A stretch of DNA of 64,000 nt from Gammaproteobacteria bacterium (GTDB lineage Bacteria > Pseudomonadota > Gammaproteobacteria > Pseudomonadales > JAUIET01): NCBI GenBank assembly GCA_030431775.1, contig JAUIHW010000004.1, positions 62,001 through 126,000 on the forward strand, written 5' to 3'. Shown here piece by piece: positions 1 through 64,000 of the stretch. The position numbers and the translations under genes are program-made. Below the pieces are notes generated by a model, which was not told where the DNA came from, did no database searches, and worked only from the letters and a program-made list of their open reading frames with translations. How positions within the stretch are numbered: position 1 is the stretch's first letter; every line of letters begins with the position of its first letter.

Positions 1-812
1 AGACTTTCTGGCGCAGTGCAAACAGGCTCTGCTCACTCAATCCGCGCTTTATGTCGCTTACCTACGGTGCAGATGGCTCTGAGAAAAATCGCACTCAGCA
101 GTTCGTGAGTACCATGCAAAGACGCGGACTTGGCCCTGTTGCACCGCATTTAACCTGCGCCGGCGCGAGCCAGCAGCAGATCAATGAACTCGCTGCGGAA
201 TATTGGGAAAGCGGAATACGTCACCTGGTTGCGTTGCGTGGGGATCCTGCCGGTGGTGCCGGTACCCGTTATCAACCGCATCCCGATGGCTACGCCTATG
301 CCAGTGATCTGGTGCAGGCGCTGACTGACCAGTTTGATTTTTCCCTGTTCGTTGCCGCATACCCGGAGACCCATCCGGAAGCACCAAGCGCCGGCTTCGA
401 CCTTGAAAATCTGCAGCGCAAACTGGATGCGGGTGCCGAGGCAGCGATCACCCAGTACTTTTTCAGCACCGAGTCGTTCCTGAGGTTTCGGGATGCGGCC
501 AGTCGCCTGGGTATCAACAAGCCAATCATTCCTGGCATCCTGCCAATCTCCAATTTTGCGACTATACAAAGGTTTTCCAAGGCATGCGGAACCCATCTGC
601 CACGTTGGCTGGAAGATGCGTTCAACGGTTTAGACGGGAACTCCAAGACCCATGAGCTGATCGCCGCGAACATCGCCATTGAACAGGTGTTGGCCCTGCA
701 GGCCGAAGGCGTTGAGCAATTTCATTTCTACACTCTTAACCAATTTGAGTTGTGCTACGCCGTTTGCCATGCGCTTGGCGTGCGGGAAAACAATGATGAG
801 GTGGCAGCATGA
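1..812 (+). CDS. metF: Methylenetetrahydrofolate reductase MetF (5' end outside the window)
   Basis: FAD enzyme reducing methylene-THF to methyl-THF, the methyl donor for the adjacent MetH. The frame is already open at base 3, with codons for [15 protein letters not shown] running into the first internal Met at 51. The true start and about 45-50 N-terminal residues, including the catalytic Glu of the FEFFPP-type motif, therefore lie left of the window. Visible family motifs are [48 protein letters not shown] and [15 protein letters not shown], which follow E. coli MetF closely to its C-terminus. The stop overlaps the metH start (ATGA at 809-812), implying translational coupling. A second, more divergent MTHFR homologue lies at 57697-58578. 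Confidence 0.97.
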
Positions 813-3800
813 GTATGCGCCAGACATTGAATGACCTTCTAAGCTCTCGTATTGCCTTGCTTGATGGTGCAATGGGCACCGCCATCCAACAATATCAACT
901 GCAGGAAAGCGATTATCGTGGCCAACGTTTTGCTGATTACCACCAAGACCTCAAGGGCAATAACGACCTGCTGAGCCTGACCAAAGCCGATATTGTCCGG
1001 GATATTCATACAAGGTATCTGCAAGCCGGTGCTGACATCATTGAAACCAACACCTTTAATAGCAATGCACCATCTCAGGCCGACTATGGGCTGGAAAACC
1101 TGGTCTATGAACTGAATCTCGAAGCCGCAAAACTGGCGCGCCAATGTGCGGACGAGGTCGCAGCAACGACTGGTCGGCAACGGTTCGTGGCGGGTGTGCT
1201 TGGTCCGACCAACCGCACCTGCTCACTGAGCCCCGATGTTGAAGACCCGGCTTTCCGAAATATCACTTTTGACCAGCTCGTCGTCACCTATTCCGAGGCC
1301 ACCCGTGCCCTGCTGGAAGGCGGCGCCGACCTGATCATGGTCGAAACGATTTTTGACACCTTGAACGCGAAGGCGGCACTGTTTGCTATCAGCGGCGTTG
1401 CCTTGGAACGCAACCTTGATATACCAATTATGATTTCGGGCACGATCACTGATGCCTCCGGACGAACTCTGTCCGGCCAAACCACGGAAGCTTTCTGGCA
1501 CTCGGTTCGCCATGCCAAGCCATTGAGTATTGGCCTAAACTGTGCACTGGGTGCCGCCGAGCTACGGCCCTATTTGCAGACTCTGGCCAGAGAGGCAGAC
1601 TGCTTTGTCAGCGTCCACCCCAATGCTGGTTTACCTAACCAGTTTGGTGAGTACGACCAGACTGCGGAAGAGATGTCCGATATTATTGCCCAGTTCGCTA
1701 ACGACGGCTTGATTAATCTGGTTGGAGGCTGCTGCGGGACAAGCGATGAGCATATCAGGGCAATCGCCGGGAAGATGAAAGGCTGTCAGCCACGCTTACT
1801 GCCAGCCCCTCAGGAGGCGCTGCTTCTGTCAGGTTTGGAGGCCTTGAAAATCAACGAGGAAAGCTTGTTTGTCAACATAGGCGAACGAACCAACGTGACC
1901 GGATCAGCCGTTTTTCGCAGGCTGATCGAAGCCGAAGATTATAGCGGAGCCCTGCAGGTAGCACGCCAGCAGGTCGACAATGGGGCACAGATAATCGACA
2001 TTAACATGGATGAAGGAATGCTGGATTCCGAAGCGGTGATGATTCGATTCCTGAATCTGATCGCAGGAGAACCGGATATTGCGCGCGTTCCAGTCATGAT
2101 CGACTCCAGCAAATGGTCCATCATGGAAGCCGGGCTTAAGTGCATTCAGGGGAAAGGCATTGTTAATTCAATTTCGCTGAAAGAAGGGGTTGCGCCGTTT
2201 GTTGAGCAGGCCCGCTTGATCAAGCGTTACGGGGCCGCCGTGGTGATCATGGCGTTTGATGAGCAGGGTCAGGCCGAAACATTGCAGCAGAAGGTGGACA
2301 TCTGCAAGCGGGCCTACCGAATTCTGCTTGATGACGTGGGTATGGACCCGCACGACATCATCTTTGACCCCAATATTTTTGCAGTGGCCACCGGGATTGA
2401 AGAGCACAACGACTATGCCCGTGCATTCATCGACAGCTGTGCTGAAATAAAGGCTTCGTGCCCAGGTGTGTCGGTATCCGGTGGTCTTTCCAATGTTTCG
2501 TTCAGCTTTCGCGGCAACAACCCGGTTCGCGAAACCATGCATTCTGTATTTCTCTACCACGCGATTCGTAACGGCCTGACCATGGCAATCGTCAACGCCG
2601 GGCAGCTGGCGATCTATGATGATCTGCCGACTGAGCTTCGTGAGCGGGTAGAGGATGTGATCCTGAATCGCGGAAGCGGCGCAACCGAAGCCTTGTTGGA
2701 CATTGCCCAGAAATATGCGGAACGCACTGACGAGCAGGCTACGCCGCAACAGCAGGAATGGCGAAGCCTGCCGGTTGCCGAACGCCTTACTCATGCCCTG
2801 GTAAAAGGCATCGATGACTATGTTGTGGATGATGTGGAAGAAGCACGCGCGTTATACGCCCGACCGCTGCAGGTAATAGAAGGCCCATTAATGGATGGGA
2901 TGAACCGGGTTGGAGATTTGTTTGGTGCCGGCAAGATGTTTCTGCCGCAAGTCGTTAAATCAGCACGCGTGATGAAAAAAGCCGTCGCCTACCTGGTGCC
3001 GTTTATTGAAGCGGAAAAAGATGGCGAAGCGCACCAGACTAACGGCCGCATCGTAATGGCCACCGTGAAGGGCGACGTTCATGACATCGGCAAGAATATC
3101 GTTGGCGTGGTATTGCAATGCAATAACTTCGAGGTAATCGATCTTGGTGTAATGGTTCCAACTGAGAAAATTCTTGAGGTGGCAGACCAGCAGGACTGCG
3201 ATTTGATCGGATTGTCGGGCCTAATTACTCCTTCACTGGATGAAATGGTTAACGTTGCGCGGGAATTACAACGCCGTGGTGACAGTCGCCCTCTTATGAT
3301 TGGTGGCGCAACGACCAGCCCAGCGCATACCGCCGTAAAAATTGATCCGGCTTATGAAGGCCCGGTTATTTACGTCAAAGACGCGTCCCGAGCGGTAGGC
3401 GTCGCTCAGCGACTGATGCAGGATCGGACAAGCTTCGGTGCTGAAGTTGCTGCTGCTCATGAAAATAAGCGCAGCGCCCATGCCGCCCGAAAGAAGGAAC
3501 CCTTGCGACCGTTTGCCGAGTCCAGGCAAAAGGCGCCTGACATTGACATGAACCTCAAACCCCCTGCCCCAGCAATTCCAGGCATCACGCTACTCGAGCC
3601 GTCCTTGGCCGAGCTTGTCGATACCATTGACTGGATGCCCTATTTCAACGCCTGGGAATTCAGCGGCCGCTTTCCGGATATTCTGAACGACCCACACAAG
3701 GGCACTGAGGCAAGGCGACTGTGGGACGATACCCAGGCCATGCTAGAACGCCTTGTCGACGATGGATGGCTGCAACCCAAAGGGGTTGTCGGCCTGTTTC

Positions 3801-4453
3801 CGGCGCGCTCTATGGGAGATGCGATCGCGATTGCCGGAGATTCCGGGCCAGAATACGACACCTTGTTACACTGCCTGCGCCAGCAGAAATCTCGTGCCGA
3901 CCTTGCATCGCACTCACTTGCCGACTTTGTGGATACCAGCAATGATTTCATAGGTGCCTTTGTGGTGACCACCGGACATGGGATCGATGCCCATCTACAG
4001 CGTTTTGAAGCCGAACACGATGACTACAGCGCCATTATTCTAAAAGCGCTAGCCGATCGCTTTGCGGAATCATTTGCTGAATGGGCTCACCGTGAAGTAC
4101 GCACCCGCCTATGGGGTTATGCAAGCGACGAGGCACTCAGTAATGCGCAACTGATCAGTGAACAGTACCAGGGCATCCGACCCGCGCCGGGCTATCCGTC
4201 CTGCCCGGACCACCGCTTGAAACAAATCATCTGGCAGTTGCTGGATGCCGAGCAAAGGACCGGAGTCAGCCTGACCGAGTCATTGGCAATGTGGCCGACG
4301 GCCAGCGTGAGCGGCTTTTACTTTGCCCACCCGCAGGCCCAATATTTTACCCTTGGGCGCGTGGACAAAGACCAGGTCGAGCACTATGCGAATGCCCGCG
4401 ACGAGAGTCTGGATGAAAACGAGCGGTGGCTGGCACCCATACTGGCCTATTGA
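809..4453 (+). CDS. metH: Cobalamin-dependent methionine synthase MetH
   Basis: Transfers methyl from methyl-THF to homocysteine through cobalamin in the cytoplasm. At 1214 aa it is nearly the length of E. coli MetH (1227). All four modules are present. The homocysteine domain has zinc cysteines in GLNCALG (about residue 245) and GGCCGT (about 308-309). The pterin-binding domain begins near [11 protein letters not shown] (about 350). The B12 cap and Rossmann domains carry [10 protein letters not shown] with the cobalt-ligand His at about 757, plus [12 protein letters not shown] and [11 protein letters not shown]. The C-terminal reactivation domain carries the SAM-binding [12 protein letters not shown] (about 1122). 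The ATG at 809 overlaps the metF stop. The enzyme appears intact and implies that cobalamin is made or imported. Confidence 0.98.
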
Positions 4454-4522
4454 CCGCCGACCGCCAGCAGCTCGCTCGCAGAAACCTCAAGCGACCGTCG
4501 ACATTGAGGTACAATCGGGCCT

Positions 4523-5671
4523 ATGGGGACAACAAAATTCGACATTGGAACGCTTTTGGCCGGCACGCTGCTGCTGGCCGGCCTGGCAGGCTGCTCAGGC
4601 CAGCCCCTTTCCTCTACACCAAGCACCTGGCTGATTGAAAATGCGCGAATCATAGACGGGTCGGGAGCACCTCCTTCTCATGGTGCAGTTAGAGTTTCAG
4701 GCCAGCGGATTGAGGCAGTCGGTAACCTGGAACCCAGGGACAACGAGCGGCGCATAGATGCCAAAGGCCTGGCACTTGCGCCGGGCTTCATCGATACTCA
4801 CTCGCACGCAGACGCAGAATTGCGCGACTATCCGGATGCGGTCAATCTGACCAGCCAAGGCATAACCACCATTGTTGTTGGCCAGGATGGCGAGTCACCG
4901 TTCCCACTGAAGAAATTCTTTACCACCTGGGAGCGCCAGCCTGCCGCGATTAACCTGGCCGCTTTTTCCGGGCATAACACCCTGCGACACCTGGTGATGG
5001 GTGATGATTTTCAGCGCCCCGCCAGGCCAGTGGAAATCACTGAGATGCAACAACTCCTGCAACAGGATCTAGCGGCCGGAGCGCTTGGGCTTTCCACCGG
5101 TCTGGAATACGACCCGGGAATATATTCGCGCTCTGACGAAGTGTTAGAGCTTGCCAGAACGGTTGCTGCCGCTGGAGGGCACTATATTTCCCATATGCGC
5201 AGTGAAGACCGCCAATTCGAAAGCGCGCTGAATGAGTTATTGAATATTGGCAGGCTGACCGGAATACCGGTTCAGATATCGCACTTCAAGCTGGCTATGA
5301 AGCCACTGTGGGGTACGGCTGAGCAGGTACTCGCCAAATTGGACGCGGCGCGTGCGGAAGGTATCGATGTTACTGCTGACGTGTATCCGTATGAGTATTG
5401 GCAGTCGACTCTTGAAGTGTTATTTCCAGAACGCAATTTTGCCGACCTTGAAGCCGCCCGCGAAGTTCTGGAGAACATTGCCCCAGCCGACGGACTCCTG
5501 ATGTCACAGTACCTGCCCAATCCACAGCTCGTTGGGCAGACCATTGCGGATATCGCCGCCGCTCGCGGCACGTCGGAAGCGCAAACCTTAATTGATAGAT
5601 TGCCGATGCCCAAGCCTACTCAAGCACACATTCCCCGAACCATGGCGGCATTATCGGTGCGGAAATGGTGA
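4523..5671 (+). CDS. N-acyl-D-amino-acid deacylase, N-terminal part of a frameshifted gene (lipoprotein)
   Basis: Amidohydrolase-superfamily D-aminoacylase that would release D-amino acids from N-acyl-D-amino acids. The N-terminus is a lipoprotein signal: a hydrophobic run ending in the lipobox LAGC, with Cys24 as the lipidation site. The Zn-binding DTHSHAD motif (about 91-97), YISHMRSEDR, VQISHFK and DVTADVYPYEY follow in family order. After LIDR (codon at 5597) the frame leaves family sequence and ends 24 codons later. The family continuation IADAQAY and onward is found in the next frame from 5599. The catalytic Asp (CSDG) lies beyond the break, so this fragment alone should be inactive. 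It begins 69 bp after metH with only a weak RBS. The rest of the gene is the entry at 5665-6093. Confidence 0.85.
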   Translation: MGTTKFDIGTLLAGTLLLAGLAGCSGQPLSSTPSTWLIENARIIDGSGAPPSHGAVRVSGQRIEAVGNLEPRDNERRIDAKGLALAPGFIDTHSHADAELRDYPDAVNLTSQGITTIVVGQDGESPFPLKKFFTTWERQPAAINLAAFSGHNTLRHLVMGDDFQRPARPVEITEMQQLLQQDLAAGALGLSTGLEYDPGIYSRSDEVLELARTVAAAGGHYISHMRSEDRQFESALNELLNIGRLTGIPVQISHFKLAMKPLWGTAEQVLAKLDAARAEGIDVTADVYPYEYWQSTLEVLFPERNFADLEAAREVLENIAPADGLLMSQYLPNPQLVGQTIADIAAARGTSEAQTLIDRLPMPKPTQAHIPRTMAALSVRKW

Positions 5672-6093
5672 TCGGCACCAGCATGCATACCGACGACGTC
5701 GCCAAGCTGTTGAGCTGGCCGTTCAGCAATGTCTGCAGCGATGGCAGCCTGATGGACCGTCACCCGCGAGGAATTGGCAGCTTTCCCAAAGTGCTGCGCT
5801 GGCTGGTACGCGAAACAGGCCGACTGTCTCTGCAGGATGCAGTCCACAGGATGAGCTTGCAAGCGGCGCAAAATGTCGGCCTTCAGGATCGCGGCCAGAT
5901 TCTCCCCGGGGCTTTTGCCGACCTTGTACTGTTCGACCCGGCGACCATCAGCGATCGCGCCACGCCCGCCGAACCAATGACGCGGTCGTTAGGAGTGCAC
6001 CGGGTTTGGGTAAATGGCCAGCTGGTGTATTCACAGGGCAACAGCACAGCGGCAAGGCCCGGGCAAATTCTTCGTCGCCCGCCCCGGAACTGA
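5665..6093 (+). CDS. N-acyl-D-amino-acid deacylase, C-terminal part of a frameshifted gene
   Basis: Carries the conserved end of the D-aminoacylase family: VIGTSM, a CSDG element with the catalytic Asp, DRHPRGIGSFPKVL, SLQDAVHRMS, LPGAFADLVLFDPATI and a closing VNGQLVYSQG. Family sequence in this frame can be read back to about 5599 (IADAQAYSSTH), upstream of the first available ATG at 5665. This is therefore the second half of the gene at 4523 and not an independent protein. One missing base near 5597-5598 explains the break. Restoring it gives a protein of about 520 aa, the usual length for the family. Its TGA overlaps the dgcN start (TGATG at 6091-6095). The shift may be a real mutation or a sequencing error. 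Confidence 0.8.
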   Translation: MVIGTSMHTDDVAKLLSWPFSNVCSDGSLMDRHPRGIGSFPKVLRWLVRETGRLSLQDAVHRMSLQAAQNVGLQDRGQILPGAFADLVLFDPATISDRATPAEPMTRSLGVHRVWVNGQLVYSQGNSTAARPGQILRRPPRN

Positions 6094-7106
6094 TGCTGGA
6101 GCTACCCGCGCCTTTCGTGATATTCCTGGGCGATGTCAAAAGCCCGCTGGACGCCAAAACGGGCTTTGGGCTGGCCCACTGGCGACCCGAACTTTGTGTT
6201 GGGCAGCATCGCCTGGAGAGTTGCCAGGTTGACCTGGGGCTGCCGGATCTGAGCATCGAAGAAGCCCATCGCCTGGGCGCAAAAACCCTGGTTATTGGGG
6301 TTGCGCCCAGCGGCGGGCAATTGCCACCCAGCTGGTTACAGGTACTGCTGCGAGCTGTCCATAGTGGCCTGCATATTGCGAGCGGGCTGCACCAGCGCCT
6401 TAATGCCTTGCAAGAGTTGAGCGACGCGGCCAGCAAGCAGCGGTTACGCCTGATTGATGTGCGCGAGGTCCAACAAGCGTTTCCGATAGCCAATGGCATA
6501 AAACGCAGCGGCCGGCGCCTGCTGACGGTGGGCACGGATTGCTGTGTTGGAAAAAAATACAGCGCATTGGCAATTCACCGGGCATTGCTCAACGAGGGTA
6601 GCAATGCGACCTTTCGAGCCAGCGGGCAAACCGGCATCATGATCAGCGGGGCAGGTATACCGATAGATGCCGTGGTCAGCGATTTTCTAAGCGGTGCGGC
6701 CGAAGCTCTGTCTCCCGCTAATGAGCCACAGCATTGGGATATTATTGAAGGCCAGGGTTCACTGTTCCACCCCGCCTATTCCGCGGTAACGCTGGGCCTG
6801 TTGCATGGGTCGCAGCCCGACGCGTTAATTCTGTGCCATGACTACGCAAGAACACACATCGATGAATATGAAGACTACCCGATACCGCCATTGGCGGTAT
6901 GCCTGGAGCACTACCTGCAACTCGCCAGACTCAGCAATCCTGCTGTTCGCTTCGCGGGGGTTTGCCTGAATACGTCGTCGCTAGTCGAAGAACAACGCCA
7001 GGTCGCGCTGCGCTCAGTCTCCAAAGAGTGTGGTCTGCCCTGTGTAGACCCGATGTTGGATGATCTCGAACCCATACTGGCCTTGCTTAGAGAGAAGTCG
7101 CCATGA
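6093..7106 (+). CDS. dgcN: DUF1611 P-loop protein, DgcN-type (N-acetyl-D-glutamate pathway)
   Basis: 337 aa, DUF1611 family. An N-terminal Rossmann-like domain is followed by a P-loop domain with GTDCCVGKK (about 147-155). After that come ASGQTGIMISG, DAVVSDFLSGAAEAL, IIEGQGS and a C-terminal CLNTSSL. The pairing of DUF1611 proteins with an enolase-type epimerase matches the DgcN/DgcA pair, in which D-glutamate is N-acetylated by DgcN and then racemised by DgcA (established for marine gammaproteobacteria). The start at 6093 is chosen because the DUF1611 sequence begins there (LPAPFVIFLGDVKSP) and because it overlaps the upstream stop. Sequence open in the same frame further upstream is out-of-frame deacylase. 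The stop overlaps the next ATG (7103-7106). Confidence 0.85.
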   Translation: MLELPAPFVIFLGDVKSPLDAKTGFGLAHWRPELCVGQHRLESCQVDLGLPDLSIEEAHRLGAKTLVIGVAPSGGQLPPSWLQVLLRAVHSGLHIASGLHQRLNALQELSDAASKQRLRLIDVREVQQAFPIANGIKRSGRRLLTVGTDCCVGKKYSALAIHRALLNEGSNATFRASGQTGIMISGAGIPIDAVVSDFLSGAAEALSPANEPQHWDIIEGQGSLFHPAYSAVTLGLLHGSQPDALILCHDYARTHIDEYEDYPIPPLAVCLEHYLQLARLSNPAVRFAGVCLNTSSLVEEQRQVALRSVSKECGLPCVDPMLDDLEPILALLREKSP

Positions 7107-8095
7107 GCTTTACGCTGCAGGTTTATCAACGTAGCTGGCCACTGCGCACAGCATTCGTCACGGCGCAGGACAACCTGATGGAGATCGACACGATTGCAGT
7201 ATCGATCAGTGACGGCCACCATACAGGCCACGCAGAGGCACTGGGGGTTGATTACCACGGTGAAAACTGCGCGTCGATCAGACAGGACATCGAGCAAATC
7301 CGCACAGCAGTAACAAACGCCTCCTGTGCAGAAAGCCTTCGTTATCAGCTTCTGCAATGGCTGCCCGCCGGTGGTGCCAGAAATGCGCTTGACTGCGCGT
7401 TATGGGATTTACAAGCGAAACAAGCCGGTCAACGGGTCTGGGAGCTTCTGCAGACAGACGTTCACAGCATCAATACGGTGCTGACACTCAGTATTGACAC
7501 CCCGACACGGATGGCAGAAGAGGCTCTGAAGCTAAGCGCCTTTCCCTGCCTGAAACTGAAGCTGGATGCCGTGCAACCGGTGGAGCAGATTGCCGCAGTA
7601 CGCGCGGCGAGGCCGGATGCAAAGCTAATAGCTGACTGCAATAATGCTTGGCAACTAGCTGATTTGGAAAAATTTTGCTCCCAGCTTCTTCCATATGAGC
7701 TTGACATGATCGAGCAACCGCTGGCGCCGGGAGACGATGCTGAGCTGGCTGACTTCGACTCACCCATACTGTTGTGCGCGGATGAGTCACTTCAGGACCT
7801 GCAGCAGTTGGAATACGTTGCCCAGCGTTATCAAGCGATAAATATCAAGCTGGATAAATGTGGCGGACTGACCGCCGCCCTTGAATTGGTGGAGGCCGCC
7901 AAAAACTGCGGCCTGGAGCTAATGGTGGGCAATATGCTGGGCTCTTCGCTGGCCATGGCTCCGGCCTTCCTGGTGGCCCAGCATTGTCGCTGGGTGGATT
8001 TGGATGGCCCTTTGCTGCAGAGCGAAGACATGCAGCCTGCCATTCGCTATGATGCAGCGCTGATGCACCCGCCCAGTAGTGAGCTTTGGGGTTAG
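7103..8095 (+). CDS. dgcA: Enolase-superfamily epimerase, DgcA-type N-acetyl-D-glutamate racemase / dipeptide epimerase
   Basis: 330 aa muconate-lactonizing-type enolase superfamily member. The capping domain occupies about 1-120, followed by the barrel. The catalytic set is complete: the KxK pair at K151/K153 (CLKLKLDA), metal ligands D178 (ADCNNAW), E204 (MIEQPL) and D227 (ADESL), and the opposite base K249 (NIKLDKCGG). Relatives are L-Ala-D/L-Glu epimerases. Beside dgcN the likelier substrate is N-acetyl-D/L-glutamate, giving N-acetyl-L-glutamate for deacetylation. The ATGA overlap with dgcN and a 6-bp gap to the next gene indicate one operon. Murein-dipeptide recycling is the alternative role. 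The upstream deacylase would act on related N-acyl-D substrates. Confidence 0.85.
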   Translation: MSFTLQVYQRSWPLRTAFVTAQDNLMEIDTIAVSISDGHHTGHAEALGVDYHGENCASIRQDIEQIRTAVTNASCAESLRYQLLQWLPAGGARNALDCALWDLQAKQAGQRVWELLQTDVHSINTVLTLSIDTPTRMAEEALKLSAFPCLKLKLDAVQPVEQIAAVRAARPDAKLIADCNNAWQLADLEKFCSQLLPYELDMIEQPLAPGDDAELADFDSPILLCADESLQDLQQLEYVAQRYQAINIKLDKCGGLTAALELVEAAKNCGLELMVGNMLGSSLAMAPAFLVAQHCRWVDLDGPLLQSEDMQPAIRYDAALMHPPSSELWG

Positions 8096-8101
8096 CTTTG
8101 C

Positions 8102-9256
8102 ATGAACTTTGATTTTTTCACCGTTCCCGACATCAGTTTTGGCGCAGGCTCCAGCGCTCGCCTGGGAGAACTGGCCGACAAGTACGGCATGCGCCATGCC
8201 TTTCTGGTGACCGATCCCGGTATCGTCAAGCTCGGGCTTGCTGAATCGGGCCTGGGCAGCCTACAAACTCATGGCATTGACACAACACTGTACACCGAAG
8301 TTCAGGCCGACCCTCCTGAGGATCAGGTTCTGGAAGCAGCGCGGCGGGCCAGAGCAGCTGGCTGTGATGGCGTGATCGGCTTCGGTGGAGGCAGCTCCCT
8401 GGATACTGCCAAGCTGGTCGCCGTGCTACTCGGCGGCGATCAACCACTGTCGGCCATGTATGGGGTTGATCAAGTACACAATCAACGCCTGCCCTTGCTG
8501 CAGGTGCCCACTACGGCGGGCACTGGGTCTGAAGTGACCGCTGTGGCCGTAGTGACCACTGACGAAACCACGAAAGCCGGCGTGGTCAGCCCCCGCCTAC
8601 TGGCTGATGCCGTGCTGCTGGATCCGGAATTGACCGTGGGCCTTCCTCCGTCTATCACAGCCGCCACCGGAATTGATGCCATGGTGCACGCAATCGAGGC
8701 CTATACCAGCGCGCAGCGAAAGAACCCTTTGTCCGATATGCTGGCAATTCAGGCACTGCGCTTGCTGGCACCGAACATCAGCACAGCCGTGCACCACGGC
8801 GAAAATCTTGAGGTCCGCGGTCACATGCTGCTGGGCGCCATGCTTGCCGGACAGGCATTCGCCAATGCACCGGTCGCTGCTGTGCATGCCCTGGCTTACC
8901 CATTGGGTGGCATTTATCATGTATCACACGGCTTATCGAATTCACTGGTTTTGCCGCACGTATTGCGTTTCAATGCGCCCGCCGCCGGGCATTATTATCA
9001 GGAGATTGCCCCGCTGATTCTCGGAGATGAACCCATTCCGGCCAATCCTGTTGATTGCAGCCAGCGGCTGGCCGAGTATTTTCTGGTGCTTGCCGATGAC
9101 CTGGGGCTACCAACACGCCTCAGTGAACTGCAGATAAAAGAGGAGAACCTGGCGGACCTGGCCGACGCGGCCATGCTGCAGCAAAGGCTGCTGGTCAACA
9201 ACCCCCGGCCAGTGGAATATTCCGACGCCCTGGCTATTTACCGACAGGCCTTATGA
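8102..9256 (+). CDS. Iron-containing alcohol dehydrogenase (group III)
   Basis: 384 aa, full length for the Fe-ADH family. An N-terminal dinucleotide-binding half carries GFGGGSSLDTAKL (about 97-109) and PTTAGTGSEVT (about 135-145). A helical metal-binding half carries the His ligands in MVHAIEAYTS, HALAYPLGG and HVSHGLSNSLVLPHV. It interconverts an alcohol or hydroxy acid with an aldehyde or keto compound using NAD(P). The substrate is not evident from sequence. It lies 6 bp after dgcA and its stop overlaps the following thioesterase start, so it is part of the D-amino-acid operon, yet no known step of the DgcN/DgcA route needs it. Confidence 0.9.
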   Translation: MNFDFFTVPDISFGAGSSARLGELADKYGMRHAFLVTDPGIVKLGLAESGLGSLQTHGIDTTLYTEVQADPPEDQVLEAARRARAAGCDGVIGFGGGSSLDTAKLVAVLLGGDQPLSAMYGVDQVHNQRLPLLQVPTTAGTGSEVTAVAVVTTDETTKAGVVSPRLLADAVLLDPELTVGLPPSITAATGIDAMVHAIEAYTSAQRKNPLSDMLAIQALRLLAPNISTAVHHGENLEVRGHMLLGAMLAGQAFANAPVAAVHALAYPLGGIYHVSHGLSNSLVLPHVLRFNAPAAGHYYQEIAPLILGDEPIPANPVDCSQRLAEYFLVLADDLGLPTRLSELQIKEENLADLADAAMLQQRLLVNNPRPVEYSDALAIYRQAL

Positions 9257-9714
9257 TGAGTGAATTCAATACCAACCGCGAACACTACCGTTACTTCAGC
9301 CGCATCAGCACCCGCTGGATGGATAATGACATTTACGGGCACATCAATAATGTGCACTACTACAGTTTTTTCGATACGGTGGCCAACGAGTTTTTGATTC
9401 GCGAGGGTGGCCTGGACATACAGTCGGCGGATGTCGTGGCCTACATCGTAGCCTCCAGCTGTCAATATCTGCAGCCGTTATCGCACCCAGCGGAGCTTGA
9501 CGCGGCATTTCGGGTGAATCGCCTCGGTAATTCGTCGGTGGAATATGGGATCGCGATATTTTCCGCTCAATCCCAACATGCGGCTGCCTGGGGGACTTAC
9601 ACCCACGTTTTTGTGGAGCGAGCCACAGATAAGCCCTGCCCTATTCCGGGCAGCATTCGCCAGGCGCTCAGTGGGGCGATGGTGGTCCAAGCTGGCGACC
9701 CTGAATTGCCATAA
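9253..9714 (+). CDS. Hotdog-fold acyl-CoA thioesterase (4-hydroxybenzoyl-CoA thioesterase / YbgC-like)
   Basis: 153 aa single hotdog domain. The signature RWMDNDIYGHINNVHYYSFFD (about residues 17-37) includes the catalytic Asp and the GHxNN turn of the YbgC/4-hydroxybenzoyl-CoA thioesterase family. It hydrolyses an acyl-CoA in the cytoplasm; the chain is not predictable. The start ATG at 9253 overlaps the dehydrogenase stop and is followed at once by a second ATG at 9256. It is the last gene of the operon. The intergenic region after it carries the promoter signals of the next gene. Confidence 0.88.
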   Translation: MMSEFNTNREHYRYFSRISTRWMDNDIYGHINNVHYYSFFDTVANEFLIREGGLDIQSADVVAYIVASSCQYLQPLSHPAELDAAFRVNRLGNSSVEYGIAIFSAQSQHAAAWGTYTHVFVERATDKPCPIPGSIRQALSGAMVVQAGDPELP

Positions 9715-9735
9715 TGACATTTGAATGAAACTTAA

Positions 9736-9775
9736 TCGTCATTTAACAGTCATCAAATCGTAGCTCCATTGTCAC
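9736..9775 (+). promoter_or_regulatory. Candidate Pho box (PhoB site) with 11-bp periodic half-sites
   Basis: TCGTCAT (9736-9742), TTAA, then CAGTCAT (9747-9753) has the CTGTCAT-N4-CTGTCAT layout of a PhoB box, with 5/7 and 6/7 matches. Continuing the same 11-bp period, a poor unit sits at 9758-9764 and a better one, TTGTCAC (5/7), at 9769-9775. A -10-like GAATAA follows at about 9784, the usual distance when PhoB replaces the -35 contact. It lies upstream of the lipoprotein gene at 9854. Assignment rests on pattern only. Confidence 0.5.
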
Positions 9776-9853
9776 TCGCCGAGAATAAGGTTGAGTCTCT
9801 TCACCCACTTTTAGTCATTGTGACTGAGAAGACCTGACCATATGAGGAGCGAA

Positions 9854-11554
9854 ATGAAATTAATCAAACCTTACTCGCGGCATATCAAACGCGCCGGCGC
9901 ATTGGGGGCAATACTGCTCGCGTCTGCGTGTACCCAGAATTTCGAGATTGTTGGCCTAGGCACCGTTTCGGAAGACGGCGGCAGCTTTTCCTGCGACGCC
10001 AGCCAGTCTCCGTGTGAGCGCGTGATTCGAGAAGCCTACCAAACAACCTACACCGCGACTCCTGCGTCAGGTTGGGAATTCGACAGCTGGACTGGCTGCG
10101 GCCCTATCGGTAGCGTTATCACTAATTCTGGCAACAGCTGCAGCTATGACCTGAGCGAAGGCGCGGTGCGCTCTAACTTCGGCCGCACCTTTACAACCAC
10201 AGCAACTTTCGTTGAATCAGCGCCAGTAGCACCCGACGACAGCCCGTCTTTCGTTACCTGTGCTGATGCGACCACCTGTACTCTTTCCGGCACTATCGAC
10301 CAGGACTACACCATGAATCGTGGTGTCGAATGGCGGCTTCTCGGTGAAGTCATTGTCGGCACGGGCAATAACGTGGTGAACGATGCAGCCGACGTGCAGG
10401 CCACGCGTGATGCAGGCGTCACTCTGACCATCGAATCCGGTGTGGATGTCCGCGCGTTCAGCGACGGCTCATTGCTGGTTACTCGAGGCTCACAGTTAAT
10501 TGCTCAAGGCACGGCGCAAAGCCCGATCACTTTCAGCAGCCTGGCTGACGAAGACTTCGACGGCGAAGGCGAATGGGGCGGCGTAATTCTGCAAGGCTTC
10601 GCGCCGCAGTACGGCCAGGGCGGCACAGGTGCCTGTTTTGGTGCTGGCGAAGTCTGTAACGTTGAAGGCGAAGGCGGAACCGTCATCGGTAACTTCGGCG
10701 GTAACGACCCAGCGGATAACAGCGGCATCATCCGCTACGTGCGCATCGCTGAAGGCGGCCTGGTGGCTGGCCCGAACAATGAAATCAACGGTTTAACTCT
10801 GCAGGGTGTTGGCTACAACACGGTGGTGGAGTACGTGCAGGTTCACGGCAACCTGGATGACGGCGTTGAGTGGTTCGGCGGTACCGTTAATGCGCGTTAC
10901 CTTGTACTGACCAATAATGATGATGACGACATCGACTATGATGAAGGCTATAAAGGCAATATCCAGTTTGCGATTGTTCGCAAGAACCCGAACAAAGCGG
11001 ATCCAACCGGTAGTAACGACCCGCGCGGTATTGAAGCCAACTCCAGCGACGACGAATACGTGCCGGAAACTGAAGCGACCCTGGCTAACATCATTCTTGT
11101 AGGAAGCGATGTTAACAATGACCCAGGTGGCAGCGAACCCGGGATGCGTTTGCGCGGCGCTTTGACCACTCGCATCTACAACACTGGTGTGGCATTCTTC
11201 GACACCTTTGGCTGTGTGCGCATCGACGACGCCGACACCGATGGCGACGGCACAGATGATCAGTTCTCAACGGTGACTCTCGTGAACGTTGGCGGCGACT
11301 GTGATGCAGGTTTCTACAGCCACCGTGCGGCTGATACTGAAATCAACTCTGGCGGCCTGTTCACAGCGCAGATCAATGCTGCCTGGGGACTGGACAACCC
11401 AGAAGCGATTCTGCCGGAAGCGCCGAACATCATCCCTACGGAGAACGGTTCCAACTTCGAATTTGTTGAAACCTCCTACGTGGGCGCGGTTGAGCCTGGC
11501 GTAGCAGCAGAGGACGCTTGGTGGGCTGGCTGGATTATTCCCGGCACACTGTAA
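9854..11554 (+). CDS. Large secreted lipoprotein, predicted beta-helix-like, function unknown
   Basis: About 566 aa. The start at 9854 is preferred over the in-frame ATG at 9842 because AGGAG lies just before it and the signal peptide then begins MKLIKPYS. The lipobox LLASAC places the lipidated Cys at residue 26. An N-terminal part has four or five cysteines and a repeat-like segment including FDSWTGCGPIG. The rest is a series of short glycine-, asparagine- and aspartate-rich strands (for example SGVDVRAFSDGSLLVTRGSQ and NGLTLQGVGYNTVVEYVQVH), typical of parallel beta-helix surface proteins. Acidic runs such as NNDDDDIDYDEG suggest calcium binding. Monocistronic: a candidate Pho box lies upstream and a strong terminator downstream. 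No enzymatic motif is recognised. Confidence 0.75.
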   Translation: MKLIKPYSRHIKRAGALGAILLASACTQNFEIVGLGTVSEDGGSFSCDASQSPCERVIREAYQTTYTATPASGWEFDSWTGCGPIGSVITNSGNSCSYDLSEGAVRSNFGRTFTTTATFVESAPVAPDDSPSFVTCADATTCTLSGTIDQDYTMNRGVEWRLLGEVIVGTGNNVVNDAADVQATRDAGVTLTIESGVDVRAFSDGSLLVTRGSQLIAQGTAQSPITFSSLADEDFDGEGEWGGVILQGFAPQYGQGGTGACFGAGEVCNVEGEGGTVIGNFGGNDPADNSGIIRYVRIAEGGLVAGPNNEINGLTLQGVGYNTVVEYVQVHGNLDDGVEWFGGTVNARYLVLTNNDDDDIDYDEGYKGNIQFAIVRKNPNKADPTGSNDPRGIEANSSDDEYVPETEATLANIILVGSDVNNDPGGSEPGMRLRGALTTRIYNTGVAFFDTFGCVRIDDADTDGDGTDDQFSTVTLVNVGGDCDAGFYSHRAADTEINSGGLFTAQINAAWGLDNPEAILPEAPNIIPTENGSNFEFVETSYVGAVEPGVAAEDAWWAGWIIPGTL

Positions 11555-11593
11555 AGGCAAGCTTTTCAGGAAGATCCTTGGGCAGGATGCCCA

Positions 11594-11626
11594 CAAAAAA
11601 ACCCCGCTTCATGCGGGGTTTTTTTT
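11594..11626 (+). terminator. Rho-independent terminator after the lipoprotein gene
   Basis: ACCCCGC, loop TTCAT, GCGGGGT forms a GC-rich stem flanked by seven A on the left and eight T on the right, 40 bp after the lipoprotein stop. The symmetrical A and T tracts would let it act on both strands, though no gene approaches directly from the right. Confidence 0.92.
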
Positions 11627-11628
11627 AT

Positions 11629-11899
11629 CTAGGGCAGCTCTGAAAAATACCCAATGCCTCTGCGCAACCTGTAGCGTGGCGTGGCTAGGCGCGCGCCGCA
11701 GGCCAAGGCTGGTTGTCCTTGGCAAGGCGCGCAACGAAGTCACGGCACGCTACAGGCCGCGCCCTTCGGGGCTTCCAGGCGAACCCAGCCTTTTCGTTGC
11801 AAGTTCTCGACTTACCACCAGTAAGCCTTCCAACTCGCGCCTCAACTCTGGATTCGCCTGGAAGCCAGAGGTATCGGGTATTTGTCAGAGCTGCCCTAG
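11629..11899. mobile_element. MITE-like palindromic element (271 bp) with 30-bp terminal inverted repeats and CTAG flanks
   Basis: This accounts for most of the only gene-free stretch over 300 bases (11555-11930). Terminal inverted repeats 11633-11662 and 11866-11895 (starting GGCAGCTCTGA) match at 27 of 30 positions and are bordered on both sides by CTAG, a plausible 4-bp target duplication. Inside are nested inverted repeats: CCTGTAGCGTG at 11668-11678 with its complement at 11746-11756; GCCAAGG/CCTTGGC at 11702-11723; a UUCG-type hairpin at 11761-11772; and a 19-nt arm at 11770-11788 matching 11848-11866 at 18 of 19. No transposase is encoded, so it would be non-autonomous. The CTAG duplication and TIR style suggest an IS5-type transposase acting in trans (inference). 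A structured RNA or large REP element is the alternative. Confidence 0.65.
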
Positions 11900-11930
11900 C
11901 ATTCTCTGCAAAGCTGCGAGAAAAAGCCGT

Positions 11931-12383
11931 CTATTCAATCAAAACGGGCGGCCGGCCGAGGCCATTTTCCAGGCACATCGCCAGATAAAAATCCAGCGTG
12001 ACCTGGCCATCCACTACTGAGCTTATTTCGCCATTCTCATCCAGGTTTATGTTAGAACCGTACATCTGAAACCAGACCCGGGTATTGTCCTCTATACACT
12101 GTAAAGTATGTTCGGAGCCTGCCGGTTCGTACAGAAAAGAGCCGGCGCGGTTGACATAGTCATACTCCTTGTATTTCCAGGCGCCCGACGTGGTGTAGCC
12201 AAACACCGGCCCGGTGTGGCGATGCTTTTCAACCTCATAACCGGCCTGGAACACGTTCTCAATGATCCACAGGCCCTCTCCCCGTTTCACCTGCAGCACT
12301 TTAAGCAAACTGCCGTCGCCAATATCCACAAAGGGTAAGTCATCCGCGCCAAAGTGTATGGCTTGCAGCTGGTCTTGCGTCAC
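11931..12383 (-). CDS. Cupin-domain protein (2,4'-dihydroxyacetophenone dioxygenase / ChrR-cupin-like)
   Basis: 150 aa. GTG start at 12383, chosen because AGGAGG lies about 8 nt upstream and the conserved sequence (QAIHFGADDLPFVD) begins there. The frame stays open far upstream, but that part is antisense to the P450 gene. Cupin motif 1 is around EKHRHTGPVFGYTTSGAWKY with metal-binding His residues; motif 2 is around FLYEPAGSEHTLQ. Related proteins include 2,4'-dihydroxyacetophenone dioxygenase, which cleaves a C-C bond using Fe and O2. The gene is divergent from the P450 operon (102 bp between starts) and may act on the same compound. Confidence 0.8.
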   Translation of the reverse strand: MTQDQLQAIHFGADDLPFVDIGDGSLLKVLQVKRGEGLWIIENVFQAGYEVEKHRHTGPVFGYTTSGAWKYKEYDYVNRAGSFLYEPAGSEHTLQCIEDNTRVWFQMYGSNINLDENGEISSVVDGQVTLDFYLAMCLENGLGRPPVLIE

Positions 12384-12485
12384 GTTGCGGCCTCCTACTG
12401 TTACTCTCTGTTTACTTTGCCCAGAATACGTCGCCGGGCTGTAAAATGCACCTGGATGAGGATCTGTAGGCATTAAGAGAAGGCA

Positions 12486-13709
12486 ATGAATCGAGCGACT
12501 GAAATCACCGCAGACGACATTGATGTATACAGCCCAGACCGATACCTGGCGGGAATCCCGCACCGTGAATTCTCTTGGTTGCGAGACAATCAACCCGTAT
12601 TCTGGCATGCACACCCCGACGGTGGCGGCTATTGGGTGGTCAGTCGACACGCCGATGTGCTTGCTGTCTCCAGAGATCACTCGACATACAGTGCCAATAA
12701 AGGCTTTGTGATGGTCGATGATCTTCCACCGGATATTCTCGGCCGCGCCCAAAGCCAGCTGCTGGGCATGGACCCGCCAGACCATGGACCAATTCGGCGC
12801 GCCGTAATCACGCATTTTACCCGCGATCGTCTGTCCGCTATGCAACCCAAGGTGCACGCGATTGCCAGGCGGGTCGTTGAGGCTGCCCGGGAAAAGAGTG
12901 AAGCGGACTTTATAGAAGACCTGGCCTGCAAGATTCCTACCGCAGTGATCTGTTCCATGCTGGAAATCCCGGAAGACATGTGGGACCAGATCCGACACTG
13001 GTCTGACATGCAAACGGCTGGGTCGGACCCCGACTTGGGCGGTACCGCGCAGGACATTGAGAAAGCGTCGATGGATATGGGCCTGTACGGCTTTGAACTG
13101 GCCACGGAGCGAAAAGCACGGGGTGGCGACGACCTCATTACCCAATTACTGGACAGCGAGGTGGATGGCCGCACGGTGTCAGAAATGGACTTTGCGTCCC
13201 TGTTTGTACAGCTGACCGTGGCAGGTAATGAAACCACGCGTGGTTTGATCAGCAGTGGCATGCTCGAGCTGATTCATCGCCCGGATGACTACAACGCTTT
13301 GGAAACCGAGCCTGGTCGGCTGCCTACAGCCATCGAGGAGATGCTGCGCTGGACCTGTCCTTTGCATTATTTTCGCCGCACGGCCACCAGAAACGCGGAA
13401 CTAGCCGGCACCAGCATTAGTGAAGGCGACCGTGTAGTCATGCTGTACAGCTCGGCCAATTTTGATGAGCGCGAATTTGATAATCCAATGGAGTTTGATA
13501 TCCAGCGTGCGCATAATCCGCACATGGCTTTTGGTTATGGTATTCACTTGTGCCTGGGCGCCAATCTGGCTCGCCTGGAAGCACGCCTATTCTTTGAGGA
13601 GTTTTTCAAGAACTTCGCCACCATCGAATTGAACGGGACACCAGCACGCATCCGTTCCAACCAGATAAACGGCTACAAGACCATGCCAGTCACACTGCGA
13701 CCAAGATAA
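12486..13709 (+). CDS. Cytochrome P450
   Basis: 407 aa soluble bacterial P450. The I-helix oxygen-binding motif AGNETTRG is at about 245, the K-helix ExxR lies in EEMLRWTCPLHYFRRTA, and the haem loop FGYGIHLCLGANLA has the cysteine ligand at residue 356. The overall character resembles P450s for terpenoid, fatty-acid or sterol side-chain hydroxylation (inference from motif style, for example PLHYFRRTA). No ferredoxin or ferredoxin reductase is encoded nearby, so redox partners must come from elsewhere. It is first in an operon with an acyl-CoA ligase (17-bp gap) and a carboxylesterase. Confidence 0.95.
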   Translation: MNRATEITADDIDVYSPDRYLAGIPHREFSWLRDNQPVFWHAHPDGGGYWVVSRHADVLAVSRDHSTYSANKGFVMVDDLPPDILGRAQSQLLGMDPPDHGPIRRAVITHFTRDRLSAMQPKVHAIARRVVEAAREKSEADFIEDLACKIPTAVICSMLEIPEDMWDQIRHWSDMQTAGSDPDLGGTAQDIEKASMDMGLYGFELATERKARGGDDLITQLLDSEVDGRTVSEMDFASLFVQLTVAGNETTRGLISSGMLELIHRPDDYNALETEPGRLPTAIEEMLRWTCPLHYFRRTATRNAELAGTSISEGDRVVMLYSSANFDEREFDNPMEFDIQRAHNPHMAFGYGIHLCLGANLARLEARLFFEEFFKNFATIELNGTPARIRSNQINGYKTMPVTLRPR

Positions 13710-13726
13710 CCAAGAGGAGACCACCC

Positions 13727-15442
13727 GTGGCAAACACCCAAGACATTCACAAGCAGGAATACGACGCCGCCATTGCCGAGCTGACCAAAGAAGGCGCGAT
13801 GTTTGAACTCGACCAAATTGTCCGCGAGGGTCGCGAGTACACCATCTACAAGAATGCCCCGCCCACTATGCTGCCGCATCTTGATGGTGCCCGCCAGCAT
13901 GGCGACAAAGAGTGCCTGGTCTACGAAGGTGAGCGTTACACCTATGCCCAGGTGTTTGAAGCTGCGGATGCGCTCGCCAATGCGCTGCAAAAGGACTATG
14001 ACATCGCTATTGGTGACCGGGTTGCCATTGCCATGCGAAACTACCCGGAATGGATTATTGGTTTCATCGCCATCGCCTACACTGGCGCTACAGCGGTCCC
14101 TATTAACAGCTGGGGACAGCGAGCCGAGCTGGAATACGGCTTCACAGACAGCGAAGCCAAGGTGGTGTTGATTGATGAGCAACGATTGCGCTATGTGGTC
14201 GATGACCTGCAGCAACTTGAACTGCAAGCAATCGCTGCCAGAACGCCGGATGAGCTGTTACAACGCGCCAACGTGGCCGACTATTGGCAGCTTCTGGAGC
14301 CCTATCGCGGCCAGGCTGCACCAACTCCGGACGTTAAACCGGATGACCTTTTTATGATGCTGTACACATCCGGCACCACTGGCAAACCCAAAGGTGCGAT
14401 GACCTCGCATTATGCGCTGAGTCAGGCAATGTACAGCTTTGATGTCAATGCCTATGCCTGCTCCATGTGTAACCCGGAAGCGGTCGGGAAAATGCTGGAA
14501 AAAGGATACGATCAGGCCAGCTTGCTCGCAGTACCCCTGTTTCACATGAGCGGTATTCATGCGCAGCTGTTGCTGGGTTTACGCGGTGGCCGCAAAATGG
14601 TCATGATGTACAAATGGGATGCTGAGCGGGCGATCGAGCTGATCGAAGAAGAGCGTCTAACCATTTTCAGTGTGGCGCCTGCTATGTTGCAGGAAGTGCT
14701 TAGCTCGCCGACATTCGAACAGACCGATACCAGCAGCCTGTTTAACATTGGCGCCGGGGGCTCTGCAGTTCCGCCAAAGGTCACTGAATTGGTCAACCAG
14801 AAGGTGGACTCCCCCTACCAGGGCGGAGGCTGGGGCCTGACCGAAACCAATATTTCGGTGTCTTCCTTCACGGGTAAAGCCTGGGCAGCCCACCCAACCA
14901 GCTCCGGCTTTATTCACCCCATCGCAGAACTTCAGGCACGCGATGAAGAAGGCAATATTCTACCGCCGGGCCAGGCTGGCGTGTTCTGGGTAAAGAGCAT
15001 TTCGCTGATCGACGGCTACTGGAACCGGCCTGACGCCAATGCAGAAGACTTCAAAGACGGCTGGTTTTGCACCGGTGATATTGGTTACGTCGATGAGAAT
15101 GGCTATGTATACCTCTCCGATCGAGCGAAAGACATGGTGATACGCGGCGGAGAGAATATTTACCCTGCCGAAGTTGAAGCCGCATTCTTCCATCATCCGG
15201 CTGTTTCGGAGGCGGGCGTGTTCGCCGTGCCGGATGATCGACTGGGCGAGGAAGTTGGTGCAGCCGTGGTATTCAAAGAAGGCCAGTCGGCCAGCGAAGC
15301 GGAACTTCGAGAAGTGCTTGCTGGTCAATTGGCCCACTTCAAGGTGCCGCGCTATATCTGGCTTCGTGATGAGCCGCTGCCGCGTAATCCGTCCGGGAAA
15401 ATACTCAAAAAACAATTGCGCGAAGAGTATGCTCCAACATGA
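13727..15442 (+). CDS. Class I adenylate-forming acyl-CoA ligase
   Basis: 571 aa AMP-dependent synthetase that would activate a carboxylic acid as acyl-AMP and then acyl-CoA. The P-loop-like LYTSGTTGKPKG is at 212-223, and GWGLTETN is the A5 motif. FCTGDIGYVDENGYVYLSD with RGGENIYPAEVE forms the hinge region, and the adenylation Lys is K558 in NPSGKILKKQ. The start is GTG at 13727, with AGAGGAGA about 6 nt upstream. It lies between the P450 and the esterase, whose start overlaps its stop (ATGA at 15439). The likely role is to activate the acid produced by P450 oxidation or ester cleavage. The substrate is unknown. Confidence 0.93.
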   Translation: MANTQDIHKQEYDAAIAELTKEGAMFELDQIVREGREYTIYKNAPPTMLPHLDGARQHGDKECLVYEGERYTYAQVFEAADALANALQKDYDIAIGDRVAIAMRNYPEWIIGFIAIAYTGATAVPINSWGQRAELEYGFTDSEAKVVLIDEQRLRYVVDDLQQLELQAIAARTPDELLQRANVADYWQLLEPYRGQAAPTPDVKPDDLFMMLYTSGTTGKPKGAMTSHYALSQAMYSFDVNAYACSMCNPEAVGKMLEKGYDQASLLAVPLFHMSGIHAQLLLGLRGGRKMVMMYKWDAERAIELIEEERLTIFSVAPAMLQEVLSSPTFEQTDTSSLFNIGAGGSAVPPKVTELVNQKVDSPYQGGGWGLTETNISVSSFTGKAWAAHPTSSGFIHPIAELQARDEEGNILPPGQAGVFWVKSISLIDGYWNRPDANAEDFKDGWFCTGDIGYVDENGYVYLSDRAKDMVIRGGENIYPAEVEAAFFHHPAVSEAGVFAVPDDRLGEEVGAAVVFKEGQSASEAELREVLAGQLAHFKVPRYIWLRDEPLPRNPSGKILKKQLREEYAPT

Positions 15443-17079
15443 ATAAGCGGCGACCGGAACGCGCGGTTTGCATAGGGCTGAGCCGAGCATTTACAGCATT
15501 GGCAGTGCTCAGCGCGCTGCTCGGTTGTTCGCCATACAAGCCCGAGAATAATCCGCAAAGAGCGCTACCACCCGAGGTGTCCGCGGCCGGTGAACTCTTG
15601 GTCGGCATGACTGCCAGCGCTTACGCGGGCGTTGCCGAGTTCCGCGGTATTCCGTTTGCCCGGCCACCTTTGAATGAACTGCGTTGGCGCGCACCGCAAG
15701 CGCACAGTCCGCGTTTTGGAAAACAAACTGCGCAAAATTTTGCGCCCGCCTGCTACCAGGATGATGGTGGATGGCAATGGTATGTCGATGTCGCCACGGC
15801 CTTCGACCAAAGTCCAGATGTTGTTGAACGGCCTAACGGGGTCAGCGAAGATTGCTTGTATTTAAACGTTTGGGCACCAAAGGCTGCTCTAGGCAAACCG
15901 GAGACAGCCCTGCCCGTTCTGGTCTGGATTCATGGTGGCGGCAACACCACTGGCTGGGCCTACGAGCCCAACTACCGTGGTGCCAGCCTGGCAAGCCGCG
16001 GCATAGTTGTCGTATCGATTGCCTACCGGCTCAACATTTTCGGTTTCTTCTCTCACCCTGGTTTGGCTGTAAACAATCAGGACTACCAAGCCAATTATGG
16101 TTTACTTGACCAGATAGCGGCGCTGCGCTGGGTGCGCGACCATATCGCACAGTTTGGCGGTGACCCAAACCGAGTAACCGTGGCGGGAGAGTCTGCGGGG
16201 TCGGCAAACATTGGCTATTTGCTGGCAGCACCGGATGCCAGGGATTTGTTCCAGCGCTCGATACATCAGAGTGGCTCCTTCGAAATGAACGACCACTACA
16301 CGCTGGCTGATTTGCAAGAAGCCGGCGCCCAATTGCCAATACCCGGCAGCAACCCTGCCGAGCAGCTGGAAAACCTGCGCGCTATGACCGCGGCTGAACT
16401 GCTGGCACTGGCCAGGACGCATTCAGATCACCGTATTAATTATCCGGTAAGCGATGGCACGCTGTTGCCCACTACCGTGCCCAGCCTGTATGCACAATCG
16501 CTCAACAGCCCCCGTGACATTATGGTCGGCAGCAACGAAGATGAATGGTTTATGTACTTCGATGAACCCATCGATTCGACGGATATCACCGCCTGGCTAC
16601 AAGAGCATGCTGCTCAAGCCGATCCTGCCACAATACAGAAGCTGATCAACCGCTATGAGCCCACCCGCAGCCAACTCGACCATCTGGAAACCGCCCTGCG
16701 CATGCGTTGCACCGGCTACCGACTGGCCGCAGGCAATGCCAGGGTTGGCGGCCGTTCCTGGGTATACCATTTTGACCGGCGGCGCGACGGCATAGGCGGT
16801 GAACGCCTGCGGGCCTACCATGGTGCAGAAATCCCTTACATGTTTGACACCCACGACAGCTGGCTGCCAACTACCGAGACAGACAAGCAACTAACAGATG
16901 TGATGCTGGGCTATTGGCTGAACTTTATACGCAGCGGCAACCCTAATGGCCAGGAGTTGCCGACATGGTTAAGATATGAACCGCGACAGCATCAGGTTCA
17001 GCGTTTGGGGAATGAGATTGGCTCGCAGTTGGCGCCGGATTTGCAACTCTGCCGTAGCCTGAACTTTATCCAGCATTGA
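15439..17079 (+). CDS. Type B carboxylesterase, predicted lipoprotein
   Basis: 546 aa alpha/beta-hydrolase. An N-terminal signal ends in the lipobox SALLGC (Cys31), so it is probably membrane-anchored in the periplasm or on the surface. Type B motifs in order: FRGIPFARPP, SEDCLYLNVW, oxyanion-hole VWIHGGGN, nucleophile elbow VAGESAGS with Ser252, acidic residue region GSNEDEWF, and catalytic His in YHGAEIPYMFD. It would hydrolyse an ester outside the cytoplasm, so the released acid or alcohol could be handled by the co-transcribed P450 and ligase. The ATG overlaps the ligase stop. A convergent gene follows, with no obvious terminator between. Confidence 0.93.
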   Translation: MNKRRPERAVCIGLSRAFTALAVLSALLGCSPYKPENNPQRALPPEVSAAGELLVGMTASAYAGVAEFRGIPFARPPLNELRWRAPQAHSPRFGKQTAQNFAPACYQDDGGWQWYVDVATAFDQSPDVVERPNGVSEDCLYLNVWAPKAALGKPETALPVLVWIHGGGNTTGWAYEPNYRGASLASRGIVVVSIAYRLNIFGFFSHPGLAVNNQDYQANYGLLDQIAALRWVRDHIAQFGGDPNRVTVAGESAGSANIGYLLAAPDARDLFQRSIHQSGSFEMNDHYTLADLQEAGAQLPIPGSNPAEQLENLRAMTAAELLALARTHSDHRINYPVSDGTLLPTTVPSLYAQSLNSPRDIMVGSNEDEWFMYFDEPIDSTDITAWLQEHAAQADPATIQKLINRYEPTRSQLDHLETALRMRCTGYRLAAGNARVGGRSWVYHFDRRRDGIGGERLRAYHGAEIPYMFDTHDSWLPTTETDKQLTDVMLGYWLNFIRSGNPNGQELPTWLRYEPRQHQVQRLGNEIGSQLAPDLQLCRSLNFIQH

Positions 17080-17155
17080 GCGGCATTTGCCAGCCTCCAC
17101 CCAGGGCTGTTCAGCGACCCAATAAGCCGGCATTAGTCACATCCAAGGTGCGAAA

Positions 17156-18079
17156 CTAGGACGCACGATACCGCTCCTTGAGTTCTTGGGCGGAACCGAG
17201 CAGCTCCCCCAGGTCTACATCCAATAGAAGCATTTGCTCAAAGATTTGCTCTACTTCAGCAATGTGCGTGGCAAGCGTCTCGGCGTACAACGCCGACCAA
17301 TTGTCATCAATGTGGAAATGACGCTTCATTCCGTAATTCATATTGTCCAGACAATTCCCGGAGCTCACAGGCAAAATAAGGTCCGCCAGTTCGTTGGCAA
17401 CCGCAATTAAAGGACCATAGACCGACGAGCCGTAGTTCTCTTCGTAGACGTTTTGGCCGCTGTATCGGACAGCGTCAACATAGAGTTCGGGTAGCTGCCA
17501 ATGGTTTAATAACCAGGCACCGACTTCACAATGGTCGCTCCCAAGACGGGTCCGTTCGTAGTTCATTAGCTTTTGGTGCTCACGCTGCTCTACCGGACCC
17601 AGAGCCTGATAGAAATCCTGGTCGACCTTATCCAGAACAATAATCCCGATATCCTGAAGCAAGCCGACCAAAAATGCGGGCTCAGCGGGCACAGTGTCCG
17701 CAACCAGTGCCAACACTTTGGCGCTACTTGCCACCAACAACGAGCGGCGCCAAAAAAGCTCATAATCCAAACCGCTTTTGTCTTCCTGCTGAATGGAACT
17801 GCGCAAGGAAAAACCAAGTGCCAATGAAACACAGCGGTCCATACCCAGGCTGGTTACGGCCTGGAGCACCGTTTCGACAGTGGATACGCCACGAAATAAA
17901 GTGGAATTGGCTACGCTGAGAATTCTTGCCGAGAGCGCTACATCCAGCCGAATGATTTCAGCGAGCTCGTTAGGGCTCGCATCGCCCTGTTCGAGTAGTT
18001 TGATCAGTTTGACAGCAACCACTGGCATGCTTGGCAGCCGGACCGAAGTCGATAACTTTTTGCGCAGCGCATCATCCAT
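17156..18079 (-). CDS. HDOD-domain signalling protein
   Basis: About 307 aa. The HDOD domain spans roughly 15-210, with VRLPSMPVVAVKLIKLLEQ, NELAEIIRLDVALSARILSVANS and LLQDIGIIVLD. It lacks the catalytic HD pair of true HD-GYP phosphodiesterases, as HDOD proteins do. No receiver or other output domain is fused. HDOD proteins are usually signal-transduction scaffolds linked to motility, biofilm or stress. ATG at 18079 is taken as the start; an in-frame GTG at 18085 is also possible, and neither has a strong RBS. Upstream (18080-18268) I see only a weak 7-bp stem without a T-run. A second HDOD gene lies at 62864-63718. Confidence 0.88.
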   Translation of the reverse strand: MDDALRKKLSTSVRLPSMPVVAVKLIKLLEQGDASPNELAEIIRLDVALSARILSVANSTLFRGVSTVETVLQAVTSLGMDRCVSLALGFSLRSSIQQEDKSGLDYELFWRRSLLVASSAKVLALVADTVPAEPAFLVGLLQDIGIIVLDKVDQDFYQALGPVEQREHQKLMNYERTRLGSDHCEVGAWLLNHWQLPELYVDAVRYSGQNVYEENYGSSVYGPLIAVANELADLILPVSSGNCLDNMNYGMKRHFHIDDNWSALYAETLATHIAEVEQIFEQMLLLDVDLGELLGSAQELKERYRAS

Positions 18080-18268
18080 GATCACTAAGCTTGCTCAAAA
18101 CGTAATCTTTAAACTATAGAATTTGCTGATATGAAAGGCAAATGCCCGCTTTGCTTCCAAGAAAATTTCGGCGGGCAAGCATTGCCGTCCGATAGCAGAG
18201 CGCTATCCAGAGTTCTTAGCGAGTCGCTGCTGACGGGTAGCTGTCAGCGTCTCCGCTTCTGACGCCTG

Positions 18269-19579
18269 CTAAAGCCTATCGAGCATTGAATAGTACAGCA
18301 TACCCGCCACCAAACCTGGCCAGCGCAGCAACACGCCACCCGGGAATTTCTGGTGTGGCAGTCTGGCGTATAAATCAAAACCCTCGGCCTGCTTCATGAT
18401 CGCGTCGGCTACCAGCTTGCCGCCCATATTGGCCATGGCGATACCGTGCCCAGAGTAGCCCTGTGCCCAATAGATACTGTCCGCTTTGCGCCCGAAATGC
18501 GGCATCCGCTTCATAGTGACCGCCAGCGTTCCGCCCCAGGCGAAATCAATCTTTACGTCTGCTAGCTGCGGGTATACTTCCAGCATGTGGCGGCGCACAA
18601 AGCGCTTCAAATCGCTGGGAAAGCGCGACGAGTAGTTTTCTCCACCGCCAAAAATTAGGCGATGATCCGGAGAGTTGTGAAAATAATTGACGACAAAGCG
18701 GGTGTCCACGACAGCCAGGTCGCGGCGGTTTATTTCTCGGGCACGCGCTTCTCCCAACGGCTCAGTCGCAAGAATAAAGTTGTTGATCGGCATCTGGTAC
18801 ACCGCCGCATCTCTTTGCAGATTACCCAGGTAACCATTGCAGGCGATGATGACTTTGTCAGCGCTCAGTGTGGCTTTATCGGTCTTTAGCAAGATCCGGC
18901 TGCCCTGCTGGACAATCGATTGCACTGTAGAGTGTTCATGGATTACCGCACCCTCCTGGCCAGCCGCCCGGGCCAGACCAAGGCTGAGCTTCAAAGGCTG
19001 GATGTGCGCAACATTAGAGTCAATATAACCGCCAAAAAATGAATCAACGCCCAGAATTTCGGCGACTTCCTCGCGGTTTACCTTTTCCTTAGCGGTGTAC
19101 CCATAGTGCTGCTCCAGATAATCCGCGTAGTCCCAAAGACCTGTCTCGTGGCGTTCTCGATGCGCAACCGTTAAGCCACCATCGCGAAGATCGCAATCAA
19201 TTTCATAGTGGTCTACGCGCTGACGCACCAGCTGGTTGGCTTCCACAGCAATCTGCCACATCTTCTTGGCAGCGTCTTGGCCCAGCCACTGTTCAAGCTC
19301 GAGTTGGTCCTTACGCTGCCCTGTCCCCAGCACACCACCGTTACGTCCGGAGGCACCTGCGCCCACTTTGTGCGCTTCGAGCACTGCTACATTAACTTTA
19401 TTTTTTGCCAGTTCGATGGCCGCGGAAAGACCCGTGTACCCCGCACCGATGATGGCAACGTCGACCTTACAGTCCTGGTCCAAAGCAGCATAACTCGGAA
19501 TTTCGCCGGCCGAATGATAGTACCAGGAGTCTTCGTAACCGACACTGGAGTCTCCGCCATAACGTCTGCTGCCTGGCAT
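18269..19579 (-). CDS. puuB: FAD-dependent amine oxidoreductase, PuuB-like (gamma-glutamylputrescine oxidase family)
   Basis: 436 aa DAO-family flavoenzyme. The N-terminal GxGxxG is in VAIIGAGYTGLSAAIELA (about 41-58), followed by EAHKVGAGASGRNGG, as in PuuB and related gamma-glutamylamine oxidases. A C-terminal WAQGYSGHGIAMANMGG is the second FAD-contact region. In the Puu pathway it would oxidise gamma-glutamylputrescine to the aldehyde, producing H2O2 and ammonia. Its ATG overlaps the puuA-like stop by one base (TAATG), so the two are translationally coupled. PuuC and PuuD homologues are not in the window. An alternative is oxidation of another gamma-glutamyl amine. Confidence 0.82.
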   Translation of the reverse strand: MPGSRRYGGDSSVGYEDSWYYHSAGEIPSYAALDQDCKVDVAIIGAGYTGLSAAIELAKNKVNVAVLEAHKVGAGASGRNGGVLGTGQRKDQLELEQWLGQDAAKKMWQIAVEANQLVRQRVDHYEIDCDLRDGGLTVAHRERHETGLWDYADYLEQHYGYTAKEKVNREEVAEILGVDSFFGGYIDSNVAHIQPLKLSLGLARAAGQEGAVIHEHSTVQSIVQQGSRILLKTDKATLSADKVIIACNGYLGNLQRDAAVYQMPINNFILATEPLGEARAREINRRDLAVVDTRFVVNYFHNSPDHRLIFGGGENYSSRFPSDLKRFVRRHMLEVYPQLADVKIDFAWGGTLAVTMKRMPHFGRKADSIYWAQGYSGHGIAMANMGGKLVADAIMKQAEGFDLYARLPHQKFPGGVLLRWPGLVAGMLYYSMLDRL

Positions 19580-20895
19580 TACAATGCGCTACCCAGAAAA
19601 CGCACTTCCCATGGCGAGAGCTGCTTGCTGAATGCGCTGTATTCATTGTGTTTAACCGACAAAAACACCTCAATGAAATCATCGCCGAACAGTTCTCGAA
19701 GTTTGCTGCTCTGACCCAGTGCATGCAAAGCGACCACGAGATTATCCGGTAGATCAGCCACTTCATCGTACGCATCGCCGCCATGCGCAGCGCTCGGCTC
19801 AATCCCCTCCTCCATTCCTGCAAGGCCACATGCCAGTGTGCTGGCAATCATCAGGTAAGGGTTGGCGTCTGCGCCAGCTACCCGGTTTTCCACGCGGCCA
19901 GCAGCGGCATCTCCAGCAGGAACGCGCAGCCCAGCGGTGCGGTTATCATAGCCCCACTCCAGGTTGATCGGTGCGGACACGCCCGGCACAAACCGCTTAT
20001 AACTGTTGACATGTGGGGCCAGCAAGGCGAAGGCCTCCGGAAGATACTGTTGCAGGCCGCCGATAAAGTGCTTTAGCGCTTGTGGCGCCTCGCCATTTTG
20101 CAGTGCAAAGACATTATTGCCCGCCTCGTCAATCAGGCTGCAATGCAGGTGCAGGCCGTTGCCGGGTAACTCGACAATAGGTTTTGCCATGAAGCTCGCG
20201 AGTTTGCCATGGCGAACCGCGCAGGCCTTGACCAAGCGCTTCAACAGAAACAACTCGTCTGCCCTATCAAGAGCCGGCCCGTGGTCGACATTCAGTTCTA
20301 TTTGCGCCGGGCCCATTTCATGCACCAGAGCACTGGTATGCAGCCCAGCTTGCTGGGTCATAGATGAAAGATCATCGATAAACACCTGGAACTTACCGAG
20401 GGCATCCGGATTAAAGGCTTCGCCGCCAAACTCTGCCCGGCCGTCCTGGCCGCAGGCTGTCTCCAGCTGTAGGGCGTCTCTCGACGGCGGCTCCAGCAGA
20501 TACAGTTCAAGCTCTGGCGCGACAATTGGCTGCAGGCCCTGGTCGGCAAAGCGCTGCACTATGCGGCGCAGCACGTTGCGTGAGTCATAAGCTAATGGCA
20601 AGCGGGTGTCAGCATCCAGTGTTTCACAAATCACCTGGCCGACGCCGTCCAGCCACGGCGAAGCCCTGTAGCTGGACCAGTCGGGCTGCAACAGCATGTC
20701 GGAATCTTTCGGATTGAAGGTGTCCATCGCCTGGGCGTAATCACCGGTCACCGTTTGCATCAACACTGCTTTGGCAAAATTCGTCAACGCTCGTTCCTCA
20801 ACCGCCGCACCGGTAAGGCTTTTGCCTCTGGGCACACCATTGATATCGCTGATCAACAGCTCCAGTGTTTGCGGGAGCATTTGCGGCTTGCTCAT
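19579..20895 (-). CDS. puuA: Glutamine synthetase family gamma-glutamylamine ligase, PuuA-like
   Basis: 438 aa. GS-fold ATP-dependent ligase that would join glutamate to putrescine or another amine. The start is placed at 20895 (MSKPQMLPQ) because AAGGAG sits upstream and ISDINGVPRGKSL begins the family homology; a longer frame to 21027 lies inside the upstream gene. GS catalytic elements seen: an ELELYLLE metal-binding strand, MGPAQIELNVDHG, GNGLHLHCSL with metal-binding His, NLEWGYDNRTAGLRVP (ATP/glutamate binding) and GRVENRVAGADANPY. It sits 10 bp after the aminotransferase and overlaps puuB by one base. Confidence 0.85.
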   Translation of the reverse strand: MSKPQMLPQTLELLISDINGVPRGKSLTGAAVEERALTNFAKAVLMQTVTGDYAQAMDTFNPKDSDMLLQPDWSSYRASPWLDGVGQVICETLDADTRLPLAYDSRNVLRRIVQRFADQGLQPIVAPELELYLLEPPSRDALQLETACGQDGRAEFGGEAFNPDALGKFQVFIDDLSSMTQQAGLHTSALVHEMGPAQIELNVDHGPALDRADELFLLKRLVKACAVRHGKLASFMAKPIVELPGNGLHLHCSLIDEAGNNVFALQNGEAPQALKHFIGGLQQYLPEAFALLAPHVNSYKRFVPGVSAPINLEWGYDNRTAGLRVPAGDAAAGRVENRVAGADANPYLMIASTLACGLAGMEEGIEPSAAHGGDAYDEVADLPDNLVVALHALGQSSKLRELFGDDFIEVFLSVKHNEYSAFSKQLSPWEVRFLGSAL

Positions 20896-20905
20896 GGGGC
20901 GCTCC

Positions 20906-22276
20906 TTAAGTGGAGATGCCAAACTCTGCGGCTGTCTTGTCCAATGCCTGGCGTAAGCGGTCAACCAGCAGGTCGATTTCCTGTTCGCTGCAGACGTAGG
21001 GTGGTGCGCTGGCAATGGCATCGCCAATTGCGCGAATCATCACCCCGCTTTCAATGGCGGCATCCCGGCAAACCAGGGCTCCCTTATTTTCGGGCGCCAG
21101 CCGTTCCATGCTGTGCTTGTCTTTCACCAACTCCACCGCGGCCAGCATGCCCTGCGTGCGCACTGCGCCCACAATCGGGTGGTCGGCAAGCTGGTGCCAC
21201 TGGCTGGCAAAATACGGGGCCAAAGAATTGCCTATGTGTTCCATGGTTCCCTGGTTACGATAGATTTCCAGCGTCGCCAGGCCCGCCGCACAGGCAGCCG
21301 GGTGCCCGGTGTAGGTGTAGCCGTGAGCAAATTCCCCACCGCCCTCGGTCAGCACCTTAGCGACCTTGTCTCCCACTGCAACACCACCCAGCGGTTGAAA
21401 ACCATTGCTGACTGCTTTGGCAAACGTTAACAGATCCGGCTCAAAACCGTAGGTTTCACAACCAAACCAGGCACCGGTTCGGCCAAAGCCGCAGATCACC
21501 TCGTCGCTGATCAGCAGAATATTGCGGCGCTCGCAGATTTCCTTGACCGCCGGCCAATAGCTGTCCGGCGGAATCACCACCCCACCGGCGCCTTGAATCG
21601 GCTCGGCAATAAAGGCAGCAACGTTTTCCTCGCCGAGTTCGTCGATCTTGGCTTCAATTGCCTGAGCCGCCTTGATGCCAAACTCATCGGGACTCAGATC
21701 ACGGCCTTCTTTGAACCAGTAAGGTTGCTGCACATGGTGTACATACGGAAGCGCCGTGAACTGGGCGTGCATGCTTTTCATACCACCCAGACTGGCACCT
21801 GCAATAGTACTGCCATGATAGGCGTTTTCACGGCTGATGATAATTTTCTTGCTCGGCTGATCCAGCAGGTCGAAATAGCGGTGTACGAGGCGGATATTCG
21901 TATCATTCGCCTCTGAGCCAGAAGAGGTGAAGAATATCTTCGAGAAATGGTCCGGCATCACTTCCAGCAATGCTGCAGCCAGTTCAATAGCGCGGTCATT
22001 GGAGCATTGAAAAAAACTGTTGTAGTACGGCAGGCGTTGCAACTGCTCGTAAACCGCCTCAACTATACTGGGCTGGGTATAACCCAGTGGACAGCACCAC
22101 AAACCAGACATGCCGTCCAATAATTGCCGGCCTTCAGAGTCGCGGATGTAAATGTGCTCGGCTTCAACCATTACCCGCCCGCCTTTGCGAGCGTACTCGG
22201 TCGGGTCGGTAAACGGGTGCAGGTGATGCGCTCGATCCATGGATTGCAGTTGGTCTGTGCTGGCTGCTTGAGTCAT
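20906..22276 (-). CDS. Class III aminotransferase, putrescine/omega-amino acid:pyruvate type (SpuC-like)
   Basis: 456 aa fold-type I PLP enzyme. Motifs: GLWCCPLGYTQPSIVEA near the N-terminus, FFTSSGSEANDTNIRLV (PLP phosphate region), YHGSTIAGASLGG, LLISDEVICGFGRTGAWFG with the PLP-N1 Asp, the Schiff-base Lys in LLTFAKAVSNGFQPLGG, and HGYTYTGHPAACAA. The family moves amino groups from putrescine, beta-alanine, GABA and similar omega-amines to pyruvate. Next to PuuA/PuuB it provides the alternative, non-glutamylated putrescine route. RBS GGAG lies 6 nt before the ATG at 22276. Exact amine specificity cannot be read from sequence. Confidence 0.9.
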   Translation of the reverse strand: MTQAASTDQLQSMDRAHHLHPFTDPTEYARKGGRVMVEAEHIYIRDSEGRQLLDGMSGLWCCPLGYTQPSIVEAVYEQLQRLPYYNSFFQCSNDRAIELAAALLEVMPDHFSKIFFTSSGSEANDTNIRLVHRYFDLLDQPSKKIIISRENAYHGSTIAGASLGGMKSMHAQFTALPYVHHVQQPYWFKEGRDLSPDEFGIKAAQAIEAKIDELGEENVAAFIAEPIQGAGGVVIPPDSYWPAVKEICERRNILLISDEVICGFGRTGAWFGCETYGFEPDLLTFAKAVSNGFQPLGGVAVGDKVAKVLTEGGGEFAHGYTYTGHPAACAAGLATLEIYRNQGTMEHIGNSLAPYFASQWHQLADHPIVGAVRTQGMLAAVELVKDKHSMERLAPENKGALVCRDAAIESGVMIRAIGDAIASAPPYVCSEQEIDLLVDRLRQALDKTAAEFGIST

Positions 22277-22336
22277 TGTTCACTCCATTTCAGTATTAGG
22301 GCGATGCTATCACAAGCCAGCAAAATCGGCCGGCTT

Positions 22337-23206
22337 TTATCGGTTTTGCAAACCCAACTCGGCGGTTCGTTCCTGTTCCCATTCGGTCAGGTTGAGTTCG
22401 ATGGCCCAGAACCCGGCGATCCAGACGATGGCGTCCAATCCGTACAGCGTATAACCAAAATACAGCCAGGCAAATGCGCATGTCCACAGCACCAGATAAG
22501 AGCCTGTTTTAGCCGTTTGCACTACGCGTAATGAGCGGCCGAACCGGTCTCTCCACTGCAGCCAGATTTCTATCTCAATCAGCGCAACGACAAGCAACCA
22601 AACCCAGGCGTTGACGACATTGATCCATTCCATGGACTGGACTTTCTGCAGAGTGGGCGCATCGATCAGAGAAACGTTTTGATCAACTTTGTAGTAGGGC
22701 GGGCCTGATGAAATTTCAGTGCAATTCTCCAAGCTTATCTCGCGGTAATCCGCCGAATCAGTCTGCAACCATATACCCTGTGAGGCCAGGTCACAGAGAT
22801 TCTCCACCTGAGGTTGAGGGGTGATCTTGTAGTAGTCAAATGCAATGATCGTATAGCCAATAGCCGCATAAGCAATCGACACCGCGCACAGCAGGCGAAA
22901 GCCGCGCAGCAACTTACCGAGCCAGCTTTCCAGGACATTGTCAGACAACAGATAGGTTTCAAGCTCGAGAAGAAAAATCAGCCCAAGCCAGGCTACAGTA
23001 TCAATAGTTGTAGCGAAGGTTTCGAGCAGCTCGCTGATGGGCGCATCCTTTGCAACCGAGCTGCGGTAGGCAAGCAAGTCATCCTGGAGATAGAGCACGA
23101 AATTGAACGTAAGAATACCGTAAACTGACCACTTGATCACTGCGGCGACCTTGGGGTGCGCAAGCAAGGGGATCAAGGCGGTATTCAACGAAAAGGTACT
23201 TGTCAT
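22337..23206 (-). CDS. Integral membrane protein of unknown function
   Basis: 289 aa. I do not recognise the family. Hydrophobic segments lie near residues 20-42, 65-87, 98-121, 196-219 and 233-270, separated by a soluble loop of about 70 residues (roughly 122-192) with three cysteines, probably extracytoplasmic. Two membrane segments share an unusual acidic pattern (FLLELETYLL and ALIEIEIWLQ), and a third reads FWAIELNL. ATG at 23206 is preferred because a perfect AAGGAGGT lies 6 nt upstream, inside the end of the MFS gene; a TTG at 23224 would swallow that RBS. Its stop-proximal position between a transporter and an aminotransferase suggests a role in amine transport or sensing, but this is only context. 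Confidence 0.7.
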   Translation of the reverse strand: MTSTFSLNTALIPLLAHPKVAAVIKWSVYGILTFNFVLYLQDDLLAYRSSVAKDAPISELLETFATTIDTVAWLGLIFLLELETYLLSDNVLESWLGKLLRGFRLLCAVSIAYAAIGYTIIAFDYYKITPQPQVENLCDLASQGIWLQTDSADYREISLENCTEISSGPPYYKVDQNVSLIDAPTLQKVQSMEWINVVNAWVWLLVVALIEIEIWLQWRDRFGRSLRVVQTAKTGSYLVLWTCAFAWLYFGYTLYGLDAIVWIAGFWAIELNLTEWEQERTAELGLQNR

Positions 23207-23220
23207 GCCGTTACCTCCTT

Positions 23221-24456
23221 TCAAGCAGCGACAGCAAGTGCACGATTATGCACCGCCAGGTAACGATGAATGGCGCCATACACCAACATGGCGAGCAATG
23301 AGCAGCCAGCACACAGCAGCATGACACCGCTGTAGCCTAGCTGGGCGCCGAGAATCGACGCGGCAATATTCGGCCCCAGAATCTGCCCCAAGCCCTGGGC
23401 CATGGGCGTCATCGATGCAAAACGGCCTGATTTGTCCATATTGGAAATCGTCCCCAACTGGTACACATCGATCAAAAACCAAAGCAACATATACCCGTAC
23501 ACCGCCACCATGAAGGTGACTGTGCTGATTCCAAGCAGCAACAAGCTCACCGTACCCACCATGAGCACCAGCGCCGATAACAGTGAGCGTGATTGACCAA
23601 ACCGTTTCGCCAGGACAGTGGCGATTGCCGCACCAATAAAACTGAAGGCAGTGCCATACACCAGGCTGTCGGCAATAAACTCATCATTGAGGCCGCTGGC
23701 AGTGGCCGCCAGCTCAATATAGGTCCAGAAGGCACCAATATTGGAATACGTTGCAACAATCGCTACCAAGCAGACCCAGCCCAGCCAGGACGGTACATGC
23801 TCATAGTCCATGCCCACCACGCTTGCTGCAGCACCATCACCGGCGTTTGCAATCTGTCCTTGTTGGACTGCCAATAAAACCGGATCAGCTGGCCCTCTGG
23901 GCAACAACGGCACCAGCAGAATCAAGGGTGCGCAGCACCAAGCGAACACGGTGAAAATCTCACTGGCACTCAATGCCGGCATATAGGCCAGCTCGAGAAC
24001 CTGAATTAACACCAATATGAACAGGTAGATAGTAAATGTTCGGGCCGTATTGGAATTCCCAGCCAAACCGGCCATGCCAACAGCTGCCAACATTCCTGCG
24101 CCAGCGCCAGCGGCAACACGGAGGAAATACAGAGATTCATAGTCAGTGTACTTGAGGCACAAGAGGTTTGCGCCCGTCAACAGAGCGATTCCCGCGACCG
24201 CTAACCAGCGCCGATTGACCCGATTTACCAGCAGCGATATCAAAAAGGAGCCAACCGCCATACTGCCCATATCGGCCCCGGCAATTCGGCCGACCTGTTC
24301 CTCAGTGTATCCGTAATACTCCACCAGGGCCGCAGCAATGACGGGCATACCCATTAACACCATCCACCCTACAGAGCCTATCAGCAAAGAGGCCGCGACG
24401 GTTTTTGGTTCATCAAATACGCTCGGATGTGGAGCGATGGCAGCAGAAGCGCCCAA
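23221..24456 (-). CDS. Major facilitator superfamily transporter
   Basis: 411 aa with about 12 hydrophobic segments in two halves and a cytoplasmic central loop around GPADPVLLAVQQGQ (about 190-215). TM1 starts at SLLIGSVGWMVLMGMPVIAAALVE only about 22 residues in. MFS-like loop motifs include GRIAGADMGSMAVGSFL between TM2 and TM3. The start appears to be TTG at 24456: no ATG or GTG suits the N-terminus and no good RBS is seen, so the start is uncertain. The gene is divergent from agmatinase across about 95 bp and is followed within its own stop by the RBS of the next membrane protein. The likely substrate is an amine or amino acid (context only). Confidence 0.85.
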   Translation of the reverse strand: MGASAAIAPHPSVFDEPKTVAASLLIGSVGWMVLMGMPVIAAALVEYYGYTEEQVGRIAGADMGSMAVGSFLISLLVNRVNRRWLAVAGIALLTGANLLCLKYTDYESLYFLRVAAGAGAGMLAAVGMAGLAGNSNTARTFTIYLFILVLIQVLELAYMPALSASEIFTVFAWCCAPLILLVPLLPRGPADPVLLAVQQGQIANAGDGAAASVVGMDYEHVPSWLGWVCLVAIVATYSNIGAFWTYIELAATASGLNDEFIADSLVYGTAFSFIGAAIATVLAKRFGQSRSLLSALVLMVGTVSLLLLGISTVTFMVAVYGYMLLWFLIDVYQLGTISNMDKSGRFASMTPMAQGLGQILGPNIAASILGAQLGYSGVMLLCAGCSLLAMLVYGAIHRYLAVHNRALAVAA

Positions 24457-24495
24457 TAAGAAGGCCTATATTCATATTATGCGCTTACGTTACCG

Positions 24496-24516
24496 CTTTT
24501 AGAGGCCGGTTAAAAG
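24496..24516. promoter_or_regulatory. Inverted repeat in the divergent MFS/agmatinase promoter region
   Basis: CTTTTA (24496-24501) and TAAAAG (24511-24516) form a perfect 6-bp inverted repeat with a 9-bp spacer, centred between the two divergent starts. It could be an operator for shared control. The match is short and AT-rich, so chance is possible. Confidence 0.25.
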
Positions 24517-24550
24517 TGTCACAATCAAAAAAATTATGGAGCGCTTCACT

Positions 24551-25456
24551 ATGTCTGAGAATACCCTGAATGACAGTGCCTCAATGTTTGCCAACACCTT
24601 CGGCTTTCTGGCCTGTCCTTTGAGTCGCGACATCAGCAATGCCGATGTCGTTGCCATGGGCATTCCCTACGATCTGGGAACGACCGGGCGCTCAGGCACA
24701 CGCTTTGGCCCACAGGGAATCCGGCGGGCTTCCGCCAATTTGCGCTGGGAAGAACGCCGCTGGCCATGGGACTTCAATGTCAGCGAACGCCTTAAACTGA
24801 TTGACTACGGTGACCTGGAGTTTCCACCCGGACAAAGCGAGTCCATGCTGGCAACAGTCAGCGCAACTGCAACCGAAATTCTCCAACAGGGAAAAAAACT
24901 GCTGTCCTTTGGTGGCGACCATTTCGTAACATTACCCTTATTACGCGCCGTTCATGCGGTGCACGGCACAGTGGCGTTGGTACATTTTGATGCTCACACA
25001 GATACGTACGAAGAAAGTGACAAGTACGACCACGGCAGCATGTTTTACTTCGCACCACGCGAAGGCCTGATTGCGCCACAACACAGTATTCAATTGGGTA
25101 TTCGTACCGAATACGACGTACCCACTCACCAGTTCACCGTACTGGATGCGGCTACAGTGAATGACAACAGCGCGCAATCAGCGGCAGAACATATTCGCTC
25201 AGTGGTGGGGGACCGGCCGGTCTACTTGACCTTTGATATCGATGGTCTTGACCCGGCATTTGCGCCTGGGACCGGCACCCCGGTTTGCGGCGGCCTCAGC
25301 ACCGATAAAGCGCTGAAAATTTTACGTGGTATGCGTGGGCTTAATATTGTTGCCATGGATGTCGTAGAGGTTGCACCCAGCTATGACCATGCTGATATCA
25401 CGTCATTGGCAGCAGCAACCCTGGCACTGGAGATGCTATATGTCATTGCCTCCTGA
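24551..25456 (+). CDS. speB: Agmatinase / ureohydrolase (SpeB-like)
   Basis: 301 aa arginase-fold dinuclear Mn enzyme hydrolysing agmatine (or another guanidino compound) to putrescine and urea. The metal-binding set is complete: [19 protein letters not shown] and [17 protein letters not shown]. Start ATG 24551 is favoured over ATG 24536 because GGAG (24538-24541) is well spaced from it. Divergent from the MFS transporter and near PuuA, PuuB and an SpuC-like aminotransferase, it would supply their putrescine. Guanidinobutyrase or guanidinopropionase activity is the alternative. The 84 bp after it, before the convergent Rieske gene, hold no recognisable signal. Confidence 0.9.
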
Positions 25457-25540
25457 TTATCTGCTTGCGGGGTAATGCTTGGGTGAACCGCGGAGCGCTG
25501 CGGCACCGCCCGCCACTGCAGTCGGGCCAAGAACGAAGAA

Positions 25541-26710
25541 TCAATCAGTTGCAATCTGCCGCAAAACCCACTGCTGAAACCGGTGCACCTCATATTCTTC
25601 GGCCATCAATACCCCGCGTTCATAAGCCTGGTTTACTAAACCGCGCTGGTTCAACTCTGCGACGTAACCGTCTTCATCGATCACCTGGCGGGCAAATGCG
25701 GCTGCTTGCTCGGCGTTGAAGTTTGGGTCGTTAATGGTTTCTTCGGAAAAGAACCAGTCCGCCCGCAACAAGGTCTGTTGCGCATTCAGCGGCAGCAAGC
25801 GCACGCTGCGAACATAATCACTGTGGCCGACAATAAACATCGATGGCAGCAGCATGGCGTAATTGTGACCGACCTGCTTTTCCTGTTCGGTCAAGCCCTG
25901 GAATGGCTTCCCTACCGGCTTACCTTCGGTAGCCCAGGTACTTGCCCCTTCCGCTAATCCACCCGCATAGGCCGGGTCGGAACTCACAACGTCGGGCGAC
26001 CAGTTGATGTCGTCCTGCGCTTCCATAATACCGCGTTTGTACAGCGGCACAATTTTGCACAAGTCAGGATGAATGTGCGGACAATGCAGGCATTCATTGA
26101 AGTTTTCCCAAAACAACTTCCAGTTACAGTTCAGCGTTTTCTCGTATTGATAGGCGCTGCGCAAGCCAGCGAGGTGCCAGTTATTCAGGGAAACCGAATA
26201 TTCATCAAAAGCGGCCTGTAAATCGGTTTTCGGCTTGCGCGCTAGATTAATGAAGACAAATCCCTCCCAGCTTTCCAACGCCACCGGCAATAAGGGGTAA
26301 TCACTCAGTGCCAAACCTGCCGGGCAGGAACCGTAACCTGTGCGCCTGAGCTCTCCGTCCAGTGAATACGCCCAGCGATGGTAGGGGCACACAACATGCG
26401 CTGACGGTAAGCGTCCGCTGGATTCTGTCAGCAGTAAGGAACCGCGATGCCGGCAGGTGTTGTAGTAAGCCCGCAACTCCCTACTGTCATTGCGAAGCAA
26501 TATGATGCTCTGAGTTCCAACCGTCACGGTAAGATAATCGCGCGGCTCCGCAAGATCTTCCTCTCGACAGACCAATAACCAATTCTGGTACCAGATTTTT
26601 TGCAGTTCGGTTTCAAAGAAGGTTGCATCCTGATAACAACTGCGCGGCAGCGTTTCGGTCACTGCAGTCAGGCCCGGGTATGTGCTGTTGTCAGGCGGCT
26701 TGTCCAGCAT
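25541..26710 (-). CDS. Rieske non-haem iron oxygenase, large subunit (betaine/choline-monooxygenase-like)
   Basis: 389 aa. The Rieske [2Fe-2S] motif is CRHRGS followed by CPYHRW (about 86-112). The catalytic-domain 2-His motif is ENFNECLHCPHIHPDL (about 205-220), with Glu at the bridging position as in choline and betaine monooxygenases. It would hydroxylate an N-methyl or adjacent carbon of a quaternary amine using O2 and external electrons, often releasing formaldehyde. Its start overlaps the end of the MttB-family gene by 20 bp, so the two are co-translated. No reductase gene is adjacent. Candidate substrates are proline betaine, glycine betaine or carnitine (inference). Confidence 0.9.
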   Translation of the reverse strand: MLDKPPDNSTYPGLTAVTETLPRSCYQDATFFETELQKIWYQNWLLVCREEDLAEPRDYLTVTVGTQSIILLRNDSRELRAYYNTCRHRGSLLLTESSGRLPSAHVVCPYHRWAYSLDGELRRTGYGSCPAGLALSDYPLLPVALESWEGFVFINLARKPKTDLQAAFDEYSVSLNNWHLAGLRSAYQYEKTLNCNWKLFWENFNECLHCPHIHPDLCKIVPLYKRGIMEAQDDINWSPDVVSSDPAYAGGLAEGASTWATEGKPVGKPFQGLTEQEKQVGHNYAMLLPSMFIVGHSDYVRSVRLLPLNAQQTLLRADWFFSEETINDPNFNAEQAAAFARQVIDEDGYVAELNQRGLVNQAYERGVLMAEEYEVHRFQQWVLRQIATD

Positions 26711-28211
26711 AATATTCTTTACGCCTCTCTACGTAATCCACTAATGCTTCATCAATGGCAGGATCCAATGGTGGCTGCTGGTAATCTTTAAGTAACTGCT
26801 TCCAGATGGCATTGGCCCGTTGGGCAGTATCCCGACTGCCGTTTTCCTGCCAGTTTTCAAAGTTCTGCCGGTCCGACACCATCGGGGTGTAAAACGCCGT
26901 TTCATAGCGCTCCAGTGTGTGCGCCGTACCAAAATGATGCCCGCCCGGCTCTACTTGCATAATGGCCTCCAGCGCGAACTCGTCATCGTTGAATTCGATG
27001 GGCTTGAAGGTCGCCGCCATCATTTGCAGCATTTCCGCATCCACAATCAGTTTCTCAAATGAAGCGGTCAAACCACCTTCCAGCCAGCCGGCCGCATGGT
27101 TAACCAGATGGGCATGCCCCATGACACTGGCCCACAAAGACATTTGGCTTTCATAGCTTGCTTGCGCGTCCACACTCAAGGCCGTAGTCGTGTTACTGGC
27201 ACGGAACGGCAAACCAAGGTGACGGGCAATCTGCCCGCTTGCCAGAGTGGCCTTGCAGTATTCGGGCGTGCCCAGTGCTGGCGCACCGGTCTTCATATCC
27301 ACGTTTGAGGCAAACGCACCGTACATGACAGGAGCCCCGGGATTCACCAGCTGGGTCAAAGTGACCACGGCCAGTACTTCAGCTGTTTGTTGAGTCAGCG
27401 TTCCAGCCAATGTCGCCGGGCTCATGGAACCCGCCAGGGTGAATGGCGTAATGCAACTTACCTGCCCGGCCTGTGCCAACGTCATGCTGGCCTCGCCCAT
27501 CGCCACATCAAGCTGCAGGGGCGAATTGGTATTAATGATACCAAGTAAGGCCGGAGTTTCTTTCAGCTGCTGTTCATCAAGCTGTAAGGCAATTCCAGCC
27601 ATGGCGATACCATCGATGGTTCGGTCCCGGCCCAACGGATAGGCCTGAGCATTTTTGTCCAGGAAGCGGTATTGCGCCAAGTGGGTGTCCAGGTGGCGTG
27701 TCTGTGGCGGCAAGTCCATGGGTTCAAAAGCCATGCCGCCTTCCTGGTGCAGTATGTTCAGGCTCTGTATCAGCTTGAAGTAATCACACAGGTCGGCGAA
27801 GCTACCAGGCCTGCGGCCGCGGTCCAGGTCGCTGCAGAATGCCGGTCCGCCGACGGCGGCAAACACCTGTGAACGGCCACCCATTGTCAAATTGTGTTGT
27901 GGGTTTCTCGCCCGCAATTGAAAGCCAGCGGGCACGTGCACCAGTTGTTCGCGAACCAGTTCCGGCGGGTAAAAAACCTGTTCAGTCGACGGGTCAACCT
28001 TCGCTCCGGCTGCCGCCAGCAGCTGCCGCGCCGTTGGGTCCAAAATCCTTATGCCTTTGCGTTGCAATACCTGCTGCGCCTTGTCAATGATTGCCTCAAC
28101 GTGATCAAGGCTGATCACTTCAATGGGGGCAAAGGGGTTGCTCAACTGCTGCCAAGGCAACTGCGGTATTGTTACAGCACTACGCGCCGGCCGGCGCTTA
28201 CGTCGTGTCAT
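26691..28211 (-). CDS. MttB-family corrinoid methyltransferase without pyrrolysine (quaternary-amine type)
   Basis: 506 aa trimethylamine-methyltransferase (MttB) superfamily. Sequence features: ILDPTARQLLAAAGAKVDP near the N-terminus, GGPAFCSDLDRGRRPGS, PFTLAGSMSPATLAGTLTQQ, GAPVMYGAFASNVDMKTGAP and a C-terminal VEPGGHHFGTAHTLERY. The frame is uninterrupted, so it belongs to the non-pyrrolysine branch. Characterised members of that branch (MtgB, MtpB, MtcB) demethylate glycine betaine, proline betaine or carnitine onto a corrinoid protein. No corrinoid protein or RamA-type activator is encoded nearby, which is unusual. It overlaps the NhaC gene (14 bp) and the Rieske gene (20 bp). Confidence 0.9.
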   Translation of the reverse strand: MTRRKRRPARSAVTIPQLPWQQLSNPFAPIEVISLDHVEAIIDKAQQVLQRKGIRILDPTARQLLAAAGAKVDPSTEQVFYPPELVREQLVHVPAGFQLRARNPQHNLTMGGRSQVFAAVGGPAFCSDLDRGRRPGSFADLCDYFKLIQSLNILHQEGGMAFEPMDLPPQTRHLDTHLAQYRFLDKNAQAYPLGRDRTIDGIAMAGIALQLDEQQLKETPALLGIINTNSPLQLDVAMGEASMTLAQAGQVSCITPFTLAGSMSPATLAGTLTQQTAEVLAVVTLTQLVNPGAPVMYGAFASNVDMKTGAPALGTPEYCKATLASGQIARHLGLPFRASNTTTALSVDAQASYESQMSLWASVMGHAHLVNHAAGWLEGGLTASFEKLIVDAEMLQMMAATFKPIEFNDDEFALEAIMQVEPGGHHFGTAHTLERYETAFYTPMVSDRQNFENWQENGSRDTAQRANAIWKQLLKDYQQPPLDPAIDEALVDYVERRKEYYAGQAA

Positions 28212-30132
28212 TGGAGGGCTTGCCTATGTACCGAACCACCAACACCAATGCGAGCGCGCAAAGCCCCATGGAAAGCCACCACGGTACCCCCATTGCGCTA
28301 GGGATAACTCCAATCAACAAGGTAACCACGCCAACGGTCATTGCGTAGGGTATTTGCGTTCTAACATGCTCAATATGGTCACAATCTGCGGCCATAGATG
28401 ATAGCACTGTGGTATCGGATATTGGTGAACAGTGATCACCCCAGACTGACCCGGCAAGGACACAGGCCACGGTCGAATAGACAATGTGCATTTCATCGCC
28501 GGTCACGGCACCATCGCCACTGAGCACAGTCCAGGCAACGGGTAATATCAATGGCAGGACGATGGCCATCACTCCCCAACTCGACCCGGTGGCAAAAGCG
28601 GCCGCGGCAGACAGTACAAATGTCCAGGCAGGAATGCTGGCAGGGGTGAGAAAATCGCCACCGAGACGAACCAGAAAATCAGCGGTATGCAAAATTTTGG
28701 TGACATCCGACAAAGCCCACGCAAGCACGAGAATGATGATCGGCGCGATCATTATCAGCACACCTTGGGTCCAGGCATCAACCAGCTCACTCAAGCTCAG
28801 AATTCGCTGCCCCAAAGTCAGTACAAGCGCCGTCGCCACTCCGGCAAAAGAACTCCACATCAGCGCCTTATAGGCATCAGCCGTGCTCATAATATCTCGC
28901 AGGCTGTCGCCCTCACCGGTTACATACAAGCCCACACCGCAACTCACCACGAGCACCAGGATGGGCAGCACAGCGTTGACCGCTCGACAGGGTATGGAGT
29001 CATCCACCATCGGATTCATAGTCTGATGTCCTGAACTGCCCTGCGCGCTGCTTGGCTTCGCTTCTCCTCGATAACTGGCACGCTCAACATCCAGCATCGG
29101 GCCAAAATCCCGGCCGGTGAACGCGATCAGGTAGACGAACAGTATCGCCATGAATGGGTAGAAACTGTAAGCCAGCGAATTCAGGAATACTGTGTAGGCC
29201 GACTCGGTGAAACCGGGCAGACTTTGCCCAGCTGTATCGATCAAACTGACCTGGTAGCCAATCCAGGTCGTCATCACGGCCACACATGCTACCGGGGCTG
29301 CAGTGGAATCCACCAGATAGGCCAGCTTTTGCCTGGAAATGCGTAACTTATCAGTAACTGAGCGTACTGAGTTCCCCACCACCATGGTATTGGTGTAGTC
29401 ATCGAAAAAAATGCACAAGCCTAGAAACCAGACGGACAGTTGGCCTCGGCGCGCGCTATTGGCCCAACGTATCACAATATCAATCACGCCCTGCATGCCA
29501 CCGTTGCGGGAAACAATGCTGACCAAACCACCTATCATGCAACTGAATAAAATAATGGAGACATGATCGGGGTCGACCAGAACCTGGTGCACACGAACGG
29601 TAAAGGCCTCCAGTGCTGAATTGAAAAACGACGCCACTGTGAGGCCATTTTGAATCATCACACCAGCCCACAGCCCCAGAAACAGTGCTGGAATCACGGT
29701 TTTCAGCCACAGTGCCAGCCCAATTGCGATCACCGGCGGAATGATCGAGAGCCAACCGGGAATGGCATTGACCGGAGCGGATTCCGCAGCAAGCTCAGCC
29801 AAGCTCGCTGTAACAACATTCTGGCCAGGACGGTCAATAACAAAGGCTGCGCGAGTTTCAGCCGTGTCGCCAAGCTGTACTTCGCGAGCCGAACTTTCTT
29901 TCGCTTGTGTACTCAGCTGCACTTTGGCACCAAGCAGTGCCTCTGGAGTCACCTGCGAGGGCTTTAACAGCAGTTCAAATTCCTGGCCGAGGTGAACCAC
30001 CTTCGGCGCCTCTATTTGTAATTCCAGAGTAGCATCTGGTACTTCAGCATTTATCGACTCCGACGCGATTGCGACACCGCTGATGATCAGACCCATTAGG
30101 AGTAAGCAGGGAATTAAGCGAAGCTGTTGCAT
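28198..30132 (-). CDS. NhaC-family antiporter/transporter with an N-terminal signal peptide and periplasmic domain
   Basis: 644 aa. Residues 1-23 look like a cleavable signal peptide (LLLMGLIISGVAIAS). About 24-125 form a soluble beta-rich stretch, probably periplasmic, before the first NhaC membrane segment at PGWLSIIPPVIAIGLALWL. The remainder is an NhaC-type transporter of about 11 segments with FFDDYTNTMVVGNSVR, ATGSSWGVMAIVLP and a WGDHCSPISDTTVLSS loop. NhaC homologues exchange Na+ for H+ or carry organic substrates. In a betaine/amine operon it may be the uptake or counter-ion system. It overlaps the MttB gene by 14 bp. The N-terminal domain is an uncommon addition. Confidence 0.85.
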   Translation of the reverse strand: MQQLRLIPCLLLMGLIISGVAIASESINAEVPDATLELQIEAPKVVHLGQEFELLLKPSQVTPEALLGAKVQLSTQAKESSAREVQLGDTAETRAAFVIDRPGQNVVTASLAELAAESAPVNAIPGWLSIIPPVIAIGLALWLKTVIPALFLGLWAGVMIQNGLTVASFFNSALEAFTVRVHQVLVDPDHVSIILFSCMIGGLVSIVSRNGGMQGVIDIVIRWANSARRGQLSVWFLGLCIFFDDYTNTMVVGNSVRSVTDKLRISRQKLAYLVDSTAAPVACVAVMTTWIGYQVSLIDTAGQSLPGFTESAYTVFLNSLAYSFYPFMAILFVYLIAFTGRDFGPMLDVERASYRGEAKPSSAQGSSGHQTMNPMVDDSIPCRAVNAVLPILVLVVSCGVGLYVTGEGDSLRDIMSTADAYKALMWSSFAGVATALVLTLGQRILSLSELVDAWTQGVLIMIAPIIILVLAWALSDVTKILHTADFLVRLGGDFLTPASIPAWTFVLSAAAAFATGSSWGVMAIVLPLILPVAWTVLSGDGAVTGDEMHIVYSTVACVLAGSVWGDHCSPISDTTVLSSMAADCDHIEHVRTQIPYAMTVGVVTLLIGVIPSAMGVPWWLSMGLCALALVLVVRYIGKPSNDTT

Positions 30133-30220
30133 GGAGCTAATTATTCATTCTTTTGCCAAAGTATATCAGCTTTACTTTCTGCGCTTCTCTGTACACAGGC
30201 ACGCTCTGCGGCACATTGGC

Positions 30221-32296
30221 TTAGCTGGCGGCTGTTTCTTCGGTTGTGATCGGAACGTCGCGTAAAACCACGGACTCACCCACTCCCAACGTTTGCGCAA
30301 ATTCATGGCCGCTGTGAACTGCGTGGGCAATGGCTCCAGGTGCACGCGCATCGCCAATTCGGCAGACCTCTGTAATACCCGCCTGCTCAAGCCTATCCGC
30401 CTGGTTCACCAGCTCATGGTACAGCGCGTCCTTCGGCAGGCGAGTGCCCACCAACACCAGCGCTGCAGCCGGGAACTCCTGTTGTTCACCAGTAAACAGG
30501 CTACTGAGCCGTGCCGTATTACCGTCAAAGCTATCCAGCAGGCTCAATGTGGTCAGACCCACGCCCAGCTTATATAGAGCCTGATGCACAAAGGGTTGCT
30601 CGTTGGTCATGATGGTCCAGGCCGACGCATGCCCGGCTGGTGTCGCGTAGTGAACCGATAAGCCGCGCTTGGCTAAAGCCTCTGCAACCAGGCCTCCCAG
30701 ATAATAGTTGTCGTAATCGTAAACCAGTACCGGCCCTTGCCCAGGCCAGTTGCCAACCGCCAGGTCATCCGGCGTGTACAGCCCTGGTGCGACCAGCTCA
30801 TCACCTGGCACCTCGAGCGCAGAATACAGTAGCTTCGTCCAGGCAGCGCCTGTCGCAATAGCGACTTTCTGCGGAGCCAGTTCGATAATGTCGTCAGCCG
30901 TGAGTCGACTCGCCGGGTACAGATTAACATTGCTCATCGGTCGCAGTGCCTGCAGGCGATAATCACGCACCCGCCCCCAGGCCGTCAGTCCAGGCAAGGC
31001 CGCCTCAAAGCGCAGTCGCCCTCCGAATTCCTCCTGCTCTTCAGCGATCGAAACGTCGTGGCCGCGCCGTGCAGCGATCAGGCCAGCCTCAAGCCCAGCC
31101 GGGCCGCCACCGACTATCAGTACGGATTCAGGCTTGCTGGTCAGCTGAAACTGCTCCGGGTGCCACCCTCGACGCCATTCCTCACCCACCGTAGCATTTT
31201 GGGTACAGCGAATCGGCACTCCATCGTGCCAACTTGCAATACATATATTGCAGCCTATGCACTCGCGAATTTCATCTTCTCGGCCTTCTCTAATTTTATT
31301 CGGCAGGAATGGGTCGGCAATCGACGGGCGGGCAGCACCGATCAGGTCCAGCACACCACGGCGAATCTGTGACACCATGCTGTCTGGCGAGGTAAAGCGA
31401 CCGACGCCAACGACCGGCACGGAGGTCACTCGCTTAACAAAATCGATCACCGGCTCATGCGCGCCTTCCTCACGAAAACGCGAGGCGCCACAATCGGTCG
31501 GACTGGAGTCCATCTTAACGTCCCAAAGATCCGGAACATCTGCCATCAGGCTGACCACTTCATGCGCCTGAGATTCATAGTGTTCACTAGGCCTTGCCCG
31601 AAGCTCTTCCAGGCTGATTCTCAGGGCAACACCACAGCTGTCTCCCACCGCGTCCTTGGTCGCTTCCACAAGCTCACGCACAAAACGCGTACGGTTCGCC
31701 ATGGAGCCACCGTATTCGTCGCTGCGACGATTGGTTTCCGGCAAAAGAAACTGGTAGCCCAGGTAGCCCATGCCGGCATAGACGTAGACAATATCAAAGC
31801 CTGCCCGACGCGCGCGCTTAGCGGCTTCTACCTGCCATCGAATGACATCGCGAATATCCTTGCGGTCCATGACTCTGGGTTTCAGCTGCCCCATAAAACC
31901 GACATGAGTGGCAGCCCAGGGCATGCCCGACGGCGAGTATGGACTGATTCGAGAGCTGCGGTTCATAGCCGCACCACCACCGTGCCACAACTCCACGCCG
32001 GCTAGCGCACCGTGTTCGTGCACCGCATCACACATCATCGCATGCGCTCGCACATCATTGTCGTCCCACAAGCGGGCAAACGGCAAGGGACTGTCATCCG
32101 ACGACGGGTGCGTGGAAACTGCTCCGGTACACACTACGCCCCAGCCACCCTCAGCCTTTACGCCGCGAAATGCAGCCCGTACCCGCGGGTTGGCCTCGGT
32201 CATGCCGCTGGCATGTGGAACCTGGTAAAAACGATTAGGCGCTGTAACCGGTCCGATCCTGACTGGCTCAAATAATGCCTGGTATTGCGGCCTCAT
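30221..32296 (-). CDS. Trimethylamine-dehydrogenase-like FMN/4Fe-4S/FAD-domain oxidoreductase
   Basis: 691 aa. An N-terminal Old-Yellow-Enzyme TIM barrel with FMN (LFEPVRIGPVTAPNRF, then YGGSMANRTRFVRE) spans about 1-340. The 4Fe-4S site is CIGCNICIASW with a fourth Cys 13 residues later (about 345-364), the same spacing as in trimethylamine dehydrogenase. A nucleotide-binding half follows, starting VLIVGGGPAGLEAGL (about 390). The family includes tri- and dimethylamine, histamine and N-methylproline demethylating enzymes. In this operon it probably oxidatively demethylates the tertiary or secondary amine left by the Rieske or MttB enzyme. Its ATG overlaps the M20 stop by one base. Confidence 0.88.
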   Translation of the reverse strand: MRPQYQALFEPVRIGPVTAPNRFYQVPHASGMTEANPRVRAAFRGVKAEGGWGVVCTGAVSTHPSSDDSPLPFARLWDDNDVRAHAMMCDAVHEHGALAGVELWHGGGAAMNRSSRISPYSPSGMPWAATHVGFMGQLKPRVMDRKDIRDVIRWQVEAAKRARRAGFDIVYVYAGMGYLGYQFLLPETNRRSDEYGGSMANRTRFVRELVEATKDAVGDSCGVALRISLEELRARPSEHYESQAHEVVSLMADVPDLWDVKMDSSPTDCGASRFREEGAHEPVIDFVKRVTSVPVVGVGRFTSPDSMVSQIRRGVLDLIGAARPSIADPFLPNKIREGREDEIRECIGCNICIASWHDGVPIRCTQNATVGEEWRRGWHPEQFQLTSKPESVLIVGGGPAGLEAGLIAARRGHDVSIAEEQEEFGGRLRFEAALPGLTAWGRVRDYRLQALRPMSNVNLYPASRLTADDIIELAPQKVAIATGAAWTKLLYSALEVPGDELVAPGLYTPDDLAVGNWPGQGPVLVYDYDNYYLGGLVAEALAKRGLSVHYATPAGHASAWTIMTNEQPFVHQALYKLGVGLTTLSLLDSFDGNTARLSSLFTGEQQEFPAAALVLVGTRLPKDALYHELVNQADRLEQAGITEVCRIGDARAPGAIAHAVHSGHEFAQTLGVGESVVLRDVPITTEETAAS

Positions 32297-33690
32297 CAGT
32301 CATCGCCTCCGGTCAATAGCTTCAACAACTGATACCAAAAATCCTGGGACTCGTAAAAAGACATCACAGGAATTCGCTCGTCCAGCCCATGGGCCCGATG
32401 GTCATCTGGGCCCAGGAATACCCCGCCCACACCGTAAGTGGGAATACCCGCACCACGGGTGTACTTTCCATCGGTAAAGTAAGGCGCCATATACGGAATA
32501 ATCGGGGTGGCGGGGTGCTGCTGAGCAAGAACCTGCTCAATAGCCGCCAGCAAATCGTCACGCAGCGGTGACGGCGGCGACGAGGAGTAACCATCAACCA
32601 GTTGCACGCGAATGTCAGAATTATCGACCGCGTTTTCCAGCGCTTTCTGCACGCTGGCGGAACTCTCATCGGGCCAAACCCGACAGTTGACCGTGGCCGT
32701 GGCTGATTGTGGTAACGCATTTTCGGCATGGCCGGCATCCAATAAAGTCGCAACACAGGTTGTACGCGTTAAACCATTAAAGGAGGGCTGCGATGCCAGG
32801 TAGTCGCTGGCTGCCTGATCATCCGGGTTATCGGCAAAAGCCCTCATGGCTGCCGCCAATTCCCCGGAATGCAATTCAGCCGAACGCCTGAAATACAGGC
32901 GCGTCGTATCATTGCTGCGCACTGGAAACCGCAGATCAGCAATTTTCCCCAGTGCAGCTGCCAGTTCATAAATGGCGTTGTCCGCCCTTGGGCGGCTGCT
33001 GTGACCACCTGGGTTGGTTGCAGTCAGCGTAAAGGTCATATAGGTCTTTTCCGCGGTTTGCATATTGAAACTGATCGGTTTCCCGTCAACGTCCCGCACA
33101 CCGCCACCACCGTCAGAATTCAAGGCATACTCGGCGTCCACCAGATCCCGGTGGTCGCTGAGCAGAGTGTTCATGGTGTAACCCGTTGTTTCCTCGTCTC
33201 CGCTAAACACGATGATTAAGTCTCGATCCGGTGTGTAATCTTCTTCCTTTAAGCGAAGGAAAACGGTCGTCAGGTTTACTACGCCGGCTTTATTGTCGAT
33301 GGTCCCACGGCCGTAGTAATAACCCTCTTCCTCAATCAGCGTAAACGGGTCACGCACCCAATCTTTGGGCAGTGCATCAACAACATCCATATGCGCCATT
33401 AACATGATGGGCCGTTTGCCACTATCAGCAATTCCAGGATAGCGCACAACCAGCGCGGCGGTGTCTTTCATTGGCAGCACCTGCACCTGTTCGGCGGCAA
33501 ACCCACCCGCCAAAAAACGCTGCTCAAGTAAACGCGCCATTGGCAAAACCTGCTCGTGCCCGGCGGCGGTGCGAAACCCAATAAGCTCACGAAACAGCTC
33601 TAGACTGCGTGCTCGGTGGTCTGTATTTTGCGTCGCGTAAGCTGTGTTAAAGCTCACCAACAGCAGCGTTAGCAGGACGATATTTTTCAT
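32296..33690 (-). CDS. Secreted M20-family metallopeptidase
   Basis: 464 aa. Start set at 33690 because it yields a signal peptide (MKNIVLLTLLLVSFNTAYA); the longer frame to 33795 has no RBS and crosses the divergent promoter. Zn ligands and catalytic residues are in MLMAHMDVVDALP, GRGTIDNKAG, FSGDEETTGY (catalytic Glu-Glu), LNSDGGGG and the C-terminal DDHRAHGLDERIPV. A dimerisation domain lies between (about 205-330). M20 enzymes cleave dipeptides or N-acyl amino acids; a periplasmic form could release amino acids or betaine conjugates for the operon. It is divergent from the PPOX-fold gene across 80 bp, which contains a TATAAT at 33706-33711. Confidence 0.92.
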   Translation of the reverse strand: MKNIVLLTLLLVSFNTAYATQNTDHRARSLELFRELIGFRTAAGHEQVLPMARLLEQRFLAGGFAAEQVQVLPMKDTAALVVRYPGIADSGKRPIMLMAHMDVVDALPKDWVRDPFTLIEEEGYYYGRGTIDNKAGVVNLTTVFLRLKEEDYTPDRDLIIVFSGDEETTGYTMNTLLSDHRDLVDAEYALNSDGGGGVRDVDGKPISFNMQTAEKTYMTFTLTATNPGGHSSRPRADNAIYELAAALGKIADLRFPVRSNDTTRLYFRRSAELHSGELAAAMRAFADNPDDQAASDYLASQPSFNGLTRTTCVATLLDAGHAENALPQSATATVNCRVWPDESSASVQKALENAVDNSDIRVQLVDGYSSSPPSPLRDDLLAAIEQVLAQQHPATPIIPYMAPYFTDGKYTRGAGIPTYGVGGVFLGPDDHRAHGLDERIPVMSFYESQDFWYQLLKLLTGGDD

Positions 33691-33770
33691 CTCGGCACTC
33701 CAGACTATAATGGTGACATTGTACGCTTTTACGTATGCTTGGGGAGTCCAAGTTAAATAAGGAATCAGTA

Positions 33771-34187
33771 ATGGCTGAATTAAGTGATGACGCACTGGAA
33801 ATCATTGCAGCGGCCAAAGTCGCGACCCTGAGCAGCCTGAGCAAAGACCAAAGCATTATGTCCTGCCTGGTTTGGTTTGAGTATCAGGACGACAGATTTT
33901 TGATTAATACCACCCGCGGTTCGGCCAAGCAGTTAACCATTAGCCGGTCTGGGAAGGCCACCGTGCTTGTCAGCGACCCACAAAACCACGACCGATATGT
34001 CTGCCTACGCTGTGAGCTGGAGCGCATTACCGTAGACACCGACTGTCAGCAGCTTGACCGGCTAACCTTCAAAAACATGGGTTTGCAGCGTTGGTATGGC
34101 GATGTTGAGGAGGCTGACCACCCTGAACAGCATGCGCGGATTACCATGGCCCTGAAGCCGGTCAGAGTGTTTGAAGCCTTATTGTAA
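33771..34187 (+). CDS. PPOX-class flavin/F420-type oxidoreductase (split beta-barrel)
   Basis: 138 aa pyridoxamine-phosphate-oxidase-like fold. The N-terminal AAAKVATLSSLSKDQSIMSC and WFEYQDDRFLINTTRGSAKQ, then ATVLVSDPQNHDRYVCLRC, follow the PPOX-class (TIGR03618-like) pattern of small flavin- or F420-binding proteins. ATG 33771 is chosen for the AAGGAA RBS 6-7 nt upstream; an ATG at 33735 lacks one. It stands alone, divergent from the M20 gene and convergent with the Rieske gene 12 bp downstream. Function is unknown; a redox or detoxification role is usual for the family. Confidence 0.8.
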   Translation: MAELSDDALEIIAAAKVATLSSLSKDQSIMSCLVWFEYQDDRFLINTTRGSAKQLTISRSGKATVLVSDPQNHDRYVCLRCELERITVDTDCQQLDRLTFKNMGLQRWYGDVEEADHPEQHARITMALKPVRVFEALL

Positions 34188-34199
34188 AACTGACCTGCA

Positions 34200-35354
34200 T
34201 TAGCTTCCATTCGGCGCCAGACGCCTGGCAATGTAGCGACCAAACTGAAACACATTGCGTTCCAAGTAAGAATAGCTGCCTGGCTTGGCCATCGGGCTGG
34301 CGGCAGCTGGAAAACACTGGCTCAATACGGTCTTATCCTCCGAATTGACAGCCTTCAGAAATTCCAGGGTCCGCTCAGCAAAACCTTGACCATGATCTGG
34401 GTCCTGCATAATCTCCGGTGCAACAGCGACCGACCAGCGCATGGTGAACTGCCCTACTGCATCAGCTTGAACGCCGACACTCCATAACAGGTCAGGTTGC
34501 ACCTGCATGGTATGATTCGGGAAAACCGCGGCCAATACGGTTTGTGCCCTTTGCTTGTGCTGCAGCGACCCATTATCAGGGTGAGCAACAGCGTCAGCAG
34601 GATTTCCGCGGAATTCAAACTCGGTATCACCACTAATCAAATGGTAAGTGTACTGGTCTCCACCATCGCACAATTGGGTGTCTTCCTCAAAATTGCCGTA
34701 CTGGCCGAAGGTATTTTTATGGACCTTGAAGATATGATAGGCATCCAGATAATTCTCAACAAACCACTTCCAGTTGACTGGCCAGCATTCAGTGTAAGTG
34801 CCTATATGAACGTAGTTCTCCAGCTGGTAGTCGCTAAGCACAGGGTCAAGCGCACTTAAGGCTTGCGCCAATGACGGAGCATCCGGGTTAACGCTTAAGT
34901 AGATAAAACCCTGCCAAACCTCGCAGCGAACCTCGGGCAAAGCGAGTGTGGTCTGCTCGAAACCTACGCTCTTTTGCATATGCCTGGTGTGCACTAAGCC
35001 GCCGTCCAACTCATAGGTCCACGAATGATATGGACATACAATGCGTTTGAGCGACCCTACCCCATTAACCAAGCGTGCACAACGATGCAGGCAGACGTTA
35101 CTCAAGGCTTTGATACCGACTCCATCGGCCTGGCGCAGCACAATAACTGGTGTGCCGGCTAAATCCACACTTATGTAGTCACCCGGTTTTGTGATTTCGG
35201 CAGCCAGGCCCACACATTGCCATTCACGCGCAAATATTTCAGTTTTTTCCAGCTCGAACAGCTCGTCTGAGAAATACATTTCTGGCGGTGCACAGCTTGC
35301 AGAGCCAAAATCCTGTTGCGCGAAGTTGTGTAGTTTCTTAAGCAGCGATTGCAT
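34200..35354 (-). CDS. Rieske non-haem iron oxygenase, large subunit (second copy)
   Basis: 384 aa. Rieske motif CLHRCA then CPYHSW (about 83-106); catalytic motif VENYLDAYHIFKVH with bridging Asp and two His ligands (about 190-203). The N-terminus (LKKLHNFAQQDF) and general plan resemble the ring-hydroxylating/choline-monooxygenase branch, but the protein is not closely similar to the copy at 25541. ATG 35354 is used; a TTG at 35381 is the alternative start. It is 72 bp downstream of the amidohydrolase on the same strand and has no reductase partner nearby. Substrate unknown. Confidence 0.88.
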   Translation of the reverse strand: MQSLLKKLHNFAQQDFGSASCAPPEMYFSDELFELEKTEIFAREWQCVGLAAEITKPGDYISVDLAGTPVIVLRQADGVGIKALSNVCLHRCARLVNGVGSLKRIVCPYHSWTYELDGGLVHTRHMQKSVGFEQTTLALPEVRCEVWQGFIYLSVNPDAPSLAQALSALDPVLSDYQLENYVHIGTYTECWPVNWKWFVENYLDAYHIFKVHKNTFGQYGNFEEDTQLCDGGDQYTYHLISGDTEFEFRGNPADAVAHPDNGSLQHKQRAQTVLAAVFPNHTMQVQPDLLWSVGVQADAVGQFTMRWSVAVAPEIMQDPDHGQGFAERTLEFLKAVNSEDKTVLSQCFPAAASPMAKPGSYSYLERNVFQFGRYIARRLAPNGS

Positions 35355-35426
35355 GTGACCCTGGCACGCATTGCTCAACAAATCCGGTCCGCACCGGCGA
35401 CAGCTCGAAATCAGCTTGCGGTGACA

Positions 35427-37160
35427 TTAGCGGGCACCCGGACGATGGTAAACGACCCTACCGTTCAGCAAGGTCATGTCGACTTGTGCTTCACTGATCA
35501 GTTGCGGTTCCAGGTTGAAAATATTACGGCTTAGGACGATCAAGTCGGCTCGCTTGCCGACCTCGACAGTGCCACTGATTGTATCCTGATGCATAGACCA
35601 GGCAGCGGCAGCAGTGTAAGCCCTGACCATGTCTTCAACGCTCACTCTTTCCGCCGCATTCAGGACCGGCAGCTGGCCTGAGCCCTGGCGATTAGTGCCG
35701 TTTTTGTTCGCGTCTGAGCGCAAAACACCGGTTTCTATAGCTTCCAGTGGATTCATGGACGAGACACTCCAGTCACTCCCGCCAACCACAACCGCGCCGC
35801 TATCCAACACGCTTTTTATTGGGTACATGCGGTCTACTCGCTGCTGACCGACTACCGGTAAATTAAGTTTGGTAATGTATTCATCCGGGTAAGCCCACAA
35901 GGCCTGGAAATTGGCTACCAGGTCCAGTTCCCTGAAGCGATGAATATCGTCCGGGTGAATGAGCTGCAGATGCGATAAATGATGACGCAGATCGTTTCGA
36001 CCGTTGCGGGCTCGCGCCACCTCGAAAGCGTCCATCGACGCCCGCACTGCACCATCGCCCAGCGAGTGAATGAATATCTGCATGCCACTGCCGTCGAGGT
36101 CGGTAACGATACGATTCAGCTCACCCTGGCTGAAGGTCAGATTTCCTCGGTGATCGCCCTTACCGAGATACGGATCAACCAGCGCTGCCGTTTCCCCTTC
36201 CAAAACGCCGTCGGCAAACAGCTTGACACTGCCGATACGAAAGTGCTCCGTCTGATAGTCAGCGCGATTGTTGAGGATCGCTTCATATACCCCACTGCTG
36301 TGGGCTATAAACATGTCGCCGTAACCATAGGCAAGTGCGCCATTCACTCGCACGGTCAATTCACCAGCCCGATCAACCGCCATCAATGCGGCAATGTCGC
36401 GCCCACTGACCCAGGCATCCAACACCGAGGTAATACCAACTTCATTCATCGCCGACACCGCCGATTTCACCGCTGCCTGCAACTCAGCAGCACTGGGCTC
36501 TGGCTGGACTGCGCGGACCAGTGCCATGGCGGATTCCCGCAGGGTGCCGCTGGGCTCACCATTAGTCTGCCGCTCTATCACACCTTTGGGCGGGTCTGGT
36601 GTCGCCGCCGTGATACCTGCGGCGGCCAGCGCCAGGGAATTCACCCACAGGTTATGTCCATCGGATGCGCCAACCACGGCCGGCCGATCGGGTACAATAC
36701 GGTCCAGCAAGGCTTTGTCCGGGCCGTTCTCGCCAAACAGACTGATGTCAAAACCTTCGGCGAGCAACCATTCGCCTGGCATTTCCCGTTGACAGTCGGC
36801 CAGTTCGGACAGCAGGCTATCCATGGTGTCAGCGTGCAGTAGACCGCAGCCATTCAGCATCTGCCCGCCCATTGTGGTGTGAATGTGCGCATCGTGAAAT
36901 CCGGGCATTAGCAGCCGACCCTTCAGATCAACCAACTCCGTCGCGGAGTCAATATAAGGCTGCACCCCGGCGTTATTGCCAACGTATTGAATGACGCCAT
37001 CGCGCACGGCTACGGCTTCGGCCCAGGCCTGTTCGAAATTTACGGTGTAAACGGCACCACCGCTGATTACAAGGTCGGCTGGCGTGACAGGCTTTGGAAG
37101 CGTCTCGCAAGCAGCCACCAACAGTATTGCAAAAAACGCTATTAGTCTTTGATATTTCAT
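35427..37160 (-). CDS. YtcJ-like amidohydrolase, predicted lipoprotein
   Basis: 577 aa amidohydrolase-3 family. A short signal ends in the lipobox LVAAC (Cys19). Metal-binding HxH lies in GFHDAHIHTTMGG (about 89-101). Later elements are FADGVLEGETAALVDPY, FIHSLGDGAVRASMDAFE, HHLSHLQLIHPDD, VVGGSDWSVSSMNPLEAIE with the catalytic Asp, and the closing GKRADLIVLSRNIF strand. The family hydrolyses cyclic or linear amides, including N-substituted formamides. A membrane-anchored extracytoplasmic enzyme beside a Rieske oxygenase suggests processing of an imported amide. It is divergent from the WS/DGAT gene across about 108 bp. Confidence 0.9.
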   Translation of the reverse strand: MKYQRLIAFFAILLVAACETLPKPVTPADLVISGGAVYTVNFEQAWAEAVAVRDGVIQYVGNNAGVQPYIDSATELVDLKGRLLMPGFHDAHIHTTMGGQMLNGCGLLHADTMDSLLSELADCQREMPGEWLLAEGFDISLFGENGPDKALLDRIVPDRPAVVGASDGHNLWVNSLALAAAGITAATPDPPKGVIERQTNGEPSGTLRESAMALVRAVQPEPSAAELQAAVKSAVSAMNEVGITSVLDAWVSGRDIAALMAVDRAGELTVRVNGALAYGYGDMFIAHSSGVYEAILNNRADYQTEHFRIGSVKLFADGVLEGETAALVDPYLGKGDHRGNLTFSQGELNRIVTDLDGSGMQIFIHSLGDGAVRASMDAFEVARARNGRNDLRHHLSHLQLIHPDDIHRFRELDLVANFQALWAYPDEYITKLNLPVVGQQRVDRMYPIKSVLDSGAVVVGGSDWSVSSMNPLEAIETGVLRSDANKNGTNRQGSGQLPVLNAAERVSVEDMVRAYTAAAAWSMHQDTISGTVEVGKRADLIVLSRNIFNLEPQLISEAQVDMTLLNGRVVYHRPGAR

Positions 37161-37268
37161 TATTTTTTCTGCCCGGCTTGGTTATAGTCCATTGCAACTT
37201 GTGTCTGTTCGAACACAAGCGTATCGTAAACCATGGCGAGCCACAAACAACAATACGAGGGTCAGCTT

Positions 37269-38876
37269 ATGGAGCAATTGTCAGGTCAAGACGCGATGTT
37301 CCTCCACGCCGAGTTGGAGGGCCTGCCCATGCATATCGGCGGGGTCAGTATTTATGACCAGTCCACCGCACCGGATGGCGTAGTGCGATTCAAGGAAATT
37401 CTGGCGATGCTGGAAAACCGCCTGCATCTGTCACCGATTTTTCGGCGCAAGCTTGTCAATGTACCAATGGGCTTGAGCCGCCCGTATTGGATAGAGGACC
37501 CTGATTTCGACCTGGAATACCACGTGCGGCATATCTCGCTGCCAAAACCTGGCGACTGGCGGCAATTGTGCATTCTCGCGGCCCGCATCCATGCACGCCC
37601 CCTGGACCGCGACCGCCCTTTGTGGGAAATATATGTGATAGAGGGCTTGAACAATGTTGAGGGCCTGCCACCCAATTGTTTTGCACTGCTGCTCAAGGTG
37701 CACCACTGCGCTATGGACGGCGCAACCGGCGCACAATTCATGAACATCATGCACGACCTCAGTCCGGAGGTTGCTGATCATGGGCCGCCACCGGATCGCA
37801 TAATTGAACGCCCATCAAAACCGTACATGTTGGGCCGTGCCTATATTGATGCCTGGAAGGCGCCAAAACAGACCTTTGAGTTTATCAAACAGTCTATCCC
37901 TGCCTTTCAACGCGTCCAGAGGGGTAAAAAACAGGGTGACTTTCACGCACTGGATGAAAAGCAGAAAACCCGCTTCCAGGGCAGGATCTCACACCACCGA
38001 GCAGTCGAGGCGGCACGCTTCGACTTTGCTGAAATTCGAAAAATAAAAAGTGCCGTCGATGGTGCGACAATCAACGATGTGATGTTAACTATTGTTGCCG
38101 GGGGCCTCCGCAAGTATCTGCAGAGCAAAGGTGAGCTTCCTGAAACAACATTGGTGACCGGCTGCCCAATCGATGTGCGTTCGTCGGAAGAAAAGGCCGC
38201 CGGTGGAAACATGGTTGGCTTTATGAGTGTACCGTTGGGCACGGATATCGAAGACCCGCTGGAACGACTGCAACTGGTCCACGATGAAGCGGTGTCAGCG
38301 AAAGCCTATGCCGAAGCGTTAGGCCCGCGCATCATGCTCGACATTACCGACTTGCTGCCTGGCAATGTCTTGTCATTGGCGATTCGCGCAGCAAGTGCTA
38401 CCGGACTGGACCAGGCCAGCGTGATTCAGAACACTATTGTGACCAATGTTCCCGGGGCGCCCTTCCAACTGTATATGTGTGGCGCGGAGATGGTGGATTC
38501 ATTCAGCCTCGGCCCACTGTTGCCCAACGTCGGCTTATTTCACATCGTTTACAGCGCGGTCCAGAATAAACAGGGCAGAATCACCCTGTCCTTTACCGCC
38601 TGTAGAGACATGTTACCGGATCCTGCATTTTATGCCGATTGCCTGCGCGAGGCATACCAGGAGCTGCATACTGCAACTGTGGGGGAAAAACAAAAACCGC
38701 GGACTAACAAGAAAGCGACCCAGTCTGCCGATCGGAAAGCAGGCACCAAAAAAGCCAGCAAAAAAAACCAGCCGCAAAGCAAGACCGAAAAAAGCTGCGG
38801 GCAGCAAACGTCGAAAACAAACAGCGCCGGAGGAAGCTTGAGCGGTTCCTACTCGGGCTTTTGCGCACGAAAATGA
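37269..38876 (+). CDS. Wax ester synthase / acyl-CoA:diacylglycerol acyltransferase (WS/DGAT)
   Basis: 535 aa, making storage wax esters or triacylglycerol from acyl-CoA. ATG 37269 is chosen (GAGGG 6-7 nt upstream; family start MEQLSGQDAMFLHAE) over ATG 37233. The catalytic HHxxxDG is VHHCAMDGATG (about 143-153). Other family segments are PMHIGGVSIYD, LDRDRPLWEIYVIEGL, ATINDVMLTIVAGGLRKYL and NTIVTNVPGAPFQLYMCGA. The last 60 residues are a lysine-rich tail. An A8 run at 38760-38767 lies in the tail; reading one base on gives a more basic ending to a stop at 38841 (TSRKARPKKAAGSKRRKQ). The annotated 3' end overlaps the convergent methyltransferase by 28 bp. Confidence 0.92.
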   Translation: MEQLSGQDAMFLHAELEGLPMHIGGVSIYDQSTAPDGVVRFKEILAMLENRLHLSPIFRRKLVNVPMGLSRPYWIEDPDFDLEYHVRHISLPKPGDWRQLCILAARIHARPLDRDRPLWEIYVIEGLNNVEGLPPNCFALLLKVHHCAMDGATGAQFMNIMHDLSPEVADHGPPPDRIIERPSKPYMLGRAYIDAWKAPKQTFEFIKQSIPAFQRVQRGKKQGDFHALDEKQKTRFQGRISHHRAVEAARFDFAEIRKIKSAVDGATINDVMLTIVAGGLRKYLQSKGELPETTLVTGCPIDVRSSEEKAAGGNMVGFMSVPLGTDIEDPLERLQLVHDEAVSAKAYAEALGPRIMLDITDLLPGNVLSLAIRAASATGLDQASVIQNTIVTNVPGAPFQLYMCGAEMVDSFSLGPLLPNVGLFHIVYSAVQNKQGRITLSFTACRDMLPDPAFYADCLREAYQELHTATVGEKQKPRTNKKATQSADRKAGTKKASKKNQPQSKTEKSCGQQTSKTNSAGGSLSGSYSGFCARK

Positions 38877-39637
38877 TGCGGGCAATGTTCACCAGTTCGC
38901 AGCACCTTCAGCATTTTTGTCCAGGTGCCAATCTGGTGCTCCATCTCTTCTGCACCGAGAATGGCATCAAACTCGGAGCGTTGCGCGCCCTTTAAGCGAG
39001 CCAACTCCTGCTCGGCAATGGGCGTATACCATGGATTCCGATTACGCAACGAGATATTGCGAAACCCCGCCCGCTGCAATGCGCTCTGGTAGCGCTGCGG
39101 GGACGCCATGCCGAAACCCAGATCTTCGCTCTTGATGTACTCAGCCATTTCCGATGACGGTTCCCCATCGTGACTGATCAACCAATCAGATGCGACAAAC
39201 CAGCCGCCGGGCACCAACACACGAAAAACTTCAGTCGCCAGGGTTTCCTTATCCGCAATGTGTACAATGGAATCTTTACTGAAGACAATGTCGATGCTGG
39301 CATCTTCTAGCGGTAATGGGAAACCCGGTTCAATTTGGCGAATTTCCACTTTGTCTGCCACGCCTGCTGCAGCGGCACGCGCGCTGGCCCGTGCGCACAC
39401 AGGAGCCTCAACATCCAGACCAATGACTTTGGATGCTCCAAAATCAGCGACCAGACCCGCGGTAATACCGCCGGAACCGCAGCCAATGTCCACAACGGTG
39501 CGACCGGAAAAATCAATGCCGTCCAGCAGCCGCCCAACTTCTTCCACCCCGCCGGGCGACAGGTAACCATCGCCCCACAGTTTTTCGAGAAAGGCAATTA
39601 GCGGGTCGGGATAATGTTCGTCGTTCGCGTCACTCAT
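38849..39637 (-). CDS. Class I SAM-dependent methyltransferase (small-molecule N-methyltransferase-like)
   Basis: 262 aa. SAM motif I is VVDIGCGSGGITAGL (about 54-68), acidic GLDVEAP follows in motif II, and DIVFSKDSIVHIADKE with VLVPGGWFVASDW forms the later strands. The layout and the KDSIVHI segment resemble phosphoethanolamine or sarcosine/dimethylglycine N-methyltransferases. It overlaps the TetR gene by 8 bp and probably shares its transcript. In an island full of demethylases, a methylating enzyme could build a betaine or modify an intermediate. Substrate not determinable. Confidence 0.88.
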   Translation of the reverse strand: MSDANDEHYPDPLIAFLEKLWGDGYLSPGGVEEVGRLLDGIDFSGRTVVDIGCGSGGITAGLVADFGASKVIGLDVEAPVCARASARAAAAGVADKVEIRQIEPGFPLPLEDASIDIVFSKDSIVHIADKETLATEVFRVLVPGGWFVASDWLISHDGEPSSEMAEYIKSEDLGFGMASPQRYQSALQRAGFRNISLRNRNPWYTPIAEQELARLKGAQRSEFDAILGAEEMEHQIGTWTKMLKVLRTGEHCPHHFRAQKPE

Positions 39638-40274
39638 TCAGGCATTCTCCATAGGCGGGCAATTGGCCTCGCAAAAAGTTCAGGGCGCGCTGTTCCGCCA
39701 CCTGACGCGGCACCTGCCGCGGGGTTAACAGCATATCCAACCACAGCCCATCCACCAAGGCTGCATACGTTGAAGCGATCGCTTGAGCGTCCGTCTCAGG
39801 GCCATTACCCTGGACCACTCCCATCTCAGTGATCAGCTTCGCCAGTGCTGACGCACACAAATCATCGTTGCTGGCACATATTTTCTGATACAGCGGCCGA
39901 GATTTCGCCTCGCCCCAGAACGCAAACCAGACAGCCAGCTTGTCGCGACGGGTGATCTTCGCTGAAAAATCGAAAGCCACGAGCCGACGCACGCGCTCTG
40001 CTGGCGACAGCTGTAGGTTTTCGGCAATCGCCATCCAACCAGCCGCATACTCTTCGGTGACGTATTTCAAGGTGGCCAGTAGCAATGTATCCTTGCTACC
40101 AAAATGCAGGTTGACAATTCCCGTGCTCAAGCCGGCTTCGTTGGTAATATGCGCCATGGTAGTCGCCGATAAGCCATGCCTGGATATGCAACGCATAGTC
40201 GCTTCCATCAGCTGCTCCCGACGGTCTTCTGCTGGCAGTGCCCGGCCCTTTCTGATGCTGCTTGTTTTGCTCAC
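39630..40274 (-). CDS. TetR-family regulator, BetI-like
   Basis: 214 aa. GTG start at 40274 with AGGA about 5 nt upstream. The N-terminal helix-turn-helix (RREQLMEATMRCISRHG, then THITNEAGLS-type recognition helix reading MAHITNEAGLSTGIVNLHFG, about 22-66) follows BetI, the choline/betaine regulator. The ligand domain has FDFSAKITRRDKLAVWFAFW, also BetI-like. It is divergent from the CrtI-like gene at 40400, with a near-perfect palindrome at 40319-40336 between them. It most likely represses itself, the methyltransferase and the 40.4-51.0 kb run, with a quaternary amine or its product as inducer (inference). Confidence 0.88.
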   Translation of the reverse strand: MSKTSSIRKGRALPAEDRREQLMEATMRCISRHGLSATTMAHITNEAGLSTGIVNLHFGSKDTLLLATLKYVTEEYAAGWMAIAENLQLSPAERVRRLVAFDFSAKITRRDKLAVWFAFWGEAKSRPLYQKICASNDDLCASALAKLITEMGVVQGNGPETDAQAIASTYAALVDGLWLDMLLTPRQVPRQVAEQRALNFLRGQLPAYGECLNE

Positions 40275-40318
40275 ATTTGTCCTTGCGCCCAGCGGCGCCT
40301 CTGTGTCCTGCTACCAAA

Positions 40319-40336
40319 TGAATGAGTATTCATTCA
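40319..40336. promoter_or_regulatory. Palindromic operator candidate for the BetI-like regulator
   Basis: TGAATGAGTATTCATTCA: perfect 7-bp arms TGAATGA/TCATTCA around 4 bp, lying between divergent starts at 40274 and 40400. Size and placement fit a TetR-family operator. An ATG at 40322 falls inside it, an argument against using that codon as the start of the next gene. Confidence 0.6.
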
Positions 40337-40399
40337 CTGGACATGATAACGAGAAACTGGCATGCTGGCCACCTGCCTTGTGATGGAGCCTGCAACGCT

Positions 40400-42016
40400 G
40401 TGAAAAAATACGACGCCATCGTAATCGGCGCCGGGCACAATGGCCTGACCAATGCGGCCTATCTGGCCAAGGCCGGGCTTGATGTGCTGGTGGTGGAAAA
40501 GAACCCATACATTGGCGGTGCCACGGTCAGCCGAGAGCTGCATGAAGGCTGGAAATATTCCAACTGCTCCTACGTCTGTAGCCTGCTGCGCCCGGAAATT
40601 GCCCGCGACCTGGAGCTGCCCCGCCACGGCCTGCAGGTGCAACCCTACGGTGGCGGAGTCACCTTTTGCCGGAATGGCGATCATTTCCTGTACTACGAGG
40701 ATCACGAACGCCTCTATCGAGAAATTGCCCGGCATTCCAAGCGCGACGCAAACGCTTATGACCGCTACGGCGCCGACGTCATCAAGCAAACTCGTTTGAT
40801 TCGTCCGTTTCTGCTGCGCACCCCACCAGACCCAAGCTCCTTCAAACCACGCGATCTCATGGAGCTTCGCCATCTGGCCAAGGCATTTATGGAGCTCGGG
40901 GAGGAAGGCCTGGCTGACACTCTGCGTTTCTGGACGATGAGCATCGGCGACTACCTGGACGGCTACTTTGAAACAGATGTGGTCAAAGCGCACCTGGCCG
41001 GAAGCGGCATCATCGGCACTGCGCTTGGAGTCTACTCTCCCGGCACAGCCTACGTGTTACTGCATCATTATATGGGGGACGTGGATGGCAATGTCGGTGC
41101 CTGGGGGTTTGCGCGGGGTGGCATGGGCGCCATTGCTAACGCTCTGGCCGCATCCTTGCAATCCTATGGAGGCGAAATACGCTGCGCTGCTGAAGTGACG
41201 CAAATAATGGTTCGCAACGGGAAAACCACGGGCGTTGCCCTGGCCAATGGTGATGAAGTGCAAGCTGATATTGTGGTCTCCAATCTCGACCCAAAGCGAA
41301 CGTTTCTGAACATCATGGCAGAAAGCGACTTGCCTGCGGATGTGGTGCGCAAAGCCCGAAATTTCAAGATTCGGGGTTCCTCGGGCAAGCTCAACATCGC
41401 GCTCGACGGCCTGCCAACCTTTAATGGCCTGGAGAATGTAGACACCAGCATGATCGGTGAGATGCATTTCAGCGACTCACTGGCTCATATGGAGCGGGCC
41501 TACGACGACTGGAAAGACGAGACCTGGTCGAAAGAGCCCTACCTGGACATGCTGATCCCCACTCAGTACGACCCGACCATGGCACCGCCGGGTAAGCACA
41601 TGATGACCGTGTTCGTGCAGTACGCGCCACCCACGATAGATGGCCGCGACTGGACTGACGAAGACCGGGATAACTTTGGTAAAACCGTGATCGACACCAT
41701 TGCCAACTACAGCCCGAATTTCAAAGAGCTCATCCTGCACGCCGAGGTTCGCTCGCCACGCGAGCTGGAAAACGAAGTGGGCTTAACCGAAGGTAATATC
41801 TTCATGGGCGAACTGACGTTCGACCAATTGCTGTTCAACCGCCCCTTCCCCGGATACGCCCAATATCGGGGGCCGGTCAAAGGCATGTACATGTGCAGCT
41901 CCGGGACGCACCCCGGTGGTGGCGTCATGGCCGCGCCAGGCGCGAATGCCGCCCGCGAGATATTGCGCGACCTGAAACACCCCAATATTGTGCCAGGAGC
42001 CTACGCTGATGACTGA
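40400..42016 (+). CDS. Phytoene-desaturase-like (CrtI-type) FAD oxidoreductase 1
   Basis: 538 aa. The FAD dinucleotide fold is KYDAIVIGAGHNGLTNAAYL (about 3-22), then VEKNPYIGGATVSRE. The C-terminal FAD motif is GMYMCSSGTHPGGGVMAAPGA (about 496-516). GTG 40400 is taken as the start because conserved sequence begins at once and GGAG is 11 nt upstream; in-frame ATGs at 40322 and 40343 lie on or beside the operator and lack an RBS. No carotenoid genes are near, so it is probably one of the many amine-, lipid- or secondary-metabolite-oxidising relatives. The next gene is a paralogue overlapping it by 8 bp. Confidence 0.88.
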   Translation: MKKYDAIVIGAGHNGLTNAAYLAKAGLDVLVVEKNPYIGGATVSRELHEGWKYSNCSYVCSLLRPEIARDLELPRHGLQVQPYGGGVTFCRNGDHFLYYEDHERLYREIARHSKRDANAYDRYGADVIKQTRLIRPFLLRTPPDPSSFKPRDLMELRHLAKAFMELGEEGLADTLRFWTMSIGDYLDGYFETDVVKAHLAGSGIIGTALGVYSPGTAYVLLHHYMGDVDGNVGAWGFARGGMGAIANALAASLQSYGGEIRCAAEVTQIMVRNGKTTGVALANGDEVQADIVVSNLDPKRTFLNIMAESDLPADVVRKARNFKIRGSSGKLNIALDGLPTFNGLENVDTSMIGEMHFSDSLAHMERAYDDWKDETWSKEPYLDMLIPTQYDPTMAPPGKHMMTVFVQYAPPTIDGRDWTDEDRDNFGKTVIDTIANYSPNFKELILHAEVRSPRELENEVGLTEGNIFMGELTFDQLLFNRPFPGYAQYRGPVKGMYMCSSGTHPGGGVMAAPGANAAREILRDLKHPNIVPGAYADD

Positions 42017-43583
42017 TTCCAGCTCCCGCTATGATGTGATTGTTATTGGCGCCGGTCACAATGGTCTGATCTGCGCCAGTTATCTGGCCAAAGCCGGCCG
42101 CAAAGTACTGATTCTGGAAAGCCTTGATCAAGCCGGAGGATGTGCCGCGACCCGCGAATTCAGCGCCGGTTTTTCAGTCTCGGCCTGCGCCCAGTGGCTG
42201 TATCAGCTCAGTCCGGACATCAGCAGTGACTTGCACCTGGAACGCCATGGTTTGGCCTATGCCGCACGTGAGCTGAACACCATCGCACTCGCCGCAGACG
42301 GCCGCTCGCACCTGAAGCGCAACGGTACACAACTCAGCGGACCGGGCCTCACCGACGACGATGCAAGAAATTTTTCTAATTTAAACAGCCAATTACTACG
42401 GTTTGTTAAAGTGCTAGATAATGCGTTTAAGCAGCGCCCACCCAAGCTGGTTGACAGTGACTGGCAAGACAAACTGAGCCTTACCAAGCTGGGTCTGGAC
42501 ATGAAGCGACTTGGTAAGGAGGACATGAACGAGCTGCTCAGGGTGGGTCTGATCAATATTTACGACCTGTTAAATGAACATCTGGACAATGAACTGTTGA
42601 AAGGCGCGCTCAGCCTGGACGCGGTGCTCGGCACCCACATGGGCCCCCGCTCACCCAATACGGTATTTACTTATTTGTACCGGCTACTGGGGGAGCATTA
42701 CGGATACAGTGGCCCGGCACTGCTGAGCGGTGGCATGGGCACCTTGGGTAGCGCGCTCGGTAAGGCGGCTCAGAGCCTTGGCGTTGATATACGAACCAAT
42801 AGTGCTGTTACTCAAATCGACACCGAAGGTGAGCGGTGTTGTGGCGTGACGCTGGACTCAGGAGAAACATTAACCGCCCCGGTGGTCGCCTCCAATGCCG
42901 ACCCGAAATCCACGTTCCGCAAACTGCTGGGCTACCGCAAACTGGAAGCCGGTTTTGCCCGCCGCATTGAGCTGAACCGGGCCAAAGGCAATGTCGCCAA
43001 ACTGCATCTGGCCCTGGACGATGTCCCGGCATTTACCGGCCTGCCGGACAATGAACATGGCGCACGCTTACTCATTTCTCCCACAATGAAGTACGTTGAA
43101 CGCGCGTTCAACCATTGCAAGTACGGCGAAATGTCGACTGAGCCAGTGATGGACATCAGCATACCCAGCCTCCACGACCCAAGCCTGGCACCCGACGGCA
43201 AGCATGTGCTGTCGGCGCTGGTCAGCTATATGCCTTCCCACTTGCAAGGGGGCTGGAATGATCGAGCCAGAGCCAAGGCAGAACAGTTGGCGCTGAACAC
43301 CCTGGCGAAATACGCTCCAGACATCCACGATAAAGTGCTTGCCAGCGAATTCTTAAGCCCAGCGGACATTGAAGCGCATTTCGGGAACTATGGCGGCCAC
43401 TGGCACCACGGGGAGATCAGCCTGGACCAGATTATGATGATGCGCCCGGTGCCCGGTTGTACGCAGTACGCCACCCCTGTTTCCGGGCTGTATTTATGTG
43501 GCGCGGGAACCCATCCAGGGGGCGGCTTGCTGGGCCTGCCCGGACGCAATGCCGCCCAAGAAATTCTGCGACAGTCGAAGTGA
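42009..43583 (+). CDS. Phytoene-desaturase-like (CrtI-type) FAD oxidoreductase 2
   Basis: 524 aa paralogue of the preceding gene. FAD fold RYDVIVIGAGHNGLICASYL (about 7-26) with LESLDQAGGCAATREF; C-terminal GLYLCGAGTHPGGGLLGLPGRN. ATG 42009 is preferred (AGGAG 10 nt upstream) over a TTG at 41988. The two proteins share plan and motifs but differ through the middle, which suggests an old duplication and either a heteromeric enzyme or two successive oxidations. It is followed after 8 bp by the GcvT-like gene. Confidence 0.88.
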   Translation: MTDSSSRYDVIVIGAGHNGLICASYLAKAGRKVLILESLDQAGGCAATREFSAGFSVSACAQWLYQLSPDISSDLHLERHGLAYAARELNTIALAADGRSHLKRNGTQLSGPGLTDDDARNFSNLNSQLLRFVKVLDNAFKQRPPKLVDSDWQDKLSLTKLGLDMKRLGKEDMNELLRVGLINIYDLLNEHLDNELLKGALSLDAVLGTHMGPRSPNTVFTYLYRLLGEHYGYSGPALLSGGMGTLGSALGKAAQSLGVDIRTNSAVTQIDTEGERCCGVTLDSGETLTAPVVASNADPKSTFRKLLGYRKLEAGFARRIELNRAKGNVAKLHLALDDVPAFTGLPDNEHGARLLISPTMKYVERAFNHCKYGEMSTEPVMDISIPSLHDPSLAPDGKHVLSALVSYMPSHLQGGWNDRARAKAEQLALNTLAKYAPDIHDKVLASEFLSPADIEAHFGNYGGHWHHGEISLDQIMMMRPVPGCTQYATPVSGLYLCGAGTHPGGGLLGLPGRNAAQEILRQSK

Positions 43584-43591
43584 GGCACAGC

Positions 43592-44791
43592 ATGACAGAC
43601 ACAGCTCCTGCCAACCCAGGCACCGCACCCAGAGTACTGCACACACCGTTTCACAGTCGCACGAAAGTGGCGAATAAAATGGAACGCTGGGAAGTCTGGC
43701 AAGGATACAACACGGCTGCCTGTTACACCGATGTTGAGCTGGAATATTTCGCGATTCGCAGCAATACCGGAGTGTTTGACCTTTCTCCTATGGTCAAATA
43801 TCGCATTCAGGGAGCCGATGCGGCCGACTATGTGGACCGTTTACTGACTCGAAATATTCGAAAACTCGGTACCGATAGGGTGGCCTATGTAGCCATTTGC
43901 AATGATGCCGGCAATGTAATTGATGACGGCACCCTGTTTCGCTTTGCTGACAATGAGTTTCGCCTTTGCACCCAAGAGCATGTTCTGGACTGGCTCTTGT
44001 GGTCGGCCGAAGGATTTGACGTCACTGTGTACGACGAAACAGCCGATGTTGCAGCGCTGGCTGTGCAGGGTCCAACCTCCTGCCAGACTTTGCGTCGCAT
44101 GGGCCTTGACGGCTTGCAGGAGCTCAAGCCCTTCGGCATGGCGCACTACGAGTTGGAAGGCATACCACTGATGGTATCGCGCACCGGGTTCACAGGTGAC
44201 CTGGGCTATGAATTGTGGCTGGCGCCAGAGCACGCCGAAACAGTATGGGACCGGGTGTTTGCCAACACCCGGCAACGCACGGTTCGCCCTATCGGTTCTC
44301 ATGCCCTGGACCTGGCGCGTATTGAAGCGGGCTTTATCGCCGCCGGAGTTGATTTTGTTCCGGCCGAACAGATTGTTCGTAACGGACGAGGCAGATCACC
44401 ACTGGAGCTTGGCCTGGAATGGCTGGTTGATTTCAGCAAGCCAGTGTTCAATGGCCGCCAGGCCCTGCTGCAACAGCGCGACAAGGGCCCTCGCTATCGG
44501 CTGGCGAAACTGAGCGTGGAAGGCAATAAGCCCGCGGAACACGCCTTCATCTATTGTCGCGGTCGCGAGGTGGGAACCGTAACGTCGGCCGCCTGGTGCC
44601 CTAGTGCCAAAAGCAACTTCGCCCTGGCTTCCATAAAAACACCTTACGGCAGAGAACGCGACCCCCTGAAGGCCGAGATCTACTACATGCGGGAACTGCA
44701 CTGGACCCGAACCATGGCGAAGTGTGAGATCGTCAATGAGCCGGTGTTTAACCCGCCGCGCCGCCTGCAAACTCCGGCTCCGGATGCCTGA
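43592..44791 (+). CDS. GcvT-family folate-dependent demethylase / aminomethyltransferase
   Basis: 399 aa. The start is at 43592 (GAGG 6 nt upstream); the frame extends upstream only inside the previous gene. GcvT-like order: TGVFDLSPMVKYRIQGADA, VAYVAICNDAGNVIDDGTLFR with the folate-region Asp, GPTSCQTLRRMG, VSRTGFTGDLGYELWL and a C-terminal barrel (VEGNKPAEHAFIYCRGREVG, then ASIKTPYG). It would pass a methyl or methylene group from an amine, ether or sulfonium compound to tetrahydrofolate. It is not part of a glycine-cleavage operon: the H and P proteins are absent. Relatives include dimethylglycine, DMSP and methoxy-aromatic demethylases. Confidence 0.88.
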   Translation: MTDTAPANPGTAPRVLHTPFHSRTKVANKMERWEVWQGYNTAACYTDVELEYFAIRSNTGVFDLSPMVKYRIQGADAADYVDRLLTRNIRKLGTDRVAYVAICNDAGNVIDDGTLFRFADNEFRLCTQEHVLDWLLWSAEGFDVTVYDETADVAALAVQGPTSCQTLRRMGLDGLQELKPFGMAHYELEGIPLMVSRTGFTGDLGYELWLAPEHAETVWDRVFANTRQRTVRPIGSHALDLARIEAGFIAAGVDFVPAEQIVRNGRGRSPLELGLEWLVDFSKPVFNGRQALLQQRDKGPRYRLAKLSVEGNKPAEHAFIYCRGREVGTVTSAAWCPSAKSNFALASIKTPYGRERDPLKAEIYYMRELHWTRTMAKCEIVNEPVFNPPRRLQTPAPDA

Positions 44792-44803
44792 CGGTGGCCT
44801 GCC

Positions 44804-46078
44804 ATGCAAAGCATTTCCCTTTCTAGCGACGACTCTCGGCAACAACTCAGCGATATGCTGAGCTGGCAGGCCAGGCACACCGGGCTTGGCCTGGCGGCGT
44901 ATTTTTATCAGTCAAATCGGGTCTACCAACACGAACTCGAACGGCTGATTTTCAATAGCTGGATCTGCGCAGGCCACGTCAGCCAGATTCCAAAAGCAGG
45001 CGATTACTTCCTGTTTGACATCGATAGCGAATCCATCATCATTGCGCGCGACGCGCAGCAGCAGGTGCACGCGCTGCTAAATAATTGCCGGCACCGTGGC
45101 TCACGGGTCTGTACCGAGCCGAGCGGACACCGCAAAAGTTTGGTGTGTCCTTACCACGGCTGGGTGTATGAGCTTGACGGGCGACTCAAATCAGCACGGC
45201 AAATGGATATGCTCTCGCAGTTCGACCAACAGAGCTTTGGTTTGAAAAAGGCGCAACTGGAAATCCATCATGGATTGATTTTCATCAATTGCGACCCGTC
45301 AGCGCCCTCTTTGGCCAGCGACGTTGCTGCCATCCAGACGCCGCTGGCCGCACACGAACTGGACAATTGCAAGGTGGCCGCCGTTCGAAACTACTCAGTC
45401 GATGCCAACTGGAAGCTAGCGGTTGAAAACTACCTGGAGTGTTATCACTGCGCAACAGCCCACCGCTCCTACGCCAAAATGCACACGATCAAAGACCTGG
45501 AAGTCAACGTCGCTGAGGAACAGGCCAAGCTTGAGGCGCGCTGCGAAGCGCGTACCGGCGTGCCCGGCATTGCGCAGCTGCATTACAAAGTGTATTGCCA
45601 CAGTAATCACCCAGGTGGCGGCACGGAGTGCAGCCGCTACGCGCTGTATCCTGGTTTTGTAACCGGTAGCAAAGACGGGCAGGCGCTCGCGCCCCTGCTG
45701 GGCAAGCTCAAAGACTACGACGGCGGCCTGGCCGATTTTCAGTTTGGGCCACTGAGCTTTCTTATTGTCTATCCCGACCATGGCGTACTGTACCGCTTTG
45801 TACCGCGAGGCCAGAACCTTACCGATATGACACTATGGTGGCTGGTACGGGGGGAGGCAGAGGAAGGTAAAGACTATGAGCTGGGGAAACTCACCTGGCT
45901 GTGGGAAAAAACAACACAGGAAGATAAAACCATCATCACACACAACAGTGAAGGCGTGAATTCCCGATTCTACCAACCCGGCCCTTACCACCCCGAGTTT
46001 GAGTACGCCTGCCTGGACTTTGTCGCCTGGTATCTGAACCAAATGCAAACCACCGCCGGAGAGCCCCATGTCCAATGA
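44804..46078 (+). CDS. Rieske non-haem iron oxygenase, large subunit (third copy)
   Basis: 424 aa. Rieske motif CRHRGS and CPYHGW (about 94-117); catalytic motif [16 protein letters not shown] (about 206-221) with Glu at the bridging position, as in choline/betaine monooxygenases. A later segment, [20 protein letters not shown], matches the betaine-type subfamily. It lies 12 bp after the GcvT-like gene and its end overlaps the aminotransferase start by 11 bp, so it belongs to the operon. It would hydroxylate an N-methyl or ring position of the unknown amine substrate. Confidence 0.9.
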
Positions 46079-47486
46079 CACGAAAAATGCCCTGAATACC
46101 GAACAGCTTCAAACATTGGACAACCGCTTCGTGCACCCATGGGAAAGCGTTGAGGAACTTGGTGAACTGCAGCGCACGGTCATTGATCGTTCTGATGGCT
46201 TATACCTGTATGATTCCGATGGCAACAAGCTGTTGGATGCCCCGGCCGGCATGTGGTGCGTTAACATCGGTCACCGCCGGAAGGAAATGGCCGATGCCAT
46301 TGCCGAACAAATCATGCGTCTGGATTACGCCTCTCCCTGGGACTTGACCAATACTGTTGCCCCCAAATTGGCTGCTGAGCTGGCCAAGCGCTCTCCTGGC
46401 GACTTAAACCATGTGTTCTTCACAACCGGGGGTTCTACCGCGGTTGATTCCGCGCTGCGCTTGGTACAGTTCTACAACAACTACCGAGGTAAGCCGAACA
46501 AGAAGATGATCCTGGCTCAGGAGATGGGCTACCACGGCTCAACCTTTTTGGGCGGTTCAGTATCAGGCAAACCGAAAGACAAGCACTTTCTGGACTTTGC
46601 CCGCGGACTGGTGCATCACCTGCCCTGCCCACAACCCTATTTCCGTCGCCCCGGCCAGAGTGTGGAAGACTTCTGCGACGAGCTGATTCAGAACCTTGAA
46701 GATACCATCATGAAGCTGGGTGCGGACAACATCGGTGTCATGATCGGCGAGCCGGTGCTGGCGTCCGGTGGTGTGATTGTACCGCCAGACGGTTATTACC
46801 GGCGCTGCCGGGAAATCTGCCGTAAACATGACATCCTGTTTATCGCCGACGAGGTAGTCACCGCCTTTGGTCGACTGGGGCACTGGTTTGCCTGCGAAGA
46901 CGAGTTCGGCTTTGTGCCTGACATGATCACTTCTGCAAAGGGTTTAACCTCAGGTTATATTCCCATGGGCGCTCTGCTGATCTCCGACCGCCTGATGAGG
47001 GAATTCACAAAGCATGACCCAAAAGGCACTTTTTTCGCTAACGGTTTTACCTATTCAGGGCACCCGGTTGCAGCCACAGCCGCGCTCAAGAATATAGAGA
47101 TCATGGAACGTGAAGGACTGCTCGAAAAAGTTCGTACCGACACCGGTCCCTATTTTCAGCAGCGTTTACGTGAACTTGAGGATATAGCCATGGTGTCTGA
47201 AGTTCGTGGCCGTGGGCTGATGGCTGCGGTCGACTGCATCAATGCCGAAGGCCAGGATCGGGAGGGCCGCGAAACAGCCTATGAAATTGGTTCACGTATC
47301 GACAAGCACTGCCAGGCTCTCGGTCTGATCGTGCGGCCTTTGATTTCGATGTGTGTGCTGTCTCCCCCACTGATTATCGAACGGAAACAAATTGATGAGT
47401 TAATCGATCTGTTGCGTACTGGTATCGAGCGCGCCCAGGATGAAATAATTGCCGAAGGGCTGTGGACTCCGCAGGAAGGTTTCTAA
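46068..47486 (+). CDS. Class III aminotransferase
   Basis: 472 aa PLP fold-type I. Motifs: [72 protein letters not shown] with the PLP Asp, Schiff-base Lys in [18 protein letters not shown], and [16 protein letters not shown]. The motif set places it near the beta-alanine/taurine/putrescine-pyruvate group. It sits between two Rieske genes (11-bp overlap upstream, 1-bp TAATG overlap downstream). It would deaminate the primary amine or omega-amino acid produced after demethylation or ring opening. Confidence 0.92.
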
Positions 47487-48580
47487 TGAACACCACTGCA
47501 GCGCTGCCACCAGATGCGTATATCAACCCAGACTATCTGCCTCTGGAGATCGACGAGTTGATTCTGAAACGCTGGCAGTTTGCCTGCCATGTTTCCGACC
47601 TGGACAAGCCTGGCAGTTTTTTTACCGTTGACCTGGGGCCCAACAGCGCCATTATCGTGCGTGATGAACACGACCAACTGCGCGCCTTCAAGAATGTCTG
47701 CCGTCACCGCGCTTCCCGGCTTCTGGACGGACAAGGCCAGTGTGAGCGTTTTCTGCGCTGTCCCTATCATGGCTGGGCGTATAACCTGGATGGCAGTATT
47801 CGAGGCATTCCTGACCAGACTCAGTTTCCAGACGTAGCGAAAGAAGAACTGAGTCTGTTCCCGGTTGGCCTGGAAAACGTGCACGGATTGTTGTTTGTCC
47901 GATTAATCGATGCACCGGGGCCAAGTGTCGCCGAGCAGTTTGGGGACAGGCTTGAGCTGTTGGGCGCATACAATCTTGAAAAATACCGCAAAGTGAGCGC
48001 ACCGCTTGAGGAAATCTGGCCGGTGAACTGGAAAGTCGCCTGGGATAATTACATGGAGAACTACCATATACCGGTTGGTCACCCTGGCTTAAACCGCTTG
48101 CTGGATACCCCGGAAGTGGAGGGGGAATTGCCAAGCGGGGTGAGTTACAGCCTGTTTCCGGTTAGCAAACAGATTTCCAGCGACCCGGAGGAGGCACGCT
48201 ACCAACAGTTATTGCCCTGCACCGACCATCGGCTGCCACCAAAACTGCAACGTGGCTGGTTACAGTTCAGCTTGCCCCACAACCTTGGCCTGGACCTGTA
48301 CCCCGAACTGCTGGACACCTTCCAGGTCATTCCGCTGGATGTCGACCAGACCCTGATCCGGGCCAGCTTTTATGCCCCGACCGATTGCACGGCCGATGAA
48401 GTCGAGCTACAGCAGTTGAACCTGTCCATTAACAGCAAGGTTAATGCCGAGGACCGTGAGTTATGCGACCGTGTGCAACAGGGGCTGCAGCAGCCAGGGT
48501 ACCGGCCGGGCCCATTATCCGAGCTGGAAAGCGGGATCGCGTTTTTTCATGCCGAAGTGCGTAAAACGATAAGGCTCTGA
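47486..48580 (+). CDS. Rieske non-haem iron oxygenase, large subunit (fourth copy)
   Basis: 364 aa. ATG 47486 is chosen for GGAAGG 6 nt upstream and the TAATG overlap with the aminotransferase. Rieske motif CRHRAS and CPYHGW (about 73-96); catalytic motif WDNYMENYHIPVGHPG (about 188-203). It is shorter than the copy at 44804 and differs in the catalytic motif, so the two probably catalyse different steps. No ferredoxin or reductase accompanies either. The end of this coding run is followed by an extended -10 promoter for the next gene. Confidence 0.88.
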   Translation: MNTTAALPPDAYINPDYLPLEIDELILKRWQFACHVSDLDKPGSFFTVDLGPNSAIIVRDEHDQLRAFKNVCRHRASRLLDGQGQCERFLRCPYHGWAYNLDGSIRGIPDQTQFPDVAKEELSLFPVGLENVHGLLFVRLIDAPGPSVAEQFGDRLELLGAYNLEKYRKVSAPLEEIWPVNWKVAWDNYMENYHIPVGHPGLNRLLDTPEVEGELPSGVSYSLFPVSKQISSDPEEARYQQLLPCTDHRLPPKLQRGWLQFSLPHNLGLDLYPELLDTFQVIPLDVDQTLIRASFYAPTDCTADEVELQQLNLSINSKVNAEDRELCDRVQQGLQQPGYRPGPLSELESGIAFFHAEVRKTIRL

Positions 48581-48586
48581 CAGCGC

Positions 48587-48595
48587 TGTTATAAT
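48587..48595 (+). promoter_or_regulatory. Extended -10 promoter (TGTTATAAT)
   Basis: A perfect TGnTATAAT extended -10 lies 7 bp after the fourth Rieske stop. It would start transcription near 48602, about 20 bp before the ATG at 48622. A 6-bp stem (48596-48601 with 48612-48617) borders the start codon and no Shine-Dalgarno is visible, so translation may be weak or leaderless-like. It suggests that the next two genes can be expressed apart from the operon. Confidence 0.55.
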
Positions 48596-48621
48596 CGCCG
48601 CTCAGCAACTTGCGGCGCACC

Positions 48622-49566
48622 ATGAACAGTCCGAATCTACCCAAACTTATCGCCACTTCTGTGGTTCGCGGCAGCGAACAGGGCCAGAGCCACGGCGGCG
48701 TGTATACCATCGACTTCAGCCGCCAGGAAGTGCTCCAGCACATCGACTGGAACAGCAGCAATATCGACTTTAGTGGCCGCGGCTGGGACCGAGGCTTGCG
48801 TGGAATAGAGTTTGGCGCAGAGACTATTTATATTGCAGCCAGTGACGAATTGTTCTGTTATAACCGCAATTTTGAACTGATTACATCATTTCGCTGCCGC
48901 TATCTGAAGCATTGCCACGAAATCAGCCGGCTTGATGACACGATCCTATTGACATCTACGGGCTTTGACAGTTTGTTGGCTTTTGACATCAAGCAGCGAC
49001 GATTCAGCTGGGGATTGCAGGTCAGTTTTGACGGCCTGGACTGGCACGGTCAGGTGTTTGACCCAGCCAGTGACACAGGCCCGGCACCCTCTAACGAACA
49101 GCACCTGAACATGGTCAAGGCGAGTTCAAGAGGTATATTTTTCAGCGGCCTGAAGACTCGCGCCTTACTGGCACTGGAAAAAGACATGAGTGTCACCGAG
49201 ATCTGCAGTCTGCCGCTCGGAACTCACAATGCGCAACCCTTCCAGGACGGCATATTGTTCAACGATACTGAAAGTAACGCCGTGCGGTATGTCAGTCGAA
49301 ACGGCGAGGAACGGGCTTGGCCAGTGCCCGAATACCCGGAAGAGGCATTGGAAAACCGAAACCTCGGTGACGCCCGGATAGCACGGCAACGATTCGGCCG
49401 CGGATTGTGCGTGGTGGACGATTTTCTTGTGGCCGCGGGTTCGTCGCCATCCACAATCACACTGTACAATCTTGCCACTGGGCAACAGGAAGCCAGTGTG
49501 AACCTGAGTATGGACATTCGCAATGCCATACATGGCCTTGAATTATGGCCATTTAAGGAGCACTGA
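48622..49566 (+). CDS. Predicted beta-propeller-like protein of unknown function
   Basis: 314 aa, cytoplasmic (no signal peptide). I do not recognise a named enzyme. It shows repeated short beta-strand units of propeller type: GRGWDRGLRGIEF, TIYIAASDELFCYNRN, LKHCHEISRLDDTILLTST, GFDSLLAFDIKQ, GLDWHGQVFD, GTHNAQPFQDGILFND and NAIHGLELW. Conserved-looking His residues (KHCHE, DWHG, GTHN, AIHG) recur at blade positions and could bind metal. ATG 48622 is used; the TTG at 48610 is less likely. It is followed 5 bp later by a methyltransferase, and both follow the amine operon. Confidence 0.65.
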   Translation: MNSPNLPKLIATSVVRGSEQGQSHGGVYTIDFSRQEVLQHIDWNSSNIDFSGRGWDRGLRGIEFGAETIYIAASDELFCYNRNFELITSFRCRYLKHCHEISRLDDTILLTSTGFDSLLAFDIKQRRFSWGLQVSFDGLDWHGQVFDPASDTGPAPSNEQHLNMVKASSRGIFFSGLKTRALLALEKDMSVTEICSLPLGTHNAQPFQDGILFNDTESNAVRYVSRNGEERAWPVPEYPEEALENRNLGDARIARQRFGRGLCVVDDFLVAAGSSPSTITLYNLATGQQEASVNLSMDIRNAIHGLELWPFKEH

Positions 49567-49571
49567 CTCAG

Positions 49572-51041
49572 ATGCAACCCAATCAGCCCATTTATGAAAA
49601 CCTGAAAGCTGCACTGTTGGAAGTTGGCTATTCCCAGGCTGGCTTGACTGAACAGTTAGGCTCTGCCGCTCCGGTCACACGTGCAGACCTGAACACTACG
49701 CTACTGCGCACCTCCGAGGCGACTCCTCTGAATTGCCTGATACGATTGTTTCATTTGGGCGTTGAGGTACCAGAAGACCTGGGCACCGCAGCCCTACCCG
49801 CCAAGTTGCTGTCGGACATGACAGACCAGGGCTGGCTGCGCTTAGAGCAGGAGTCAATCCAGGCGTCAGTTGCGATCAGTGTCATCGATGAGTATCACTT
49901 TTTCAGTGACAGCTTTAACAAGCTCGCCGGAGGCGACGCTTCCTCCTTCGTTTTACCCGGCAACACACAGGCCGGTCGTCGTTTGAAACAGATCATGCTG
50001 GCACAGCAGGGCAGTCGGGCTTTGGATATGTGTTGTGGCTGCGGGGTACACGCTGTTTTGCTCAGCGACTACTACGAGCAGGTAGTCGCGGCCGACATCA
50101 GCCCAGTCGCTCTGGATTACGCCAGGCTGAATGCTGCTTTCAATGGAAAGAGTAATATCACATTCATCCAGAGTGACTTTTTTGCCGATTTGGCGGAGCA
50201 GCGATTCGATCACATTGTCTGCAATCCGCCGTTTGTGCTCGGCCCGGAGCAAGTGTTTGACTACCGAGATAACCCCTTGCCCTTGGACGAGTTGTGCGCC
50301 CAGCTCATTCAGCGAGCAAGCGCACACCTGGCCGAAGGCGGCTATCTGCAAATGCCCTGCGAATGGACGGAAGTGTCCGGGGAAACATGGCGCGAACGGG
50401 TGGACGGCTGGTTCAACAACTCCGACTGCGATGCTTTTGTTCTTCGTGGCTCACCATTGACCCCCGGTGATTACGTGGCCCTGCGCAGCAGCGATCTAAC
50501 TGGCCCAGGGCTGCACAGTACTGCAGGTTTACAACGCTGGCTGGATTACTTTGCCGAACATTCGGTGCTTGCGGTACACCCTGCTCTGCTAACGCTTCGT
50601 AAAAGAACCGGCGCCAACTGGGTGCACTATCAGAGTGTCGGGCCGTTCCCAGATGGAGACCTTGGCGCTGCTGTCCAGCAGGGTATTGAAGCCTGCGATA
50701 CGGCAGCTGCCCTGCAATCCGATCAGGCCCTGTTACAGGCGACATTGCGGGTAAACCCACAGGCTGAGCTGGAGCAAAACTTTGTCCGCGAGGAACAACA
50801 ATGGGCGCCTGCGAGAGCACTGCTCAAACTGCCAGGCCCGCTGCAGCGCCCGGTAGAAGCGGATATGGCCGTACTGGCCTTTTTGAACAATCTGGATGGC
50901 ACGCTAAGCTGTGAGCAGGCCATTCGCACTTTTGCCGAGGCCAGTCGGGCTGACACCGCGCGGTTACAGGTTCAACTGTTGCCGGTGATGCGCCTGCTCA
51001 TCAGTAATCGCTTGCTGTTAATAAAATCCATAACCAGCTAG
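49572..51041 (+). CDS. Class I methyltransferase with NPPF motif (HemK/RlmG-like)
   Basis: 489 aa. An N-terminal region of about 150 residues with small-domain/winged-helix character precedes a SAM domain: LDMCCGCGVHAVLLSDYYEQVVAADIS (about 154-180) split by an acidic motif II, and the substrate-amine motif CNPPFVLGPE (about 217-226). NPPF/NPPY marks N-methyltransferases acting on glutamine side chains or nucleobases, but the N-terminal and C-terminal (about 350-489) extensions do not match HemK. It is coupled by 5 bp to the propeller-like gene. The substrate may be a nucleic acid, a protein or a small amine. Confidence 0.78.
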   Translation: MQPNQPIYENLKAALLEVGYSQAGLTEQLGSAAPVTRADLNTTLLRTSEATPLNCLIRLFHLGVEVPEDLGTAALPAKLLSDMTDQGWLRLEQESIQASVAISVIDEYHFFSDSFNKLAGGDASSFVLPGNTQAGRRLKQIMLAQQGSRALDMCCGCGVHAVLLSDYYEQVVAADISPVALDYARLNAAFNGKSNITFIQSDFFADLAEQRFDHIVCNPPFVLGPEQVFDYRDNPLPLDELCAQLIQRASAHLAEGGYLQMPCEWTEVSGETWRERVDGWFNNSDCDAFVLRGSPLTPGDYVALRSSDLTGPGLHSTAGLQRWLDYFAEHSVLAVHPALLTLRKRTGANWVHYQSVGPFPDGDLGAAVQQGIEACDTAAALQSDQALLQATLRVNPQAELEQNFVREEQQWAPARALLKLPGPLQRPVEADMAVLAFLNNLDGTLSCEQAIRTFAEASRADTARLQVQLLPVMRLLISNRLLLIKSITS

Positions 51042-51085
51042 CTATCCCGTGCTGCGTACGTAACTTAGAGCACGCCCAGCAACCG

Positions 51086-53527
51086 CTAGTTTATGTTGTA
51101 AACGAAACGTAATCCAATTTCGCGTGGCCTATTCACATTGACTCGCTCGATTCCGAAGAAATTACCAAGAAATCCAGGGTCATCAAAAAGGATTGCACGC
51201 TCATCGGTAACATTGTTTAAGAATGCTTGCACCTCCCACGTTTCGTTTGCCACACCCACTTTGATATCTGTCAGGGAATAAGAAGGTTGGATGCGAAACG
51301 GCGAGCCTGGGTTCTCACCTTCGGCGAATTCTTCTAACTGGTTTTTAGAGTCGCTCTGGTAGCTGTACTGCAAGCGCGCATAAAACTCAGAATCACCCAG
51401 CCAATTCAATGGCATGGTGTACTGCGCATAGGCATTGAATTTTAATTCAGGCACGTTGGGCAGTCGCGAGCCTTTAGTCACTAGGGTTGTCAATTCGAAG
51501 TCTTCAGAAGTTTCAGCTTCCAAAATTAGTGCGTTGCCCCCTATTTCCCAGCGTTCGTTGAGTACCGCCTGCACGTCAATTTCCAAACCGGTTTGTTCTG
51601 CATCACCTACATTCGCAACCACAACCTGAAATGGCTGATCACAAAAGTCCTCTTCCGGGTCTTCGCCAGGGTCACAAGGACTGAAACTCGGGTCCACTAC
51701 TTCAATCTGGTAATCCTCCCAGGTCATGAAGAACGCCGTTGCATTGACCTGTAAACGCCCGTCCAACCAGCGCGTTTTGGCCCCAATTTCATAGTTGCTC
51801 AACTCATCGGGTTCAAATGCCGCCGGGAAGGAGGTAAAAGGTGTACGGTTACGGTTAATGCCTCCAGCACGAAAGCCCTTGGAATACAGTGCGTACATCA
51901 TGCGATCATCGTCGAACCGGTAGGTGACCGACGCTTTGGGCACTACATCATCATTGCCGCCGGTGCGCTGAATTCGGTCCGGCCACCCCGCCGCGTCGAT
52001 GAAGGGCTTGTCGACCAGATATATCCGGTCCTGCTCGATTTCAAAGAAGCGCAGGCCAACTTCGGCTGACCACTGTTCGTTAAAGTTGTAGCTGAAGTTG
52101 CCGAAAACCGCCCACTGGTCCCACTCGGAGTTATCCGCCGACAACCACCAGGAAGGATCAAGATCGGCAGCCGCTGCGTAGGCAGTAGTCCAGGTTTGGA
52201 AAGAGAGCGAGTCGAGGAATTCCGGAGTTTGCGCTCGATATACCCAGTTCTCAAACTTTTCTTCGTAGAACGCACCGATGACCCAGCGGTAATCGTCAGT
52301 AGTTTGCGACAGGCGAAACTCTTGTGTAAGTCGGCGGTTACTCTGGTCAAGAGTGTTAAAGCCGATCGTGTCCTGGTTTTCGACGGTGGTACCTGACCAG
52401 CAGTAATAATTGTAGTCAGCGGTACAAAAATTATAGTTGAAATAGGCTGAATAGCCGGTTCGATCAAACTGATAGTCTATTTCACGATCAAAGTAACTCG
52501 TGACCGACACAAATTCGAATTCACCAAAAGTGCCCTCCAACGTCAGTGCGCCCTGAGTCCATTTATCATCCCGGAAATCGCTGAAGAACTTAACGGTTTG
52601 CAGATCACCAACAGCCGGGTTGTAGTTATTGCGGTTGTCCGCTTCCGATTCCTGCTGAATTCCAGACAGCGTTGCGGTCCAGTTGTCATTAATGTGCCAG
52701 CGCGCTGACACCCGGAAGCCGGTGTGTGTGACTTCATTGATGTCATCGTCAACCATCGCGGCGTTATTACGTGTGCCACGCATCGGAGACACACCAAACA
52801 CATTGTCGATGTAGCCACCGTCCAGCGCAGAAAAACCTACCAGGCGAACCGCCAGTTTGTCTTCGATCAACGGAATGTTGACCACCGCGTTGAATTCATT
52901 GCTGACAGACGAATCATCTCCGTCCATCACCATCCCCTCGAACCGAGCGGAAAACTCTTCGGAATTTGGCTTATTTGTGATGATTCTCAATGTCCCGGAT
53001 TGAGAACTATCCCCATATAGCGTTCCTTGTGGGCCAGAAAGTGCCTCGACCCGCTCAATATCAATCATCCTGGGTTCTGGATTGATAGAGAATTGAGTCA
53101 GCGGTTGCTCGTCGATGTACAGTGCTGCCGATGACGCCGCGATAAACGCACCGGGGTTGTCGGACACACCGCGGAAAATGATTTTGTTCGCACCTGCGGT
53201 ACCGCCAATATGCGAAACGCTGGGAATGAAGCGCACCACATCTTCAATGTTTTGCAGCCCCTGACGCTCGAGCTGGTCACCGGTGAAGGCCTGAATACTC
53301 GCCGAAATATCCTGCAGGCTTTCCGCACGCTTGCGGGCGGTCACTACCACCTCCTCGAGACCAATGCGTTCCTCGTCTTGCGCATACACCAACTGGCCCG
53401 GGCCGACCAAAGCAGCGGCTGAGACTGCAAGTGCCAGCGGGTTGCGCGCTGCTGGAGTTTTGCTTGGTTCTACCGAGTAGCTCAGTGTGCTCAATTCTTC
53501 GAAGCGTTTTTCTGAGGTGGAAGGCAT
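51086..53527 (-). CDS. TonB-dependent outer-membrane receptor
   Basis: 813 aa. An N-terminal region with a signal-like ALAVSAAALVGPGQLVYAQ lies about 30 residues in, so the signal peptide has a long n-region. It is followed by the TonB-box/plug start GLEEVVVTARKRAESLQDIS, plug motifs (VVRFIPSVSHIGGTAG, IERVEALSGPQGTLYGDSSQ) and a 22-strand-type barrel ending in FVYNIN with a terminal aromatic-rich strand. ATG 53527 is preferred to TTG 53536. It resembles the IroN/FyuA-like receptors common in marine gammaproteobacteria, which take up substrates beyond iron. Its upstream region has 13-bp direct repeats. The ligand is unknown; an amine-containing compound is suggested only by context. Confidence 0.92.
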   Translation of the reverse strand: MPSTSEKRFEELSTLSYSVEPSKTPAARNPLALAVSAAALVGPGQLVYAQDEERIGLEEVVVTARKRAESLQDISASIQAFTGDQLERQGLQNIEDVVRFIPSVSHIGGTAGANKIIFRGVSDNPGAFIAASSAALYIDEQPLTQFSINPEPRMIDIERVEALSGPQGTLYGDSSQSGTLRIITNKPNSEEFSARFEGMVMDGDDSSVSNEFNAVVNIPLIEDKLAVRLVGFSALDGGYIDNVFGVSPMRGTRNNAAMVDDDINEVTHTGFRVSARWHINDNWTATLSGIQQESEADNRNNYNPAVGDLQTVKFFSDFRDDKWTQGALTLEGTFGEFEFVSVTSYFDREIDYQFDRTGYSAYFNYNFCTADYNYYCWSGTTVENQDTIGFNTLDQSNRRLTQEFRLSQTTDDYRWVIGAFYEEKFENWVYRAQTPEFLDSLSFQTWTTAYAAAADLDPSWWLSADNSEWDQWAVFGNFSYNFNEQWSAEVGLRFFEIEQDRIYLVDKPFIDAAGWPDRIQRTGGNDDVVPKASVTYRFDDDRMMYALYSKGFRAGGINRNRTPFTSFPAAFEPDELSNYEIGAKTRWLDGRLQVNATAFFMTWEDYQIEVVDPSFSPCDPGEDPEEDFCDQPFQVVVANVGDAEQTGLEIDVQAVLNERWEIGGNALILEAETSEDFELTTLVTKGSRLPNVPELKFNAYAQYTMPLNWLGDSEFYARLQYSYQSDSKNQLEEFAEGENPGSPFRIQPSYSLTDIKVGVANETWEVQAFLNNVTDERAILFDDPGFLGNFFGIERVNVNRPREIGLRFVYNIN

Positions 53528-53550
53528 AGCGATCAAATTCCCGTAGGCTT

Positions 53551-53583
53551 ATACTTGAATACGCGCCTTTATACGTGAATACG
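53551..53583. repeat. Direct repeat pair (20-bp period) upstream of the TonB receptor
   Basis: ATACTTGAATACG (53551-53563) and ATACGTGAATACG (53571-53583) match at 12 of 13 positions, one 20-bp period (two helical turns) apart, just upstream of the receptor start. This is the layout expected for paired regulator sites. No known regulator consensus is recognised. The rest of 53528-53751 holds only a weak GCCCG/CGGGC stem near 53710-53725. Confidence 0.4.
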
Positions 53584-53751
53584 TGGTGGAAAACAATACT
53601 TTTCAAGCACATAGAGACCAATAACATTGACATTTATTAAGCCATTGGCGGACTATTTCGGTGCTATGCGCACCATCGGAGTGCCACGCCAGCGTAAATA
53701 GCCTATCGCCGCCCGTTCTGCCGGGCAGCGCCCCTTTTTGGAACAATCACT

Positions 53752-54321
53752 ATGAATATTTCCGCCCCGTACCGGGACCTGGGCAACATCGACATCAACG
53801 AATTGAAGTCTGCTCTTCTGGCCGAAGATGAGGCGGCCTGGCTGGAAAACACCGCCCGTCAGAACAGCTATGAAGTCCACAAACAAACGCAATCTCTGGT
53901 TCTCGTATTCTGCGATGGCGATCGTCAGGAATTGTCGGTGAGCAAAGAAGCTGCCTGGGAACGCCTGGCCCCCGTGGCTGTGCCAGTGATGCATGAACTA
54001 ATCGAGCGCTGCTATTCCCCCGGAGGCACGATTATCCGCGCCATGGCCGCCAAGCTGCTAGCCGGCGGCCGCATAAACCCGCATTTTGATGCCCATCATA
54101 GCTTTCGTGTCAGCCATCGTATACACGTTCCGATCACGACCAATCCAAGAGTGCGCTTCATGATCGACGGCAAACCGTTCAAGCCCGAAATTGGCAAAGC
54201 CTATGAAATCAATAACCAGAAAACGCACAGCGTGATCAACACCGGCACTGAGGACCGAATCACCTTCATATTCGATTATCTTCCCGCCGAGCAAGTGGCT
54301 GGACAGGGCAATATTGACTGA
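53752..54321 (+). CDS. Aspartyl/asparaginyl beta-hydroxylase family 2-oxoglutarate dioxygenase
   Basis: 189 aa. The PF05118-like core has the iron ligand pattern INPHFDAHHSF (first His, about 105-115), RVSHRIHVPI, then the second His in NQKTHSVINTG (about 159-169), with Arg in TEDRITFIFDY. The family hydroxylates Asp/Asn side chains or related acids using Fe(II), O2 and 2-oxoglutarate. It lies divergent from the TonB receptor and convergent with the TPR-sulfotransferase, 14 bp apart. The substrate is unknown. Confidence 0.82.
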   Translation: MNISAPYRDLGNIDINELKSALLAEDEAAWLENTARQNSYEVHKQTQSLVLVFCDGDRQELSVSKEAAWERLAPVAVPVMHELIERCYSPGGTIIRAMAAKLLAGGRINPHFDAHHSFRVSHRIHVPITTNPRVRFMIDGKPFKPEIGKAYEINNQKTHSVINTGTEDRITFIFDYLPAEQVAGQGNID

Positions 54322-54335
54322 GAGCTGATTACACT

Positions 54336-56369
54336 TCAGCTCTGTAAGGCCGCTGGGCGGGCCTGCTTCGGCAAGGTCATCAACAGCGGCTCAAGTACTT
54401 CAATCAAAGGGCCAAGATGCGCCTCAAAGCGGCGCCAGCTGTGCAATGATGACGCATAAATGGGCTGGCGGACCTGCTCGGAGCTGGCGGTCTTGACCGC
54501 TCGTTCGGTACGGTGAAAATCGATACACGCCTGCTCAAACGGTAATTCACAGAAGTCCAGAATCCGCCGCACCTGGCTGTCCAGATCGCCAACAACGTCT
54601 TCATACTGCACATCAAGCACTTTACCCGGCAGCACGCTGTGCCAATGCTCCATCAGCCGTCGGTATTCCAGATAAAACTCACCCAGCTCGTAGAGGTCGT
54701 AACTAAAGGGCTGCCCGCGTGCAAACAGCTGCTTGTAGGTGCCCATACAACTGTCCAGCGGATGGCGACGAGCATCGATTACTTTGGCATTGGGCAAAAT
54801 CAGTTGCAACAGCCCGATATGCGCAAAGTTATTGGGCAATTTGTCCGTGAAATATGGCGCCTGGTCTCGGCGGTGCCGGGCGCTGCGCTGCAGGTACTCT
54901 TCCCCCACTTGCGCGGCATCGTCTGCAGTCATATCCAATACCGCCTTCGGGTAGGAGCGGCGCTCCATGCCGAATCGACGCGTGGACTTGGCTGCCCGGC
55001 TGAGCTCAGGCAACTCATGAGTACCTTCCACCAACGAGTGACTGGCAAGAATCTGTTCTAACAGAGTGGAACCGGAACGCGGCATACCGACTATGAATAT
55101 CGGCGCGGGGCTTTGATTCCCCCACGCCTCGCGCTCGGCAAAAAACTCGGCGCTGAACACATCCATTAATTTGTCGTGCGTATCAATGGTGTTGACCGGG
55201 TCGTAGTTTTCCGCGGAGCGGCGTAATTCATTTCCTTGTCGGTAATAATCGAAGGCGGAATCGTACTCACCAGCGTCCTCGTGAGATTTGCCAAGCGCAA
55301 ACAGGAAATTGACCCGCGGCTCGTTCGGCAGATCCTCACGCGCCAACTGAGCATTCATGGCAGCAACTTCCTGCTGCTCGAACCGAAAGGTCTCCAAGTT
55401 TGCCAGGCTCCAGTACGCCTCGCCATGCCCGGGGTTAAGCTCCGCACAACGCCGATAGGCGGCAACAGCTTCTTCCTGCTGACCGATGGTCTTCAATACA
55501 TGACCCAAACCTGCCAGAGCTCCGGCATTGTCCTGTTGCTTGGTGAGGGCCCGCTGGAAATAATCGATCGCATCGGTATGTTGCCCGGACATGGCAGCGA
55601 CTGTGCCAGCACCGGTGAGCGGCGCCGCTTCCGTGGGCTTTAAGCGAGCGGCCCTTTGGTAGGCTTCAAGCGCTGCCTCCATCTGATCTTGTTCCTGCAA
55701 CGCCTGGCCCAGATCCTGCCAGCCCTGATAAAAATCCGGCGCCAGGTCCAGTGCTTTTTTCAGCAGTGTTTCGGCGTCGCTCCATTGTTTGGCCCGCATG
55801 GCCAGGCCAGCAAGCAGGCGCAGGGCATCCACATCATCCGGGTCCTGCCTGAGCACCTTGCGATACTGTTGCTCGGCGCCTTTCAAGTCGCCCATGCGTT
55901 GGCGCTGCAGGCCTTCTACCAGCGTTTGCCGGTGGGGTGTGCGCTTGAAAGATTCTTCAAAAGCATTGTTCGCTTCATCGGTTCGCCCTAGTCCGGCAAG
56001 TACTTTTCCCAGCTTTAGTTGCACCGAGGCATTGTCCGGCTCCAACTCGCCGGCGCGTTGAAGATATTCCAGCGCCGCAGGCAGTTTACCCTGTAGCATA
56101 AACACTTCACCCAGCCCCTCGTGCGCCGGCGCAAAGTCCGGAAACATTTTGACGGCTCGTGAAAGAGGCTTTTCTGCCAGATCGACTTTCTGCTGCTTTA
56201 TAAGGCTGGCGCCGAGTAAACAGAGCAAATTCGGGTCTATATGCACTTCGCGCAGTGCCTGGCGGCAAATCTGCTCAGCGGTTTCGGCATCACCACTTTG
56301 CATAAAGGTCACGGCCCGGTCAAAGGACGCTTTGGCGAGTTCTAGGTCTGTATTTCCAGTCACTTCCAC
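54336..56369 (-). CDS. TPR-repeat sulfotransferase
   Basis: 677 aa. Residues about 1-340 are some nine tetratricopeptide repeats (for example GDAETAEQICRQALREVH, APAHEGLGEVFMLQGKLPAA and NAGALAGLGHVLKTIGQQEE). From about 415 a sulfotransferase domain begins with the PAPS 5'-phosphosulfate loop FIVGMPRSGSTLLEQIL, and later has KVIDARRHPLDSCMGTYK (3'-phosphate region). The gene starts with GTG at 56369; no RBS is apparent. The TPR part would dock a protein or polymer acceptor, and the C-terminal part would add sulfate or act on it. It faces an AspH-type hydroxylase, a pairing also suggestive of protein modification. Confidence 0.88.
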   Translation of the reverse strand: MEVTGNTDLELAKASFDRAVTFMQSGDAETAEQICRQALREVHIDPNLLCLLGASLIKQQKVDLAEKPLSRAVKMFPDFAPAHEGLGEVFMLQGKLPAALEYLQRAGELEPDNASVQLKLGKVLAGLGRTDEANNAFEESFKRTPHRQTLVEGLQRQRMGDLKGAEQQYRKVLRQDPDDVDALRLLAGLAMRAKQWSDAETLLKKALDLAPDFYQGWQDLGQALQEQDQMEAALEAYQRAARLKPTEAAPLTGAGTVAAMSGQHTDAIDYFQRALTKQQDNAGALAGLGHVLKTIGQQEEAVAAYRRCAELNPGHGEAYWSLANLETFRFEQQEVAAMNAQLAREDLPNEPRVNFLFALGKSHEDAGEYDSAFDYYRQGNELRRSAENYDPVNTIDTHDKLMDVFSAEFFAEREAWGNQSPAPIFIVGMPRSGSTLLEQILASHSLVEGTHELPELSRAAKSTRRFGMERRSYPKAVLDMTADDAAQVGEEYLQRSARHRRDQAPYFTDKLPNNFAHIGLLQLILPNAKVIDARRHPLDSCMGTYKQLFARGQPFSYDLYELGEFYLEYRRLMEHWHSVLPGKVLDVQYEDVVGDLDSQVRRILDFCELPFEQACIDFHRTERAVKTASSEQVRQPIYASSLHSWRRFEAHLGPLIEVLEPLLMTLPKQARPAALQS

Positions 56370-56469
56370 AACACTTGTTAGTAAGTCCCGGAATTCTATA
56401 GCATTTGCCCAACATTAGCATTTACACTATTGCCAGTGTTATCCGCTGAGAATGACCTAAGGTAAAGCC

Positions 56470-56571
56470 ATGGTGACGAATTGCTTAAAAGCGACAGGCG
56501 CACTGCCCTATAGCAGCGGAACGCCGGTGCCCGCTGTAAACGCCCCTGTGTTTGGCTCGAGCACTTTTTGA
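56470..56571 (+). CDS. 33-codon upstream ORF coupled to the decarboxylase gene
   Basis: ATG at 56470 preceded by CTAAGGT (AAGGT 7 nt upstream), running 33 codons and ending in TGATG at 56569-56573, so its stop overlaps the next start by one base. The peptide (MVTNCLKATGALPYSSGTP, then VPAVNAPVFGSSTF) is proline-rich in its second half. It may be a regulatory leader peptide controlling the decarboxylase by translational coupling, or a relic of another gene: the ending resembles the PPV..STF start of Cys/Met-metabolism PLP enzymes. The decarboxylase has no RBS of its own outside this ORF. No expression evidence can be seen from sequence. Confidence 0.4.
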   Translation: MVTNCLKATGALPYSSGTPVPAVNAPVFGSSTF

Positions 56572-57713
56572 TGAGTAAACGCTATCGCGATACGGCTTCG
56601 CTCATCGCTGAGCTGCAGCCTGACGCACCGCTCAACTGTCTGTGTATCGAACGCTTGCGTGAGCATGTCGAAGGGTTCGTCAAAGGTTTCCCTGGAACGG
56701 TCGCCTACGCCGTGAAGGCCAACCCGGCCGAAGAAATGCTTGCAGCCGTCTGTGAAGCTGGCATATCCGCGTTTGATGTTGCATCACTGTATGAAATCTC
56801 GTTGTTGAGAAAAATTAAACCGGATGCGCTATTACTGTATGACAACCCGGTAAAAGCGCGCCACGAAATCGATGCAGCCTACCGGGAATATGCGGTGCGC
56901 AATTTTGCGCTGGATGATGCGCGCGAACTGCAGAAAATCCACGAGGTGATAGGCTCGGATTCCACCGTTGAGCTGGCGGTGCGTTTTAATGTGGGCAATT
57001 CTTCGGCCATTTACGATCTTGGTAAGAAGTTCGGCACAAACAGCAAGACCGCCGCTGAACTGCTTGGACAAGTGGCTCGTCTGGGTTACCGCCCGGCGCT
57101 TACCTTTCACCCCGGTTCGCAGTGCACCCGGGCTGACGCGTACAATGAGCACATTGCCGCGGCTGCCCGAATTGCCGCCGAAGCGGGGGCTACTATAGAC
57201 TCACTGAATGTCGGTGGCGGCTTTCCCACTGTTTATCCCAATAGTGGTGCGCCTACAATCCAGCAGTTCTTTAGCGAAATCGAACAACAGTTTTTGCAGA
57301 GTTTTCCTGCAGGAAATGTTGAGCTTCGCTGCGAGCCCGGCCGCGCTCTGGTGGACCCGTCGGTTAGTGTTTTAACCCGAGTGAAACACCGCCGCGAGTT
57401 AGCAGTGGTGTTTTTGAACGACGGCATATACGGTAGTTTCATGGAGCAGCTGCTGTCTCGCGTTGAACTGCCGACGCGGGTTTTTCGTGGCGGCGAACCA
57501 CTACAAGGGCCTGAAGAGTTATTCACGGTGTTCGGTCCTACCTGTGACTCCCTGGATGTGTTCAGTTACGAAGTCCCATTACCCACAGCAATAGCAGAGG
57601 GAGACTGGATAGAATTTGGGGAAATGGGTGGCTACGGCTCATGCAGTAGCACACGCTTCAACGGTTTCGAGACCGGAGACTATGTGTTTGTAGAAAATGG
57701 CTTCGTTTACTAG
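56571..57713 (+). CDS. Ornithine/diaminopimelate-decarboxylase family (fold-type III PLP) enzyme
   Basis: 380 aa. The PLP Lys is in AYAVKANPAEEML (about 45-57). Later motifs are LTFHPGSQC, LNVGGGFPTVYP (phosphate-binding Gly loop), CEPGRALVDPS, NDGIYGSFM and FGPTCDSLDVF, with the Cys-Asp pair used by ornithine decarboxylases of the eukaryotic/proteobacterial short type. It would make putrescine from ornithine or a related diamine. The start ATG 56571 overlaps the stop of the 33-codon upstream ORF. The next gene begins 16 bp before this one ends. This is a second source of putrescine for the PuuA/SpuC-like steps. Confidence 0.88.
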   Translation: MSKRYRDTASLIAELQPDAPLNCLCIERLREHVEGFVKGFPGTVAYAVKANPAEEMLAAVCEAGISAFDVASLYEISLLRKIKPDALLLYDNPVKARHEIDAAYREYAVRNFALDDARELQKIHEVIGSDSTVELAVRFNVGNSSAIYDLGKKFGTNSKTAAELLGQVARLGYRPALTFHPGSQCTRADAYNEHIAAAARIAAEAGATIDSLNVGGGFPTVYPNSGAPTIQQFFSEIEQQFLQSFPAGNVELRCEPGRALVDPSVSVLTRVKHRRELAVVFLNDGIYGSFMEQLLSRVELPTRVFRGGEPLQGPEELFTVFGPTCDSLDVFSYEVPLPTAIAEGDWIEFGEMGGYGSCSSTRFNGFETGDYVFVENGFVY

Positions 57714-58578
57714 TGCCATCCATCGAGGCGAATTTGCTCTCAGTGCTGAGCTGCCCTTAACCCCTGATACAGCACGGCGTGAATTGCTGAGCATGAGCGA
57801 TGGCCTGGCACCTTACACACACGCCGTGCAAGTCGCTGATAACCGATTTGGCCGGGTACATATGTCCCCGGTGGCCGCAGCAGCCATATTGCTGCAGGCC
57901 GGGCACGATCCCATCATGGAACTGTGCTGTAGAAACCGAAACCGTGTAGCCCTGCTCAGTGATCTGCTGGGTGCTCGAGAATTGGGCGTGAACAACCTGG
58001 TGTTACTGCGAGGGAAAAAAGCGCCCAACGAATTCAGGGGGAAGAAGCAAATTGTCATTGATACGCAAGTGCATGAGCTGATCGGTATGGCAAACAAAGT
58101 GTACCGTGATGAACATCGAGCTTCCGCTGATGACTTCATCCTGGCCACCAACGCAACCGTTCATGAACCGGATCAGCAGGCTAATCCGGAAACCCTGAAC
58201 ACCAAAATCACCGCTGGTGCACAGCTCCTGCAAACGCAAATCTGCCTGGATATCGAACTGCTTAAGCGCTATGTCGCGCACTTGCGTGCCAAACAGATCA
58301 CCCGCAAGGTGTTTATCGTGGTGCAGACCACACCGTTGTTATCCTACCAGGCCGCGGCCGAGTTGCGTGCTCAGCTCAGCCACAGCATCATTCCCGATTC
58401 GGTGATGCGTCGCCTTGAATCCGCGTCAGACCAACGTCGCGCGGGGGTTGAAATCTGCGCTGAATTTATCAATGAACTGCAAACTGTCCCCGGTGTGCAC
58501 GGTGCACATTTGAGTAATGCCGCCAGTCCCGAGGATATTGTAGAGGTGCTCCGTGAAGCGGCCATTAAACCAATGTGA
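57697..58578 (+). CDS. Methylenetetrahydrofolate reductase homologue (second copy, divergent)
   Basis: 293 aa, normal MetF length but clearly divergent from the copy at 1-812. The N-terminal FALSAELPLTPDT aligns with the FEFFPP segment and keeps a Glu. Further family elements are HAVQVADNRFGRVHMSP, PIMELCCRNRNRVALLSDLLGARELGVNNLVLLRG and DFILATNATVHEP. In cobalamin-era terms it resembles MTHFR-like proteins associated with methyltransferase systems more than MetF itself. It overlaps the decarboxylase by 17 bp. It might process the methylene-THF made by the GcvT-like demethylase 14 kb upstream (inference). It converges on the TSUP gene with a 14-bp overlap. Confidence 0.82.
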   Translation: MASFTSAIHRGEFALSAELPLTPDTARRELLSMSDGLAPYTHAVQVADNRFGRVHMSPVAAAAILLQAGHDPIMELCCRNRNRVALLSDLLGARELGVNNLVLLRGKKAPNEFRGKKQIVIDTQVHELIGMANKVYRDEHRASADDFILATNATVHEPDQQANPETLNTKITAGAQLLQTQICLDIELLKRYVAHLRAKQITRKVFIVVQTTPLLSYQAAAELRAQLSHSIIPDSVMRRLESASDQRRAGVEICAEFINELQTVPGVHGAHLSNAASPEDIVEVLREAAIKPM

Positions 58579-59269
58579 TGTAAATCATTCGCACAGCCAG
58601 CACGGTCAGTAGAAAACTGGTGATTCGGGCAAACAGGCGCTCATCCAATCGAGCTCTTGAGTGCGTGCCCAACCAGGACCCGATAACCACCCCGACCGAC
58701 ATCGCCACAATCAACAGCCAATAGCCCGCGATACTGACCCCGACAGCACTAAACGCGATTATCTTGGTGAGATGAGTCAGGCTCATCTGTACGGCGGTGG
58801 TCGTAACCACCTGATCCCTGCCGCAACCACGCCGAATCAGGCTGGCGGTTGCCAGCGGGCCGGTTACGCCACCGACCGTTCCGAGCCCGGTTTGCACCAC
58901 GCCAATCCCAAACATTTCACTGTGTCGGCCCAGCAACCAGTTAGCCCATTGCGGCAACCAGACACTGAGCAGCATAAACAGTGCTACCAACAGCGTGATG
59001 TAATCCAGGTTGATAAAGCGGATCAACTGCCAGCCCAGAACCCCACCGAGAATGGACCCGGTCAGAAACAGCCCAACATATGGCCAGTGAATACTGCGAT
59101 ACGCAAACGCCGCACGGCTGACATTGCTGGTTAACTGAACGACGGCATGCACCGGTATCAGGGCGGCGGCCGACACAAAACCGGGCATCAGCGCAATCAG
59201 GATGAGTCCTCCGCCCACACCGGTCACCGCCGTCAAAAACGACGTTCCAACAGCGAATAGAAAAAACAC
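58565..59269 (-). CDS. TSUP/TauE-SafE family membrane permease
   Basis: 234 aa with seven to eight hydrophobic segments. The family signature is the glycine-rich first half FLTAVTGVGGGLILIAL (about 11-27), repeated in the second half as GLGTVGGVTGPLATASLI (about 128-145). Such permeases export sulfite, sulfonates or other small anions. The start is GTG at 59269, or possibly CTG at 59281, which has GGGAG 7 nt upstream; neither is firm. It is monocistronic and convergent with the MTHFR homologue. The substrate cannot be inferred, although a TPR-sulfotransferase lies nearby. Confidence 0.85.
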   Translation of the reverse strand: MFFLFAVGTSFLTAVTGVGGGLILIALMPGFVSAAALIPVHAVVQLTSNVSRAAFAYRSIHWPYVGLFLTGSILGGVLGWQLIRFINLDYITLLVALFMLLSVWLPQWANWLLGRHSEMFGIGVVQTGLGTVGGVTGPLATASLIRRGCGRDQVVTTTAVQMSLTHLTKIIAFSAVGVSIAGYWLLIVAMSVGVVIGSWLGTHSRARLDERLFARITSFLLTVLAVRMIYITLV

Positions 59270-59382
59270 CAGTTCAGTCAGGGTGCTACTCCCTTTTTTT
59301 GCCTGGGCAATTGACTATCTGTCAGATTTACAGCGAATTGTGCAGGTATCATATTGTTTGCGTTGAACCTGTGAACTGAACC

Positions 59383-61533
59383 ATGTCTTCGAACCAGCTG
59401 CTGCCTTATGTATTGACCTTGGTACTGTCGCTACTGGCGTGCACTGAGACCGGCACCAAAACCGACTTGCCGTTGAACAACCATGACTGGCCGGTTTATT
59501 CCGGAGACCTTATGGCTCGGCAATACTCATCACTGGACCAGATTAATCACACCACAGTCAGTGAATTGAAGCTGCAATGGCGCTACGACAGTGCAAAGGG
59601 ACAAGCGATCGCCGCAGCGTCCGAGTTGCAGGTAAACCCGCTGATTGTCGACGGCGTATTATACGGCAGAAATCCCAATTACAACGTGTTCGCGCTGGAC
59701 GCTGCCAGCGGCCGGGAAATCTGGAGCTACCAGCCAAACGCCACTTACAGCGGCCTATCGTATATGCGAGGCCTAACATTATGGGAAAGCGGCGAGCGGC
59801 GACACTTGTTTTTCACAACCGGGCATTGGCTGTTTGCTTTGGACGCACATAGCGGCAAGCTAGTGAAAGAATTCGGGGACAACGGTGTGGTCGACTTGCG
59901 CGCTGGCCTGGGGCGCAAAGTGGATACCGTCAGCATCAACGCTCCTTCCCCAGGAGTTGTGTTCGAAAACCTGCTGATCATGGGCAGCGCCGTACTGGAG
60001 ACGGAAGGCGCGGCGCCGGGTGATATTCGCGCCTACGACGTTGAAACCGGCGATATTGTCTGGACATTTCACACCATACCAAGGCCTGGGGAATTCGGCG
60101 CGGACACCTGGCCTGAGGACTATCTGGCAAAAGCCGGCGGCGCAAACGCCTGGGCTGGCATGAGCCTGGACCCTAAAAGGGCAACCGTATATGTGCCCAC
60201 CGGCTCACCCACTCCTGACTTTGATGGCAGCCAAAGAGCGGGGAAAAACCTTTTTGCCAACTGCGTCATCGCTTTGGATGCACGCACTGGAGAACGCCGC
60301 TGGCATTTCCAAACCGTGCACCATGACCTGTGGGACCGCGACCTTAGCTCGGCACCGACCCTGGCTACCATTGACAAAGAAGGGCAAGCTGTTGACGTGG
60401 TCATCCAGGCGTCCAAGCAGGGTGTGTTGTATGTACTGGACCGTGACTCCGGTGAGCCAGTCTTTCCCATCAGCGAGCAGGCCGTGTCGCAGCAGGGTAT
60501 TCCCGGCCAACACCCCTGGCCCAGCCAACCCAAGGTCAGCCTGCCCGAGCCGTTTTCGCGGCAAAGCTTCACCGAGAAGGATCTCAGCGATATCAATCCG
60601 GAAACCCATGCCTACGTAAGCAGCCTGTTTGCTCAAACCAAACCGCACAGCTATTTTGCCCCCATTGGCGAGCAGCCGACCATTATCAACCCGGGGTTTT
60701 ACGGTGGAGCAAACTGGGGTGGCGGTGCGTTTGATCCGGAGACCGGTTGGTATTACATCAACGCAACGGAAGCACCCGCACTGGTGCACTATGAAAAGAT
60801 AGAGCTGCCAACCGGAACCGCCAGTGGCAGCGGCATGGTCGGCTTTCGTAAACAATGCAGTGGCTGCCACGGGCGGGAACTAAAAGGCTTCTACCCCTAT
60901 GCTCCCAACCTGCAAGGAGTATCCTCACGGCTGTCACGTGAGCAGGCGCTGCGCACCGTGCGTGAAGGCAAAGGCCGCATGATGTCGTTTGCCCACCTAC
61001 CGAAGCATCAACAGGAAGCGCTGGTTGATTATCTGTTTGCACTTGACCGGCAACTCGGTCAGCAGGACGCTCAGGCCGACACCGTCACTGGCGAAGAGCC
61101 CACCGAAGAGCACTTTGTTTTTGCCGGCTACAATGACTTTCTCGACCAGCGTTATTACCCCGCCATCAAACCACCCTGGGGAACGCTGAGCGCTTTTAAT
61201 ATGGCAACCGGTAAACGGCTGTGGCAGCGGGTTCTGGGTGAACACCCGGAGCTAAGCGCAGAAGGAGTGCCGCCGACCGGAACCCGCAACTATGGCGGCC
61301 CGTTGGTTACTGCTGGCGGCCTGTTGATCATTGCGGCAACCATGGACGAGCAACTTCGAATTTTTGACAAGCGCAGTGGCGAATTGCTGTGGAGCTATCA
61401 GCTGCCTGCGGCCGGTTACGCAACGCCGAGCACTTACAGCGTGAACGGCCGCCAATTCATTGTGATCGCTGCCAGCGGAGGCAAGTTGGGAACCAAATCA
61501 GGCGATGCCTACCTGGCGTTCAGCTTACCCTAA
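59383..61533 (+). CDS. PQQ-dependent dehydrogenase lipoprotein with an inserted cytochrome c domain
   Basis: 716 aa quinoprotein. A signal ends in lipobox SLLAC (Cys20). The propeller starts with WPVYSGDLMARQYSSLDQIN and contains GGANAWAGMSLDPKRATVYVPTGS and FQTVHHDLWDRDLSSAPTL, both typical of the glucose/quinate type. A haem c motif CSGCH (about 492-496) with a Met-ligand segment GRMMSFAHL (about 529-537) is inserted before the last blades, which resume at PPWGTLSAFNMATGKRLW and end with GGKLGTKSGDAYLAF. It would oxidise an alcohol, aldose or amine-alcohol in the periplasm and pass electrons directly to its own haem. No PQQ synthesis genes are in the window. Confidence 0.92.
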   Translation: MSSNQLLPYVLTLVLSLLACTETGTKTDLPLNNHDWPVYSGDLMARQYSSLDQINHTTVSELKLQWRYDSAKGQAIAAASELQVNPLIVDGVLYGRNPNYNVFALDAASGREIWSYQPNATYSGLSYMRGLTLWESGERRHLFFTTGHWLFALDAHSGKLVKEFGDNGVVDLRAGLGRKVDTVSINAPSPGVVFENLLIMGSAVLETEGAAPGDIRAYDVETGDIVWTFHTIPRPGEFGADTWPEDYLAKAGGANAWAGMSLDPKRATVYVPTGSPTPDFDGSQRAGKNLFANCVIALDARTGERRWHFQTVHHDLWDRDLSSAPTLATIDKEGQAVDVVIQASKQGVLYVLDRDSGEPVFPISEQAVSQQGIPGQHPWPSQPKVSLPEPFSRQSFTEKDLSDINPETHAYVSSLFAQTKPHSYFAPIGEQPTIINPGFYGGANWGGGAFDPETGWYYINATEAPALVHYEKIELPTGTASGSGMVGFRKQCSGCHGRELKGFYPYAPNLQGVSSRLSREQALRTVREGKGRMMSFAHLPKHQQEALVDYLFALDRQLGQQDAQADTVTGEEPTEEHFVFAGYNDFLDQRYYPAIKPPWGTLSAFNMATGKRLWQRVLGEHPELSAEGVPPTGTRNYGGPLVTAGGLLIIAATMDEQLRIFDKRSGELLWSYQLPAAGYATPSTYSVNGRQFIVIAASGGKLGTKSGDAYLAFSLP

Positions 61534-62879
61534 GCCGCATCGGCCGTTTCCCGATTACCCGGGGTAAGATCAAGCATCAGCCGTTCCAGAATGCCCAGTT
61601 GTTTTTCCACGGCACCGCGATGCCCATCAATCACCGCTTTGTTGGCTTCCCCGCAAATCTGTCGCCGTTTGACGTTTTGCAACAGCAGGGTCAGTTGCGC
61701 AACCAGTTGGTCAGTATCTTGTACTGAGAGCTGCCCACCCGCACCACTGAAAGCCGCCGATATCTCCGCAAAATTAAACGTGTTGGTGCCGCTGACAATG
61801 GGTATTCCCCATGCCGCCGGTTCAATTGGATTATGCCCACCGCGCGGGACAAGGCTGCCCCCGACAAACGCAACATCGCTGGCACCATACAACAGGTTAA
61901 GCTCCCCCATGGTATCACCGAGTAGTACCTGGCAGTCTCTGTCGACAACATCAACGGTCGATCTTCGCGCGACATTGAAGCCTTCGGCTTTGCAGAGTTT
62001 ATAAACCGCTTCAAAGCGGCGACAATGTCGCGGCACTAAAATCAGTAGCGCGCGTGAGTCCAGCAAAAGTACCCGCCGATGGGCTTCCAGAATGATGTTC
62101 TCTTCACCTTTGTGAGTACTTGCCGCAATCCAGATACGGCGAGGCCCGTTCACCTGCCAGCTGGTCTTCAGCTTGACCGCTCGCTGTTTCAAAACATCGT
62201 CCAACACACAGTCAAACTTGATGCTGCCTCCAATTCGCAGCTTGTCCGGTTCCAGACCGAGCTCCAGGAAGCGCTTGCCGGCTTCCTCACTCTGCGCCGC
62301 AACAACGCTGAGCTTAGCCAGCATTGGTTCGATCAGGTCGGGAATTTTCGCATAGCCCTTCGCAGACTTCGCAGATAATCGAGCATTCACGAGAGCACAG
62401 GGAATATTCTGAATTGCGCATTGGCGAATCATGTTCGGCCAAAGCTCGGTTTCAACGATCACACACATGCGCGGCTGTAGCCGGCTCACAAAACGCCGCA
62501 TGGCGCCTGGCAGGTCATAGGGCAAATAGACATGATGGACGCTGTCACCGAAGCTACGTCTTACCTGCTCTGAACCGCCGGGCGTCATCGTGGTAATCAG
62601 AATCTCCTCACCGGGGTAACGCTTTCTCAAGCCGGAAACCAGCGGCACTGTGGCAACGGTTTCACCCACTGACACCGCATGAATCCAGATACAGTTGCGG
62701 GGAATCGTGTAGTCGCAGATGGCCAGTCGTTCTGCCCAGCGACGCCGATAGGCGGGTTCGAGCCGGCTTTTGACAAGCTGCCTAAGCAGCACCAGAGGGG
62801 TAAGCAATAAGATTAGGATATTATAGAAAGTGCGGCTCAATGCGGCTCGATTGACAGCTTTCACTAGTTCAGGGCCCAT
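61530..62879 (-). CDS. waaA: 3-deoxy-D-manno-octulosonic acid (Kdo) transferase WaaA
   Basis: 449 aa inner-membrane glycosyltransferase adding Kdo to lipid A precursor; it indicates a Gram-negative envelope. An N-terminal anchor (NILILLLTPLVLLRQLV, about 20-36) precedes a GT-B fold. The acceptor side has WIHAVSVGETVATVPL with the catalytic Glu, and ETELWPNMIRQC. The CMP-Kdo side has RRIWIAASTHKGEE, LVPRHCRRF, DTMGELNLLYGASDVAFVGGSL and GGHNPIEPAAWGIPIV. The ATG 62879 overlaps the HDOD stop by 16 bp; a GTG at 62864 is an alternative. Its convergent end overlaps the PQQ dehydrogenase by 4 bp. Confidence 0.97.
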   Translation of the reverse strand: MGPELVKAVNRAALSRTFYNILILLLTPLVLLRQLVKSRLEPAYRRRWAERLAICDYTIPRNCIWIHAVSVGETVATVPLVSGLRKRYPGEEILITTMTPGGSEQVRRSFGDSVHHVYLPYDLPGAMRRFVSRLQPRMCVIVETELWPNMIRQCAIQNIPCALVNARLSAKSAKGYAKIPDLIEPMLAKLSVVAAQSEEAGKRFLELGLEPDKLRIGGSIKFDCVLDDVLKQRAVKLKTSWQVNGPRRIWIAASTHKGEENIILEAHRRVLLLDSRALLILVPRHCRRFEAVYKLCKAEGFNVARRSTVDVVDRDCQVLLGDTMGELNLLYGASDVAFVGGSLVPRGGHNPIEPAAWGIPIVSGTNTFNFAEISAAFSGAGGQLSVQDTDQLVAQLTLLLQNVKRRQICGEANKAVIDGHRGAVEKQLGILERLMLDLTPGNRETADAA

Positions 62880-63718
62880 GCAGCGTCAGAGGCGGTACCG
62901 GACAGCTCAACCGTTCCAATCCCGCCGGATTCCGGGTTCATTCCCAACCTGGCATAGGCTTTAACCGTCTCGTGATCGACCTGGCCTAGCGGGTGTTCCG
63001 TGCCGGAGAAGTTTTCAAGGATGGCGACCGACACAATGTCCGCATAGTCGGCGTTTTCGACATCGCGATCGAAAGTCAGATATTGCTCACAGACATCAAT
63101 CAATGTCTGCTCAAACCCCCAGGCGCGAAGCACGCGACCGCCAATCTGTGGGTGCAGCTGCTCAATCGCCCGGTCGACCAATTCGAGGTCATTGGCGAGC
63201 CAGGGGTGTTCTTCTGCAAAGGCGAGAACCGGTAAAACACCAATTCGATGAATCAGTCCTGCCAGCAGACCAACCGATGCATCCAGATGGCCGTTAAACT
63301 TGCAAAAGGCCTGACACAAACCAGCTATCTCAGCGCTGAGCGCCCAGGTATCCTTCAAACGGCTGTTAATTTCCTGATGATCGGAGCTGAACATCTGTGC
63401 CATCGCGACACCCACCGCCAGATTGCTGGTGTATTTGACCCCCATATTGGTCACGGCGGTGCGCAAATCCGACACTCCGCTTTCATTGTTGCGCATGGCA
63501 GGGCTGTTAGCCACCTTGAGGATTCGGGCGCTCACCGACGCGTCGCTGGAAATACAGCGCACCAGGTCATCAATTGTACAATCGGGGTTGGCCGCGACCT
63601 GCTTTACCTGCAGGGCAACCTCGGGCAATGTTGGCAGAGAAATCAATTCAGCCGCTATTGCTTCGTTAATTGATTGCTCTACGCGAGAGAGACTCAAATC
63701 CATTGAATGCAGCGCCAT
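62864..63718 (-). CDS. HDOD-domain signalling protein (second copy)
   Basis: 284 aa. ATG 63718 is used because AAGGA lies 8 nt upstream; the TTG at 63769 would need a longer N-terminus without an RBS. The HDOD domain spans about 15-215, with LISLPTLPEVALQVKQVA, IDDLVRCISSDASVSARILKVANSPA and LLAGLIHRIGVLPVLAF. It has no second domain. It lies upstream of and overlapping waaA, a pairing that may simply reflect co-transcription. It is not closely similar to the copy at 17156-18079 outside the domain signature. Confidence 0.88.
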   Translation of the reverse strand: MALHSMDLSLSRVEQSINEAIAAELISLPTLPEVALQVKQVAANPDCTIDDLVRCISSDASVSARILKVANSPAMRNNESGVSDLRTAVTNMGVKYTSNLAVGVAMAQMFSSDHQEINSRLKDTWALSAEIAGLCQAFCKFNGHLDASVGLLAGLIHRIGVLPVLAFAEEHPWLANDLELVDRAIEQLHPQIGGRVLRAWGFEQTLIDVCEQYLTFDRDVENADYADIVSVAILENFSGTEHPLGQVDHETVKAYARLGMNPESGGIGTVELSGTASDAAWALN

Positions 63719-63919
63719 CTCGTAGTCCTTTATTGCTACAAGTAAAGCCAATTTTTGATCGCTGCGCAAGCTGAAGCAGCTTATTGTAAAAATAATGCGC
63801 CCGGTACTGGCAGCGCTTGCGCAAAAATCACACCCCTCGAGCCTTCATTTGACCGCGGGCTTGGAGTATCGTCGAAGCAAACCGACGCGGTATCACCATC
63901 AATCCACCAGGAGACCAAC

Positions 63920-64000
63920 TTGCACCACAGACGCACCAAAATTGTCGCCACACTAGGCCCTGCCACTGATCAGGCTGGCGTGCTGGAAGAGTTGCTTTTG
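63920..64000 (+). CDS. pyk: Pyruvate kinase, start only (3' end outside the window)
   Basis: TTG start at 63920 with a strong AGGAG (63909-63913) 6 nt upstream. The frame then reads HHRRTKIVATLGPATDQAG and VLEELLL to the right edge of the window. RRTKIVATLGPAT is the conserved N-terminal strand of pyruvate kinase, which makes pyruvate and ATP from phosphoenolpyruvate. Only 27 codons are visible, so the rest of the barrel and the active site cannot be checked. It is divergent from the HDOD/waaA pair. The TTG start would make an automatic caller likely to miss or shorten it. Confidence 0.88.
   Translation, partial: MHHRRTKIVATLGPATDQAGVLEELLL

Follow-up and report, generated by a model that had tools for sequence, protein, structure and literature searches.

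The locus lies in a window of 64,000 nucleotides, the whole stretch of DNA that was analysed. A run of genes on the minus strand begins with an M20-family peptidase gene (32296..33795) and continues with genes for a trimethylamine/histamine-dehydrogenase-like FMN/4Fe-4S flavoenzyme of the OYE family (30221..32296), an NhaC-family transporter (28198..30132; Pfam PF03553), a non-pyrrolysine corrinoid methyltransferase of the MttB superfamily (mttB, 26691..28211; 506 residues), and a group-V-like Rieske oxygenase alpha subunit with Rieske and Ring_hydroxyl_A domains (25541..26710; 389 residues). The transporter gene, upstream of mttB, overlaps it by 14 bp. When the open reading frames were checked, both mttB and the Rieske gene were intact, with coordinates exactly as in the original prediction, and the predicted 20-bp coding overlap between them (26691..26710, minus strand) was confirmed, the Rieske ATG being located within the 3' end of mttB.

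On the plus strand, a gene for an agmatinase-family ureohydrolase (24536..25456; NCBIfam agmatinase) runs convergently towards the Rieske gene. An amine-handling module on the minus strand (18269..23224) comprises an FAD oxidase (18269-19579), a glutamine-synthetase-like ligase (about 19579-20900), a class III aminotransferase (20906-22276), and a membrane protein (22337-23224). A second amine-type cluster (40322-48580) encodes FAD amine-oxidase-like proteins, a GcvT-like protein, a class III aminotransferase, and two more Rieske alpha subunits (44804 and 47462); counting those at 25541 and 34200 as well, four distinct Rieske alpha subunits are encoded in the window, at 22-28% identity to one another. 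In two related genomes (L125 and L127), a homolog of the Rieske protein encoded beside mttB is found near genes for a glutamine-synthetase-like ligase, an FAD enzyme, and a GcvT-like protein, a mix that resembles the 40322-48580 cluster and hints at a shared amine pathway.

The MttB protein of the window is a member of the MttB superfamily (PF06253/COG5598) and belongs to its non-pyrrolysine branch. A Pfam profile search recovered a full-length MTTB domain (596 bits over residues 2-499), and the reading frame is uninterrupted, with no in-frame amber codon and with Thr341 at the position aligned with Pyl334. The AlphaFold model (pLDDT 87) featured a TIM-barrel fold like that of MttB and MtgB, with 4YYC, 9YCE/2QNE (MtgB), and 7XCL (MttB) as the best PDB matches (TM 0.87-0.90).

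Profile searches found no corrinoid-binding protein in the window except MetH (809..4453, plus strand), which carries all five MetH domains, and no RACo/RamA gene, in agreement with the original prediction for this neighbourhood. The genome-wide search that it had proposed was productive: contig C64 of the same genome holds a second B12-binding_2 domain besides that of MetH, as well as the genome's only RACo C-terminal domain. The genes on C64 are ordered MtgB, MtgC, DUF1638, a small PF13769 protein, MtgD (a pterin-binding methyltransferase), a RACo/RamA-type protein, an HD protein, a serine deaminase and a regulator (both named from sequence by eye), and sarcosine-oxidase-like genes, so that MtgC, MtgD, and a RACo/RamA activase, the components of an aerobic MtgBCD system, are all present in this genome. 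The genome has five MttB-family genes, namely mttB of the window and four paralogs; the window MttB is 39% identical to the MtgB of C64. Work published in 2025 described an aerobic MtgBCD system in Ruegeria pomeroyi, in which one MtgC serves with many MtgB-like proteins, and glycine betaine no longer supports growth once mtgC or mtgD is mutated; several PF06253 (MtgB-like) ORFs per genome are usual, and an adjoining corrinoid gene is not required, the R. pomeroyi genes being dispersed (PMC12478193). The earlier statement that characterised non-pyrrolysine homologs occur mostly in anaerobes has been overtaken by that study.

The distribution of both proteins was surveyed in 369 gammaproteobacterial genomes, with MttB defined as a PF06253 match at E<=1e-60 and a close MtgC as a protein of at least 67% identity. 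MttB was present in 22 of these genomes and a close MtgC in 21, each of which also had MttB. The one genome with MttB but no close MtgC (G484) has a single, divergent MttB; two genomes with distant MtgC homologs only (G158 and G479; 43-47% identity) were left out of the count. Close MtgC occurred once per genome, against 1-18 MttB matches, and one genome (G408) had a second, distant MtgC. Usually, one MtgC serves several MttBs, and a solitary mttB without an adjoining corrinoid gene is a normal state, given this ratio and the co-occurrence. A congener (G001) encodes an MtgC at 90% identity. The draft genome of a relative with an ortholog of the window MttB (G140) yielded no MtgC, which counts against a partnership with MtgC.

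A corrinoid domain acting in trans had been one of the options in the original prediction, with MetH as the only one in the window. The first part is supported, but the likely partner is the MtgC encoded on C64. MetH is encoded about 22 kb from mttB; as the partner of MttB we give it next to no probability and rejected it, since a dedicated MtgC is present, follows MttB across the 369 genomes, and adjoins orthologs of the window MttB, and since the MtgC of R. pomeroyi is phylogenetically distinct from MetH (PMC12478193).

The betaine pocket of Desulfitobacterium hafniense MtgB was predicted by modelling to consist of Tyr94, Asn199, Arg309, and His345 (PMC6855144). In the alignment, the window MttB has Gly121, Asn227, Arg337, and His372 at these positions, so that the comparison of active sites suggested by the original prediction gave a divided answer, with Asn, Arg, and His kept and Tyr replaced by Gly. 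All four residues are kept in the MtgB of C64. Across the ortholog group of the window MttB (n=87), the corresponding residues are Gly in 80/87, Asn in 85/87, Arg in 87/87, and His in 85/87 members. Because its pocket retains only three of the four residues, the window MttB was not classed as a glycine betaine MtgB. Glycine betaine itself is disfavoured as a substrate, the pocket Tyr being missing here and a paralog with the full pocket being encoded on C64; judged from these residues, the protein appears catalytically plausible, and its substrate is probably not glycine betaine.

At near-invariant columns of the ortholog group, the window MttB conforms in 99 of 100. The sole departure is N345L, where 85/87 orthologs, and the congener as well, have Asn. 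This Leu counts against an active enzyme and, together with the Tyr-to-Gly replacement in the betaine pocket, would suit a protein that had lost methyl transfer and acquired another role in aerobic demethylation, such as substrate binding. Such a change of role, the other option of the original prediction, seems very improbable to us and found no support: Gly is the rule in the ortholog group, many of whose members are located in mtgC clusters, the fold and the remaining near-invariant columns and pocket residues are kept, and third-codon-position changes dominate between congeners. Most likely, the window MttB is functional, draws on MtgC in trans for corrinoid-dependent methyl transfer, and has as its substrate a quaternary amine that is not glycine betaine.

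When 84,980 species genomes were scanned, orthologs of the window MttB (56-73% identity) turned up at 80 loci; Woeseiaceae and other gammaproteobacterial MAGs contributed many of these, followed by Mesorhizobium and Rhodobacteraceae. One MttB locus (L068, CAMAXE010000034.1) is Woeseia-like although its MAG is titled Klebsiella pneumoniae, a title that is probably mistaken. Orthologs of 60-68% identity often lie within mtgC-DUF1638-mtgD-ramA-MTHFR clusters, and an adjoining corrinoid gene, missing beside mttB in the window genome, is present at many ortholog loci. In many gammaproteobacterial loci the order is mtgC-DUF1638-mtgD-ramA-(about 283 aa)-MttB-MttB2, in which the 283-aa protein is MTHFR-like; this set would cover methyl removal through to the re-oxidation of methyl-H4F, the last step being inferred. 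In the tree, the window MttB and that of the congener grouped as a starred pair within a larger clade, also starred, that has 46 rows; in 29 of these, mtgC/ramA-type genes occur within 9 kb; the placement of own_C120a was unsure because of long branches. Of 81 window-type orthologs, 37 are followed directly downstream by a divergent second MttB (~26% identical, without the pocket Asn, Arg, and His), often in an mtgC cluster (for example, L055:9467-10996); this second protein may act as a subunit paired with the first or as an enzyme in its own right.

In Alphaproteobacteria, a flavoenzyme gene (51-68% identity to that of the window) precedes the MttB ortholog, an arrangement that recurs in Mesorhizobium and Rhodobacteraceae; one Mesorhizobium locus (L100) has an amino-acid permease and a BetI-type regulator nearby. 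At four loci (L077, L078, L079, and L074), a stand-alone homocysteine S-methyltransferase (MtgE/Bhmt-like) is located between the flavoenzyme and MttB. In Leisingera and Kiloniella (L113 and L111), genes resembling those for dimethylglycine dehydrogenase and sarcosine oxidase, in place of the flavoenzyme gene, flank the MttB ortholog; these loci offer a cultivable entry point for substrate tests.

The flavoenzyme of the window has the architecture of the TMADH/histamine dehydrogenase family (an OYE domain, the 4Fe-4S cysteines, and a pyridine-nucleotide-fold domain) and matched 6L6J best, with 6L6J, 3K30, and 1DJN scoring ~490-610 bits. It is likely a secondary/tertiary amine demethylase. In the alignment with TMADH, the equivalents of Trp264 and Trp355 are kept, while Tyr60 and Cys30, the latter the FMN-linking residue, are both Ala. 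Because of these two Ala residues, the enzyme probably accepts a larger N-methyl substrate and carries no covalent FMN.

The Rieske protein has a CxH..CxxH motif, the bridging Glu206, and the iron-site sequence ECLHCPHIHP, whose ECLHC segment holds the Cys-x-x-Cys pair Cys207/Cys210 around His209, followed by His214 and Asp347. The CxH/CxxH motif, the His-His-Asp iron site, and the bridging Glu are invariant across 7 homologs. Its best PDB matches were 3N0Q, 3VCA/4QUP (stachydrine demethylase by their entry names), and the carnitine monooxygenase 6Y8J. The AlphaFold model of the Rieske protein was poor (mean pLDDT 50) and was left unused. Group V Rieske oxygenases, a class active on quaternary amines, have been described as carrying a bridging Glu and a Cys-x-x-Cys pair (PMC7948474, PMC10952381), the pair beside the iron being found in some group V members (PMC10952381). 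By its motifs, the Rieske partner of MttB is group-V-like; it is not identified as GbcA, as it scored 190 bits against the 670-bit cut-off of NCBIfam NF058607. The operon contains no dedicated Rieske reductase, and a 366-aa FAD/NAD/2Fe-2S protein on contig C115 is a candidate only, which counts against the operon acting as a single catabolic unit.

Gene order at the congener locus (L026) is the same as in the window, running OYE-NhaC-MttB-Rieske-agmatinase-membrane protein-aminotransferase-GS-oxidase, with the M20 gene and an MFS gene absent and with different outer flanks. The overlap between mttB and the Rieske gene is 17 bp there and that between the NhaC gene and mttB is 14 bp in both genomes; since the congener keeps this 17-bp counterpart, the 20-bp overlap of the window is not due to chance. 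The encoded proteins are 57% (Rieske), 71% (NhaC-type), and 77% (agmatinase) identical between the two, and third-codon-position changes dominate in all four core genes. When the coordinates of MttB and Ring_hydroxyl_A genes were compared in 27 MttB-bearing gammaproteobacterial genomes, the two were side by side only in the window genome and its congener, and the ortholog scan found no homolog of this Rieske protein adjoining mttB at the other orthologous loci. A widespread MttB-Rieske pair was accordingly rejected, the pair being limited to one genus in these data. In six other genomes, Rieske homologs of 40-50% identity stand alone or with other genes and not beside MttB, which likewise counts against a joint function. 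The original prediction had named a corrinoid protein and activator elsewhere in the genome, with normal catalytic residues, as the findings that would make this an ordinary MtgB system; that description now largely fits the MttB half, while the pairing with the Rieske gene remains real.

These observations bear on whether the Rieske oxygenase is a passenger that acts on an unrelated amine and is merely co-transcribed and co-translated with mttB, with MttB still using MtgC in trans. Rieske homologs of 45-50% identity without a neighbouring MttB (G068, G127, G009, and G099) speak for it, as does the lack of any other MttB adjoining a Rieske gene in the 27 genomes. We nonetheless consider it unlikely, because the adjacency and the short overlap survive between species whose Rieske proteins are only 57% identical and whose outer flanks have changed, and because both enzyme classes act on quaternary or methylated amines (PMC7948474).

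We favour, with reasonable but not high confidence, a reading in which MttB works with MtgC in trans and the genes of the operon jointly serve the catabolism of a single N-methylated substrate. The window MttB would act on a quaternary ammonium compound, probably one other than glycine betaine, and hand a single methyl group to the MtgC encoded on C64; MtgD would pass it on to tetrahydrofolate, and the RACo/RamA-type protein would keep the cobalt reduced. The NhaC-type protein would move the substrate or an ion, and the flavoenzyme and the group-V-like Rieske oxygenase would either remove more methyl groups or cleave the C-N bond by oxidation. The resulting product may then enter the neighbouring amine module with its ligase, transaminase, and oxidase. 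The genes, their overlaps and conservation, the MtgC/MtgD/RACo set, and the pocket residues were observed; that MttB draws on MtgC in trans, that the substrate is not glycine betaine and is common to the enzymes, and that the steps follow in this order, we infer. The reading is favoured because C64 holds MtgC, DUF1638, MtgD, and RACo/RamA together with an MtgB with a full pocket; because MttB and MtgC co-occur, the congener has MtgC, and orthologs lie in mtgC clusters; because near-invariant positions of MttB are kept, and MtgC and MtgD are needed for betaine demethylation in R. pomeroyi (PMC12478193); and because the OYE-MttB adjacency recurs in Alphaproteobacteria and the operon order is kept in the congener despite changed flanks.

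A route combining B12, flavin, and O2 for one substrate is plausible. Only tentatively, and with the balance leaning against it, do we propose its full form, in which one co-translated operon strips the N-methyls of one quaternary amine other than glycine betaine by three chemistries: transfer to a corrinoid protein encoded in trans, dehydrogenation by the flavoenzyme, and O2-dependent oxidation by the Rieske enzyme. It would be the first known operon to unite corrinoid with Rieske demethylation. If true, B12-dependent and O2-dependent demethylation would be used together and not as alternatives. The converse, that MttB and the Rieske oxygenase perform the same demethylation in parallel, coping with shortage of B12 or of oxygen, might be read from their co-translation in one operon and from their classes of substrate, quaternary amines being accepted by non-pyrrolysine MttBs as well as by group V Rieske oxygenases (PMC7948474, PMC8604678). 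Co-translation, however, makes both enzymes at once and not alternately, and a flavoenzyme in the operon suggests successive steps; we rate parallel routes as distinctly improbable.

The B12 half of the locus is an ordinary, substrate-diverged relative of the recently described aerobic MtgBCD system; only its pairing with a Rieske oxygenase is new, and our literature search found no paper joining MttB and a Rieske oxygenase in one operon. The authors of the R. pomeroyi study pointed to many MtgB-like paralogs with substrates to be found (PMC12478193), and the present analysis adds a conserved group of such paralogs whose pocket is recognisably different. Across gammaproteobacteria, one MtgC accompanies an entire set of MttBs, and the operon ties this paralog to a flavoenzyme and a Rieske oxygenase. 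The substrate is thereby narrowed down to a methylated amine, which can be put to a direct test.

Compared with known systems, the Rieske protein resembles the group V oxygenases Stc2, GbcA, and CntA in its Rieske and mononuclear iron motifs, the bridging Glu, and the Cys-x-x-Cys pair, but it falls far under the GbcA cut-off, has no adjoining reductase gene, and is encoded next to a corrinoid methyltransferase. The flavoenzyme shares the OYE architecture, the 4Fe-4S cysteines, and the two Trp equivalents with the TMADH/histamine dehydrogenase family and differs from TMADH in having Ala at the positions of Tyr60 and Cys30. MtpB, MtcB, and MtyB of Eubacterium limosum belong, like the window MttB, to the non-pyrrolysine MttB family, and these paralogs of differing substrates use one corrinoid protein in common (PMC12478193). 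D. hafniense MtgB (2QNE and 9YCE) is of the same family and, as tested, shares its fold with the window MttB, which is 36% identical to 2QNE. In contrast to the window operon, the E. limosum and D. hafniense enzymes come from anaerobic hosts and have no described Rieske or flavin partner gene. Closest is the MtgBCD system of R. pomeroyi DSS-3, whose set of an MttB-superfamily MtgB, a separate MtgC, MtgD, RamA, and DUF1638 in an aerobic host is matched by the C64 cluster, whereas the window MttB lacks the betaine-pocket Tyr and shares its operon with the TMADH-like flavoenzyme and the Rieske oxygenase.
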